Positions 1 to 44,807 of a stretch of 44,807 bases of DNA are shown here, piece after piece. The position numbers were made by a program, and so were the translations under genes. Numbering within the stretch: the stretch's first letter is position 1; each line of letters starts with the position of its first letter. The stretch spans positions 1 to 44,807 of the forward strand of contig JAITTS010000009.1 in the NCBI GenBank assembly GCA_031286995.1. The letters run 5' to 3'. The stretch comes from Oscillospiraceae bacterium (GTDB lineage Bacteria > Bacillota > Clostridia > Christensenellales > Aristaeellaceae). The notes beneath the pieces were generated by a model. That model saw only the letters and a list, made by a program, of their open reading frames with translations, was not told the DNA's origin and made no database searches.

Positions 1-504
1 CATAGCGTAGGCAAGCGTATCCACGGCCCGCAGCCTGCCAGCGTTGCGGAAGGCTGCCGCGCCCCCGGCAAAGCGGGAAGTATCCAGCGCCACCAGCACG
101 GCCTCCCAGGGCGTATGGGGCGAGAAAGCCTCCACTTTCCCGCCTACAATATCCCGATCTGGGGTCATGGCCTCCACATTGCGCGTGATGAAGTCTGATG
201 GGATGCGCGCGTGGGCATCCAGCCGCACCAGTAGATCCCCGCGGCTGGCCGCCAGTGCCACATTGCAGCCGCAGGCCAGGCTGCGGCCGGGGTTATCCAG
301 CACCCGCACGGGCATGGGGGCGGTGGCGGCAAAGCGCAGCATGAGGGCCTTGGTGCCGTCGGGCGAAAGGCCATCCACCAGCACAGCCTCCAGTGCCTCC
401 GCCGGGTAATCCTGCGCGCGCAGGTCTGCCAGCAGATCGGGCAGGCAGGCGGCGGCCTGGTAGGCCACCACCAGCAGGGATACCAAGGGGCGCGCTTGGT
501 TCAT
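1..504 (-). CDS. Family-2 glycosyltransferase, ExoA-like (C-terminus beyond window)
   Basis: The reading frame is open from an ATG at 504 to the window edge (168 codons), so the C-terminus is missing. The N-terminus has the GT-A fold pattern of glycosyltransferase family 2: a hydrophobic first strand (LVSLLVVAYQ), then an acidic VLVDGLSPDGT segment, then the donor-binding LLVRLDAHARIP block near residue 85, where the acidic pair would bind the nucleotide-sugar and metal. The RLDAHARIP wording resembles ExoA-type transferases that build extracellular polysaccharide. The start overlaps the stop of the upstream glycosyltransferase by four bases (ATGA), so the two are translationally coupled. Acceptor and donor sugars cannot be told from sequence. 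Confidence 0.85.
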   Translation of the reverse strand, partial: MNQARPLVSLLVVAYQAAACLPDLLADLRAQDYPAEALEAVLVDGLSPDGTKALMLRFAATAPMPVRVLDNPGRSLACGCNVALAASRGDLLVRLDAHARIPSDFITRNVEAMTPDRDIVGGKVEAFSPHTPWEAVLVALDTSRFAGGAAAFRNAGRLRAVDTLAYAM

Positions 505-1442
505 GGGGTCACCGCCTCGTAGGCTTCATCCGGAGTGCGAAGGGCAAAAAAACCCGCGGGCAGGGCGAAGAACAGCAGCTTTTGCGCGGCATAGCCGCGC
601 ATGCCCTGGGGCGCAAAGCGAAACCACAGCAGTTGCGAGGCCTGCGCCAACACCGCGGGCGAGAACGCTGCCCCGCCCCAGATGCACAGCGCAACCAGGC
701 ACAGCGCATCCGCGAGCCAGCAGGCCAGGCTTTCCCACACACGCGGCAGCAGCGCAACCAGGCTACGGGCCCGAAACGCATGGCGGATGGCCTGACCCAA
801 ACCCAGCCGCCGGGGGCTTGTGAGCAGCGTCCACAGGCCGCGGTTATCCCGCACGCGGTCGATGTGCGTGGCCATGGGCACGGGCAAACTCACCACGCGC
901 GCGCCGCTGCTGAGCAGGCGAGCATACAGCTCATCCTCCTCACGGGCAATGACCCCGGCAGCCCAGTTGCCCGCGGTCAGCAGCGCCTCCCGGCGCAGCA
1001 GCACCGCACCGCCAAAGGAAGACGCTTCGCACAAAACCACAGGGCCCACATCATGCGGATGCGCCTCATCGAGCACACCGTTTCGCTCGTAGAGATCCCT
1101 GCGTACACCCACAGCCCCGTCCCAGCCACTTTGAGACATCTCCGCGAGCGCGTCTTGGGCGAAACCGGCCGAGAGCAGCATGTCGCCATCCAGAAACAGG
1201 ATGTGCTCCCCGCGCGCCTCCAGCGCGCCCACGCGGCGGCCCAGGCCTGCCGTGGGGTGGCGCGTGCACAGGCGGTAGCAGCGCGCCCCGGCGGCGAGCG
1301 CAATGGCCATAGAGGCATCTGTAGAGCCGGAATCCACGTACAACACTTCGTGGTCCAATCCCTTCAACGCCTCGTCTACGGAGGCCAGGCACGCCCCCAG
1401 GCCCCTTGCCTCGTTGCGGCCTATGACCGCCACGCTCAACAT
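501..1442 (-). CDS. Family-2 glycosyltransferase with C-terminal membrane segments
   Basis: A 313-residue family-2 glycosyltransferase. It opens with MLSVAVIGRNEARG, has the VLYVDSGSTDAS strand-loop near residue 35 and the HILFLDGDMLLS block (DxD-type metal and nucleotide-sugar site) near residue 80. The last third contains hydrophobic stretches (SLACWLADALCLVALCIWG and LLFFALPAGFFAL), which would hold it at the cytoplasmic membrane. I start it at 1442 rather than at an upstream in-frame codon because AGAGGTGA sits just ahead of this ATG. It is the first gene of a two-gene unit with the truncated transferase, overlapping it by four bases. Likely role is transfer of a sugar to a lipid-linked or surface glycan; specificity unknown. 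Confidence 0.87.
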   Translation of the reverse strand: MLSVAVIGRNEARGLGACLASVDEALKGLDHEVLYVDSGSTDASMAIALAAGARCYRLCTRHPTAGLGRRVGALEARGEHILFLDGDMLLSAGFAQDALAEMSQSGWDGAVGVRRDLYERNGVLDEAHPHDVGPVVLCEASSFGGAVLLRREALLTAGNWAAGVIAREEDELYARLLSSGARVVSLPVPMATHIDRVRDNRGLWTLLTSPRRLGLGQAIRHAFRARSLVALLPRVWESLACWLADALCLVALCIWGGAAFSPAVLAQASQLLWFRFAPQGMRGYAAQKLLFFALPAGFFALRTPDEAYEAVTP

Positions 1443-1457
1443 CCCGTCACCTCTGCC

Positions 1458-1486
1458 TTCACAACCGCGTGCGAACATGCTATACT
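1458..1486 (+). promoter_or_regulatory. Sigma-A promoter for plus-strand glycosyltransferase
   Basis: TTCACA and TATACT separated by 17 bases, about 55 bases ahead of the ATG at 1542. It lies in the short space between divergent glycosyltransferase genes. Confidence 0.6.
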
Positions 1487-1500
1487 TACCCTAATTGTTT

Positions 1501-1529
1501 ATTATCGCACATTCGCCGCGCGTGTACAA
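1501..1529 (-). promoter_or_regulatory. Sigma-A promoter for minus-strand glycosyltransferase pair
   Basis: On the minus strand TTGTAC and GATAAT are 17 bases apart, about 60 bases ahead of the ATG at 1442. It is back to back with the plus-strand promoter. Confidence 0.5.
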
Positions 1530-1541
1530 GGGGGGAGCGGT

Positions 1542-2528
1542 ATGCTGCTGAGCGTGATTGTGCCCATGTACCGGGTGGCGGCCTATTTGCGCCCTTGCTT
1601 GAACAGCGCCTGCGCCCTGCCCGTGGACGAGGCGGAGATACTGTGCGTTGACGACGCAAGCGACGATGAAAGCGCGGCCATTGCGCAAGCGTATGCTGCG
1701 CGGTATCCCCATGCGCGCGTGCTGCGCCACGCGAAAAATCTGGGGCTTTCCGCCGCCCGCAATACGGGCATCGCCGCCGCGCAGGGCGACTACCTGCTTT
1801 TTTTGGATGGAGATGACGTGCTGCTGCCGGATGCCGCGCTGTCCTTGGCGCGCCAGGCCCAGGCAGAACGTTTGGATGTGCTGCAGGGGGCCTGGCGGTC
1901 TTTTGAGCATGCGACAGGGCGTGATCTGCCCCGCCCGCGCCTGCCCGAGCCCACGGAGGTTTTGCCTGGGGATGCGTGCCTGGCTGCCCAGTGCCGCGCC
2001 GGTGCGTTCGAGCCCATGACTGTCATACGCCTGTACCGGCGAATGTTTTTGCGTGCGCACAATCTGCGCATGGTTCCCGGCCTGCGCTTTGAGGATGAGC
2101 TGTTCAGCGGCCCGGCTCTGCTGCTGGCTGAGCGTGCGCGGGTGACGGATGTGCTGTTTTACCGTTATCGCCGCCGCCCCGGTAGCATCATGGATGGTTT
2201 TGCCAGGGATGCGGACTGGTGCGGGCACCAGTGGCGCGTGGCGCAGGCGTTGACCGCCCTGGCCGCCCGGCCGCGCCTTACACCGGGGCAGGCCGCCCTC
2301 CGCCGCCGGGCGGCGGCCATCGCCCTATCCATCCCCAAGAACATCGCGGCCTATGGCCTGAAAGGGGCTGTGCGGCAGCAGGCCCTGGCCTTTACCGGGG
2401 CGCACAAAAAAAGCATAGCCCGTATGGCCATGGCCGCCGGTTCACCGGGGCTATGGGCGCAGGGCGCGGCGCTCCTGTGCTCGCTTAAGGGTTTTTTATG
2501 GGTGTACGGGGCGCTTAGGCGCCTATAG
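1542..2528 (+). CDS. Family-2 glycosyltransferase (EpsJ/WcaA type)
   Basis: A 328-residue family-2 glycosyltransferase. The N-terminus is the classic MLLSVIVPMYRVAAYL strand, followed by ILCVDDASDDES near residue 36, the NLGLSAARNTGIAAAQG helix, and YLLFLDGDDVLLPDA near residue 88, which carries the DxDD metal and nucleotide-sugar motif. FEDELFSGPALL near residue 185 supplies the ED pair typical of the catalytic base region. The C-terminal hundred residues are basic and helical without a clear membrane domain. The ATG at 1542 is chosen because GGGGGAG precedes it; upstream in-frame sequence is antisense to the neighbouring transferase. It ends six bases into the convergent histidine-kinase gene. 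Likely role is surface polysaccharide or glycolipid assembly. Confidence 0.88.
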   Translation: MLLSVIVPMYRVAAYLRPCLNSACALPVDEAEILCVDDASDDESAAIAQAYAARYPHARVLRHAKNLGLSAARNTGIAAAQGDYLLFLDGDDVLLPDAALSLARQAQAERLDVLQGAWRSFEHATGRDLPRPRLPEPTEVLPGDACLAAQCRAGAFEPMTVIRLYRRMFLRAHNLRMVPGLRFEDELFSGPALLLAERARVTDVLFYRYRRRPGSIMDGFARDADWCGHQWRVAQALTALAARPRLTPGQAALRRRAAAIALSIPKNIAAYGLKGAVRQQALAFTGAHKKSIARMAMAAGSPGLWAQGAALLCSLKGFLWVYGALRRL

Positions 2529-4808
2529 CTTCTCTTCCACCAGCCAGCGTTTGAGCAGCGCATCCAGCTTGCGCAGGTCAATGGGTTTGGCCAGAAAGCC
2601 TTGAAATCCCTTGCTTTTGAACATCTCTGCGTTGCCTGCCAAGGCGTTGGCCGTCAGGGCTATGATGGGTACCCGCCGGGCGTAATCCGTGCCGATCTCT
2701 TCGCGGATGACGCGCACGGCCTCAATACCATCCATGCCCGGCATCATATGATCCATCAAGATCAGGTCGTACTCAGGCGCGCCCACGCTCACCTTTTCCA
2801 CGGCTTCCTCGCCGCCGTCCACACAGTCCACCACCAGGCCGTAGGGTTCGAGCACGCCCTTGGCCACCTCCAGGTTGATCTCCAAATCATCCACCACCAG
2901 CACGCGGGCGGGCGGCAGCACGGTATGATCCAGCGCCCGGGCATCCACGGATGACTGTGCGGCGTAGCGAAACGCACCCAGCGCCCGAGCGGTCTGCTCG
3001 CCCAGCGGCTCGGCATCCGCTACCTGCTGCAAAACCGTGGCGGTGAATTCGCTGCCTTTGCCATAGGTGCTCTGCACCGTCACCCCACCGCCCATCATCT
3101 CGGCCAGACGGCGGCAGATGGGCAGACCCAGGCCCGTGCCCTCTATTTTGCGGGCGACGCTCGTACCCGCCCGGCGATATTCTGAAAACATGCTGTCAAT
3201 ATCTTCGGGCCGTATGCCGATGCCTGTATCCCGCACGATCAAGCGCAGATACACGCCCTCGGCCAGCCGCTCGCATACCACGGTGAGCGACACCTCGCCG
3301 ATGAGGGTGTACTTGATGGCGTTGCTGAGCAAGTTGTTCAAAATCTGCCGCATGCGCAGTTCGTCGCCTATCAGGCGGCGCGGCGTATCCGGATCTACCC
3401 ACAGCTTCAGCGCCAGCGTTTTTTCGCCCATGTGCACCATGTTCAGATTGACGCTTTTGCTGATAAAATCCGCCACGTCATAGGGCACGGGCGTCAGATC
3501 CATCTTGCCGGATTCTATCTTGGATATATCCAACACATCGTTGATGATACCAAGCAACCCCCGACCGGATTCGTAGATTTTCGTCAGTCCATCCCGCGTA
3601 TCCGCATCCAGATCGCGCCGCAACAGGATGTCGCCCAGACCGATGATGGCGTTGAGGGGCGTGCGCATCTCGTGGCTCATGTTCGCCAAAAAGCTGCTCT
3701 TGGCCTGGGATGCGGATTCGGCCAACTGCCGCAGTTCTTGCAGGCGCACGTTTTGCTCGTTGATCTCCTGGATCATGGTGCGGTAAACGCTGATATCCGA
3801 GAGAATGATCAGCCAGCCCAACGCCCCGCCTTTGCGGGTGTACACGCCCTGGCGGCTGACAGCCAGCGTGCGCCGCGTGCCATCCGCCCCGCGCACGGCA
3901 CACTCGCCCCCGGCAAAATCCGCATCCAGTCGCGCCAGGGCATCAATGTGGGTGCAGGCCGCAGCATCCACCACGCGGCTGAGCAGGTACGCCGTCAAAT
4001 CCGCCAAGGTGTTTTTGCGGAGCTGTAAACGGCAATCGGGGAAAAATTCTTGAAATGTCTTGTTGCAATCCAGCAGCGTGCCACGGGCGTTGGCCAGCAC
4101 CACCGCATCCTTGTAGATCTCGAACACGCTGCTAAGCGCGGCGGCGTGCAGGTTGTTTAAACGCGAGCGGTAGCAGTAGAAGGCGAACACCATGAAGGCC
4201 AACGCGAAACCGAAGGGCGCCACATCCTGCTCGAGGCTGATGATGTGCATGGTAAAGAGCACGTTGAGTACGATGGGCACCATGCACGATACCAGCCACG
4301 TTGCGGTGAACCACACTGGAGGTTTTTCGCGCACCGTATAGCGCAACAGCAAAAATACCGCGCCCGCCACCGCTACGTAGGCCACGGCGCCATGCAACGT
4401 AAAGAGCGGCCCATATGTGGGCAGGGGGAAGCCGTCTTGGGCGAACACCAGGCGATGCAGGGGGTTGGTCAGCAACAGCAGTACATCCACGCCTATCGCG
4501 GTGAAGGCCGCCCCACGCAGCGCTTTGCTGTGCGCCAGATGCGAACCTGTAAAGTGCAGCACGTAGAAGAGAAAACTGTAGGGCGCGATCACCAGCGTCA
4601 CAGAGCGCAGGATGTACAGGTAGCCGTAGGCGTAGGGCTGGGCGATGACCGCGATGCTGTCAAACATTGTCCAATAGCAGGTGGCGATACCCATCACCAG
4701 CAGGCTACGAATTTCTTTGGTGTGCTTATCGGCAAACCACAGCAGCCCTAAGAAATATAGGTTGACCGAAAAAGCGATCAATGAGAACGAAAACAAGCCT
4801 AAATGCAT
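2523..4808 (-). CDS. Hybrid sensor histidine kinase with 7TM sensor, PAS and receiver domain
   Basis: A 761-residue membrane sensor kinase. Residues 1-215 form about seven hydrophobic segments, like the 7TM histidine-kinase N-terminal module. A PAS-like domain covers about 225-345, followed by a short coiled coil. The dimerisation and phosphoacceptor helix is at 371-390 with [13 protein letters not shown] and His379. The ATPase domain has its N box at 491-501, DTGIG at 527-531 and GTGLGLPI at 558-565. A C-terminal receiver domain has DD at 640-641, phosphoacceptor Asp686 ([11 protein letters not shown]) and Lys741. The layout is an intramolecular His-to-Asp relay with no output domain, so a partner regulator must lie elsewhere. 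AAAGGAG precedes the ATG. No cognate regulator gene is adjacent, and the ligand is unknown. Confidence 0.93.
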
Positions 4809-4852
4809 GGGCGCGAGCTCCTTTTGGCGGGGGGTCGAACTTAATTTTATTC

Positions 4853-4861
4853 ATTATAACA
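4853..4861 (-). promoter_or_regulatory. Extended -10 promoter for the histidine kinase
   Basis: The minus strand reads TGTTATAAT, an extended -10 element, about 45 bases ahead of the kinase start. No good -35 hexamer is at the right distance, as is usual for TGn-dependent promoters. Confidence 0.45.
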
Positions 4862-4914
4862 TGTTTTTACAGACAACGCTAGGATAAATAATGAAGCAGT
4901 CAATCGGGCAATAA

Positions 4915-4964
4915 GAAAAGAGGCTGTCGTGCTGGATTTTTTCCCAGTGCGGCGGCCTCTTTTT
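4915..4964 (-). terminator. Hairpin terminator, possibly bidirectional
   Basis: A nine-base-pair outer stem (AAAAGAGGC with GCCTCTTTT) encloses a smaller CTGG/CCAG stem. T-rich tracts flank both sides. It would stop transcripts leaving the clostripain gene and its downstream remnant before they reach the histidine kinase. Confidence 0.6.
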
Positions 4965-5003
4965 CCTGGAAACGACCCTCGCTGCCCTGACAGCCCCTTC
5001 CAT

Positions 5004-5191
5004 CGTTACGCGTCTTGTTTGCAGAGCGTGCGAGCCTGTGAAAGGCTTGTCCGACGGAGTAGATCACCGTTCGATAAGACACCCTCCAACTTGGCGATTT
5101 CCCGGTAGGTCAGCCCTTGAAAGAATCCGTAGCACAAAGCCAGGATCAGCGCGCATATCCGCCGCGCAAAATGTTTTTCACCGGCTTCCGC
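5004..5191 (-). pseudogene. Frameshifted remnant of a sigma-70 region 4-like protein
   Basis: Just downstream of the clostripain stop, the minus strand encodes [15 protein letters not shown], then LILALCYGFFQG and LTYREIAKLEGV in one frame. The expected continuation, SYRTVIYSVGQAFHRL, follows in another frame from about 5082. Together these look like the helix-turn-helix of sigma-70 region 4, the form found in short sigma-like proteins of conjugative elements. Restoring one GT in the GAGGGTGTCTTAT junction (GGT GTG TCT TAT) rejoins the frames, so a two-base slippage deletion is the simplest cause. There is no start codon with a ribosome site, and a TGA lies just upstream in frame. Family assignment is by motif only. 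Confidence 0.55.
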
Positions 5192-5193
5192 CT

Positions 5194-7230
5194 CTATTCA
5201 CCGCCCACTTGAATCTCGCCGCCTTCGACCGTGATATTCACCACATCGGAATACATGGAATTGTTCCGGGCGTCCACCATCTCAAAGAGCATGACAAACT
5301 TGCCGTCGCCCATATCTTCCTCCGCGAAAGACGTGTCCGCCGTCACCGTTATCGTATCGACCGGAACCTGTTTCGGTTCCTCACCGCCGCCGGATATGGT
5401 CAGCATGTAGTGCAAGGTCGTAATCTCGTCGCCGGGCTTGAGCTGGATCAGGTTCTTGTCCGACATACCGTTTTCTTCTAAGCCGCGCCGCGCGCCGAGT
5501 ATTTTCCATGCTTCCTCGCCATAATCATAGCAAACGCGCAGGCTGCATTCTTTGCCGTTCAGGAGAATAGGCACGGAGTATAGGTTGTAATCATCGCCTT
5601 CATATGTAATTTCCATATAGGCCAGGGCGCCGTCTATCGTGCCCCACACGCCGCGGAAATTGTCTTTGAAAACGCCGTTGTCCCAATCCATGTCAAGGTC
5701 GTTGTCCCGACCCAGCAACAGGATCAAATCATTTTCCTCATCCATATAGGCAAGCTCGAAATACACGCCGGACAGCACAGAGGCGGTTTCTGCGCCTAAA
5801 TTCAGTACAGCGTAGCCGTCGCCATCCACCGTTACGGGGAAATCCTCAAGATCAAGGGAATTCAGCGTGGGGACGGTGGGCAGTTCGTCCATCTGCTCCA
5901 CTTGGGGTGCCGCAGGCGTTTCGACATCCGGCACATCCTGATATGCCATAGCGTAGAGGTATTCGGCCCCCTCGCTGGAAAGCTGCCCCGTCACTACATA
6001 TTCATAGAGGTATGCGTAAGGGCCGTCGCCATACGCCTGGGTGAATTGATTGTAGGATTCCTCGTCCATGTCGTAGGGATAATAGCAAGACAGCCCGCTG
6101 GACTGCGCGCGGTAGGGGCCTGCCACCTTATACACCACGCAACTCTCGAGCGTGTCCAAAACAGACCTTGAGTTCAAAGGCAGTTCCTCCGCGGTATTGC
6201 GCACGAAATCGCCCAAGTCAACCATGTTCGTATAGCCTTGGTCACGGGTATTGCCGCCGTAATTTTCAGCTGCTTGCGCGCCGCGACCGAGAGCGCTGAA
6301 AAATTCCGGGTTAATGCAGGACGCCAGCAGCGATTCCAGCCCTACATTGTAGTACGCAGCCAAAAGCGGGGCGCTTCTCTCAACGCTGACGACGGAAAGG
6401 GTTATTTCGTCTTCCTGCCCAATCTCGGCGCAACCTTCAACGTAGGTATCGCAAATCGCCGCGCCAAGCTGCGCGCCGTCCATGCCGGGGTTATCCGCCA
6501 GGGCCTGCAAAAATCCGTCATACTTCCAGCCACACCCAGGCTCGGTTTCCTCAGAAGCCACCATATACCGCGCGAAGCCGGACAGCGTAGCGGCGGTGTC
6601 AATGGTCGCCATCAGGCATGCGTCAAAGCCGACCAGTTCAAAGGGCGGATTTTCCAAGGACGGTTCGCTGACAGCGGAAAAGGCGTCCCGCAGTTCGGTC
6701 AGGGAGAGCGAATCTCCGTCGTATAACTCGTCAAAGGCCACGCCGGAGAGACTGCCGCCGCCGTGGTTCCACAAAATGACCGCTTGGTTGTCCGCGGGGT
6801 AATTTTTAAGGCAGAAATCGAGGAAATCCGCCAGCGTGTCGGTGTCGCCCATGTTGGCGGCTGGTTGTTCGTCCACCCGTTCAAAGCCGTTCGCGCTGTA
6901 CAAAAAGCGGGAGGCGGTTTCGGCGTCGGCAAAATTATTCTGCCATTCGTTCGCGCCGCCGGTCTGCACGACCACCTGAACATTGTCCGGCAAGTCCACG
7001 GAGGTCATTTCTTCCAAATCTGTCGTGGCGAAGCCGCCGTTCGACTCTAAGTCGCTGCCGCACAGATACCAGTAGATAGCCCAGGTGCCGCCCGCATTGC
7101 TTACCGGCGCGCTGCCAGCAAACGCCTCGGCAGCGGCGCGGCTGCAGCCCGTCAGCGCGAGGCCGGCGCACAGCAGCGCCATGATGATTGCGATAATCCG
7201 GCTGAGTCCCGTCCTTGTTTTCCTTCTCAT
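5194..7230 (-). CDS. Clostripain-family (C11) cysteine protease, lipoprotein
   Basis: A 678-residue predicted surface protease. The N-terminus is a basic region and hydrophobic helix ending in the lipobox LTGC, with Cys29 as the lipidation site. The peptidase C11 core follows: [12 protein letters not shown] near 52, [10 protein letters not shown] with catalytic His156, and [10 protein letters not shown] with catalytic Cys205. Family members are calcium-dependent and often cleave after arginine. The C-terminal half (about 450-678) is acidic and strand-rich and may be a binding or accessory domain. I use the ATG at 7230 because AGGAAGGGAA precedes it and the lipoprotein signal then begins correctly. 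DNA here looks less GC-rich than its neighbours, and a decayed sigma-like gene lies directly downstream, suggesting acquisition by transfer. Confidence 0.9.
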
Positions 7231-7449
7231 ATCGTTTATTCCCTTCCTAATATAATTTGCGTCGGATTGCACGATGTGAGCCAGCCGGCGCAAATGGTGA
7301 TTCAACCTTAAACCAATTCCTGCCCGGCCTTGGTTTTCATCTTACCGCTCGCGATCGCGCCGTTTAGCAATGCGACAACTTATCCCTGCAGGGCGACGGT
7401 CTCTGCGCTGTTGACAAAGATGTGGGCGCGGGTAGGCCCGCTTGGGGTA

Positions 7450-8487
7450 TCAGCGGTCGCCGCCCGCCTGCACGTCGATGAGCACCTTCATGGTGGTCTC
7501 ACGATTGGCGTCAATGTACTGATAGGCGGCCAGGTACTGATCAAAAGGGAAGGTTTTGCTCATCAGCAGATCCAGCTGTATCTTGCCGGCCCCGGCCAGA
7601 GCAATGGCATCCACATAGTCCTCGTGACGGTACATCATGGTGCTCTTGATATCCAGCTCGTGGTCGTTGGCCACGGCTAAATCCACGGTGGCCATGCCGG
7701 CGAACACCGCCACCAGAATGATGACAGAACCTTTGCGCGCGTACTTGATGGCCTGCCCCATGGTGATATCCGTGCCCGCGCAGTCGTAGATCACATCCGC
7801 CTTATCCGGGCCGAAGGCTTCTGCCATGGCCTCACCAAAATCCGTAACGCGGGTGTTGACGGCGTAATCAATGCCGCACTTCTTGGCCAAATCCAGCCGC
7901 AGGTCGCTGATATCGGTGATGAGCACGGCTTCCGCACCCATGCCCTTGGCGGTCTGCGCCACCAGGTTGCCGATAGGCCCCGCGCCCAGCACGGCGATCT
8001 TGAGCCCACGCACATCCCCCGCTTGCTTGACGGCATGCACGGCCACGGCCAAGGGCTCTATCATCGCGCCCTGATCATAGCTCATGTTTTCGGGGAGGGG
8101 GGTGACCTTGCCCTCGTCCACCGCGAAGAAGGTGGATGCGGTGCCTGTGGTCTGGAAGCCCATCACCTTCAGTTCCTCGCAGAGGTTGTACTTGCCGTGC
8201 CGGCAGGGATAGCACTTGCCGCAGACCACCTGGGGCTCTATGGTCACCTTTTGGCCCACAGCCACCTTGGTGACGCCCTGGCCCACAGCCTCTACCTGGC
8301 CGGATACCTCGTGACCCTGGGTGACCGGATACTTGGTGAAGGGGTGCTTGCCATGGAAGACGTGGATATCCGACCCGCACACACCGATCTTCATGATCTT
8401 GACCAGCACCTGGCCCGGGCCGGGCTGGGGGGTGGGCACATCGCGAAACGCAAGGACGCCCGGGGCGGTCATAATCTGCTGTTTCAT
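7450..8487 (-). CDS. Zinc-dependent medium-chain alcohol/polyol dehydrogenase
   Basis: A 345-residue medium-chain dehydrogenase of the threonine/sorbitol dehydrogenase type, oxidising a secondary hydroxyl with NAD(P). Catalytic zinc ligands are Cys37 (GVCGSD), His59 and Glu60 (GHE), with Glu144 near the site. Four structural-zinc cysteines are at 89, 92, 95 and 103. The Rossmann loop GAGPIG is at 168-173. GGAGGAAA lies ahead of the ATG. This is the last gene of the long carbohydrate operon, 33 bases after the SDR stop. Whether it acts on the imported substrate before phosphorylation or on a sugar phosphate is unknown. It is distinct from the two other zinc dehydrogenases in this window. Confidence 0.9.
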   Translation of the reverse strand: MKQQIMTAPGVLAFRDVPTPQPGPGQVLVKIMKIGVCGSDIHVFHGKHPFTKYPVTQGHEVSGQVEAVGQGVTKVAVGQKVTIEPQVVCGKCYPCRHGKYNLCEELKVMGFQTTGTASTFFAVDEGKVTPLPENMSYDQGAMIEPLAVAVHAVKQAGDVRGLKIAVLGAGPIGNLVAQTAKGMGAEAVLITDISDLRLDLAKKCGIDYAVNTRVTDFGEAMAEAFGPDKADVIYDCAGTDITMGQAIKYARKGSVIILVAVFAGMATVDLAVANDHELDIKSTMMYRHEDYVDAIALAGAGKIQLDLLMSKTFPFDQYLAAYQYIDANRETTMKVLIDVQAGGDR

Positions 8488-8520
8488 AGAAAACCGTTTC
8501 CTCCGTTCTTTGATATTTGT

Positions 8521-9285
8521 TTAGAAGGCCGTGTAGCCTCCATCCACAATCACATCCGCGCCGGTGGTGTAACCGGCCCAGGGGCTGGCCAGGTAGAGCA
8601 CGGCAGGCATCAGTTCTTCCGGCTCGCCGAAACGGTGCTGGGGGATCAGCGGCAGCCAGGCGTCCTTCAGATCCTGCGGGGTATCCACGGACATGGGGGT
8701 GTTGATGTAACCGGGGCTTAAAGAGTTGACGCGGATGCCGTGGGGCGCCCACTCCAGCGCCAGCGAGCGGGTGAGGTGAATGACGCCGGCCTTGGATGCG
8801 TTGTAGGAAGCCTGCCATTGGGGGATGTTGGCCACCGTGCCGGACATGGACGCCATGTTGATGATGCTGCCCTTGATGCCCTGCGCTATCATGGCCCTTG
8901 CCGCGGCGCGGGCCACGATGTATTCGCCGGTCAGATTGATGTCGATGACCTCTTTCCACTCGGCGATGGTGGCATCCAGCGTATCCTTGTGCAGGCAGAC
9001 ACCGGCGTTGTTGAACACGATATCCAGAGAGCCGGCCAGGCGCAGCACCTCGGCGATGCCTCTATCCACCTGATCCTCCTGCGTTACATCCACAATCAGG
9101 TCGTAGGCCTTGCCGCCGATGGCCTCAATTTGCTTCGCGGTCTGCGCCGCGCCCGTGCGCGAAAAAATAGCCACCGCGGCCCCGGCCTTGGCCAGACCCA
9201 GCGCCACCACCTGGCCGATGCCCCGGCCCGCGCCTGTGACCAGGGCCACCTTGCCCTTTAAGCTAAACAATTCTTCCAAGTACAT
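8521..9285 (-). CDS. Short-chain dehydrogenase/reductase (SDR)
   Basis: A 254-residue classical SDR. The cofactor-binding TGAGRGIG is at 17-24, NNAG at 92-95, and the catalytic set is Asn117, Ser148, Tyr161 and Lys165 (YNASK). The C-terminus matches the gluconate 5-dehydrogenase or 3-oxoacyl reductase branch (GYTTGADVIVDGG). The start at 9285 is set by TAGGAGGA just upstream; an earlier in-frame ATG lacks a ribosome site. Placed between the FGGY kinase and a zinc dehydrogenase, it most likely oxidises or reduces a sugar or sugar-acid hydroxyl in the same pathway. The substrate cannot be told from sequence. Confidence 0.92.
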   Translation of the reverse strand: MYLEELFSLKGKVALVTGAGRGIGQVVALGLAKAGAAVAIFSRTGAAQTAKQIEAIGGKAYDLIVDVTQEDQVDRGIAEVLRLAGSLDIVFNNAGVCLHKDTLDATIAEWKEVIDINLTGEYIVARAAARAMIAQGIKGSIINMASMSGTVANIPQWQASYNASKAGVIHLTRSLALEWAPHGIRVNSLSPGYINTPMSVDTPQDLKDAWLPLIPQHRFGEPEELMPAVLYLASPWAGYTTGADVIVDGGYTAF

Positions 9286-9355
9286 GCCGATTCCTCCTAT
9301 TGTATCAATTTGTATCAATCATTTATGGCCCTGAGGTTTTGCGCAGGGGCGTGGA

Positions 9356-10900
9356 TCAGGCCTGGGCCCCCTCCAGGGCACGGGCTTGCGCCAGCCTTTC
9401 GTATACGGGGATGAGCTGCTCGTAGGTGAGCAAAAAATCTCGGTACAAGTGGGCGTACAGCGCCGCGTTTTGCGGGTTGGGCCGTACCTCATCCACAATT
9501 TTGTTGTAGCGGCGGGCCGCGCCGTAATCCGCGTAGGCCCCGATGGCCACACCCCCGGCCACCGCCGCGCCCATGGAGGTGGCTTCCTCTAAATAGCGGG
9601 GCACCAGCAGAGGCTTGCCCCAGATATCCGCGAGAATTTGCAGCCATTCGCGCCCCTTGGCCCCGCCGCCTATCATGGTGATGGCGCTGACAGGGGCGTG
9701 GCCCTCCAGCACATCCAGAATGATCTTCAGGTTGTAGCCCACGCCCTCCAGCACCGCGCGGGTCATATCCTCGCGGGTGGTGGTGACGCCCAGCCCCACA
9801 AAGGCCCCGCGGGCGTCGTGATTCCAGTGGGGGCTGCGCTCGCCCAGCAGGTAGGGCAGGTACAGCAGCCCGCCTGCGCCGGGCTTGCTCTTGCGGGTGT
9901 GGCGGTTGAGAATTTGGTAAGGGCTGACGCCCGCCAGATCGGCGGCGAATGCCTCCGGCCCGCACAGGGTATCCCGATACCAACTGTAGGAATAGCCGGC
10001 CGCCTGCATGGTGCCGCAGGGGGTAAACAGCGCAGGATCCAGGTGCAGCCAGTTAAAGGTGCGCATCTTGGGATCAAAGTAGGGCGCCCTGGCCGCGCGG
10101 CATATCCAGGATGAGGAGCCAATGATATTGTAGGTATCCCCTTCGTCCACCACACCTGCGCCCACGGTGGCGCAACTGCCGTCGCCGCCGCCGATGACCA
10201 CGGGCGTGCCCGCCGATAGCCCGGTGGCATGGGCGGCCGCGGGCGTGACGCGGCCCACCACCTCTGCCGAGGCGTGCAAATCCGGCAGCAGATTCTCGCG
10301 GATATCCCACGCCTCCAGCAACTCTTTCGACCAGGCCCTGGCCTCAATATCCAGCAGGTTGGTGCTGGAAGCGTCGCTATAATCCGTGGCAAAGGCGCCG
10401 GTGAGGCGGTAGACCACGTAATCCTTGGCGTGTATCATCTTGTGGGCTTTTTGGTATAGGCCCGGCTCGTTGTCCCGTATCCACAGCAACTTAGCCGCTG
10501 CGTAGGATGCGCTGGGCCGGTGCCCGGTGATACGGTAGCCGCGGGCCATATCCACCCGATCCAGCATCCACTTCTCTTGTTTGGCGCTGCGGGTGTCGGC
10601 CCATATCAGCATGTTGCGCAGGGGCGTGCCGTGCTCATCCACGATCAGGCAGCCCAGCATGATGCCGCTGAAGCTGACGCAGGCGATATCTCCGGCGGCA
10701 ATGCCGCTCTTCTCCAGCAGTTCGTGCGTGCAGCCGCACACCGCCTGCCACCAATTGTCTGGATCGTGCTCTACCGCACCGTCAAAGGGGTAGTAAGTAG
10801 GGTAGCCGCGCACCACGCTGCAGGCCAGGTTGCCATCCAAATCGTACAAAGTGGCTTTGTTGCCGCTGGTACCCAGGTCGTGGGCGAGTATGTATTGCAT
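9356..10900 (-). CDS. FGGY-family carbohydrate kinase (xylulokinase-like)
   Basis: A 514-residue FGGY kinase, the usual length for the family, which transfers phosphate from ATP to a sugar, ketose or polyol. The first ATP-binding motif is HDLGTSGNK at 7-15. The substrate-side WADTR block is at 100-104, and the catalytic base is expected at Asp240 in IGGGDGS. The adenosine motif GGGAKGREW follows near residue 410. AAAGGGGG precedes the ATG. The SMP-30 gene stops 13 bases upstream, so the genes are cotranscribed. A second FGGY kinase at 24167 is clearly different in sequence, so the locus handles either two substrates or two steps. Confidence 0.92.
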   Translation of the reverse strand: MQYILAHDLGTSGNKATLYDLDGNLACSVVRGYPTYYPFDGAVEHDPDNWWQAVCGCTHELLEKSGIAAGDIACVSFSGIMLGCLIVDEHGTPLRNMLIWADTRSAKQEKWMLDRVDMARGYRITGHRPSASYAAAKLLWIRDNEPGLYQKAHKMIHAKDYVVYRLTGAFATDYSDASSTNLLDIEARAWSKELLEAWDIRENLLPDLHASAEVVGRVTPAAAHATGLSAGTPVVIGGGDGSCATVGAGVVDEGDTYNIIGSSSWICRAARAPYFDPKMRTFNWLHLDPALFTPCGTMQAAGYSYSWYRDTLCGPEAFAADLAGVSPYQILNRHTRKSKPGAGGLLYLPYLLGERSPHWNHDARGAFVGLGVTTTREDMTRAVLEGVGYNLKIILDVLEGHAPVSAITMIGGGAKGREWLQILADIWGKPLLVPRYLEEATSMGAAVAGGVAIGAYADYGAARRYNKIVDEVRPNPQNAALYAHLYRDFLLTYEQLIPVYERLAQARALEGAQA

Positions 10901-10913
10901 GGGCAGCCCCCTT

Positions 10914-11897
10914 TCACAGTGCCAGCATGGCCAGGGTAGCGGGCATTTCGTGGGCGGTGTTCACCTTGGTATCATCCGTCACCAGGTCAAAGCAGGATGC
11001 CACGATCAGCCCGTTCCACACGATGGGTTCGCCGGGCTGATCCAATCCGCCGTCCAATCCGTCGCAATCCGGGCTTTGGGCGATACGCTCCAGCCGCCCA
11101 TCCGGGTACATCTTGCAGATGGCGTTTACGTTAAAATCAGCGATGTACATGTTGCCGGCCTCGTCAAACACCATACCATCCGTGCTGACAAGCTGATCAG
11201 AATCCTTGGCGAAGGGCTTGTTTTCGGCCACGCTGCCGTCGGGGTTAAAGGTGATGCGGTAGAGTTCCCCGTCGCCAAAGTTGCCCACGTACAGGTTGCC
11301 CGCCGCGTCAAAGGCAATGCCATCCGCGCCGTATTGCACCCGGGGGTTTTGGGTGACGAACGTGGCGATGATGTGGGGATCATCCAGGGTGTTGGGCACA
11401 TCCACATCCCGCTCATCCAGACCGAAGCGGTATACACAGCTCACCAATTTGCCGGAGGGATGGCGCACCCTGGATAAGAGGCTCTGGGTCACGTACATGT
11501 AGTTGCCGCGCACGCGCACGCCGTTGGGGTGCTCCATGTTCTTGGCCACCGTGGCCCAATCCTGTATGTTGCCGGCGTCGTCTACCGTCACCTTCAGCAT
11601 GCGGCCCTTAAAGGCCAGTTCCGGCGCGCCGCTCCAGCCCTGGTTGTCGCAGATGTACAGGTTCCAATCCGCATCAAAGTCAATGCCCATGTTGCGGGCG
11701 ACGCCGGTCTGCGGGTGCACGGGCACCTCGAACCATTTGGAGATTTTGCGGCTCTTATCGAAGCGCACCACCACGCCGGGCTGGCCATCCGCGTAGTTGG
11801 GGCAAGAGAGCACCAGGTTGCCGTGGCGGTCTATGGCCATGCTATCCGGGGTAGAGATGTAGGGGGGAAGAGCAGCGAAAAGCTGGGGCTGTAGCAT
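10914..11897 (-). CDS. SMP-30/gluconolactonase-like beta-propeller protein
   Basis: A 327-residue beta-propeller with repeated Asp-x-x-Gly-Asn-Leu blades (DRHGNLVLSC, DADWNLYICD, DAAGNLYVGN, DEAGNMYIAD). Family enzymes open sugar lactones with a divalent metal. Possible metal ligands are the Asn in HPNGV and the Asp in STDGMVF. The usual N-terminal EGP glutamate is replaced by the STPDS segment, so lactonase activity is probable rather than certain. The start at 11897 is chosen because AAAGGAG stands ahead of it; the longer frame would overlap the upstream gene. No signal peptide, so it acts in the cytoplasm. It follows a zinc dehydrogenase, a fit for oxidation of a hemiacetal followed by lactone opening. 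Confidence 0.8.
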   Translation of the reverse strand: MLQPQLFAALPPYISTPDSMAIDRHGNLVLSCPNYADGQPGVVVRFDKSRKISKWFEVPVHPQTGVARNMGIDFDADWNLYICDNQGWSGAPELAFKGRMLKVTVDDAGNIQDWATVAKNMEHPNGVRVRGNYMYVTQSLLSRVRHPSGKLVSCVYRFGLDERDVDVPNTLDDPHIIATFVTQNPRVQYGADGIAFDAAGNLYVGNFGDGELYRITFNPDGSVAENKPFAKDSDQLVSTDGMVFDEAGNMYIADFNVNAICKMYPDGRLERIAQSPDCDGLDGGLDQPGEPIVWNGLIVASCFDLVTDDTKVNTAHEMPATLAMLAL

Positions 11898-11932
11898 AGG
11901 GGGAGTCGCTCCTTTCGGTTGCTTGTGGGCGG

Positions 11933-12985
11933 TCATTCGTAGGCGATGACGATCTTCTTGGTGCCGGGCAGGCGTTTTTCCGCCAGGTCAAAGGCCGCGG
12001 TGATCTGCGCGAAGGGGATGACGTCGGATATGTAATCCGCGGGGTGCAGCACCCCGGCGTTTATCCACGCCATCACCTGGCTGTGGGCCTGGTATTCCTC
12101 ATACTTGGAAGGGAACTGCACGAATTGCAGCGTCCAGTTATAGGGGCCGCCGCTCCAATCCAACTGCATATCCAGCTTGGCGCTAATGCCATAGCCGCAG
12201 ATTTTGCCATTGTATTTCACCAGGCGCATAGCCTGGTTCAGCAGGTCGTTGACCCCCACTGCATCCACGATGTTGTCCGCGCCGTTTGGGAAGATGCGGC
12301 GTATCTCCGCCTCCGCTTCCTGCTTTTTGCTGTTGATGGTAATATCCGCCCCCAGGCGCGCGGCCTGGGCGGTCTTTTCGTCAAAGATATCCACCGTGAC
12401 CACCGGGCCCATGCCCAGCAGCTTGGCAAAGCGGGTGAAGCACAGGCCTACCGGGCCCGCGCCAAAGACCACCAGGTTCTCGTTGGGTTTGAAGCCGAAG
12501 CGGCGCATGGCGCTGAGCACCTCGCGGAAGGTGATGACCATGGCCGCGCCCGCCGCATCCACCGCGTCATCCGGGCGGACGATGCTCTGCGCCCAGCAAC
12601 CTTCGTCATAGCCTGGGGTACCGGCGCCCTGCCCGGCTCTGGCGAAGGCGCCCTCATCCCCGACGACAGCGTACTCGGCGTACGCGCCCCAGCCGCTGAA
12701 GTAGCCATCCTGCGGGGCGTAGAGAAAGGGCAGCAACACCACGTCGCCCACCTTGTACTTGGTGACGTTGCGGCCCACTTCCACCACGCGGCCCACACCC
12801 TCGTGACCCAGCAGCATGGGGTAATCGTGCATGTTTTTGAACGTACCGTGGATCAGCTTGCCATCCGTGCCATTGCACACGCCGCAGCTTAGGGTCTTGA
12901 CCAGCGCCTGGCAAGGCCCGTAGGCGGGCATGGAAAGCTGGGGCACGCTCAGTTTGCCATTGGCGTCCACCGCAAGTCCCCGCAT
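11933..12985 (-). CDS. Zinc-type dehydrogenase lacking the structural-zinc cysteines
   Basis: A 350-residue medium-chain dehydrogenase. Catalytic zinc ligands are kept: Cys37 (CGVCNGTDG), His61 and Glu62 (LGHEGVG). The nucleotide loop FGAGPVG is at about 174-180. The lobe that normally carries four structural-zinc cysteines is replaced near 86-104 by an aromatic segment (PFLYAPQDGYFSGWGAY), so only one zinc is expected. This resembles glucose-dehydrogenase-like branches and suggests a sugar substrate. AAGGAGGG sets the ATG at 12985. It sits between the GntR regulator and the SMP-30 gene, 36 bases ahead of the latter. Together they could oxidise a cyclic sugar to a lactone and hydrolyse it; this is inference. 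Confidence 0.85.
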   Translation of the reverse strand: MRGLAVDANGKLSVPQLSMPAYGPCQALVKTLSCGVCNGTDGKLIHGTFKNMHDYPMLLGHEGVGRVVEVGRNVTKYKVGDVVLLPFLYAPQDGYFSGWGAYAEYAVVGDEGAFARAGQGAGTPGYDEGCWAQSIVRPDDAVDAAGAAMVITFREVLSAMRRFGFKPNENLVVFGAGPVGLCFTRFAKLLGMGPVVTVDIFDEKTAQAARLGADITINSKKQEAEAEIRRIFPNGADNIVDAVGVNDLLNQAMRLVKYNGKICGYGISAKLDMQLDWSGGPYNWTLQFVQFPSKYEEYQAHSQVMAWINAGVLHPADYISDVIPFAQITAAFDLAEKRLPGTKKIVIAYE

Positions 12986-13034
12986 GGGCAGTTCCCTCCT
13001 TGTTGTTTGCATAGTTTTGCTGATGCCAGCGGCA

Positions 13035-13073
13035 ACGGCGGGAGAGACCCGGGGAAGGTGGGCGCCCCGCCGT
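13035..13073 (-). other. Weak inverted repeat after the GntR gene
   Basis: An eight-base-pair stem (ACGGCGGG with CCCGCCGT) with a 23-base loop lies between the GntR stop and the next gene. There is no U tract, so termination is doubtful; it may tune mRNA stability inside the operon. Confidence 0.3.
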
Positions 13074-13822
13074 CACCGGTACAGGTCGATGCTGAATTTG
13101 TTGCGGTCACCGCGATAGCGCGCCACGGAATACTCCACCGGCGCATCATCCTGCCCGTAGCCCAGGGTCTTGACCAAACAGACGGCCTGGCCGGCCTCCA
13201 CGCAGAGCAACTCCGCTTCGCGCCGGTTGGCGTTGGCGGCCTCTATCTCGCGGTGGGCGCGGCAGACGCGGGTGCCGTACAGAGCCTCCAGCCGCTCGTA
13301 AAGGGAGGCGCGCTCAAAATCCTGATCCAGGATGGCGGGGAACCGCGCAAAGGGCAGGTACGTATCCACGCACACCACCGGCTCGCCGTCGCCGAAACGC
13401 AGGCGCATCAGGCAGATGAGCGGCTCATCCGGGGTCAACAGCAGCCTGTCGTTGATGCGCTGTACGCCCGGCGCCTTGCGCAGGGAGAGCACCCGGGTGG
13501 AGGGGATCAATCCCTTCTGCGTCATCTGGTCGTTAAAGCTCTCCAGCTTTTGCAGAAAGCGCACATCAATCTTGGGCTGGGATACAAAGGTGCCCTTGCC
13601 CTTGCGGCGGGTCAGCCAGCCCTCGGCCACCAACTCACTCATGGCCTGGCGCACGGTGGGGCGGCTTACGCCCAGGTGCTCGCACAGATCGTTCTCCGGG
13701 GGCAGCATGTCGCCTACCCGCAGCGCACCGCTATCAATCATGCCCTGTACGCGCATCTTTAATTGATAGTATAAGGGTACGGGCGTGGCCTTGTCTACAG
13801 AAAACAGCGCGACGCCAGTCAT
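13073..13822 (-). CDS. GntR-family (HutC/UTRA) transcriptional regulator
   Basis: A 249-residue repressor-type regulator. The N-terminal winged helix-turn-helix runs from about 12 to 80, with LPPENDLCEHLGVSRPTVRQ as recognition region and the RKGKGTFV wing. The rest is a UTRA effector domain of the HutC subfamily, which usually binds a sugar phosphate or related metabolite. It is embedded in the operon between the 2-hydroxyacid dehydrogenase and a zinc dehydrogenase, so it is expected to control that operon. The palindrome ATGTCATGACAT over the operon start at 21574-21585 has the yGT...ACr ends seen in HutC-type operators and is its most likely target. Site and effector are inference. Confidence 0.9.
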   Translation of the reverse strand: MTGVALFSVDKATPVPLYYQLKMRVQGMIDSGALRVGDMLPPENDLCEHLGVSRPTVRQAMSELVAEGWLTRRKGKGTFVSQPKIDVRFLQKLESFNDQMTQKGLIPSTRVLSLRKAPGVQRINDRLLLTPDEPLICLMRLRFGDGEPVVCVDTYLPFARFPAILDQDFERASLYERLEALYGTRVCRAHREIEAANANRREAELLCVEAGQAVCLVKTLGYGQDDAPVEYSVARYRGDRNKFSIDLYR

Positions 13823-13874
13823 GATCTGCCCTCCTTGCCGGCGGCAGGTTCGCGGGGAACCGCCGGGGTGATCG

Positions 13875-14807
13875 TCATCGCTCGTCGGTCAGCGAAGCCA
13901 GTAAATTCTGTGCCGCCATCATGCCCATGTTTTCCACCGCGCCTTGGGTGGATGCCGCACAGTGCGAACCCATCACCAGGTTATCCAGGGCGTAGAGTGC
14001 CTCGTCCTGGGGCGGTTCCTGGGCAAAGGCATCCATGCCGGCGGCATAAATGGTGTGGTTTTGCAGGGCACGCACCAGGGCGGCTTCGTCCACCAGGCCG
14101 CCGCGGGCGGTGTTGACCAAAATGGCCGTGGGCTTCATGGCCTGAAACTGCGCGTCGGATATCATGTGACGGGATTCGTCGGTTAAAGGCAGGTGCAGCG
14201 AGATAAAGTCGCACGCGGCGTATATCTCTTCCGGCCGGGCGTAGACGATGCCGTTGGCGGCCGCGTAATCCTTATCCCAATAGATGTCGTAGGCCAGCAC
14301 GCGCATGCCAAAGCCCGCAGCCCGGCGGGCCAGGCCCTTGCCGATAGCGCCAAGGCCCAGTATGCCGATGGTCTTGCCCCAGATATCCAGGGTGGTCACC
14401 TTGCCCCAATCCCTGCGGCGGCAAGCCGCGTCGATGGGCACCAACTTGCGGGCGCAGGCGGCCATCAGGGCAAAGGCGTAATCCGCCACCGCATCCGCAT
14501 TGGCCCCGCGGGTGATGCTGACGGGGATATTCAGCTCTTTCGCGCGGGGCATGTCGATGTTATCCACGCCCACGCCATACTTGGATATGGCCCGCAGCTG
14601 CTTTGCCGCGCCCAGCACCCGGGCGGTCATGGGGTCTACGCCCAATATCACACCCACCGCGCCGGCGATATGCTCGCACATCTCGTCCTCTGTCATAATC
14701 CGCCCCAGCGGGTTCTTCACCACGGTGTACCCCGCGCGCTCCAAGAGGCCGATGGGGTCGCCCGCCTGGCCAAAGCTGCGGGGCGTGGCCAATATTTTGC
14801 CCGCCAT
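13875..14807 (-). CDS. D-isomer-specific 2-hydroxyacid dehydrogenase
   Basis: A 310-residue enzyme of the phosphoglycerate/glyoxylate reductase family, interconverting 2-keto and D-2-hydroxy acids with NAD(P). The nucleotide loop GLGAIG is at 151-156. The catalytic residues are present: Arg235 (NTARGG), Glu264 (FAQEPP) and His282 (GSHCA). There is no ACT or regulatory domain, unlike many serine-pathway enzymes. The start is the ATG at 14807; a GTG three bases earlier is also possible. It overlaps the stop of the AroE-like gene, so they are translationally coupled. Presence of this enzyme argues that a 2-keto or 2-hydroxy sugar acid is a pathway intermediate. Confidence 0.9.
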   Translation of the reverse strand: MAGKILATPRSFGQAGDPIGLLERAGYTVVKNPLGRIMTEDEMCEHIAGAVGVILGVDPMTARVLGAAKQLRAISKYGVGVDNIDMPRAKELNIPVSITRGANADAVADYAFALMAACARKLVPIDAACRRRDWGKVTTLDIWGKTIGILGLGAIGKGLARRAAGFGMRVLAYDIYWDKDYAAANGIVYARPEEIYAACDFISLHLPLTDESRHMISDAQFQAMKPTAILVNTARGGLVDEAALVRALQNHTIYAAGMDAFAQEPPQDEALYALDNLVMGSHCAASTQGAVENMGMMAAQNLLASLTDER

Positions 14808-15760
14808 CACTTTTTGCCCCCGATCAGTTCCATGGCGATGTCGCTCATCTGCTGCAGCACCGGGCCTTCGATGGGCACGTTAAACACTTCGGCGATCACT
14901 TGCGTCCAGCCGTGGATGAAGTAAACCCAGCCGTCCTCCACGTGCAGAGATTTCTCCTTGGCCTGCGCCTGGGCCTGGTACATAAAGATGAGATCGCCGC
15001 GGTAGTTAATCTCCCACACCAGGCTGTGCGGAGAATACTGCACGGCATCTGTGGTGGGGCTGCCGGGGGCGTCTTTGCCCAGGCCCGTGGCGTTAACCAC
15101 CAAAGAGTAGGGCGGCAGGCCGGCGATCAGTGCGTCGTTGCCGCTGGGATCCGGCCTGTGCTCAAAGGAGAAAGTCACCTTGGGGTTGAGGCCGGAGAGC
15201 ACCTTTTTGGCGGATTCCAGCCTGGGCAGGCTGCGGTTGGCCAGTATGATGCGCTTGGGCACGTTGTCGCCAAACTTCTCCTGCGTAAAGTAGAGGGACA
15301 TGGCCAGAGAACTGCCGCCCGCGCCGATGAGCAGCACTTCGCCGCCGTGATCCCGCCAGAAGTTTTCAGGCACAAAGTTTTCCAGCGCCAGGCCGCTGGA
15401 GATGGGGTCTTTGGCGTGGGCGTGGAATACCCCGCCGCGTTTGAACAGAGAGGATACCTCGCTCAGCTTCTCGGCATAGGGGTCTACGTAGTCGAACTGA
15501 TCGCGGCAGGCGGTGAATAGGTCGAGCTTGTGGGTGGTGACCAGCGCGCCGTAGGAGAGGGGGTCGCGCTTGATAAAATCCACCACCTGGCGATACTGCT
15601 CGGCGGGCGCGTGCAAGGGCAGATCAAAGCCCTTGATGACCGCATCCTTTAGGCCCAGGGCCTGGGCCCATAGCGGAAACACCTTCATGATGGAGGATTT
15701 GCCTGTGGTGACGCCGATAAAGTAGATGGTGGGCTGGGTTGCGGGTGCAAAATCGAACAT
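14807..15760 (-). CDS. Shikimate-dehydrogenase-like oxidoreductase of unknown substrate
   Basis: A 317-residue protein with the AroE two-domain plan. It keeps the catalytic Lys78 (YGALVTTHK), the partner Asp118 (AKDPISSG), the nucleotide loop GAGGSS at 146-151 and the NATGLG segment. It departs from true AroE in the N-terminal substrate loop: the usual S-x-SPxxHN pattern is replaced by TGKSSIMKVFP at 19-29. It also sits in a sugar operon with no aromatic-pathway genes. Biosynthetic shikimate oxidation is therefore unlikely; a cyclic polyol or sugar-acid substrate is more plausible. A GAGGAG site eight bases ahead of the ATG at 15760 decides the start; the GTG at 15769 is too close to it. Function is inference. 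Confidence 0.8.
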   Translation of the reverse strand: MFDFAPATQPTIYFIGVTTGKSSIMKVFPLWAQALGLKDAVIKGFDLPLHAPAEQYRQVVDFIKRDPLSYGALVTTHKLDLFTACRDQFDYVDPYAEKLSEVSSLFKRGGVFHAHAKDPISSGLALENFVPENFWRDHGGEVLLIGAGGSSLAMSLYFTQEKFGDNVPKRIILANRSLPRLESAKKVLSGLNPKVTFSFEHRPDPSGNDALIAGLPPYSLVVNATGLGKDAPGSPTTDAVQYSPHSLVWEINYRGDLIFMYQAQAQAKEKSLHVEDGWVYFIHGWTQVIAEVFNVPIEGPVLQQMSDIAMELIGGKK

Positions 15761-15765
15761 GCTGG

Positions 15766-16743
15766 TCACTCCTCAATCTGAATCGTCGGTCTCATCTGAA
15801 AAATCCGGGCCGGGTTTTCCACAAAGATCTGGGTTATTTGGGCTTCGGTCACCCCCGCGTCGCGCAGCAAGGGTACAAAATTTTGTAACAGGCCCGCTAA
15901 GCCTGGTGTGCCGCCGTAGCCGGTCAGGCGTAGGCGGGTCACATCCAGCCCGGCCAGCAAGCGGTTGCCGTATCCTGCGCGCAGCATATGGCGGAATATC
16001 TCCGCCTCCCGCGCGTCATCGTGGTACTTGGGCCGGGCGATGGTGTCATACTCCAGGGTGATGCCGCGTTCGCACAGTGCCCTGTGCACGACTAAATCCG
16101 GCGTGGCCCTATCCATATGGCAGAAGACGGCGCGGGTCAGATCCAATCCCTGCCCGGCCAGAAAATCCGCTAGGGCCAGGGGATCGGTCCGGGGCTCTAT
16201 GTGCACCATCAGCGGCGCGCCGGCCGCTATGGCGGCCCCCGCGGCGGCGGCAAAACGCACACCCTGGCGGCCCGTCAGCGGGCCCGGCTCCAGCGCGGCC
16301 TTCACCTGCCCTGCCCGGGCCTCTCCCTGCCGGGCAGGCGGGGCCTCGTCCCCATCCAGGTACATGCCCCGCGTCAGCTCGTCTGTGAACAGGGCCTGCA
16401 ACGCTTGCTGGGGCAGCGTGTGCACCCAGTGGTTATCCGGGTAATGGCGCGGCAGATGAAAGCCCGTAGAGGCCACCACATGCACGCCGGATGCCCGCGA
16501 CAGGCTGACCAGCGCGCGCGCGTCGCGCCCCGCGCCCAGGGGCTGCGCATCCACCAGCGCCTGCCCCCCCGCGCGGCGGTAAGCAAGCAGATCGGTCAGC
16601 GTGCGCTGTTCGTCGTCTATCACCAGGCCGGGGCTGTGCGCGCGCAGGTGCGCACAGGCGGCACTGATGTGCTCGTGGCTTTGGCAGAAGCCCAGCTGCG
16701 CCGGGGGCAGCGGCCCCAGCACCGTTACAATTGCAGCCGTCAT
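15766..16743 (-). CDS. Phosphotriesterase-family hydrolase, probable sugar lactonase
   Basis: A 325-residue amidohydrolase-superfamily protein of the phosphotriesterase group. All binuclear metal ligands are visible: His23 and His25 (SHEHIS), the bridging carbamylated Lys148 (AGQVKAAL), His181 (MVHIEP), His209 (FCHMDR) and Asp267 (AGLDVTR). Characterised members of related groups hydrolyse sugar lactones and phosphorylated sugar lactones. No signal peptide, so it is cytoplasmic. Its ATG overlaps the permease stop (ATGA), and its stop lies just before the AroE-like start, so it is tightly coupled to both. Together with the SMP-30 protein it gives the operon two unrelated lactonase-type enzymes. 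Confidence 0.87.
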   Translation of the reverse strand: MTAAIVTVLGPLPPAQLGFCQSHEHISAACAHLRAHSPGLVIDDEQRTLTDLLAYRRAGGQALVDAQPLGAGRDARALVSLSRASGVHVVASTGFHLPRHYPDNHWVHTLPQQALQALFTDELTRGMYLDGDEAPPARQGEARAGQVKAALEPGPLTGRQGVRFAAAAGAAIAAGAPLMVHIEPRTDPLALADFLAGQGLDLTRAVFCHMDRATPDLVVHRALCERGITLEYDTIARPKYHDDAREAEIFRHMLRAGYGNRLLAGLDVTRLRLTGYGGTPGLAGLLQNFVPLLRDAGVTEAQITQIFVENPARIFQMRPTIQIEE

Positions 16744-17747
16744 TTGACCACCAGCCCACGGGTGGAACGATCTACAGAGATGGCCACGGCCGCCAGCACA
16801 AAGAAGCCGAACACGATGCTTTGCCAGTAAGCATCCACCTTGATAAAGTTCATGCCGTTCTGAATGACCGAGACGGTGAAGGCGCCGACCACCGTGCCCA
16901 GTACGCCGCCGCGGCCACCGGATAGAGATGTACCGCCCAGCGCCACGGATGCCACGATCAGCAGCGTAAAGGGGTCGCCCACCGTGGGGGCGCTGCTGCG
17001 CAGTTTGGCCGCCAAAAAGTAGCCGCCGATGGCCGCGCACACGCCGCTGAGCACAAAAGCGACGATCTTGGCTTGATCCACCCTTGTACCGGCAATTCGC
17101 GCCGCCCGTTCGTTGCCGCCGATGGCGTAGAGCGCCTTGCCGAAGGAGGTGCGGGATTGAAACAGGTAGGCCACGGCCACCCAGGCCAGGGCGAGCACCA
17201 GCGAGAGACCGACAACGCCGAAGGTCACCTTGAACCAGTTGATGCCGCCCCACATCACTTTGGCCACGGATACCGGGGCAGCGGTGATCAGGTACGCCAC
17301 GGATTGCCACAGGGACATAAAGCCCAGCGACGCGATAAAGGAGGGCACCTTTAGCTTTACGTGCACAAAGCCCAGCAGCAGCCCCGCGACCGCGCCAAAG
17401 GCCGCCGCCGCCAGCAGCGCCACCACCGCGCCCAGCGCGGGCGGGCCCAGTTGCGGCCCCAGCTCGTTGATGATCATCACGGTTAGCACGTTGGCCACCG
17501 AGCACACAGAGCCCATGGATAGGTCAATGCTGCCCAGCAGCAGCACCAACGTCATGCCCGTGGCCATGATGAGCAGCGGCGCGCTGTCACTGAGCAGGGT
17601 TTTTAGATTGGCCACGCCTAAAAAGTTGGGGCGCGCCAGCGTGAACCCGACGACCAGGATGACGATGGCGGAGAAACTGAAATACTTGACCAGGTTGTCG
17701 CGCAGGCGCGGGCCTTTCTCCGCGCCGGGTTTGGTCGGTTGGCTCAT
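16740..17747 (-). CDS. Sugar ABC transporter permease (RbsC type)
   Basis: A 335-residue integral membrane protein of the ribose/xylose/galactose permease family. It has about eight to ten hydrophobic segments and the family hallmark LLGSIDLSMGSV near residue 70. The second hallmark, ALGGTSLSGGRGGVLGT, is near residue 265. GGGAGGAAG precedes the ATG. It is the second permease of the operon, 23 bases after the ATPase stop, and would pair with the permease at 19311 as a heterodimer. Its stop overlaps the start of the phosphotriesterase-like gene. Confidence 0.93.
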   Translation of the reverse strand: MSQPTKPGAEKGPRLRDNLVKYFSFSAIVILVVGFTLARPNFLGVANLKTLLSDSAPLLIMATGMTLVLLLGSIDLSMGSVCSVANVLTVMIINELGPQLGPPALGAVVALLAAAAFGAVAGLLLGFVHVKLKVPSFIASLGFMSLWQSVAYLITAAPVSVAKVMWGGINWFKVTFGVVGLSLVLALAWVAVAYLFQSRTSFGKALYAIGGNERAARIAGTRVDQAKIVAFVLSGVCAAIGGYFLAAKLRSSAPTVGDPFTLLIVASVALGGTSLSGGRGGVLGTVVGAFTVSVIQNGMNFIKVDAYWQSIVFGFFVLAAVAISVDRSTRGLVVK

Positions 17748-17770
17748 GTTCGCATCTTCCTCCCTACTGC

Positions 17771-19300
17771 CTACATCATGGCGCTGACCACATCCACCTG
17801 GCTGGGTTTGCCCCGGGCCGGGGCGTCAAACGCCCCGCTCAGCCGCCCATCCTTCATCACCAACACCCGGTTGCTCATGCCGATGCATTCATCCAGCGTA
17901 TCGCCCAGCAGAATGACGGCCTTGCCCTCCTGCATCATGTCGCGGATCAGGCCGTAAAATTCCTCTTTCGCGCCCACATCCACACCCCGGGTGGGGTGGT
18001 TGAGAATGAGGATTTCGCACTTGCTCGCCAGCGCGCGGGAGAACACCACCTTTTGCTGGTTACCACCGGATAGCTGCATCAAAAGCTCCTTGGGGCCGCG
18101 GGTCTTGATGCGCAGGCGACCGATAAGGCGCAGGGCCTGCTCGCGCACGCGGGCGGCCAGCACAAAAGGGCCTTTTGATACCAGCCTGTGGTTGGATGCG
18201 GCGATGTTGTCCTCTACCGAAAGCGTGCGCACAATGCCCTCTACCAGGCGTTCCTTTGGGATCATCAGCACACCCGCCGCCAGCGCCTGGGCAGGGGATT
18301 GAAAATCCGCCTTTTGGCCATGTATGTACAGCGCGCCGGCTGTGGGCTTCTGGTCGCCGCAGAGCACCTCGCACACATCTTCTTTGCCGCTGCCCACCAC
18401 GCCGCATACGCCCAGCACCTCGCCCCGGCGCAGGGCGAAATTGACATCCTTGAACACGCCGGAGAGGCCGAGGCCCTTTGCCTCCAGCACCACCGCATCC
18501 TGCGGCTCAACCTGCCGCTCCAGCTTGTAATATTCACTGGTGGTGCTGCGGCCCACCATCATCTCGTAGAGCAGGGGTTCGGTGGCATCCCCGGTATTCA
18601 GCGAACCAACGCTCGCGCCGTCCTTGTAGACGTAGATGCGATCGGTCACTTCCAATATCTCATCCAGCCGGTGGGATACGAACACCACCGCATGCCCGCA
18701 GGCGGCGATTTTGCGCATCTGCACGAACAGGTTCTCCGTCTCCTCTTCGCTGAGCACGGAGGTGGGCTCGTCGAGCAGGATCATGCACTTGCGGCCATCC
18801 GTGCGCTGGGTCACGTTCATCACCTTGGCGATCTCCACCATCTGCCGGGTGGCAAAGTTGAGGTCGCTCACTTTTTTGCGGGGGTTGATGTGTCCCACAT
18901 CCACCTCCTCCAGCACCCGCTGCGCCTGCTTGTACATGCGGGGCCAGTTGATCACACCGTAGCGGCGAAAATCCCGCTCGTGACCGAAGAAGATGTTCTG
19001 CCCCACGCTGAGGTTGACGATAAGGGATTGCTCCTGAAAAACCATGCCCACGCCGGCCGCGTTGGCCTCCATGGGGTTTTTGGGCGCATAGGGCTGGTCC
19101 TCCATGGTCATCTGGCCGGATGAGGGATTTTCCGCGCCGATGATGATCTTGAGCAGCGTGGATTTGCCCGCGCCGTTCTCGCCCACCAGGCCCACAATTT
19201 CGCCCTCGCGCACCTCTAAATCCACGCCTTTGAGGGCGTGGGTAGCGCCGTAGTGCTTCACGATGCCCTTGGCGCTGAAACAGACTTTGCTCTCTTGCAT
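17771..19300 (-). CDS. Sugar ABC transporter double ATPase with one degenerate site
   Basis: A 509-residue tandem ATPase of the RbsA/MglA/XylG class. NBD1 keeps Walker A (GENGAGKST, 40-48) and Walker B with Asp177-Glu178, but its signature reads LNFAT at 147-151 instead of LSxGQ. NBD2 keeps the signature LSGGN at 410-414, but its Walker A is GVVGSGKED (300-308) and its Walker B reads LILNH (431-435), so the catalytic Asp-Glu is Asn434-His435. The substitutions fall on one composite site: NBD1 Walker motifs with the NBD2 signature stay complete, the reverse site is lost. Degenerate NBD2 Walker A is usual in this class; the NBD1 signature and NBD2 Walker B changes are more extreme. Confidence 0.93.
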   Translation of the reverse strand: MQESKVCFSAKGIVKHYGATHALKGVDLEVREGEIVGLVGENGAGKSTLLKIIIGAENPSSGQMTMEDQPYAPKNPMEANAAGVGMVFQEQSLIVNLSVGQNIFFGHERDFRRYGVINWPRMYKQAQRVLEEVDVGHINPRKKVSDLNFATRQMVEIAKVMNVTQRTDGRKCMILLDEPTSVLSEEETENLFVQMRKIAACGHAVVFVSHRLDEILEVTDRIYVYKDGASVGSLNTGDATEPLLYEMMVGRSTTSEYYKLERQVEPQDAVVLEAKGLGLSGVFKDVNFALRRGEVLGVCGVVGSGKEDVCEVLCGDQKPTAGALYIHGQKADFQSPAQALAAGVLMIPKERLVEGIVRTLSVEDNIAASNHRLVSKGPFVLAARVREQALRLIGRLRIKTRGPKELLMQLSGGNQQKVVFSRALASKCEILILNHPTRGVDVGAKEEFYGLIRDMMQEGKAVILLGDTLDECIGMSNRVLVMKDGRLSGAFDAPARGKPSQVDVVSAMM

Positions 19301-19310
19301 GCGTTTCGCC

Positions 19311-20330
19311 TCACTTGCTGACGACCTTGGCGCCGTGGGCCACTGTCAGCGCCACAGCGGTCAGGATGATCAGGCCTTCAATGCCGGTTTTGATGTAGGA
19401 ATTGACGCCCACGAGCAGCAGCCCGTTGGCCAGCACGGTCATGATCAGCACGCCCACAATGGTGTTGGTGACGCCGCCCTTGCCGCCGGAAAGGGATGTG
19501 CCGCCCACCACCACTGCGGCCTGGGCAGGGAACATCAGGTCATTGCCCGCCGTCACGTCGCCTTGCCCCAGGCGTATGCCGTAGAGCACCCCCGCGATGC
19601 CGAAGCACAGGCCCGCCAGGGTAAAGACCATCACCTTCACCCGATTGACACTGACACCCACCGCGCGCAGAATGGTCTCATCCGTGCCCACGGCATAAAT
19701 GTAACGGCCGAAGGCCGTGTACTCCTGGATGAAGATGCACACCAGCAACACCGCAACGGCCACCCAGGTGATGAAGGGGATGCCCAGCCAGTAGGTCTTG
19801 GGTAGCGCCACGAGCAGCGGGTCTATGATCTTGGGCGGCTGCCCCGCGTAGGAGAGCAGGCCCAGACCCTTGCACACGTACATAAAGGCGAAGGATACCA
19901 TAAAGGAAGGGATTTTGAGATACACGTGGATCAGGCCGACTGCCAGGCCCACCAGCACGCTGCCCAGCACAGCCAGCAGCACCCCCAGGAAGCCCAGGTT
20001 CAGGGGGAACCGGTTGTTCATCACCAGCACGCCCACCAGCGCGGCGGCCATGCCCACAGTGCCGTTGATGGAGAGGTCGATGCCGCCGATCATGATCACG
20101 AACGTCAGGCCCAGGGCTACCAGCAACGGGATGGCAAGCTGGTTCAAAATGGCCACCATGTTCGTGAATGAGGCAAAGGCCGCGCCGCGGGCCGCCGTAA
20201 AGATGAGCACCAAGGCCAGCAGCACAATCATGGGCGCGTAGCGCATGACGCGCTCCCTCTGGCCATCCCGCCGCACCTTGGCCGCAAATTCTTCCGCAAT
20301 GGTCATGGGGGTGGGTTGTTTTGCCGCCAT
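19311..20330 (-). CDS. Sugar ABC transporter permease (RbsC type)
   Basis: A 339-residue permease of the ribose/xylose family with multiple membrane segments. It carries the family signatures FVIMIGGIDLSINGTVG near 85 and VVGGTSLSGGKGGVTNT near 280. The start at 20330 has TGGAGCGAG just upstream; a longer frame begins inside the upstream hairpin and has no ribosome site. It lies ahead of the ATPase gene with a ten-base gap and would form the channel with the permease at 16740. A transcription-attenuating hairpin separates it from the binding-protein gene. Confidence 0.92.
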   Translation of the reverse strand: MAAKQPTPMTIAEEFAAKVRRDGQRERVMRYAPMIVLLALVLIFTAARGAAFASFTNMVAILNQLAIPLLVALGLTFVIMIGGIDLSINGTVGMAAALVGVLVMNNRFPLNLGFLGVLLAVLGSVLVGLAVGLIHVYLKIPSFMVSFAFMYVCKGLGLLSYAGQPPKIIDPLLVALPKTYWLGIPFITWVAVAVLLVCIFIQEYTAFGRYIYAVGTDETILRAVGVSVNRVKVMVFTLAGLCFGIAGVLYGIRLGQGDVTAGNDLMFPAQAAVVVGGTSLSGGKGGVTNTIVGVLIMTVLANGLLLVGVNSYIKTGIEGLIILTAVALTVAHGAKVVSK

Positions 20331-20369
20331 AATCTCGCTCCATTCTGTGGGGGATGTGCGGGGCTTCAT

Positions 20370-20412
20370 AAAGAAAGGGAACAGGGAACCTTTGAGTGCC
20401 CCCTGTTCCCTC
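20370..20412 (-). terminator. Attenuator hairpin between binding protein and permease
   Basis: On the minus strand GGGAACAGG pairs with CCTGTTCCC and is followed by TTTCTTT. It lies between the binding-protein stop and the permease start. Partial termination here would give more binding protein than membrane components. Confidence 0.65.
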
Positions 20413-20450
20413 GCGTCGCCTAGGTCACCTTTTGGGTTGCGCGCTCCGCA

Positions 20451-21539
20451 TCAGTCCGCCTTGCAGGCGAAGGGCTTGGAGAAATCGAACTCCGGCACGC
20501 TGCTGAGGTATTCCGCAGCGTTCTCCTTGGTGATGAGCAGCGCAGGGGTCGCGAACTCGCGATACTCAGGCGGCAACGTCGTCACATCAATCAGGCCGGC
20601 CCAGGCCGCATAGCAGATGGCCAGGGTGTAGCCGCCCTGCAGATACCCGTTGCTGGAGACCGTGGCCACGGCGAACCCATCGCGCACAGCCTCCACGATG
20701 TCGGTGTTGGCATCCACGCCGGTCACGCCCACTTTGCCCTTTAGCCCCGCTTTTTCAAGCGCCTGCAGCGCGCCGGTGGCCATGTTGTCGTTGGCGCACC
20801 ACACGCCGCCCACGTCGGGATCCTTGCCCAGCCAGGTCTCCACCAGGGTCAAGGCCTCGGCCGTCGCCCAGTTGCCGGTGTCGCGACCGGCTACCGTGAT
20901 ATCGGGATACTCCGCCAGCGCCTGATCCAGACCCTTGGCGCGGTCGATGGCGGCGGTGTTGCCCAGCATGCCCTCGCACACAAAAATCTTGCCCTTGCCG
21001 CCCATGTAATCAAACAGCGCCTTGGCGGTGTTGTAGCCGTTGATCACATTATCCGGAGAGGTGTGGATGACCCAGTTGGGGGTCAGATCCGCCGGGCCCA
21101 CGTCAGCCGGCTTGTTCCACGCGGTGCCGATGAAGCCGCCCGCCTCGGCCATGGCCTCGGCCAGGGAGTAGGCGATGGCGTTCTCGTTGGGGTCGGAATA
21201 GGCCAGCGCGTTGCCCCCCGCGTTGGCGGCGAACTGACGCATGTTGTCCACTTCTTTGTTGCTGTCTCCGCCGGAATCAAGCACCTGCATCTCGTACTTT
21301 TGGCCGATGCTGTCCAGGTACACGGCGAACATCTCCATGCCGACTTTGATGGTGGCGATGTAGGGGTTCTCCAGGCCGCGGACAGAGACCGCCAGGGATA
21401 CCACCGTGTCCAGCTTCTCCTGAGGGATCTTCGCGGGGTCGATGGTGAAGTCCTTGAGTTCCTCAGCCAAAGCCAAGGTGCCCCCCCCCACCATGGCCAG
21501 CGCCAGTACCAGCGCCAGCAGAACCTTGATGCGCTTCAT
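20451..21539 (-). CDS. Sugar ABC transporter substrate-binding protein
   Basis: A 362-residue binding protein of the ribose-binding type (periplasmic-binding domain 4). It has a signal peptide at 1-24 (MKRIKVLLALVLALAMVGGG) ending in ALA, with no lipobox cysteine. The two-lobe fold shows VSLAVSVRGLENPY near 44 and the GVTGVDANTDIVEAV hinge region near 260. AGGAGGAAATT sets the ATG at 21539. It is the first gene of the 13-gene operon, behind a consensus promoter. The class binds monosaccharides, polyols or similar small carbohydrates; the ligand is not predictable here. How it stays near the membrane without a lipid anchor is an open point. Confidence 0.93.
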   Translation of the reverse strand: MKRIKVLLALVLALAMVGGGTLALAEELKDFTIDPAKIPQEKLDTVVSLAVSVRGLENPYIATIKVGMEMFAVYLDSIGQKYEMQVLDSGGDSNKEVDNMRQFAANAGGNALAYSDPNENAIAYSLAEAMAEAGGFIGTAWNKPADVGPADLTPNWVIHTSPDNVINGYNTAKALFDYMGGKGKIFVCEGMLGNTAAIDRAKGLDQALAEYPDITVAGRDTGNWATAEALTLVETWLGKDPDVGGVWCANDNMATGALQALEKAGLKGKVGVTGVDANTDIVEAVRDGFAVATVSSNGYLQGGYTLAICYAAWAGLIDVTTLPPEYREFATPALLITKENAAEYLSSVPEFDFSKPFACKAD

Positions 21540-21573
21540 GGGCAATTTCCTCCTCCATTTTCTCAATGCCATT

Positions 21574-21585
21574 ATGTCATGACAT
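21574..21585. promoter_or_regulatory. Candidate operator, 12-bp palindrome
   Basis: ATGTCATGACAT is a perfect palindrome lying just downstream of the predicted transcription start of the carbohydrate operon. Its TGT...ACA ends match the general shape of HutC-type GntR operators. Binding by the operon's own GntR protein would block initiation. Confidence 0.55.
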
Positions 21586-21596
21586 TCTTTCTCCTA

Positions 21597-21624
21597 ATTA
21601 TAGCCGCTCCAGGCGCAATGTCAA
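21597..21624 (-). promoter_or_regulatory. Consensus sigma-A promoter of the carbohydrate operon
   Basis: TTGACA and TATAAT, both perfect, with a 16-base spacer on the minus strand, about 60 bases ahead of the binding-protein start. Such a strong promoter implies control by a repressor. Confidence 0.85.
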
Positions 21625-21717
21625 GAGGTTTTATATGATTTTTGTAATTTTTACAGAAAAAGTTATAAGGGATAGCTAAGATCCCCTTTCAAAAGCAAAA
21701 AAAACGAAAATGAACGC

Positions 21718-21746
21718 TTGTCCTTTTGTGCGAGGGAAGCTATAAT
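21718..21746 (+). promoter_or_regulatory. Sigma-A promoter of the VOC gene
   Basis: TTGTCC and TATAAT with a 17-base spacer, about 45 bases ahead of the VOC start and divergent from the operon promoter. Confidence 0.7.
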
Positions 21747-21753
21747 GTATACA
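21746..21753. promoter_or_regulatory. Candidate half-size operator TGTATACA
   Basis: The eight-base palindrome TGTATACA overlaps the -10 box and start of the VOC promoter. It fits the GTnTAnAC shape of HutC-type sites, but such a short palindrome can arise by chance. Confidence 0.3.
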
Positions 21754-21790
21754 ACCGCACAATACGCTGTGCAGATAGGAGTGGATGAAC

Positions 21791-22165
21791 ATGATATCGC
21801 AGTATCTCGTGGGCCTGCAGCACATCGGCATCCCCACGCACGATGTGGGCGCCACCGTGGCCTTTTACAAGAGCCTGGGCTTTGAGGAGACTTGGCAGAG
21901 CGAAAGGGATCACGTGGCTTTTTTGAAGCTGGGCAGCCTGGTGGTGGAAACCTACCTGGGCGAGACCCATCCCGTGGCCGGGGCCATCGACCACCTGACC
22001 ATTGACGTGACGGATATCCACAGGGTATTTGATGAGGTGAAAGCCGCGGGCTACAAACTGATAGACCCCGCCATCATCACGCTGCCCTTCTTCAGCAAGG
22101 GATGCAGCTACTTCATGATAGAGGGGCCCAACAAGGAAAGGGTGGAGTTTAACCAGATTCTCTAA
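21791..22165 (+). CDS. VOC-superfamily (glyoxalase-like) metal enzyme
   Basis: A 124-residue vicinal-oxygen-chelate protein with two beta-alpha-beta-beta-beta modules. Four metal ligands are recognisable: His in LQHIGIPT, Glu in VVETY, His in IDHLTID and Glu in RVEFNQ. This set is typical of glyoxalase I and methylmalonyl-CoA epimerase, which act through enediolate intermediates. The second ATG at 21791 is preferred because AGGAG is nine bases ahead of it and only three from the first. It is divergent from the carbohydrate operon and convergent with the DeoR gene, whose stop it overlaps. A role as isomerase, epimerase or detoxifier of a reactive keto product is plausible. Confidence 0.85.
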   Translation: MISQYLVGLQHIGIPTHDVGATVAFYKSLGFEETWQSERDHVAFLKLGSLVVETYLGETHPVAGAIDHLTIDVTDIHRVFDEVKAAGYKLIDPAIITLPFFSKGCSYFMIEGPNKERVEFNQIL

Positions 22166-22944
22166 ACCACCCGCAGGCTCAGCCCGCCTTCCCGAATCGC
22201 GTCGGCCATTTTGCCGGGCACGCCGCTGTCGGTCACCAGCATGTCCACATCCCGCGGGTCGGCAAACTTCAAAAAGCTGGCGCGGCCCAGTTTGCCGCTA
22301 TCCACCAGGGCCACGCTGCGGTTGGCGATAGCGATGAGCGCCTGCTTCACCTCCACCAGTTCGCTCTTGGGCGTGGTGAACCCCTTCTCCATAGAGAAGG
22401 CGTTCGCCCCGAGGAAGGCGATATCCACATTCAGGCTGCGTATGGCCGATACGGTCATGGCGCCGGTGGCCATGTTAAAGCCTTTGCGGAGTTGGCCGCC
22501 CGCCAGGTACACCGCGGCGTCGCTGCGGGCATCCAGGTAGGTGGCAATCTCCACATCGTATGTCACCACGGTGAGGCCCTTGCGCTCGCACAGGGCGCGG
22601 GCCAGTTCCATGGTGGTGCTGCCCGCATCCAGCGCCACGGTGTCCCCCTCTTCCACCAGGGTGGCGGCGAACTTGGCGATGCGTTGCTTTTCGGTGAGGT
22701 GGTGCCCCTGCTTGATCTGCGGCGTGGGTTCAAAGCCCGCCTTAAAGAGCGTCATGGCCCCGCCGTGGGTGCGGTGCAGGCGCCCGGATCGCGCCAGGGC
22801 GCGCAGATCGCTGCGGATGGTGGCGGCTGATACGCCGAAACGCTGGCACAGCTCGGCCACGCGCAGGTTGGCCTGTGCATCCAGCAGGGCAAGAATGCGC
22901 TCTCGGCGCCCCTCGGTAAAGAGTGTGCGCTCGGGGGGTTGCAT
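22162..22944 (-). CDS. DeoR/GlpR-family transcriptional regulator
   Basis: A 260-residue regulator. The N-terminal helix-turn-helix is at about 12-65 (RRERILALLDAQ, ELCQRFGVSAATIRSDL, HRTHGGA). A DeoR C-terminal sensor follows (VALDAGSTTMELA, VDIAFLGANAFS, VDSGKLG), a fold related to sugar-phosphate isomerases that usually senses a phosphorylated sugar. The ATG at 22944 is chosen because AGAGGGGTGA precedes it. It stands between the VOC gene and the divergent Gfo/Idh-kinase-dehydrogenase genes and probably controls those. The kinase product would be a natural effector; this is inference. Confidence 0.9.
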   Translation of the reverse strand: MQPPERTLFTEGRRERILALLDAQANLRVAELCQRFGVSAATIRSDLRALARSGRLHRTHGGAMTLFKAGFEPTPQIKQGHHLTEKQRIAKFAATLVEEGDTVALDAGSTTMELARALCERKGLTVVTYDVEIATYLDARSDAAVYLAGGQLRKGFNMATGAMTVSAIRSLNVDIAFLGANAFSMEKGFTTPKSELVEVKQALIAIANRSVALVDSGKLGRASFLKFADPRDVDMLVTDSGVPGKMADAIREGGLSLRVV

Positions 22945-22987
22945 GGGTTCACCCCTCTTCATCAACACATATCGGATGGATGATTTT

Positions 22988-23016
22988 ATTATAGCTGACC
23001 CGGCTGTCCCTGTAAA
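22988..23016 (-). promoter_or_regulatory. Sigma-A promoter of the DeoR gene
   Basis: TTTACA and TATAAT, 17 bases apart on the minus strand, about 45 bases ahead of the regulator start. I found no convincing plus-strand promoter for the divergent Gfo/Idh gene in the same 150 bases. Confidence 0.75.
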
Positions 23017-23094
23017 GCACCGCGTGCCGCGCGGCGGCCGGGAGGGGGAAGGGACACCCGTGGCCCCCAAGCCTGGCAGAAAGGAACAACGCAC

Positions 23095-24114
23095 ATGAGC
23101 AACAACACACACGGCATCTGCCTGGTGGGCGCGGGCCGCGCGGGCATGATCCACGCGCGCAACTTTCAGAGCCGGGTGCCCGGCTTTGCCGTGGTATCCG
23201 TGGTAGACCCGGTGGAGGAGGCCGCAGCGACCGCCTGCCGCGAGCTGGGCATTGACAAGCGTTTCGCGGATTATAGACAGGCCTTCGACGACCCCTCGGT
23301 GCGCGGGGTGGTGGTGGTGTCGCCCACCAAGTATCACCGCGAGATTGTGCTGGCCGCTGCGGCGGCGGGCAAACACGTGCTGTGCGAAAAGCCCATGGCC
23401 ATGGATGAGGCCGAGTGCCGGGATATGATAGCGGCCTGCGAGGCCGCCCGCGTCACCCTGCAAATTGGCTTTATGCGCCGCTACGACGCGGGCTTTTTGG
23501 CCGCCAAAGAGGCGGTGGATGCCGGGCAGATCGGCGAGGTGGTGCTGGTCAAATCCCTCACGCGCGGGCCCAGTACGCCCCAGCCGTGGATGTACGACAT
23601 CCGCAAGAGCAACGGCCCGCTGGCCGAGGTGAACAGCCACGACATCGACACCGTGCACTGGTTTACCGGCAGCGCCTTTGAGCAGGTGTACGCCGTGGCG
23701 GGCAACTACCGCTGCCCCCAGGCCCGGCAGGATTATCCGGATTTTTACGACAATGTGGTGCTCACGGGCCGCCTGCAAAACGGTATGCAGGGCGCCATTG
23801 ACGGCGCGCAGGGCGTGGGCTACGGCTACGACGCCAGGGTAGAGATACTGGGCACAGATGGGGTCATCTACCTGGGTGACACCAGTCAGACCAGCATGCG
23901 CTACGCCAACCGATCCGGCAACCAGGTGCAGCCCTTCATCAAGAGCTGGACGGGGCTTTTCGCCCAGGCCTATGTGGAGGAGGACAGGCACTTCGCCGCC
24001 TGCGTGCTGGGAGAGGCCGCCCCGCGCGTGACCGGGCAGGATGGCCTGAACGCGGTGCGCGTGGTGGCGGCGGGCAACCGCGCCATTGCGGAAAAGCGGA
24101 TTGTGACGCTGTAG
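23095..24114 (+). CDS. Gfo/Idh/MocA-family dehydrogenase (inositol-dehydrogenase-like)
   Basis: A 339-residue NAD(P)-dependent sugar or cyclitol dehydrogenase. The nucleotide loop VGAGRAGMIH is at 11-20, the EKP motif with catalytic Lys99 at 98-100, and the HDIDTVHW active-site segment at 182-189. The overall pattern is closest to myo-inositol 2-dehydrogenase-type enzymes, though related members act on many pyranoses and their 3-keto forms. AAAGGAA precedes the ATG. It starts a three-gene plus-strand unit with an FGGY kinase and a zinc dehydrogenase. It adds a further oxidation step to the pathway. Confidence 0.9.
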   Translation: MSNNTHGICLVGAGRAGMIHARNFQSRVPGFAVVSVVDPVEEAAATACRELGIDKRFADYRQAFDDPSVRGVVVVSPTKYHREIVLAAAAAGKHVLCEKPMAMDEAECRDMIAACEAARVTLQIGFMRRYDAGFLAAKEAVDAGQIGEVVLVKSLTRGPSTPQPWMYDIRKSNGPLAEVNSHDIDTVHWFTGSAFEQVYAVAGNYRCPQARQDYPDFYDNVVLTGRLQNGMQGAIDGAQGVGYGYDARVEILGTDGVIYLGDTSQTSMRYANRSGNQVQPFIKSWTGLFAQAYVEEDRHFAACVLGEAAPRVTGQDGLNAVRVVAAGNRAIAEKRIVTL

Positions 24115-24166
24115 GGCGCAGCCTGCCACCCATCCGTCCTGCTACCCAAACGAGGAGGCGAAGCAC

Positions 24167-25672
24167 ATGAAACCCACCATCCTTGCCATGGATATCGGCA
24201 CCCAGGGTACCAAGACCGCCGTCTTTGACGCGGATATGAACCTGCTGGCCACGGCCTTTGAGGCATCCCGCCTTATCCAGCCCAGCCCGGGCGCCGTGTG
24301 GCAGGAGGCGGAGGATCTGTACGGCGCGGCGGTGCGCACCATACGGGGCGCGCTGGCCCAGCCGGGCATAGACCCGGCGGCCGTTGCGGCCATCGGCGTG
24401 GATTCGCAGATGGCGGGCATTATGGGCGTGGATGAGGCGGGGCAGGCCGTCACCTACTACGATTCCTGGCTGGATGCGCGCTGCGCCCCCTACATGAAGC
24501 GGATGCGCGAGCGAGCGGGCGGGCGCGTCACGGCCATCACCGGCGGCCCGGTCACCTACACCCACGGCCCCAAAATTTTGTGGTGGAAGCACGAGCACCC
24601 GGATGTGTACAGGCGCATCGCCAAGTTCGTGCTGCCCCACGGCTACGTGGTGGGGCGCATGGCGGGCCTGCGGGGGGATGAGGCGTACTTTGACTACACC
24701 TGCCTGCAATACTCCGGCTTTGGCGACAACCTGCGCAAAGCCTGGTCGCAGGAGTTGCTGGATACCTTTGACGTGCCCCGCGAAAAATTCGCCCGCGTCG
24801 TCTCCCCGTTTGAAGTGGTGGGCCGTGTCACCCCGGCCTTTGCCAAGGAGACCGGCTTGCCCGATGGCATCCCCATTGTAGCGGGCGGCGGGGATACGGC
24901 CTGCTCCATCTTCGGAAGCGGCTTGTTCGAGGCGGATCTGCTCTTTGATATCGCGGGCACGGCATCGGTGATGTGCAGCGTGGTGGATAGCTTTGTGCCG
25001 GATACGGCGTTTGAGACCATGACCATGATGCGCTCACCGGTGGATGGGTACTGGTTTCCCCTGGCCTACATCAACGGCGGCGGGCTGTGCCTCAAGTGGC
25101 TGCGCGACCAGGTGACGCACAGCAGTTACGAGGCGCTCTCCGCCCCCTGCGCGGATATTCCGCCGGGCAGCGACGGGCTGATGTTCGTGCCCCATTTTGC
25201 AGGGCGCGTGCTGCCCAACAACCCGGATGTAAAGGGCAGCTACATGGGCCTGAATTGGAAGCACACGGATGCGCACCTCTTTAAGGCCGCCATGGAGGGC
25301 GTGGCCTACGAGTACCACTACTACCTCAGCGTCATGCGCAGGCTGTACCCGCACAGCAATTTCGATACCCTGCGCGCAGCGGGGGGCGGGGCAACATCTT
25401 CCCTGTTCAACCAGATCAAGGCCGATGTGCTGGGGGTGCGCGTGGTGCCCTTTGTGATGAGCGAGGCGGGCCTGGCAGGCAGCGCGGCCATCGCGGGGGC
25501 GGGCGCGGGGGTACTGAGCGACTACCGCGCGCCCATCCGCAGGCTGATGCAGGGCGGCGAGCCCCTGAAGCCGGATGCCGCGCGCCACCGCGCCTACCAG
25601 CCCTTTGCCGCCGCGTACTTAAAGACCATCGAAGCCTTGACGCCGCTGTACCGGGATGTGCTGCCCAAGTAG
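24167..25672 (+). CDS. FGGY-family carbohydrate kinase
   Basis: A 501-residue FGGY kinase. The ATP motif MDIGTQGTK is at 8-16, the substrate block YDSWLDAR at 98-105, and the catalytic base is expected at Asp243 in AGGGDTA. RAAGGGATS near 405 matches the adenosine motif. GAGGAGGCG precedes the ATG, 52 bases after the Gfo/Idh stop. It differs clearly from the kinase at 9356: the substrate block and the region after residue 120 do not correspond closely. The likely product is a phosphorylated sugar or polyol that may act as the DeoR effector. Confidence 0.91.
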   Translation: MKPTILAMDIGTQGTKTAVFDADMNLLATAFEASRLIQPSPGAVWQEAEDLYGAAVRTIRGALAQPGIDPAAVAAIGVDSQMAGIMGVDEAGQAVTYYDSWLDARCAPYMKRMRERAGGRVTAITGGPVTYTHGPKILWWKHEHPDVYRRIAKFVLPHGYVVGRMAGLRGDEAYFDYTCLQYSGFGDNLRKAWSQELLDTFDVPREKFARVVSPFEVVGRVTPAFAKETGLPDGIPIVAGGGDTACSIFGSGLFEADLLFDIAGTASVMCSVVDSFVPDTAFETMTMMRSPVDGYWFPLAYINGGGLCLKWLRDQVTHSSYEALSAPCADIPPGSDGLMFVPHFAGRVLPNNPDVKGSYMGLNWKHTDAHLFKAAMEGVAYEYHYYLSVMRRLYPHSNFDTLRAAGGGATSSLFNQIKADVLGVRVVPFVMSEAGLAGSAAIAGAGAGVLSDYRAPIRRLMQGGEPLKPDAARHRAYQPFAAAYLKTIEALTPLYRDVLPK

Positions 25673-25721
25673 GGGGGCCGCCCGCCTCATCAATCGACAA
25701 AAAAGGAGAAGCAAACAAGCT

Positions 25722-26759
25722 ATGCTGGCAGCCAGAATGTACGGTATCAACGATCTGCGCGTAGAGCAGGTTCCCACCCCTATTCCCGGGCCGGGGGAAG
25801 CCTTGCTACAGGTGAAAGCCGCGGCCATCTGCGGCACGGATGTGCGCATGCTGACCGCGGGCGCGGCCGGGGTGGATGCGAAGCATCCCATCATCTTGGG
25901 GCACGAGTTCGCGGGCGTTATTGCCTCCGTGGGGCCGGGCGTCACCGCCGCCGCACCGGGCGACCGGGTGGCGGTGGCCCCCAACATGGGCTGCGGGCAC
26001 TGCGATCTGTGCGTATCCGGCAACGGCCAGCTGTGCGCGGACTACCGCGCCTTAGGCGTTAACCTGGACGGGGGCTTTGCCGAGTATGTGCTGATCCCGG
26101 CGCAGGCGGTATCCGGCGGCAACATCACCCCGCTGGGGACCGGCAGCTTTGTGGATGGCGCGCTCAACGAGCCCTTTTCCTGCGCGCTGAACGGATCGGA
26201 GCGCTGTGCCATACGGCCCGGCGACTTTGTACTGATCGTGGGCGCGGGGGCCATCGGCCTGATGCACGCCAAGCTGGCCCGCCTGCAGGGCGCCAGCCGC
26301 GTGGTGCTCAGCGACCTTTCTGCGGATCGCCAGGCCAATGCCCGCAAGGTAGATGCATCTTTCACCACCGTGGGCGCGCTGGATGCGCAAAAAGTGGCGG
26401 ACCTGACAGAGGGGCATCTGTTCGATGTGGTGATCACCGCCTGCCCTGCCCCCGCGGCCCAGCAAGCCAGTTTTAGCCAGGCGGCGGTGAACGGGCGCGT
26501 GTGCTTCTTTGGCGGCCTGCCCAAAGGGCGGGAGGAAGTGATGCTGAACACCAACATCATTCATTACAAGCAGCTCATCGTCACGGGCACAACCCGCGCC
26601 AGCTTGACCCAGTATCGCAAGACCCTGCGCTTTATCTGCGAAAAGGCGCTCTCTATGGAGGATTTGGTGACCAGCCGCGCGCCCCTGACGGATATTGCGG
26701 AGCTCTTCGAATTGGCCAAGGCGGCCAAAGGGCTCAAAAACGTGGTAGAATTTGCTTAA
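25722..26759 (+). CDS. Zinc-dependent medium-chain dehydrogenase
   Basis: A 345-residue sorbitol/threonine dehydrogenase-type enzyme. Catalytic zinc ligands are Cys37 (AICGTD), His61 and Glu62 (GHEFAG). Structural-zinc cysteines are at 91, 94, 97 and 105 (GCGHCDLC). The nucleotide loop GAGAIG is at 174-179. The start at 25722 is taken because AAAGGAGA precedes it and earlier in-frame sequence runs into the kinase gene. It is the last gene of the three-gene unit and is followed directly by a strong terminator. It is the third zinc dehydrogenase of the locus. Confidence 0.9.
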   Translation: MLAARMYGINDLRVEQVPTPIPGPGEALLQVKAAAICGTDVRMLTAGAAGVDAKHPIILGHEFAGVIASVGPGVTAAAPGDRVAVAPNMGCGHCDLCVSGNGQLCADYRALGVNLDGGFAEYVLIPAQAVSGGNITPLGTGSFVDGALNEPFSCALNGSERCAIRPGDFVLIVGAGAIGLMHAKLARLQGASRVVLSDLSADRQANARKVDASFTTVGALDAQKVADLTEGHLFDVVITACPAPAAQQASFSQAAVNGRVCFFGGLPKGREEVMLNTNIIHYKQLIVTGTTRASLTQYRKTLRFICEKALSMEDLVTSRAPLTDIAELFELAKAAKGLKNVVEFA

Positions 26760-26782
26760 AAATGGAAAGATACACCGCATCT

Positions 26783-26810
26783 CCCCCGGCTCATACGGCC
26801 GGGGTTTTTT
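26783..26810 (+). terminator. Rho-independent terminator
   Basis: CCCCGGC pairs with GCCGGGG around a seven-base loop and is followed by TTTTTT. It closes the Gfo/Idh-kinase-dehydrogenase unit 25 bases after its last stop. Confidence 0.92.
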
Positions 26811-26904
26811 AGTGTGGAGGGGGTTGCAAAACAGATACTGTTTCGATACACTGTGCATGCCGTTTCACAGCAAACAGTGAAACGACCCCATGAGGAGGCC
26901 CTGT

Positions 26905-28023
26905 ATGCAAGCATATCTTTACCCCATCGAACAGGCGACACTTCACTTTTTAATCGCGGCTTTCCTGCTCACCATGCCGTACACGCTGGTGCAGTACATC
27001 CGGTATGGCGCGGTATCCAAGCTGCGGGCCTTGATCTTATTTTCTTTTTTCTTTTATATGCTCAGCGCCTTTTACGTGGTGATTTTGCCCCTGCCGGATC
27101 CCGCCACGATGCTCTCGCCGCATCAAGAGCCTTTTATGCAGCTGATCCCCTTTCGGTTCATCTACGATTTTGTTACAAAAACCAAGCTGAATATCCGCGC
27201 TTTTTCCACCTACCTGCCGGCGCTGAAACAGAACGTGGTGTACGAGCCAGCCTTTAACGTATTGCTCACGGTACCCTTTGGCATGTACCTGGCGTATTAC
27301 TTCAAGCAAAATCTTAAAAGGACGCTGATCTTTACCTTCGCGCTGACCCTGTTTTTCGAAGTGACGCAGCTGACTGCCCTGTACGGCTTCTACCCCTACC
27401 CTTACCGCCTGTTCGATGTGGATGATTTGATGCTCAACACCCTGGGCGGGGTGATCGGCTTTTTTCTGGCCAAGCGCCTGCTGGTGTTTCTGCCCACAAG
27501 GGATAGGATCGACCAAAAGAACATACAGCGCAGTGTGCGCGTAGGCTACCTGCGGCGGGTCTTTGCCCTGGGCATGGATTACATCGTCTTTGCCATGGTT
27601 CGTTTCGTCATCAACGCGGCTGGCTTGCAGCGCTTGGGCACGCAAGCTCTGTGGGATTTTTTGCTGATGGCCGCGCTGTTTATCGGGTTTGCCCTTGTGC
27701 AGTGGCGCTTCAAACAAACTCTGGGCAAAGCCCTTGTACACATTCGGCTGACGCAGACGCGCGCGGGGTGGCCCCTGCCCGTGGCGCTGGCTGTACGTTA
27801 CGGCATTCTGTGGCTGCTGGTTTGCTTCAACCTTTGGCGGGCCACGCTGCTGCCGCCGGTGAACGGGTTTGAGATCAGCGAGCTTGTGCCCGTTGGCTTG
27901 CTGCTGCTGATCGGCCTGGATGCATGCATCGGCTTCTTTACGGGCAAGACACTGCTGTACGAGCGCATCAGTGGCATGAAAAATATCAGCACCAAGAGGC
28001 TGCCCGGCGCGGATCTAGTGTAA
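26905..28023 (+). CDS. VanZ-like and RDD-domain membrane protein
   Basis: A 372-residue membrane protein. The N-terminal half (about 1-195) has several membrane helices and VanZ-type motifs (PFRFIYDF, FNVLLTVPFGMYL and the DVDDLMLNTLGGVIGF signature). The C-terminal half from about 205 matches an RDD domain, with the KQTLGKALVHIRL segment and further helices. VanZ-like proteins are linked to teicoplanin resistance or envelope functions, and RDD proteins to transport; neither gives a firm role. GAGGAGG sets the ATG at 26905. It appears to be a single-gene unit between a terminator and the convergent DUF4097 operon. Confidence 0.85.
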   Translation: MQAYLYPIEQATLHFLIAAFLLTMPYTLVQYIRYGAVSKLRALILFSFFFYMLSAFYVVILPLPDPATMLSPHQEPFMQLIPFRFIYDFVTKTKLNIRAFSTYLPALKQNVVYEPAFNVLLTVPFGMYLAYYFKQNLKRTLIFTFALTLFFEVTQLTALYGFYPYPYRLFDVDDLMLNTLGGVIGFFLAKRLLVFLPTRDRIDQKNIQRSVRVGYLRRVFALGMDYIVFAMVRFVINAAGLQRLGTQALWDFLLMAALFIGFALVQWRFKQTLGKALVHIRLTQTRAGWPLPVALAVRYGILWLLVCFNLWRATLLPPVNGFEISELVPVGLLLLIGLDACIGFFTGKTLLYERISGMKNISTKRLPGADLV

Positions 28024-28036
28024 GCCTGATGATCAA

Positions 28037-28071
28037 AACTCTGCCCCGGCCCAATGAGCCAGGGCGGTCTC
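28037..28071 (-). terminator. Probable terminator between convergent genes
   Basis: On the minus strand GCCCTGGC pairs with GCCGGGGC (one wobble) around a six-base loop, followed by AGAGTTTTGA. The weak T tract makes efficiency uncertain. It would end the DUF4097 transcript. Confidence 0.45.
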
Positions 28072-28101
28072 TTGCCCGCATAAGCGCCTGTTAAGCACTC
28101 G

Positions 28102-29106
28102 CTAATAGAGGAAACGCACGCTGCCGGATGAGGTTTGGCAATCGATCGCCACCACGGGGTGATCGCCCACCGCGGCGGAGAGGGCCTTGCCATCGCGCAC
28201 GGCGGGGAAATCCGTGTGGATGCTGCCCGAGCCGCTGCGCCCCGCGAAGCGGAAGGCCGCATCCCGCGGTAGCGTCACCCGCACAGAGCCGGAAGAGGCG
28301 CGAAAGCTGATGTCGCCCGTCAGGCGCGTCACCTCCACGCGCTGCGCGCCGGATGTGCTGCTGAAGCTGCCCGCGCCCTCAAAGCGATCCACCTGGGTCA
28401 GGCCGGATGTGGTCTGCACATCCGCGCGGCCCCGCAGCGCGTCTATGCGCATGGATCCGCTTGTGGTGCGCACACTGTGGCTCTCCCCATCCAGCGCGGC
28501 GATGTGCGTGCTGCCGGATGTCTGCTGCAGCGTGCCGCTGCCCGTGATGGCCCCGGCGCGTATGCTGCCGCTGCTGCTGCTGATGGTGTACTCGGCGCAG
28601 CGCAGGCTGGCCAGCGCGGCGCTGCCGGAGCTCATGTGCAGGGCAAAGCGCGCCACATCCAGATCATCCGGCATATCCAGCGCGCCGGATGTCATGCGCA
28701 CATCCAGCGCGCCGGTGAAGGCCCGGGGCAGCAGCACGGTCACCTGCTCAAACACGTTAAAGAACAGGCCGATGCGCAGGCGCGGGTGCTCCCGCACCAC
28801 GAGGGTATCCCCCTGGCGTTCCGCACTCACCTGGGCGCGGCTGCCCTGTGGCAGGTTGCTCTCGTAGATGACCCGCAGGCGCTCATCCGGCGCCCTGCGC
28901 ACCTGTACGCGCAGGGCGGCGGTATCCACCGCCACGGTATCCAGGCTGCGCAGGTCATAGGTCTCATCCATCACGGTGGTTGTGGGCACGGTTTGAAAGA
29001 GCGGCAAAACAAAATCCCCCTTTGAGCCTTGTATCAAGATCACCAGCAACAGGGCCAGCAATCCCAGCCACAGCAGCAGGCGCAGGCCGAAGTGTGTGTG
29101 TCGCAT
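28102..29106 (-). CDS. DUF4097 beta-helix protein with membrane anchor
   Basis: A 334-residue protein with one N-terminal membrane helix (about 9-27) and a long extracellular or envelope-facing region. From about 130 to the end it is built from repeated short strands with Thr-Ser-Gly-Ser corners (MTSGALD, MSSGSAAL, TSGSTHI, TTSGSMRI, TTSGLTQV, ASSGSVRV), the pattern of DUF4097 right-handed beta-helices such as LiaX and YvlB. These commonly accompany PadR and HAAS-domain proteins and are linked to envelope-stress sensing. It begins three bases after the HAAS gene stop. Biochemical role unknown. Confidence 0.88.
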   Translation of the reverse strand: MRHTHFGLRLLLWLGLLALLLVILIQGSKGDFVLPLFQTVPTTTVMDETYDLRSLDTVAVDTAALRVQVRRAPDERLRVIYESNLPQGSRAQVSAERQGDTLVVREHPRLRIGLFFNVFEQVTVLLPRAFTGALDVRMTSGALDMPDDLDVARFALHMSSGSAALASLRCAEYTISSSSGSIRAGAITGSGTLQQTSGSTHIAALDGESHSVRTTSGSMRIDALRGRADVQTTSGLTQVDRFEGAGSFSSTSGAQRVEVTRLTGDISFRASSGSVRVTLPRDAAFRFAGRSGSGSIHTDFPAVRDGKALSAAVGDHPVVAIDCQTSSGSVRFLY

Positions 29107-29109
29107 GCG

Positions 29110-29739
29110 CTAACCCCGCATGTCGAAGAACAGGTTGAGCAGCTGCTGCACGATGGGCGCGATTAAAAAGATGATCCACGAGATGTGCCAGTTGCCGAAG
29201 GTGAAGCTGATGATGAAGTACAGCGCGGTGGTGAGCAGCCACAGGATGGAGCTGAGGGAGCCGCGTATGCGCTTGCGCCGCGCCTCGTCGTAGGATGGGG
29301 GCAGGCGGCGGGCCGGGGCGGGGGCACCTGCGAGGGAGAAAAAATGAAAGATCAACTGCGCCGTGGCCACGCCCACGATCAACCAAAAGGCCACCCAGGC
29401 CAGCGTGTTGCCCAGTATGCCCCGCACCAGCGTCAGCACCGCCGCGGCCGCACAGTACATAAACACCGCGGTGGATACCACCTGCGCGGTCTGCTGCCGG
29501 GGGATGTAGGGGTTATCCGGTTCGGGATCGGATGCCAGAATCTGTATCAGCGATGCCGTGTCGCCGATGCCGCTGATCACGCGTTGCACCGCCGCATCCG
29601 GCTCTTCGCCCGCAGCCAGCAGATCGTCGTACTTGGCCTGCAGATTGCCCAACAGCTCTTCGCGAAACTCGCGGATGCGGGGGGTATCCGGTGCGTCGGC
29701 AAACAATCTATCCACGTGGGTGCGCAGGGTTTCGTTCAT
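29110..29739 (-). CDS. HAAS/DUF1700-type membrane protein
   Basis: A 209-residue protein. The soluble N-terminal helix bundle (about 1-75: REFREELLGNLQAKYDDLLA, then AVQRVISGIGDTASL) is the HAAS or permease-prefix module. About four membrane helices follow (near 85-130 and 160-205). The ATG at 29739 is set by AAAGGAGAGAG. It sits between the PadR regulator and the DUF4097 gene, the usual order of this module, which suggests a sensing or sequestering partner for the two. Function is not established for this protein. Confidence 0.85.
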   Translation of the reverse strand: MNETLRTHVDRLFADAPDTPRIREFREELLGNLQAKYDDLLAAGEEPDAAVQRVISGIGDTASLIQILASDPEPDNPYIPRQQTAQVVSTAVFMYCAAAAVLTLVRGILGNTLAWVAFWLIVGVATAQLIFHFFSLAGAPAPARRLPPSYDEARRKRIRGSLSSILWLLTTALYFIISFTFGNWHISWIIFLIAPIVQQLLNLFFDMRG

Positions 29740-29756
29740 GGTCTCTCTCTCCTTTT

Positions 29757-30110
29757 TTATTGCAAATGAGGGTCTTGTGGGTCTTCTTGGGCCAGCAGCG
29801 AGTCGATCAAGGCCTTGGCCTGGGCCCAATCCGCCAAGCTTTCGGCAAAGCATTGACGGCCCAACGGGGTGATGGCGTAGTAACGGCGGCGCGCGCCCTG
29901 TTCCGCATCGCCCCAGTAGGATGCGATGTATCCGCCCGCTTCCAGCCTGCGGAAGGCGGAATACAGTGTGGCCTCCTTGAGCTCGTACTGGTTGCGCGTC
30001 TTGGCCGCAACGGCTTTGTTGATCTCATACCCGTAGCTGTCCTTGCCCATCAGGCGCGCCAGGATGATGCTCTCCGTGTGGCCGCGCACCAGATCCGATG
30101 TCAGCGACAA
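29757..30110 (-). CDS. PadR-family transcriptional regulator
   Basis: A 117-residue PadR repressor. The winged helix covers most of the protein: SIILARLMGKDSYGYEI, ATLYSAFRRLEAGGYI and GARRRYYAITPLG. The first codon is TTG, with GGGAGGTGA seven bases ahead and no ATG that fits. It heads the PadR-HAAS-DUF4097 operon and likely represses its own promoter. The operator was not identified with confidence, though ATGCACAGCAT at 30152-30162 overlaps the -10 region. Confidence 0.9.
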   Translation of the reverse strand: MSLTSDLVRGHTESIILARLMGKDSYGYEINKAVAAKTRNQYELKEATLYSAFRRLEAGGYIASYWGDAEQGARRRYYAITPLGRQCFAESLADWAQAKALIDSLLAQEDPQDPHLQ

Positions 30111-30157
30111 GCGCTCACCTCCCGTTTGGGTTGGCGTTGGTTTTGATTGCCATGCAC

Positions 30158-30186
30158 AGCATAGCGCGCGATACTTCGTCTGTCAA
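30158..30186 (-). promoter_or_regulatory. Sigma-A promoter of the PadR operon
   Basis: TTGACA and TATGCT, 17 bases apart on the minus strand, about 45 bases ahead of the TTG start. An ATGC-ACA-GCAT inverted repeat overlaps the -10 side and could be a regulator site. Confidence 0.75.
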
Positions 30187-30339
30187 GGTATCTCATCAAT
30201 TCCTAATGCAACTCTAATTAGTTTTGCACGGAAAATTTCACAAATAAATATGCGTTACGGCAAAGGCGGCGGGTGGGGGCGGGGGATGGCATGGCGTTGT
30301 GTGCGCATACTTGCTGCGCTGTTTTTTACCGTTGCCCTG

Positions 30340-30455
30340 TGACGCGTTTTTTATTTAATATTCTTTAATAATAAAATATTGAAAGAGGAGAATGCATAAA
30401 TAAAACAATTTTATGAATAATTATTTTATTTGTCCACAGGTCATGTAAAATACTT
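30340..30455. other. AT-rich block upstream of the sugar-importer promoter
   Basis: In otherwise GC-rich DNA this stretch is almost wholly A and T, with small palindromes such as AATAATTATT. I see no gene in 30187-30652. The position directly upstream of a promoter suggests an UP element or a site for a nucleoid protein. Confidence 0.5.
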
Positions 30456-30456
30456 G

Positions 30457-30485
30457 TTGACAGACAGAAGTAGCCATGTTACACT
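30457..30485 (+). promoter_or_regulatory. Sigma-A promoter of the LplB-type importer
   Basis: TTGACA and TACACT with a 17-base spacer. The start codon is 168 bases downstream, leaving an untranslated leader of about 160 bases in which I recognise no known riboswitch. Confidence 0.7.
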
Positions 30486-30652
30486 TTCAAGCATAGAGAG
30501 GCTGCATATTGCGGCACGGTTCCCGGCTGGAAAGTATTTGGCGAAGTGTGTATTTATAAATTTCCTTAATAAATGAAATGCAGGTATGTACGCCCAAATA
30601 TTCGCTTTCTGTCGACGCATCGCCCCATCCGGCTGTTAAGGAGGGAACCCCC

Positions 30653-31612
30653 ATGACCAGGGCCCCCGCCGCAACGCGGCCCATCCTTGCCCACAACCTG
30701 GCGCGGCGCAAAAAGACGCTGCTGCTCACCAGCATGGCGCTGCCTGGCGCGCTGTGGTTGCTGTTGCTGCGCTACTTGCCCATGTTTGGGCTGGTGTTCG
30801 CCTTTCAGACCGACAGAATCCGCCCTACCCTGTGGGATCGCGTGATCAAGAACGCGTGGACAGGGTTTAAAAACTTCGAGTTTCTCTTTACCACATCCGA
30901 TTCGTGGCGCATGGTGCGCAACACCATCGCTTACAACGCGGTGTGGATTGTGTTGGGCCTGGTGGTATCCGTGGCGTTCGCCATCATTCTCAACGAAATA
31001 CCCCGCAAATTCCTCGGCAAGACGTATCAGACGCTGATGTTTTTTCCCTACTTTATCAGTTGGGTGGTCGTCAGCTACTTTGTTTTCGCCTTTTTAAGCC
31101 CGGATAAGGGCCTGCTGACCTTCTGGCAGCGCAGCCTGGGGCAGACGCCCGTGGATTGGTACAACACCCCCGGCCCATGGCCCTACGTGCTGACCCTGGC
31201 CTACCTGTGGAAGAATGTCGGTTACTCCTGCATCCTCTACCTGGCGGCCATCACAGGGATAGACGCCAGCCAGTACGAGGCCGCCGGCATTGACGGGGCC
31301 ACCAAGTGGCAACAGGTGCGCTTTGTGACGTTGCCGCACCTGCGCAACATGATCATCATCCTGCTGATCATGAGTGTGGGCAAAATTTTTAATTCGGATT
31401 TTGGTCTTTTCTATAACGTGCCCCGGGATTCCGGCCCCTTGTTTTCGGCCACGCAGGTGGTGGATACCTTCGTGTACCGCGCCCTGGCCAAGACAGGCAA
31501 CGTGGGCATGAGCACTGCGGCGGGCCTCTTCCAAAATGTCGTCAACTTTGTGGTCATCATGCTGGTCAACACACTCTTTCGCAAGATTGATCCGGAGACC
31601 GCCCTGTTTTAA
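30653..31612 (+). CDS. Carbohydrate ABC transporter permease (LplB/UgpA type)
   Basis: A 319-residue permease with six main membrane helices. The N-terminus contains the family segment LLLLRYLPMFGLVFAFQ, and the coupling region reads YEAAGIDGATKWQQVRFVTLP near 220, the EAA loop that contacts the ATPase. TAAGGAGG sets the ATG at 30653, and the long in-frame extension upstream is rejected. It heads a three-gene importer unit without an ATPase. Relatives in Bacillota take up oligosaccharides using a shared MsmX-type ATPase encoded elsewhere. Confidence 0.93.
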   Translation: MTRAPAATRPILAHNLARRKKTLLLTSMALPGALWLLLLRYLPMFGLVFAFQTDRIRPTLWDRVIKNAWTGFKNFEFLFTTSDSWRMVRNTIAYNAVWIVLGLVVSVAFAIILNEIPRKFLGKTYQTLMFFPYFISWVVVSYFVFAFLSPDKGLLTFWQRSLGQTPVDWYNTPGPWPYVLTLAYLWKNVGYSCILYLAAITGIDASQYEAAGIDGATKWQQVRFVTLPHLRNMIIILLIMSVGKIFNSDFGLFYNVPRDSGPLFSATQVVDTFVYRALAKTGNVGMSTAAGLFQNVVNFVVIMLVNTLFRKIDPETALF

Positions 31613-31644
31613 CCCGCATTCATCGCAGAAAGGGGGGAGCGCCC

Positions 31645-32574
31645 ATGTCCGTAGCCAAATCCGCATCCCGGCGCGCATCCCGTTTGACCACCGTCGGCCC
31701 CGGCGCGGAGGCTGTCTTTCACCTGATCCTGGGCCTGTTTTCGCTGGCCTGCGTGGTGCCCTTCATTTTTGTGATCATCATCTCCTTTTCGTCTGAGCCC
31801 GCCATCCGCGCCAACGGCTTCTCGTTTTTGCCCGCTGCCTGGTCGCTGGATGCCTACCGCTTTGTGATGCGGCTGGGTGATCAGCTGTGGCGCTCGTACT
31901 TCAACAGCTTCTTCATCACCGTGGTGGGTACGGCGCTGAGTGTGCTGATCTGTGTGCTGTACGCCTATCCCCTGTTCAGGCGGGATTACAAGTACCGCGG
32001 CTTTTTCACCTTCTTTAGCTTCTTTACCACCCTCTTCGGGGGGGGGCTGGTGCCCACGTACATGGTATCCAAGTTCATGCTGGGGCTTAGCGACAACTAC
32101 GCGGCGCTGATCGTGCCGCTACTGGTCAGCCCCTTCTACATCATCGTGATGCGCACCTTCTACAGCAGCACGGTGCCGGAGGCGCTGATAGAATCCGCAT
32201 CCATAGACGGCAGCGGGGAGTACCGCACGCTCTTTCAGATCATTTTGCCCATCTGTCTGCCCGGCATTGCCACCATCGCGCTGCTCAACGCCCTGGCGTA
32301 CTGGAATGAGTGGTTCATCGCCATGCTCTACATCACCAAGCCCCAGTATATCCCGCTGCAATATCTGCTGATGCGTATGCAAAACCAGGCGGATTTCTTG
32401 GCCAGAAACAGCTCAATGATTGGCGCGGAGGCCGTCAACTTGGTGGCCAATCAGCCCACGGAGACCCTGCGCATGGCCCTGGTGGTGTTTATTGTGCTAC
32501 CCATCGCCTGCGCGTATCCCTTCTTTCAGCGCTTCATCATATCCGGGCTCACCATCGGCTCTGTTAAAGGGTAG
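31645..32574 (+). CDS. Carbohydrate ABC transporter permease (LplC/UgpE type)
   Basis: A 309-residue permease and partner of the preceding LplB-type protein. It has six membrane helices, the EAA-like loop ALIESASIDGSGEYRTLFQI near 180, and ends with FFQRFIISGLTIGSVKG, the usual C-terminus of this subfamily. GAAAGGGGGG precedes the ATG, 32 bases after the previous stop. It forms the heterodimeric channel with that protein. Confidence 0.93.
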   Translation: MSVAKSASRRASRLTTVGPGAEAVFHLILGLFSLACVVPFIFVIIISFSSEPAIRANGFSFLPAAWSLDAYRFVMRLGDQLWRSYFNSFFITVVGTALSVLICVLYAYPLFRRDYKYRGFFTFFSFFTTLFGGGLVPTYMVSKFMLGLSDNYAALIVPLLVSPFYIIVMRTFYSSTVPEALIESASIDGSGEYRTLFQIILPICLPGIATIALLNALAYWNEWFIAMLYITKPQYIPLQYLLMRMQNQADFLARNSSMIGAEAVNLVANQPTETLRMALVVFIVLPIACAYPFFQRFIISGLTIGSVKG

Positions 32575-32626
32575 AACGGCAGGCGACCGCCGCCGTTTAC
32601 CATATATCAACAAGGAGGTACACGAC

Positions 32627-34129
32627 ATGAAACGGATTCTCGCCTTCGCTTTGACCCTGGCCCTGCTGACCCTCAGCCTGGCGGGCGTTGCCTTGGCGGC
32701 GGATGACCCCAGCGAAGAGGTCACCATCCGCTGGATGCTGGATGGCAGCAACGTGACGGATGATTCTGCTGTGCTGGAGGCCGTCAACGCCTACTTGAAG
32801 GAAAAGATCAACGCCAAACTGGAAGTCATTTGGGGTACATGGGGCGACTTTGACAACAACTCCGTGCTCAACATCAATTCCGGCGCGGATATCGACATCT
32901 ACTTCACCTGTTCTTGGAGCGCGAATGAGTACAGCGCATATGCCAAGAAAGGCGCGTGGGTGCGGCTGGATGACCCGGCCAATAACCTGCTGGAGAAGTA
33001 TGCCCCCAACCTGTTCACCGTGCTGCCCCCCGTGCTGGCCGAGGGCGCCAAGGTAGAAGGCGCGGATGGCGTGGGCGTGTACGGCCTACCCGGGTACAAA
33101 GAGGTTGCCCAGCAGTACACCTGGGATATCAACACCCCCCTGCTGACCGAGCTGGGCTACAGCGTGGATGATGTGAGCGACTTCTATGCCTTTGGCGACA
33201 TACTGGCCAAGGCAAAGGAAGCCAAGGGCGCAGATTTCTATCCCCTGAACATTGAGGGCGCCGTGCTGGAGCGCATGGTGAACCACTCGGATATCGTGGA
33301 CACCAACCTGTTGCTCTCCTTTGAGTTTGATCCGGTGAATCCCGCTCAGTCCGAGGCCGTGATCAAGAGCCGCTATGAGACCGATGGCTACAAAAAGTTT
33401 GTGGAGAAGGTTCGTGAGTACTACCAGGCTGGCTACATCAACCCCGATATGGCCAACCACGAATCCTCCGGCCCGGCCCGCACCAACGCGCAGCTGAGCG
33501 GCGCTTACCTGATAGGCACCCAGACGTACGCGCCCGGCTACGACCGCCAGGCCAGCCAAGAGCGCGGCTTTGAGGTCACCTTTAAGCCCGCCCAGGCAGG
33601 CATCATCTCCACCACCTCCGCCCGCGGCGCGATGATGGCCATCTCCTCGGCCTCCAAGCATCCGGAGCGCGCGCTGCAGTTCCTCGCCTTGCTCAACACC
33701 GATCCCTACCTGTTCACGTTGCTCGCCTACGGCGTAGAGGGCGTGCATTACAACCTGCAAGATGGCAAGGTGGCCTTTACCGACAAGCGGCAGGATTACC
33801 TGCCCTGGCGCAACGGCCTGGGCAACATCACCCAGCTGCCCCTGACCGTGGATGACGACCCGGATATCTGGGAGAAATTCGCCAAGTTCAACGACGCGCA
33901 GGGTGTGCCGCTGCTGGGCTTTGCCTTTGACGCCACGCCGGTAGAGACCGAGATGACCGCCCTGATCAATGCCGCCAATGAGTATGCCGATCCCCTGAAC
34001 GCGGGCGTGGTCGATCCCGCCGAAAAACTGCCCGAGTTTATCGCGAAGCTGAAGGCCAACGGCATCGACAAAGTGCTCGAGGAGGCCAACACCCAGCTGC
34101 AGGCCTTCCTGGCCGCCAAGGGCAACTAA
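32627..34129 (+). CDS. Extracellular solute-binding protein (family 1, LplA type)
   Basis: A 500-residue binding protein. The signal peptide (MKRILAFALTLALLTLSLAG) ends in ALA, with no lipobox cysteine although relatives are usually lipoproteins. After it, VTIRWMLDGSNVTDD and ADIDIYFTCSWSANEY mark the first lobe, and a YLPWRNGLGN segment with large aromatic residues lies in the second. AAGGAGGT sets the ATG. It is the last gene of the importer unit. The family binds oligosaccharides or aldouronate-type ligands; the ligand is not predictable. Confidence 0.92.
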   Translation: MKRILAFALTLALLTLSLAGVALAADDPSEEVTIRWMLDGSNVTDDSAVLEAVNAYLKEKINAKLEVIWGTWGDFDNNSVLNINSGADIDIYFTCSWSANEYSAYAKKGAWVRLDDPANNLLEKYAPNLFTVLPPVLAEGAKVEGADGVGVYGLPGYKEVAQQYTWDINTPLLTELGYSVDDVSDFYAFGDILAKAKEAKGADFYPLNIEGAVLERMVNHSDIVDTNLLLSFEFDPVNPAQSEAVIKSRYETDGYKKFVEKVREYYQAGYINPDMANHESSGPARTNAQLSGAYLIGTQTYAPGYDRQASQERGFEVTFKPAQAGIISTTSARGAMMAISSASKHPERALQFLALLNTDPYLFTLLAYGVEGVHYNLQDGKVAFTDKRQDYLPWRNGLGNITQLPLTVDDDPDIWEKFAKFNDAQGVPLLGFAFDATPVETEMTALINAANEYADPLNAGVVDPAEKLPEFIAKLKANGIDKVLEEANTQLQAFLAAKGN

Positions 34130-34169
34130 GGCCGAATCCATTCTCTAGCTGACAAAAAGTTTCCTCACA

Positions 34170-34215
34170 AACGGGGCTGTCTTGCTTTCTTTTCGGTTGG
34201 CAAGACAGCCCCGTT
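34170..34215. terminator. Bidirectional hairpin with perfect 16-bp stem
   Basis: AACGGGGCTGTCTTGC and its exact reverse complement are separated by 14 bases between two convergent genes. T-containing tracts lie on both sides (CTATTTG on plus, CTTTTTG farther out on minus). It should stop the importer and flavoprotein transcripts. Confidence 0.8.
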
Positions 34216-34248
34216 CTATTTGCCCGCCATCGCTCCGGCCTCCGCGCG

Positions 34249-34866
34249 CTAGATAAAGTTCGTCCACACGCGCTGAATGTGGGCGGGCTGGGGCACAGTC
34301 TTGCCCCCCTCGGCCAGGTTTTGCAGCAACCAGGCCATGTTGCGGCCCAGGGTTTGCAGGGTCTGCACGCCCTCGGCGTCGCGCATTAGCTCTTGTCCGC
34401 TGCCGTGCGCCACAGGCCAATACTGGGTGGGCGGCAAGACGGTCTGGGCAAGGTTGAGGTAATTGTACAGCTGCTGCATCGCGCCCACCCCGCCGGATCG
34501 CCGCAGGCACACCAGCGCCGCGCCTACCTTGTAGCGCAGGTGCGCCCCGGCGTAGAAAAAGCGATCCAGAAAGCACTTCATGGTGCCAGCGATGCCGCCA
34601 TAGTACACAGGGCTGCCCAGCAGAATGCCGTCGCTCTCGCGGGCCTTCTCCAGGCAGGCGTTGACCGGATCATCGGTGAAGACGCAACCGTGCACACCCG
34701 GCTGGCGGCAGTGGCCGCAGGCCGTGCAGCCCCGCACGGCATCAAGACCCACGTGGACGATCTCCACCTCTATCCGCCGGGCAAGCAGCTCCTCGGCAAC
34801 CAGGCGCAGGGCGGTGGCGGTGCTGCCGGATGGATGGGGGCTACCGTTGATCGCGAGAACTTTCAT
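34249..34866 (-). CDS. Iron-sulfur-type flavoprotein (NADPH-dependent FMN reductase family)
   Basis: A 205-residue flavodoxin-fold protein. LAINGSPHPSGSTATAL at 4-20 is the FMN phosphate-binding loop. Four cysteines at 47, 50, 53 and 61 form a CX2CX2CX7C pattern like the compact [4Fe-4S] motif of iron-sulfur flavoproteins. GSPVYYGGIAGTMKCFLDR near 85 is the second FMN loop. Expected activity is electron transfer from ferredoxin or NAD(P)H to an unknown acceptor. AGGGATC lies ahead of the ATG. It is convergent with the sugar importer and unrelated in function to its neighbours. Confidence 0.9.
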   Translation of the reverse strand: MKVLAINGSPHPSGSTATALRLVAEELLARRIEVEIVHVGLDAVRGCTACGHCRQPGVHGCVFTDDPVNACLEKARESDGILLGSPVYYGGIAGTMKCFLDRFFYAGAHLRYKVGAALVCLRRSGGVGAMQQLYNYLNLAQTVLPPTQYWPVAHGSGQELMRDAEGVQTLQTLGRNMAWLLQNLAEGGKTVPQPAHIQRVWTNFI

Positions 34867-34906
34867 GCTGAGATCCCTCCGTTTCTTGTCGATGGTTGCA
34901 GCGTCA

Positions 34907-35386
34907 TTATTTATGATAGCGCTCCCCGGCGCGTATCTTGCAGGCGCGGTAGAGCTGTTCCCACAATACCACGCGGGCGAGCTGGTGCGGCAGCGTCATG
35001 GCTGAGAGCGAGAGCCGCTCATCCGCCCGGGCCAGCAGCGCTTCGCCCAGGCCCAGAGATCCGCCGATCACCAGCACTGTGCGGGGCACGCCCTGCGCCT
35101 GCAGGGCCGTCAGGTGCGCCGCAAAGGCCTCGGATGAAAGAGTCTTGCCATCCACGCACAGGGCGATCACGCGGTCGGTGGGGCGCAGCGCGCGCAGCAG
35201 CCTTTCCGCCTCGGCATCCATGACCTGGCGCAGCAGCGCGGGGGTGGGCTTGGCGGGCTCCGGCAAATCCGGCACCTCCACTTCCTCAAAGCTGCCGTAG
35301 CGCCTCAGGCGCTTGCGGTACTCTGCCGCTGTCTCCCGCAGGCCGGGCTCCCGCAGCCTGCCCACGCACAGCACGGCCACGTTCAC
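34907..35386 (-). CDS. rlmH: 23S rRNA (pseudouridine1915-N3)-methyltransferase
   Basis: A 159-residue protein, the exact usual length of RlmH, a SPOUT methyltransferase that modifies helix 69 of 23S rRNA with S-adenosylmethionine. Recognised motifs are VIALCVDGKTLSSEAFA, LVIGGSLGLGE, SLSAMTLPHQLARV, LWEQLYRA and the C-terminal YHK. It starts at a GTG overlapping the CPBP-protease stop by four bases. Its nearness to the YycJ-like hydrolase recalls the yycJ-yycK-rlmH order at the end of the walKR region in Bacillota. Confidence 0.96.
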   Translation of the reverse strand: MNVAVLCVGRLREPGLRETAAEYRKRLRRYGSFEEVEVPDLPEPAKPTPALLRQVMDAEAERLLRALRPTDRVIALCVDGKTLSSEAFAAHLTALQAQGVPRTVLVIGGSLGLGEALLARADERLSLSAMTLPHQLARVVLWEQLYRACKIRAGERYHK

Positions 35387-36324
35387 TGTCGCACCCCCGG
35401 GGTTACGGCCCTGTAAATGGCGCCCGCATAGGCCAGGATGAACAGCGCCAGCAGCACCGCCAGCAGCCATTTGGCCCCGCGGGCCCAAGGCGCTTGCGCG
35501 CGTAGCGCGCGGGCGTCGGAAACCCACCGCATGGGGAGCAGCAGCAGCGCCGCACACACGCTCAATAGCATCGTACCAAAGGGCAGCGCGGCCAGCAGCG
35601 CGGCGGCATCCGGGGCTTGGGCCGCTTCGGATTGCGGCATGCCTGCGGCGCGGTAAGCCACCAGCACGGTTACGCCGTTGTACGCGGCATGGTAGAGCAT
35701 GGGCGCCCACAGGGATCCGTAGCCCACCAGCAGCCCGCCCAGCAGCAGCCCCAGCGCCAGGTGCGCGGGCAGCGCGGTGTACTGGCCGTGCATCAGCGCA
35801 AAGAGGAAACCCGTGGCCAGCCAAGCCCCGGCCGTGCCGGCGCCCTCCAAATCGTGAAACAACAGGCCGCGAAACAGCCATTCCTCACATAAGGCGGCCA
35901 CCGGCCCCACGGTCAGCAGGGCCAGCGCCAGATCCGCGCGGGAGACGGGCACCGGCAGGGGGGCGGCGGGGAGAGGGACGCCCAGTCGCGTCAAGAGCAG
36001 CAGCCACCAGGCGTTCAGCAAATTCATAACGAACACACTCAAGGCGGCGGCGACCGCCAGCCCTATGCCCGCGCCCACGGAAAGCCGCCTGTGACGCACC
36101 GCGGAGCGCAGCCCCGGCCTGGCGCGGCAACACAGCAGCAGGGGCAAGCCAAAAATAAGCGCCTCTTGCGCCAGCGCGGCGGCGTACTGCCCCCATACGG
36201 GGAGCGAAGGCGGCGCGATCGCCACAAGCAACGACGCCAAAGCCTGACGAAACAGGTAAATGCACAGCAACAGCCCCAGGGCAAAGACGGGCCGCCGGGG
36301 CACATTGGATGGCTGTGGCTGCAA
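35383..36324 (-). CDS. CPBP-family intramembrane glutamic endopeptidase
   Basis: A protein of about 313 residues with roughly eight membrane helices. It has the CPBP motifs: EEWLFRG with Glu147, Glu148 and Arg152, FALMHGQ, and MLYHAAYN with the third-motif His and Asn. Family members cleave within membranes or serve in bacteriocin immunity and protein processing. The start is uncertain: TTG at 36324 has AGAGGGGGA well placed ahead, whereas the TTG at 36345 would overlap the upstream stop without a ribosome site. It lies between the YycJ-like and rlmH genes, where many Bacillota have an HtrA-type protease gene. Confidence 0.87.
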   Translation of the reverse strand: MQPQPSNVPRRPVFALGLLLCIYLFRQALASLLVAIAPPSLPVWGQYAAALAQEALIFGLPLLLCCRARPGLRSAVRHRRLSVGAGIGLAVAAALSVFVMNLLNAWWLLLLTRLGVPLPAAPLPVPVSRADLALALLTVGPVAALCEEWLFRGLLFHDLEGAGTAGAWLATGFLFALMHGQYTALPAHLALGLLLGGLLVGYGSLWAPMLYHAAYNGVTVLVAYRAAGMPQSEAAQAPDAAALLAALPFGTMLLSVCAALLLLPMRWVSDARALRAQAPWARGAKWLLAVLLALFILAYAGAIYRAVTPGVRQ

Positions 36325-36341
36325 GGCGCTTCCCCCTCTGC

Positions 36342-37139
36342 TCAAGCGATCACGTAGCGCTCGCCCACCCGGTCTCGCCAGGCCAGATCCAGCCGAAAGC
36401 CCGCGCCGCAGGGCACATCCTGGGCTAGCAGCGCGTCGCGCACGGTCTGGTAAGCCAGTTCGGGCAGGTTGTTTTCACGGCTCAAGTGCCCCAGCACGCA
36501 GGTGCGCACGCCGCTCTGCGCCAGCGCGCAGAGGGCTTTGCCGCAGTCCTCGTTGGATAGGTGCCCTTTGCGGCCCCGTATGCGCTGCTTCAGCACCGTG
36601 GGGTAACGGCTGTTTTCCAGCATATTCAGGTCGTAATTGGCCTCCAGCAGCAGCAGATCCGCGCCGGATACCGCGCGCATCCACCCGCTCTGGATGTGCC
36701 CCAAATCCGTAGCGACAGCCACCTTGCGGCCGCGGGCGTGCAGGGCAAGGCCCACGGGTTCCGCCGCATCGTGGGGGATGGCAAAGGGCGCGACGCCCAG
36801 GTTCTCCACGTAAAAATCCTGTCCGGTGGTAAACACGCGCTGGTTGCGGGGGGCAACCTCGCCCAGTTTATCCGCCATGGCTTGCCAGGTTCCCTCATTG
36901 GCGTACACAGGCAGGTTAAATTTGCGGCTGAGCGCGCCCGCCGCGCGGATGTGGTCACTGTGCTCGTGGGTCACCAGGATGCCGCGCAGATTCTGCGGCG
37001 CGACACCCAGGCCATCCAGCGCGGCCAGTATGGCCTTGAGGGGCATGCCCGCATCCACCAGCAGGTGCGTGTCATCCGCGCCCACATACAGGGCGTTGCC
37101 GCTGGAACCGCTGAACAGCGGACAGAATACAAAGGACAT
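36342..37139 (-). CDS. walJ: MBL-fold metallo-hydrolase of the YycJ/WalJ type
   Basis: A 265-residue metallo-beta-lactamase-fold protein. The zinc motif THEHSDH is at 57-63, with further ligands in AIPHDAAEP, VATDLGHI and VLGHLSREN. The N-terminus PLFSGSSGNALYVG is typical of YycJ/WalJ, proposed to be a nuclease or hydrolase that coordinates cell division with replication. GAGGCG precedes the ATG. It heads the YycJ-CPBP-RlmH unit. The walKR two-component genes usually found upstream are absent from this window. Confidence 0.9.
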   Translation of the reverse strand: MSFVFCPLFSGSSGNALYVGADDTHLLVDAGMPLKAILAALDGLGVAPQNLRGILVTHEHSDHIRAAGALSRKFNLPVYANEGTWQAMADKLGEVAPRNQRVFTTGQDFYVENLGVAPFAIPHDAAEPVGLALHARGRKVAVATDLGHIQSGWMRAVSGADLLLLEANYDLNMLENSRYPTVLKQRIRGRKGHLSNEDCGKALCALAQSGVRTCVLGHLSRENNLPELAYQTVRDALLAQDVPCGAGFRLDLAWRDRVGERYVIA

Positions 37140-37182
37140 AACAACGCCTCGCTCACAATCGGTATAGAGAAACCGCGCCTAC

Positions 37183-37211
37183 ATTATAACGTGCGCGGCG
37201 CGGCGCTGCAA
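37183..37211 (-). promoter_or_regulatory. Sigma-A promoter of the YycJ-CPBP-RlmH unit
   Basis: TTGCAG and TATAAT with a 17-base spacer on the minus strand, about 45 bases ahead of the YycJ-like start. Confidence 0.7.
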
Positions 37212-37246
37212 TACGATGGGTGGTATTTTTAGCCGCTTTGTCCGTC

Positions 37247-37275
37247 TTGCGCATGGGCGCAAAATCTGCCATAAT
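37247..37275 (+). promoter_or_regulatory. Sigma-A promoter of the small hypothetical gene
   Basis: TTGCGC and CATAAT with a 17-base spacer, about 23 bases ahead of the ATG at 37298. Confidence 0.6.
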
Positions 37276-37297
37276 AAACGTGAGAGGGGGTGCGCGG

Positions 37298-37612
37298 ATG
37301 GATATGCGGGATGTGCCCGCCAGCGCGCTGTGGGTGCGCAAGCTGCGGGGGCAGCGCATCTTGGCCAGCGATACCGAGCCCTGCGATCCCGCGGCGCCCA
37401 TGGATGCCCTGGCGGAGGTGTGCCGCCGCCTGGATGTGCCCAGGCCCTTATGGCTGGCCAAGAACCAAAAGGAGTACGACGCCTTTGGGCGCACGGCCTT
37501 TACGCAGGATTATTTTGTGGAACCTATCGCCTTCACCCGGCTGGAAATGGAACTGATACAACCTGAAGGCGAGAAAAAAGCGCGCCCGCGTATGCCGCTG
37601 ATGGATGCCTGA
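37298..37612 (+). CDS. Small hypothetical protein
   Basis: A 104-residue soluble protein that I do not assign to a family. It is rich in charged residues with segments WVRKLRGQRILASDTEPCD and LWLAKNQKEYDAFGRTAF and no membrane helix or signal peptide. GAGAGGGGGTG and its own promoter support the ATG at 37298. It is divergent from the YycJ-like unit and followed by a decayed gene. Confidence 0.75.
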   Translation: MDMRDVPASALWVRKLRGQRILASDTEPCDPAAPMDALAEVCRRLDVPRPLWLAKNQKEYDAFGRTAFTQDYFVEPIAFTRLEMELIQPEGEKKARPRMPLMDA

Positions 37613-37616
37613 TGCC

Positions 37617-37817
37617 GTGACAGTGCACATCACCACCCACAAGCATGCCAACATGTACCTCATCCATGGGTGAAATGGCTGCATTCTGTTTGGCTACGGC
37701 TGGCCGGATTCTCTGCCGGCCATGCTGGCGGGCCTGCGGGCCTGTGACGTGGGGTTCGCGCAGGTGACAGGGGTGTTTTTTGTCTCGCATTTACCCCGCG
37801 CACGGGGTGCATTATAA
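37617..37817 (+). pseudogene. Decayed N-terminal fragment of an MBL-fold hydrolase
   Basis: One frame reads TVHITTHKHANMYLIHG, a stop (TGA near 37671), then NGCILFGYGWPDSLPAML and VTGVFFVSHLPRARGAL. This is the start of a metallo-beta-lactamase-fold protein in which an expected HxHxDH motif has turned into HLPRARG, after which the frame ends. A stop codon and loss of the zinc site and the rest of the domain mark it as a remnant. It has no ribosome site of its own. Confidence 0.6.
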
Positions 37818-37833
37818 GATTTGAGGTGAGACC

Positions 37834-38247
37834 ATGTGGCATTGCCCCAAGTGCGGGCGCGATTTTCCCAACGCCCAGCAACACCACTACTGCGAGAAGA
37901 TTGTGACCATTGATGACTACATCGCGGCCCAGGCCGAGGCTGTGCAGCCGCTGCTGCTGCAGATTCGCGCCACCATTCACGCGGCCGCGCCCCAAGCGAC
38001 AGAGAGAATATCCTGGCAGATGCCTACATTCTGGCAGGGCGAAAATCTTATCCACTTCGCGGCGGCCAAACAGCACATCGGCATTTACCCGGGCGGCGAG
38101 GCGGTGGGGGTGTTTGCCGGACGGCTGACGGGCTACAAAACATCCAAGGGCGCGATACAGCTGCCGCTGGATAAGCCCATTGACCACGAATTGATTGCGG
38201 ATATCACGCGCTGGCGCGCGGCGCAGGCAGGAGCGAGAGCAAGGTGA
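37834..38247 (+). CDS. DUF1801-domain protein with N-terminal zinc ribbon
   Basis: A 137-residue protein. Residues 4-20 form a small zinc-binding knuckle (CPKCGRDF, then HHYC). The rest is a DUF1801 domain (ISWQMPTFWQGENLIHFAA, IGIYPGG, SKGAIQLPLDKPI), a fold related to iron-chaperone-like YdhG proteins. TTGAGGTGAG lies ahead of the ATG. Its stop overlaps the GTG start of the DUF1905 gene by four bases; the two domains are often found together, so they probably work as a pair. Molecular role unknown. Confidence 0.87.
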   Translation: MWHCPKCGRDFPNAQQHHYCEKIVTIDDYIAAQAEAVQPLLLQIRATIHAAAPQATERISWQMPTFWQGENLIHFAAAKQHIGIYPGGEAVGVFAGRLTGYKTSKGAIQLPLDKPIDHELIADITRWRAAQAGARAR

Positions 38248-38531
38248 ACCCCGTGGTGTACGAATACGATGCGGTCATCCAAAAGGTGCCGGATATAGAT
38301 GGCGCGTTCGTCGCTTTTCCGCACGATATCAGGGCAGCGTTTGGCAAGGGGCGCATCAAAGTGCGCGCCACGTTTGACGGCGTAGCGTATGACGGCAGCC
38401 TCGTCAACATGGGCGTAAAGCGCGCCGATGGCTCGGTGTGTTACATCATCGGGCTGCGCCGGGATATCCGCGCCAAAATCGGCAAGCAGCCGGGCGACAC
38501 TGTGCACGTGACCATACAGGCGCGCGCATAG
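38244..38531 (+). CDS. DUF1905-domain protein
   Basis: A 95-residue protein forming a single DUF1905 domain (AFVAFPHDIRAAFGKGRIKV, YIIGLRRDIRAKIGKQPGD, VHVTIQ), a small beta-barrel-like fold. It begins at a GTG coupled to the DUF1801 gene. The family is widespread, and members are sometimes fused to YdeI or bacteriocin-protection domains. No specific function can be given. Confidence 0.88.
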   Translation: MNPVVYEYDAVIQKVPDIDGAFVAFPHDIRAAFGKGRIKVRATFDGVAYDGSLVNMGVKRADGSVCYIIGLRRDIRAKIGKQPGDTVHVTIQARA

Positions 38532-38641
38532 GGTTGCGGCTGTCTCAGCCAGGCTGCCCCGCATTGCCAGGCCCCGATTCGCCATTTCATACATCCCTCT
38601 GCGGCACTCAAACAACAAAAATGGACTTTCGCGCGGATCCC

Positions 38642-38670
38642 TTGACATCTTTGCCCAAGGGAGCTATGAT
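38642..38670 (+). promoter_or_regulatory. Sigma-A promoter of the MacAB-like exporter
   Basis: TTGACA and TATGAT with a 17-base spacer, 47 bases ahead of the GTG start of the adaptor gene. Confidence 0.82.
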
Positions 38671-38717
38671 TGTATCACTGTTCTAATACAATAGGCTGAC
38701 GAAAAGAGGGATGACTC

Positions 38718-40322
38718 GTGAAGACGTGGTTGAAAGTACTCCTGATTGTATTGGGCGCGGCGGCCCTGGTTGTGCTGGGTATCAGTCTGCTTGTGCCGCC
38801 CCGCGCCGTTACGGTGGATGCGTTGGGGCTGGATGCCGCCGCCGTGCAGCGGGGCAACATCCAGGTGACCGTGCACGGCACCGGCATGCTGGAGGTGGAC
38901 GAAGTACGGGATGTTTACGCCCAGGCGACAGGCCGCGTGGCCGAGGTATATAAAGAAGAAGGTGACACCGTGCAGGCTGGGGAGTTGCTGGCGCTGTTGC
39001 AGAGCGAAACGCTTGAGGACACGCTGCGCAGCACAAGCGACGACCTGTACGTAAAGGATCTAGAGCTGGCCACCACCCGGCAGGGCCGTGCCGTCACCGC
39101 CATCCGCGCCACCATGGCTGGGCGGGTCAAGCTGTTAAACGCCCGCAAGGGCGACGATATGAACACCGTACAGAAGCAATACGGCGCCTTGGCTGTATTA
39201 TCCACGGATGGTCGCATGCGGGTAGAGTTGCCCGCCCCCGCGGATTGGGCCAGCCTGGAGGTACCCCAAACCGTCAAAGTCAGCATCGGCAGCCAGGTAG
39301 AGAGCGGAACCCTGCTCAGCGCTGACGACAAGTTGCTGACCGTGCTGATACAAAACGATACCTATACCCCCGGCGAGCGCGCCATCGTGCGCAGCGAGGC
39401 CGGGGCAGAGATGGGCAACGCGCCCCTGATCATCAACAAGCCGCTGCTGATCAACGGCGTATCCGGCAAGATACGCAGCGTGAATGTGGATGAAAACGAC
39501 AAAGTGCGCGCGCAGGATAGGCTTTTTACCCTGGAAGACGACGCGGTTTCGCTGGATGTGGAAAAACAGCTGCTGGCGCGCGACGCGTTGCAGCGCAAGT
39601 TGGACGATACCCGCAAAGATATTGCGGAACTGGAGATACGCTCCCCCATCACCGGGGTGTTGGCAGCCATCAGCCCCAAGGTGGGGGCCACTGTGCAGGA
39701 TGGGACGCAGGTGGCCACCGTGATACAAACCGACCGCGCCAAGGTGCGCCTGGCTGTGGATGAACTGGATGTGGCCGCCGTGTACCCCGGCCAGAACGCC
39801 ACGCTGAAGATAGACGCCATACCCGGCAAGCGCTATGAGACCACGGTGGATAGGGTGCTGCCCGTGGGCGAGCGCGCCAACGACATCACCAGCTACAATG
39901 TGCTGATGTACCTGGATGCGCGGGACAACATGCTGCCCTATATGTCCCTGGCCGGGGATATCGTGGTGGCCACGGCGGATAACGCGCTGCTGGTACCGGT
40001 GGCGGCCCTGCAAACCGTGGGTGATGACAAGTACGTGATGCTCATGCCCACGGATGCCGACTTGGTGGGCTACAACGCCAACATGCGCCGGCCGGCCAAC
40101 CGCATGATGACGATGGCCGGCGCGAGCCAGAACGACGACGTGGCCGCTCTGCAGGCCATCGCGCCGCAATTGATGCGCCGGGTAGAGGTGGGCCTGATAT
40201 CCAGCGAATACGCGCAGATTGTCTCCGGGCTGAACGAAGGAGAGCGCGTGGTGCTGCCGCGCAGCACATCCAACCTGTTCACCATGATGGGCGGCATGCG
40301 CCCAGGGGGCGCGCTGCAATGA
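38718..40322 (+). CDS. Membrane-fusion adaptor of a MacAB-like exporter
   Basis: A 534-residue adaptor with one N-terminal membrane anchor (about 5-27). Four half-barrel-sandwich (lipoyl-like) motifs are visible instead of the usual two: about 70-95, 132-165, 248-275 and 310-340. Short helical hairpins lie between them (about 95-120 and 278-305), and a beta-barrel domain follows from 340. The C-terminus holds a methionine-rich tail (MRRPANRMMTM, MMGGMRPGG). It begins at a GTG behind AGAGGGATG and overlaps the ATPase start by four bases. With the next two genes it forms an export pump for a lipid, peptide or antibiotic. Confidence 0.87.
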   Translation: MKTWLKVLLIVLGAAALVVLGISLLVPPRAVTVDALGLDAAAVQRGNIQVTVHGTGMLEVDEVRDVYAQATGRVAEVYKEEGDTVQAGELLALLQSETLEDTLRSTSDDLYVKDLELATTRQGRAVTAIRATMAGRVKLLNARKGDDMNTVQKQYGALAVLSTDGRMRVELPAPADWASLEVPQTVKVSIGSQVESGTLLSADDKLLTVLIQNDTYTPGERAIVRSEAGAEMGNAPLIINKPLLINGVSGKIRSVNVDENDKVRAQDRLFTLEDDAVSLDVEKQLLARDALQRKLDDTRKDIAELEIRSPITGVLAAISPKVGATVQDGTQVATVIQTDRAKVRLAVDELDVAAVYPGQNATLKIDAIPGKRYETTVDRVLPVGERANDITSYNVLMYLDARDNMLPYMSLAGDIVVATADNALLVPVAALQTVGDDKYVMLMPTDADLVGYNANMRRPANRMMTMAGASQNDDVAALQAIAPQLMRRVEVGLISSEYAQIVSGLNEGERVVLPRSTSNLFTMMGGMRPGGALQ

Positions 40323-40993
40323 TAGAGCTGGAGAACGTGTGCAAGCGTTATCAGATGGGCGGCGAGGTGGTGACGGCGCTGGATCACGTCACCTTGGCTA
40401 TCGCCGACCGCGAGTACGTGGCCATTATCGGCCCCTCGGGCAGCGGCAAATCCACGCTGATGAATATTATCGGTTGTTTGGATAACGCGGATGAGGGCGC
40501 ATACAGGTTGGATGGGCAGGATATTACCCGCTACACGCCCCGCCAGCTGGCCGCCATACGCAACCGCAAGGTGGGCTTCATTTTTCAGCAGTTTAATCTG
40601 CTGCAAAAGCTGACCGCCTACGAAAATGTGGAACTACCTTTGATTTACCAAGGCCTGGGCAGCGCGGAACGCCGCGCGCGGGTCAGTGAGGCGCTGGCCA
40701 GGGTGGGGCTGGACGACCGCATGCGCCACCGGCCCAACCAGCTTTCCGGCGGGCAGCAGCAGCGCGTGGCCATCGCCCGGGCGCTGGTGACGCAGCCATC
40801 CCTCATCCTGGCCGACGAGCCCACAGGCAACCTGGATTCTAAGACCAGCGTGGAGATCATGGCCATGCTGGATGCCCTGCACCAGGCGGGCAACAGCATC
40901 GTGGTGATCACCCATGACCAGGGCGTGGCCGAGCGCGCGCCGCGCCGGGTGCGCATACATGACGGATGCCTGACAGAGGAGGTGGGCGCGTGA
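40319..40993 (+). CDS. ABC exporter ATPase (MacB/LolD type)
   Basis: A 224-residue ATPase. Walker [10 protein letters not shown] is at about 39-47, the signature [15 protein letters not shown] at about 141, Walker [13 protein letters not shown] at about 162, and the H-loop VVITHD near 200. This is the form used by MacB- and LolD-type systems. It overlaps the adaptor gene by four bases and the permease start by four bases, so all three proteins should be made together. Confidence 0.95.
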
Positions 40994-42159
40994 GCTTGGC
41001 GCAATCCTTCAAGATGGCCTGGGCGGCCATCAGTTCGAATAAGATGCGATCCTTTTTGACGGTGCTGGGGGTCATCATCGGCATCATCGCGGTGGTGGTG
41101 CTCACATCCCTGGGGCAGAGCGCTATGGATCAGGTGACCGGCCAGATACAGGATTTGGGCACCAACATGCTCGTCGTATCGGTCAACACAACCCGCCGCA
41201 CCGACATTACCACAGATTTGCTGCACGCCTTGGTGGGGCGCGACGGTATATCCGCCGTATCCCCCCAGGCATCCGGCCGCATGACGGCTAAGGCAGGCAC
41301 CGAATCCTTCGCGTGCAGTGTAGAGGGGGTAGAGCCGGCTTTCTTCGCCATCCGCAAGCTGAGCGTGGCCCAGGGGCGCGCTCTGAACGCTGCGGATGAG
41401 GAAAACCGATCCCCCGTGGCGGTGATCGGTGTGGAGGTGGCCGATAAACTCTTTGGCAACCGCAACGTGCTGGGCAACACGCTCAGCGTGGCCGGGCACG
41501 AGTTGACCATTGTGGGCCTGCTGGAGGAGCAAGGCACCAGCATGATGGGCTCGGAAGATGCCCGCATCATGCTGCCCTTTGCCCTGGCACAGCGAGTGCT
41601 CAAGCAAAAAGATATAGGCGTCTTTTTCGTCTCCACGGAATCCGAGGCCGTCATCCCGCAGGCGGAGCAATCCCTGCACCGCTTTATGCAGGCCCGCACC
41701 ACCGATGCGGAGGATTACGACCTGCTCAACCAATCCAGCATTCTGGATTTGTTCGACCAGTTTACATCCACCTTCACCATGTTGCTGTCGGGCATTGCGG
41801 GCATCGCGCTGCTGGTGGGCGGCATCAGCATCATGAACATCATGCTGGTTTCCGTTACCGAGCGCACGCGGGAAATCGGCATCCGCAAGGCCATCGGGGC
41901 CCAGCGCAGCGCCATTTTGATGCAGTTTTTGATAGAGGCCGTGGTGCTCTCTCTCTCCGGCGGGTTGCTGGGTGTGCTGGTATCCTGGCTGATTTTGACA
42001 GGCCTGCGCGGCCCCTTGGCCATGCCCCAGCTCAGCGTGTCATTGGGCAGCCTGCAACTGGCGCTCAGCTTCTCCACGGCCATTGGCGTGCTGTTTGGCA
42101 TTTACCCGGCAAACAAGGCCAGCCTGCTCAAGCCCATAGACGCACTGCGGTACGAATAA
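40990..42159 (+). CDS. MacB/FtsX-type ABC exporter permease
   Basis: A 389-residue permease. One membrane helix near 20-45 (FLTVLGVIIGIIAVVVLTSL) is followed by a large extracellular MacB-core domain (about 50-260). Three helices of the FtsX domain follow, with MNIMLVSVTERTREIGIRKA at about 290-310. GAGGAGGTGG and the GTGA overlap support the GTG at 40990. Such permeases act by mechanotransmission together with an adaptor, driving export across the envelope. Confidence 0.93.
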   Translation: MSLAQSFKMAWAAISSNKMRSFLTVLGVIIGIIAVVVLTSLGQSAMDQVTGQIQDLGTNMLVVSVNTTRRTDITTDLLHALVGRDGISAVSPQASGRMTAKAGTESFACSVEGVEPAFFAIRKLSVAQGRALNAADEENRSPVAVIGVEVADKLFGNRNVLGNTLSVAGHELTIVGLLEEQGTSMMGSEDARIMLPFALAQRVLKQKDIGVFFVSTESEAVIPQAEQSLHRFMQARTTDAEDYDLLNQSSILDLFDQFTSTFTMLLSGIAGIALLVGGISIMNIMLVSVTERTREIGIRKAIGAQRSAILMQFLIEAVVLSLSGGLLGVLVSWLILTGLRGPLAMPQLSVSLGSLQLALSFSTAIGVLFGIYPANKASLLKPIDALRYE

Positions 42160-42171
42160 GAGCGGGCAACC

Positions 42172-42894
42172 TTACAATACTTTGCGCAAAAAATCCCGCG
42201 TGCGGGGCTGGCTGGGGTTACCCAGCAAGCCCTGCGGCGGGCCTTCTTCTATAATCTGGCCTTCATCCATAAACAGCACGCGATCGCCCACTTCGCGGGC
42301 AAAGCCCATCTCGTGGGTCACCACCACCATGGTCATGCCATCCCGGGCCAGGGTTTTCATCACATCCAGCACCTCGCCCACCATCTCGGGGTCAAGGGCG
42401 CTGGTGGGTTCGTCAAAGAGCATGATCTCCGGGTTCATGGCCAGGGCGCGCACAATGGCGATGCGCTGCTTCTGCCCGCCGGAGAGCTGGGCGGGGTATG
42501 CGCCCGCCTTATCCGCCAGACCCACGCGCTGCAAGAGCGCCATGGCTTGTCGCTGCGCCTCAGGCTTCGCGCACAGGCCCAGGCGCACGGGCGCCAGGGT
42601 GATATTCTCCATCACCCGCAGGTGAGGGAAGAGGTTGAACTGCTGAAACACCATGCCCATCTTGCGGCGCACGGCGTTGATATCCACCCTGGGCGCGGTA
42701 ATCTCTTGCCCATCCAGCCAGATTGAGCCGCCGGTAGGTTGCTCCAGCAGGTTCAGGCAGCGCAAAAAGGTGCTCTTGCCCGAACCGGATGGCCCGATCA
42801 CCACCACCTTTTCCCCTACGGCAATGTGCTGGTCGATGCCGCGCAGCACGTGCAGCCCGCCAAAGTCTTTGCAAAGCCCCTTAACGGTTATCAC
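42172..42894 (-). CDS. glnQ: Polar amino-acid ABC transporter ATPase
   Basis: A 240-residue ATPase of the GlnQ/HisP type. Walker [10 protein letters not shown] is at about 32-40, the Q-loop [11 protein letters not shown] near 80, the signature [15 protein letters not shown] near 134, Walker [15 protein letters not shown] near 157, and the H-loop [10 protein letters not shown]. The GTG start at 42894 lies inside the end of the permease gene, with AAAGGAGG ahead of it. It powers uptake of a polar amino acid with the two genes upstream. Confidence 0.95.
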
Positions 42895-43570
42895 CGGCGC
42901 GCAGCCTCCTTTCCAACAGACGCAGCAGATAGGTGAGCGCTTTGACCACCAGGTAGTAGATGAGCGCCACGCCGAAGAGCGGCACAAAGGGGATGAACGT
43001 CTTGGTGCGAATCTGCTCGCCTGCCTTGGCCAAATCTACGCCGCCGATGTAGCCGAATATGGATGTTTCTTTAATCAGCGTGATCAGCTCGTTACCCAGG
43101 GCGGGGATGACGTTCTTCACCGCCTGGGGCAACACGATAAAGCGCATGCACTGCGCGCCGGAAAGCCCCAGGGAGCGCCCGGCCTCGGCTTGCCCGCTGT
43201 CGATGGAGAGGATGCCCGCGCGAATGATCTCTGCCACGTAGGCCGCGCTGTTGCAGCCAAAGGCGATGGCGCCCACCATCACCTTAAAATTGGGGCTGGT
43301 GGAGCGCACGCTGCCGAAGATGACAAAGTAGAACACCAGCAACTGCACCACCATGGGTGTACCGCGGATGATATCAATGTACGCGCCGGAAAGCGCGGAG
43401 AGCGGGCGTGCTTTGGTTAGGCGCATCAGCGCCAGCAAAAGGCCCAGGCTCAGCCCGATGAACACACCCCCCAGGGAAAGCTGCAAGGTAGCCTTCAGGC
43501 CGTTTAGATAGAGCATGTACCTGTCGGCCTCAATAAACGCGGTATAGATTTGTCTGCCAATGTCGGCCAC
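42881..43570 (-). CDS. Polar amino-acid ABC transporter permease
   Basis: A 229-residue permease of the GlnP/HisM family. It has about five membrane helices, the family motif [16 protein letters not shown] near 68, and the coupling loop [24 protein letters not shown] near 126. It starts at a GTG with AAGGAGGC just upstream. Only one permease gene is present, so it probably works as a homodimer. Confidence 0.94.
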
Positions 43571-43634
43571 AGGGTCGCCTCCTTCATGCTTTCACGCGAA
43601 ACACAAGGCCGGAGCTTATAGTAAGAATGGATGA

Positions 43635-43664
43635 CGGCAGCCTGCAAAAAAGCGCAGGCTGCCG
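43635..43664 (-). repeat. Hairpin 1 in the binding protein-permease gap
   Basis: An eleven-base-pair stem (CGGCAGCCTGC with GCAGGCTGCCG) around an eight-base loop. No U tract follows, so it is more likely an RNA-stability or processing element than a terminator. Confidence 0.6.
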
Positions 43665-43706
43665 GGAAAGGTTCAGATATGGGCAAAGCGCAAGCCTTTC
43701 CGCAGG

Positions 43707-43726
43707 CGGCGTATGGGCATACGCCG
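43707..43726 (-). repeat. Hairpin 2 in the binding protein-permease gap
   Basis: An eight-base-pair stem (CGGCGTAT with ATACGCCG) closed by a four-base loop. It lies between the other two hairpins of this gap. Confidence 0.6.
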
Positions 43727-43791
43727 ACAAAACGGGCGAAGGGCTGAGCCCGCAGATAGGCCTTTCCGGCAGCCTGGGGATGGATGGCAAT

Positions 43792-43826
43792 CCGCCCGCC
43801 AAGGGGGCTTCCTTCTTGGCGGGCGG
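43792..43826 (-). repeat. Hairpin 3 in the binding protein-permease gap
   Basis: A perfect twelve-base-pair stem (CCGCCCGCCAAG with CTTGGCGGGCGG) with an eleven-base loop, just after the binding-protein stop. It would protect the 3' end of that part of the mRNA. Confidence 0.65.
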
Positions 43827-43848
43827 TGAGGTCACGCGTATGCGCGCA

Positions 43849-44580
43849 TCAAGGGAAGAAGGCGGCAACCAGTTTATCATAGGTGCCATCGGTCTTGGCC
43901 TCTTCCAGCACGGCATTGGCGGCATCCAGTATCGCTACGTTGCCTTTCTTGATAGCCACGCCATACTGTTCCAGCTCGGTCTGAATGTCGGGCAGTATCT
44001 CCAGGTCGTCGTTCTGGGCTACATACACCTTGGCCGGGGCGGTATCGATAATCACGCAATCCACGCGGCCGGTTTTCAGTTCCAATATGGCGTCGGCGGC
44101 GTTTTTAAAGGCCGCTATTTTATCCGCGGGTACCAGCAAATCTTCACTGGCTAGGGTGTGGCCCGTGGTGCCCTCTTGCACGGCCACGGCTTTGTCGGCG
44201 ATATCTGCCAAGGCTTTGATATCTGTGTACCCCTTGCGCACCACCACCTGCTGCTGGGCGTCGAAGTAGGGCTGAGAGAAATCCACCTGCTGCTGCTTTT
44301 CTTCGGTGATGGTCATGGCGGCGATCGCTAAGTCTATCTTGCCAGCATCCAGCGCCATCAGCAAGCCGTCAAAGGCCATATCCTCCACCACCAACTCGCG
44401 CCCCAGCTTTGCGGCGATCAGTTTGCCTATCTCAATATCAAACCCCGCGGGCTGACCGTCATCGCCAATGTACTCAAACGGCGGAAACGAGCACTCGGTG
44501 CCCAAAATCAGCGGTTCCGCAAGGGCGGCTACAGGGGCCAGCATCAGGCAGGCCAGGCACAGCGCCAACAGTTTCTTCAT
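43849..44580 (-). CDS. Polar amino-acid ABC transporter substrate-binding protein
   Basis: A 243-residue family-3 binding protein. The signal peptide (MKKLLALCLACLMLAPVAA) ends in ALA; its cysteines lie in the hydrophobic core and do not form a lipobox. The mature start LILGTECSFPPFEY is the ligand-site signature, with GFDIEIGKLIAAKLG, and DLAIAAMTITEEKQQQVDFS following. The ATG at 44580 is chosen because GGAGGA is nine bases ahead of it, while it abuts the ATG at 44589. It is first in the importer unit; 280 bases with three hairpins separate it from the permease. Confidence 0.93.
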   Translation of the reverse strand: MKKLLALCLACLMLAPVAALAEPLILGTECSFPPFEYIGDDGQPAGFDIEIGKLIAAKLGRELVVEDMAFDGLLMALDAGKIDLAIAAMTITEEKQQQVDFSQPYFDAQQQVVVRKGYTDIKALADIADKAVAVQEGTTGHTLASEDLLVPADKIAAFKNAADAILELKTGRVDCVIIDTAPAKVYVAQNDDLEILPDIQTELEQYGVAIKKGNVAILDAANAVLEEAKTDGTYDKLVAAFFP

Positions 44581-44648
44581 AAATGCCATTCCTCCAATTT
44601 CGATTGTTTTAGTGGGTGCTCGGGTGCATTTTTATGTGGAATGCTCGC

Positions 44649-44677
44649 ATTATATCGCATAAAAATCCATTCGTCAA
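44649..44677 (-). promoter_or_regulatory. Sigma-A promoter of the amino-acid importer
   Basis: TTGACG and TATAAT with a 17-base spacer on the minus strand, about 70 bases ahead of the binding-protein ATG. Confidence 0.8.
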
Positions 44678-44707
44678 GTGGCAAGGCAAACCGCCAGGGC
44701 AAGAGCA

Positions 44708-44736
44708 TTTACTTTTCAGGGAGGAAAGAATATGGT
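44708..44736 (+). promoter_or_regulatory. Possible promoter of the right-edge gene
   Basis: TTTACT and TATGGT with a 17-base spacer. The start codon of the partial gene is about 22 bases downstream, giving a very short leader. Confidence 0.45.
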
Positions 44737-44758
44737 AAAGTAATTCCGGTGATAAAAA

Positions 44759-44807
44759 ATGGATATAAACAAGCTAAAAGAAGAACTGCATGGGGTGCCA
44801 GACCCAC
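44759..44807 (+). CDS. Start of an unidentified gene (cut by window edge)
   Basis: An ATG at 44759 opens a frame (MDINKLKEELHGVPDP) that runs to the window edge. A weak ribosome site (GGTGAT) and a possible promoter lie ahead. Too short to assign. Confidence 0.4.
   Translation, partial: MDINKLKEELHGVPDP

Follow-up and report, generated by a model that had tools for sequence, protein, structure and literature searches.

An AroE-like clade in conserved sugar-phosphate gene clusters, with a possible role as a phosphorylated-sugar dehydrogenase

The protein encoded at positions 14807-15760 on the minus strand of the window (the whole stretch of 44,807 nucleotides analysed here) belongs to a clade that carries the shikimate dehydrogenase (SDH) fold and is found among sugar-phosphate enzymes. 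We use AroE* as a working name for this protein and its relatives. Our preferred reading, which we hold tentatively and at a little under even chances, is that AroE* acts as an NADP(H)-dependent phosphorylated-sugar dehydrogenase in a conserved catabolic module, oxidising an aldose-phosphate to a lactone. The first-pass annotation had proposed that an AroE-like enzyme was recruited from shikimate to sugar metabolism, and this proposal is well supported by the loss of substrate contacts, a canonical aroE elsewhere in the genome, a discrete clade and a conserved sugar-phosphate neighbourhood. The clade is now annotated as shikimate dehydrogenase, a label that misleads metabolic models if, as is probable, these are sugar-phosphate enzymes.

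The genes of the window operon are as follows.

7450-8487, minus strand: Zn alcohol/polyol dehydrogenase
8521-9318, minus strand: SDR oxidoreductase
9356-10900, minus strand: FGGY sugar kinase, XylB-like (371 bits against a cut-off of 380)
10914-11936, minus strand: SMP-30/gluconolactonase-like protein, a possible alternative lactonase
11933-13012, minus strand: Zn alcohol dehydrogenase (Zn-ADH)
13073-13822, minus strand: GntR/UTRA regulator
13875-14810, minus strand: D-2-hydroxyacid dehydrogenase (2-HADH; PF00389/PF02826), overlapping the AroE* stop
14807-15760, minus strand: AroE*, SDH-fold NADP-type oxidoreductase of 317 amino acids, intact reading frame
15766-16743, minus strand: PTE-family lactonase (PF02126; best NCBIfam match phospho-furanose lactonase, below cut-off)
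16740-17747, minus strand: Rbs-type ABC permease, overlapping the PTE start by 4 nt
17771-19300, minus strand: sugar ABC ATPase, assigned by sequence and cluster membership
19311-20369, minus strand: Rbs-type ABC permease
20451-21572, minus strand: periplasmic sugar-binding protein (PF13407)

The operon order is thus sugar-binding protein, permease, ATPase, permease, PTE, AroE*, 2-HADH and GntR regulator, followed by Zn-ADH, SMP-30, FGGY kinase, SDR and Zn-ADH. The AroE* reading frame runs from an ATG at 15760 to a stop at 14807-14809, with a GTG at 15769 as alternative start. Its start lies 5 nt downstream of the PTE stop codon, and at its other end the stop overlaps the start of the 2-HADH gene (TGATG, or GTGA with a GTG start), just as the first-pass annotation had described when it placed the gene close behind a lactonase-type gene and in overlap with a 2-hydroxyacid dehydrogenase; its statement that aromatic-pathway genes are absent nearby likewise holds for the operon. 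Differences from the nearest relative (79% amino acid identity) are distributed 55/40/143 over the three codon positions, and relatives at 57-79% identity are present in several phyla; the sequence comparison therefore shows that purifying selection acts on the gene and that the reading frame is no chance occurrence.

A Pfam search with AroE* at E<=10 gave no match, and a PDB search with the single sequence returned nothing; an alignment profile was required. In the PDB, the profile of 22 relatives matched shikimate/quinate dehydrogenases and 5-ketofructose reductase at E 2.5e-8 and weaker. Against AroE models the best score was 30.9 bits, below the curated cut-off of 295. The AlphaFold2 model (mean pLDDT 85.5, pTM 0.82) displays a two-domain SDH fold across residues 7-315, with VIA Z scores of 20-25 to many SDH structures, and it matches the top ones at Z of about 25 and 15-20% identity. 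The highest score belongs to 5-ketofructose reductase (7cok/7col, Z 25.2), but YdiB and several AroE entries tie with it. By its predicted fold, AroE* is a member of the SDH superfamily.

E. coli AroE was mapped onto AroE* by three MAFFT settings and by hhalign. The E. coli positions considered are, as we take from established family knowledge, the shikimate and NADP contacts. All three MAFFT settings agree on four kept positions (S14=S22, T61=T75, D102=D118, Y215=Y253) and on five changed ones (S16 to I24, N59 to L73, N86 to S103, T101 to K117, Q244 to G284), so that among the shikimate contacts S14, S16, N59, N86, T101 and Q244 only S14 is retained. The serine loop had indeed been described as rewritten: the N-terminal loop reads TTGKSSIMKVFP, in which one serine is kept and the other is I24. 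The correspondence K65=K78 is recovered by hhalign and one of the three MAFFT settings and is absent from the other two, and that of D118 is recovered in all alignments; within the family, K78 is invariant in AroE* alignment A1. Lys78 and Asp118 are retained with the numbering given earlier, as is the nucleotide loop (GAGGSS at 146-151), which is accompanied by an NRSxxR NADP-type motif at 175-180, where N149/R150/T151/R154 of E. coli AroE become N175/R176/S177/R180. Since A1 shows no variation at the replacement residues I24, L73, S103, K117 and G284, the pocket is specialised and not decayed. K117 and R254 are new invariant residues in the same alignment that bring in positive charge, and may bind a phosphate or a carboxylate.

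On sequence grounds AroE* forms a discrete clade, separated from true AroE by a wide gap in score. Its profile, run on 299 genomes of the phylum, scored 192-572 bits in three genomes and 25-58 bits in the others with a match; at the level of the class, AroE* is present in 9 of 291 genomes. The canonical aroE of the same genome lies on a separate contig (C91). A tree that included E. coli AroE, YdiB, the AroE of the same genome and a Shinella AroE paralogue as outsiders joins 87 AroE* sequences in one group (support 100/100), outside the biosynthetic AroE clade to which an ordinary shikimate enzyme would belong. The stem branches are saturated, so the tree does not fix where the clade attaches relative to AroE and YdiB. 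The sister of the window protein is that of a Clostridia MAG (79% identity). Relatives were drawn from genome contigs (80) and from plasmid records (15, mainly rhizobia and other Alphaproteobacteria), and the hosts include gut Firmicutes, termite-gut Treponema, Atribacterota and plant-associated rhizobia, among others; the search for close relatives found none on viral contigs. A Shinella plasmid carries a second, different AroE-like paralogue in its AroE* sugar locus (L084:1764-2570). One Lachnospiraceae contig holds two AroE* copies (L031:5094-6068 and L040), one of them beside only an Rbs-type ABC transporter.

The gene neighbourhood is conserved across this range. Among the 52 loci in which AroE* is flanked by 5 kb or more on each side, a cupin phosphoglucose isomerase and a D-2-hydroxyacid dehydrogenase each accompany it in 44, a lactonase candidate (PTE, UlaG-like MBL or SMP-30) in 42, and KDPG aldolase (Eda) in 38; all five proteins, AroE* included, occur together in 34. 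In 59 of 87 loci the isomerase gene is the direct neighbour of AroE* (<=150 bp, same strand). The isomerase family (PF06560) gives about 77 hits in 299 Bacillota genomes, roughly one in each of a quarter of the genomes, so that a chance meeting with AroE* within 12 kb would be expected about once in a thousand cases. The gene set is common to Bacillota, Spirochaetota and Alphaproteobacteria, and annotated operons of rhizobia, roseobacters and acetobacters show the same set with an MBL hydrolase replacing the PTE of Firmicutes. Smaller versions exist: Atribacterota loci have only isomerase, FGGY kinase, Gfo/Idh and AroE*, and in some Lachnospiraceae a lone AroE* copy has only a transporter beside it. 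The E. coli-type dehydratases that were looked for are absent from the clusters, with one exception. BLASTP within 8 kb of AroE* found no homologue of E. coli Zwf, Pgl, DgoD, DgoK, UxuA or UxaA and a single homologue of Edd, on the opposite strand in locus L083; a KdgK-like kinase occurs in L081 only, and E. coli aroD had no hit in the loci.

In the window itself, isomerase and Eda are not next to AroE*. The isomerase of this genome is a fragment running off the end of contig C176 (L088:1396-1721), beside GntR and deoC. KDPG aldolase lies on contig C103 (L090:1135-2091), fused to a C-terminal VOC-like domain and surrounded by an apparent uronate locus (UxaC-like protein, cupin, TRAP binding protein). 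The genome thus encodes these parts of the pathway, not all in one place.

A divergent module adjoins the window operon at 22162-26759, with a DeoR regulator on the minus strand and a Gfo/Idh/MocA oxidoreductase, an FGGY kinase and a Zn-ADH on the plus strand. An inositol-type pathway built on this module at 22-27 kb was considered and rejected: only about one fifth of the 87 loci have its Gfo/Idh and FGGY families less than 6 kb away from AroE*, and the isomerase accompanies AroE* in most. Relatives of Ruminiclostridium cellobioparum have AroE* operons with a GH88 hydrolase, a TIM-barrel protein and an oligosaccharide-type ABC transporter (L069:5920-7950, also L075 and L077), which may hint at the sugar source. 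A KduI/KduD-like uronate route, hinted at by the GH88 gene, was likewise set aside, as the three loci represent one lineage and the cupin matches true phosphoglucose isomerases.

The isomerase matches phosphoglucose isomerase of Thermococcus/Pyrococcus over its full length (E 8e-58), and the GHFH and AHR motifs are largely conserved in its family. The partner Eda scores above the curated cut-off for KDPG aldolase. These two partners point to a phosphorylated aldose or ketose, and the earlier idea that the substrate is a cyclic polyhydroxy acid (an inositol or quinate analogue, for instance) found no specific support. The 2-HADH resembles hydroxypyruvate/glyoxylate reductases and PGDH. The nearest NCBIfam model of the PTE is phospho-furanose lactonase (below cut-off), and its nearest solved structure is 3msr, presumably the Mycoplasma synoviae member of the following group. 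Two Mycoplasma PTE-type lactonases hydrolyse D-xylono- and L-arabino-1,4-lactone-5-phosphate (PMC10971088). The partner MBL has a relative in UlaG, the L-ascorbate-6-phosphate lactonase, and scores below the curated cut-off. As two unrelated families with characterised phospho-lactonases occupy one place beside AroE*, a phosphorylated lactone is the most likely intermediate, and the lactone-related role raised in the first-pass annotation fits this arrangement.

We infer the substrate, the direction and the order of steps of the pathway from these assignments. An FGGY kinase would phosphorylate a ketose, and the cupin phosphoglucose isomerase would convert the ketose-6-phosphate to an aldose-6-phosphate. 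AroE* would then oxidise the C1 ring hydroxyl to a lactone in the manner of glucose-6-phosphate dehydrogenase (G6PDH), with Lys78 and Asp118 as the catalytic pair; a lactonase of the PTE, MBL or SMP-30 family would open the lactone to a phospho-aldonate, the 2-hydroxyacid dehydrogenase would oxidise C2 to a 2-keto acid, and KDPG aldolase would cleave that acid. The five core proteins map one to one on the five steps after the kinase, which leaves AroE* as the only core enzyme for the conversion of aldose-phosphate to lactone. Known reactions of the SDH family interconvert ketones and alcohols, and we know of no earlier case in which an enzyme of the SDH fold forms a lactone; if the proposed reaction is true, it adds a lactone-forming dehydrogenase to this fold. 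With a 3-deoxy substrate (e.g. 3-deoxyfructose/3-deoxyglucosone), the 2-keto acid would be KDPG itself, the known substrate of Eda, and a dehydratase would be superfluous. A bolder version, which we regard as unlikely, is that an SDH-fold enzyme replaces G6PDH and the 2-HADH replaces the Entner-Doudoroff dehydratase in an undescribed, widespread gut and soil route, by which 3-deoxy-hexoses, for example Maillard-derived 3-deoxyglucosone or 3-deoxyfructose, would yield pyruvate and glyceraldehyde-3-phosphate via KDPG.

AroE* might instead reduce or oxidise the ring ketone of a keto-sugar or its phosphate, upstream of kinase or isomerase and in the manner of 5-ketofructose reductase, so that no lactone is formed. 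The characterised Tatumella enzyme TM-KFR shows that the SDH family includes such a reductase (PMC7954740), and the tied best structural score for 7cok/7col, the kept NADP motif and the Gfo/Idh and Zn-ADH partners of some loci are all consistent with this. However, identity to 7cok is about 16%, the Z score is shared with many AroE and YdiB entries, and the oxidation that precedes the lactonase would have no dedicated core enzyme; we consider the idea doubtful. That AroE* is simply a divergent shikimate or quinate dehydrogenase of aromatic metabolism, as automatic annotation has it, appears very improbable. The label in rhizobial records, the common fold and the same catalytic pair speak for it, but five contacts are lost and replaced by invariant residues, a canonical aroE exists elsewhere in the genome, the AroE models give 31 bits against a cut-off of 295, and a sugar-phosphate operon surrounds the gene in 34 of 52 well-flanked loci.

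The lactone-forming route could also start from the phosphate of an ordinary 3-hydroxy hexose or pentose. Eda would then have to release hydroxypyruvate, which the 2-HADH would reduce to glycerate. The similarity of the 2-HADH to hydroxypyruvate/glyoxylate reductases and PGDH favours this version, as does the hydrolysis of pentono-1,4-lactone-5-phosphates by relatives of the PTE (PMC10971088). It is nevertheless decidedly unlikely: Eda is a canonical KDPG aldolase, BLASTP of the loci found no homologue of GarK-type glycerate kinase (the one kinase class searched for in this respect), and the oxidation at C2 would be left without an enzyme. Under our preferred reading, in which AroE* forms the lactone, the module amounts to a concrete catabolic route, fed perhaps by an unusual sugar present in guts and soils.

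A description of the AroE* operon was not found in the open-access literature searched, and several known systems resemble parts of it. AroE, YdiB and quinate dehydrogenase share the fold, the Lys/Asp pair and the Rossmann loop with AroE*, but their contacts at S16, N59, N86, T101 and Q244 are all changed in it. The NADP motif is of the AroE type; unlike YdiB and quinate dehydrogenase, AroE* keeps the NADP-type Arg and has no acidic NAD-type residue, and its loci gave no BLASTP hit with E. coli aroD. The oxidative Entner-Doudoroff pathway (Zwf-Pgl-Edd-Eda) likewise combines a sugar-phosphate dehydrogenase, a lactonase and KDPG aldolase, whereas in the proposed route the oxidation of the sugar phosphate would fall to an AroE-fold dehydrogenase, and a 2-hydroxyacid dehydrogenase would stand where the dehydratase does; the BLASTP of the loci found neither Zwf nor Pgl, and its single Edd homologue is encoded on the opposite strand. 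Profile and structure searches returned SDH-family entries and no Zwf, and AroE* is likened to Zwf in its proposed working only, not by homology. The partner lactonases are relatives of the families of UlaG and of the Mycoplasma phospho-furanose lactonases; they score below the curated cut-offs, and exact substrates may differ. 5-Ketofructose reductase (Gluconobacter 7cok/7col and Tatumella TM-KFR) is, as AroE* is proposed to be, an NADPH-dependent SDH-superfamily enzyme of sugar metabolism, but it shares 16% identity and reduces a free diketohexose; we know of no isomerase/lactonase/aldolase operon for it. An SDH-family enzyme of sugar metabolism is therefore already known in this reductase (PMC7954740), and what is new is the AroE* clade and its pathway context.

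Follow-up and report, generated by a model that had tools for sequence, protein, structure and literature searches.

Site asymmetry in a fused two-NBD ABC ATPase of an Oscillospiraceae importer and across its family

The importer locus

The window analysed here, a stretch of 44,807 nucleotides from an Oscillospiraceae bacterium (contig JAITTS010000009.1), carries on its minus strand four adjoining importer genes in the order binding protein, permease 1, ATPase and permease 2 (Table 1). The ATPase gene is one open frame, with its ends where they had first been read, and its chain of about 500 residues holds two ABC_tran domains. A BPD_transp_2 permease and a sugar-type binding protein adjoin it, so that both the fused architecture and the operon setting are those of RbsA/XylG-type ATPases. 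Its top NCBIfam matches were AraG, XylG and RbsA, every one under the curated cut-off (AraG 415.6 bits versus 689; RbsA 394.7 versus 745), and none of the named equivalogs (AraG, XylG, RbsA, YtfR, MglA, LsrA) reached its cut-off; the ATPase is thus of the AraG/XylG/RbsA kind but is none of these named transporters.

Permease 2 is followed on the same strand by a phosphotriesterase/lactonase-like gene, an AroE-like gene, a 2-hydroxyacid dehydrogenase and a GntR regulator, and further along by a zinc alcohol dehydrogenase, a gluconolactonase-like gene and an FGGY sugar kinase. That the importer takes up a sugar, polyol or sugar lactone is a fair guess and no more. Homologues of the AroE-like protein occur at two loci of the ATPase clade described below (L034, L251). 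A second sugar-type cluster adjoins the importer: its plus strand carries a Gfo/Idh/MocA oxidoreductase, an FGGY kinase and a zinc dehydrogenase, its minus strand a DeoR-type regulator. The window also contains a MacB-like export set. Searches for tRNA and Rfam matches across the window returned none.

Table 1 Features of the importer locus, ATP-site motifs of the ATPase (sites 1 and 2 as defined in the text; counts are out of the 199 surveyed ATPases) and neighbouring genes.
Feature	Positions	Strand	Evidence or state
Substrate-binding protein	20451..21572	-	PF13407 Peripla_BP_4
Permease 1 (BPD_transp_2)	19311..20369	-	PF02653; own lineage, separate from permease 2
Fused two-NBD ABC ATPase, RbsA/XylG kind, 509 aa	17771..19300	-	ORF and two PF00005 (ABC_tran) stretches
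NBD1 Walker A GENGAGKST, residues 40-48	19157..19183	-	Intact, site 1; Lys46 199/199
NBD1 signature LNFATRQ, residues 147-153	18842..18862	-	Lost, site 2
NBD1 Walker B Asp177-Glu178	18767..18772	-	Intact, site 1; 199/199
NBD1 D-loop Ser184 instead of Asp	18749..18751	-	Site 2; Asp in 3/199
NBD1 switch His210	18671..18673	-	Intact, site 1; 199/199
NBD2 Walker A GVVGSGKEDV, residues 300-309	18374..18403	-	Retains Lys306; Glu307 in place of Ser/Thr; site 2
NBD2 signature LSGGNQQ, residues 410-416	18053..18073	-	Intact, site 1; SGG 199/199
NBD2 Walker B Asn434-His435 instead of Asp-Glu	17996..18001	-	Site 2
NBD2 switch position Asp467 instead of His	17900..17902	-	Site 2; His in 0/199
Permease 2 (BPD_transp_2)	16740..17747	-	PF02653; 29% identity to permease 1
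AroE-like protein	14807..15769	-	No Pfam match at 1e-3; weak NCBIfam shikimate dehydrogenase matches
Second sugar-type cluster	22162..26759	both
DeoR-type regulator of second cluster (ORF)	22162..24129	-
MacB-like export set	38718..42159	+	Overlapping frames; HlyD-type protein included
ABC ATPase of export set	40319..40993	+
MacB/FtsX permease of export set	40966..42159	+

One complete and one degenerate composite site

By aligning NBD1 with NBD2 of the window protein (27% identity), and following the established facing-residue geometry of NBD dimers, we placed nine elements for each of two composite sites: site 1, made of the Walker A, Q-loop, Walker B and switch His of NBD1 with the signature and D-loop of NBD2, and site 2, its mirror set. 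Site 1 keeps all nine scored elements and site 2 keeps Lys306 alone (9/9 versus 1/9), so that one site is complete and the other is without catalytic residues. The sequence-only reading had described a lost NBD1 signature, the loss of both NBD2 Walker B acids and a poor NBD2 Walker A, all mapping to one composite site with the other intact. Residues 147-151 indeed read LNFAT (consensus LSGGQ, departing at Asn148 and Ala150), both Walker B acids of NBD2 are replaced as described, and the alignment assigns every loss to the same site. The description of Walker A as poor holds in part: the Ser/Thr is missing, but the Lys, found in just 29 of the 199 ATPases surveyed below, is present. The extent of the loss had been understated, as the Q-loop position of NBD2 is Lys349 rather than Gln and the switch His and the D-loop Asp of site 2 are also gone (Table 1).

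A reading in which both sites hydrolyse ATP, with His435 as an unusual general base, would fit the presence of Lys306 and the conservation of His435 among relatives; we give it hardly any credence, as the Walker B Asp, switch His, Q-loop Gln, D-loop Asp and signature Gly of site 2 are missing as well.

Site asymmetry across the family

Relatives were gathered from genomes (80 loci in one set) and plasmids, and 199 full-length ATPases in 196 loci were scored for the same elements. All nine elements of site 1 were found in 198 of the 199 and eight in the remaining one, a result that the choice of survey rows by their similarity to the window protein may favour, while site 2 had six of nine elements at most in any ATPase. 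Eight residues of site 1 were invariant (Lys46, Gln89, Asp177, Glu178, His210, Ser411, Gly412 and Gly413; 199/199) and Asp441 was present in 198. Site 2 counts, out of the same 199, were 0 for the switch His, 1 for the Q-loop Gln, 3 for the D-loop Asp, 29 for the Walker A Lys, 92 for the signature Gly, 119 for the Walker B Glu and 141 for the Walker B Asp. Twelve full-length ATPases of RbsA/XylG kind from the window's own genome were surveyed, and among them the window protein scored joint lowest (1/9). In a class-wide sampling of 391 genomes only the window's own genome matched at the sampling's limit; a sampling of 200 genomes on the Burkholderiales side gave no match at its limit and, containing no known positive at that limit, shows nothing.

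Since 198 of 199 ATPases have a full site 1 and none exceeds 6/9 at site 2, the lopsidedness belongs to the whole family. The view of these changes as special to the window protein is not supported: site 2 is degenerate family-wide, down to a switch His that no ATPase retains. Judged by its motifs, the RbsA family is built with one intact and one poor site, and the window protein is at the far end of a family gradient in site-2 degeneracy. A single hydrolytic site in the window ATPase, as had been proposed, is well supported by sequence, and the family-wide conservation of site 1 versus site 2 argues for it more strongly than one protein could. The survey shows a lopsided ATPase to be normal for a common family of bacterial sugar importers.

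Probable pairing of both halves and a proposed single-site mechanism

An AlphaFold2 model of the window protein had both NBDs well folded (mean pLDDT 87.4), but their position relative to each other was uncertain (pTM 0.55). Both halves matched single NBDs (LptB, Z ~27), and the model aligned with 8wd9_D, the twin-NBD chain of M. tuberculosis DppABCD, at a Z of 27.0 and an rmsd of 6.5 over 469 residues. Two sequence searches found no RbsA-type chain among solved structures, within the best 60 of 559 and the best 60 of 198 matches. Among the 199 ATPases, the invariant Walker motifs lie in NBD1 only and the invariant signature in NBD2 only, and this split supports, independently of any model, the pairing of both halves in one composite site. 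The low inter-domain confidence of the model would also suit a transporter with two ATPase chains, in which NBD1 pairs with NBD1 and NBD2 with NBD2. For NBD1 to pair with NBD1, however, its signature would have to be good, and the Gly of that signature is missing from 107/199 while the SGG of NBD2 is invariant; a study of B. subtilis importers also has a single RbsA chain in its modelled complex (PMC11466899). We regard the two-chain arrangement as very improbable.

Very probably, on what the motifs and gene order suggest, the window protein is the ATPase of a sugar-type importer that works by single-site hydrolysis, its non-hydrolysing site 2 having been eroded step by step almost to the end. 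In such an importer, built from the binding protein, permease 1, the ATPase and permease 2, the two NBDs of one chain would pair head-to-tail, and site 1, with the NBD1 Walker A, Q-loop, Walker B and switch His facing the NBD2 LSGGQ and D-loop, would hydrolyse ATP. Site 2 is predicted to be unable to do so and, by analogy with other degenerate-site transporters, would most likely serve as a non-hydrolysing hinge or hub, at which ATP may be held without turnover or may not be held.

Signature and Walker B losses in relatives

The signature and Walker B changes had been read as co-ordinated, and homologues in which the two occur apart had been named as the finding that would count against this. 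We compared the two losses on an unrooted tree of 84 of 142 rows, with trait columns masked and near-identical rows and three outgroup rows left out, and on a tree of 137 rows, obtained by dropping 5 permease-less rows and then 34 of 171 rows at ≥75% identity to a kept row. On the 84-row tree 62 rows have no signature Gly, 21 of them with both Walker B acids kept, and ten further rows keep the Gly with one or both acids gone; on the 137-row tree 31 rows keep the Gly without both acids. Relatives thus separate the two changes (21/84 and 31/137), and for the family co-ordination of the losses is not supported. Independent pairs for loss of the Glu versus loss of the signature numbered 2 (84-row tree) and 3 (137-row tree) on supported branches, and the reverse direction gave 7 pairs on the 137-row tree, ~1 of them informative; these are too few to reach 0.05, so that linkage is shown neither way.

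Descent and probable order of the changes

The window protein falls in a clade of 47 of the 84 tree rows (SH-aLRT 100), in which His replaces the catalytic Glu at position 435 in 40 rows. Its own branch of 13 rows (support 100), with named members from the Bacillota, has Asn-His in 12 rows and Asp-His in L115; a second His group of 26 rows (support 99), with named members from the Proteobacteria, is Asp-His throughout, as is L132, the remaining His row. The signature Gly is gone in 39 of the 40 His rows, the exception being L125 (a Paraburkholderia caribensis plasmid), which has LSFGQ with Asp-His. Within the clade both losses therefore coincide in 39/40 rows, which may reflect a single descent. 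The other seven clade rows have Glu, Asp or Asn at position 435, and six of them have LSFGQ or LTFGE with a Walker A GK[ST]. At all 20 clade loci tested, a binding-protein homologue and both permeases were present.

A sister group (L039, L040, L041, L048, L148 and L155) has a less eroded second site and a single permease, with Walker A GK[ST], signature LSFGQ or LTFGE, and Walker B Asp-Asp or Asp-Glu. One of its rows (LSFGQ, GSGKS and Asp-Glu, as in L048) reaches 6/9 site-2 elements. The second site of this group could be what is left of a better one, or it could have recovered in part.

In the nearest subclade, 13 sequences (the window protein, L031-L038 and L111-L114) have Asn-His, 11 of them with LNFAT, whereas L115, the fourteenth, carries Asp-His and LSFAM. 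The motif filter yielded no frame for L133 and L157, which are absent from the motif comparison. Because sequences of this subclade, from separate genomes, share Asn-His and mostly LNFAT, sequencing or assembly error is excluded. L115 (Asp) stands beside L113 (Asn) with support 100, so the residue at 434 has changed more than once between Asp and Asn. On this unrooted tree we infer an order in which the change from Glu to His is the most widely shared, signature changes are repeated, and the change from Asp to Asn is confined to the protein's own branch.

Such repeated change at 434, and the wide variation of site-2 positions across the family, would fit neutral decay, in which a functionless site 2 drifts freely and site 1 alone works. 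We consider this explanation improbable: the clade has conserved the substituted residues (His435 in 40/47 rows, LNFAT in 11/13 of the nearest sequences), and free drift would not keep them. The sequence-only reading had likewise held that the changes do not look like random decay, which the conservation of His435 above all, and of the other substituted residues, bears out, although not by way of co-ordination. Stepwise erosion towards a non-hydrolysing site 2 remains our preferred reading.

Permease number and loss of the second Glu

Permeases were counted for the 176 ATPases with both flanks resolved, after 23 of the 199 with unresolved flanks were dropped. Where the NBD2 Glu is lost, that is, neither Glu nor Asp is present (69 loci), 66 loci have two permeases, 2 have one and 1 has none; where Glu or Asp is kept (107 loci), 84 have one, 19 have two and 4 have none. 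All 23 Asp-His loci have two permeases by HMM-bounded gene ends. Within the clade, His goes with the order permease-ATPase-permease in 24/24 rows, and its absence with a single permease in 7/7. The clade permeases separate cleanly by position, the upstream and the downstream ones each forming a lineage (34 and 34 sequences, FastTree support 0.996), and the two permeases of one clade operon share 27-39% identity.

On the 137-row tree at least 5 changes are required for loss of the Glu and at least 8 for the two-permease state. A Fisher test of the link gave a p of 3e-27, which ignores shared descent and is no valid test; with just 2 and 3 independent pairs on supported branches, significance cannot be reached. 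Exceptions are L241 (in the window genome) and L261, with Glu replaced by Asn and one permease, L233, with the Glu lost and no permease found, and the 19 Glu- or Asp-keeping loci with two permeases. As most cases come from two clades, we treat this as a correlation to follow and not as a result: a new lead, with too few independent origins to test. One possible but doubtful explanation is that, among importers with fused NBDs, loss of the second Glu accompanies a switch of the operon from one permease, forming a homodimer, to two different ones, a one-sided engine being matched to a two-sided channel in which each NBD serves a permease of its own. If the link is true, these importers would offer a natural series, from less to fully eroded second sites, for the role of a non-hydrolysing site. 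Neither the permease link nor the Glu-to-His clade appeared in any title or abstract opening of the literature searched, a body from which subscription journals are mostly absent.

Relation to known transporters

The E. coli ribose transporter has reportedly been studied by experiment. RbsA, XylG, AraG and MglA share with the window protein the fused architecture, the intact site 1 and a site 2 without the switch His; rows on their side that keep the NBD2 Glu or Asp mostly have one permease nearby (84/107), whereas the window protein has two and scores below the NCBIfam cut-offs. In the 2024 study of B. subtilis (PMC11466899), one site is described as degenerate in both RbsA and NupO: the signature deviates and the second Walker A is without the Lys, and NupO also lacks both acids of its second Walker B. 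NupO, of the guanosine importer NupNOPQ, is thus like the window ATPase a fused two-NBD protein with two different permeases, missing Walker B acids and one degenerate site (PMC11466899). Rows that we judged NupO-like from motifs and gene order differ in keeping the NBD1 signature Gly (31/31), which the window protein has lost, and are mostly arranged ATPase-permease-permease, whereas the window ATPase lies between its permeases and has His for Glu. Against this background the window protein is a new and extreme yet expected example, a finding that is real but mostly ordinary.

Among exporters with degenerate sites, Pdr5, TAP and MRP1 are covered in a review (PMC7756269), according to which all motifs of one Pdr5 site are altered and restoring all four abolishes transport. 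Pdr5 resembles the window protein in that one site's motifs are all changed (Pdr5 signature LNVEQ) and the Walker B Glu is replaced (PMC7756269). Unlike the window protein, Pdr5-type exporters combine their membrane domains and NBDs in a single chain and have the degenerate site on NBD1; Pdr5 is a parallel case, akin to the window protein through the NBD fold only.
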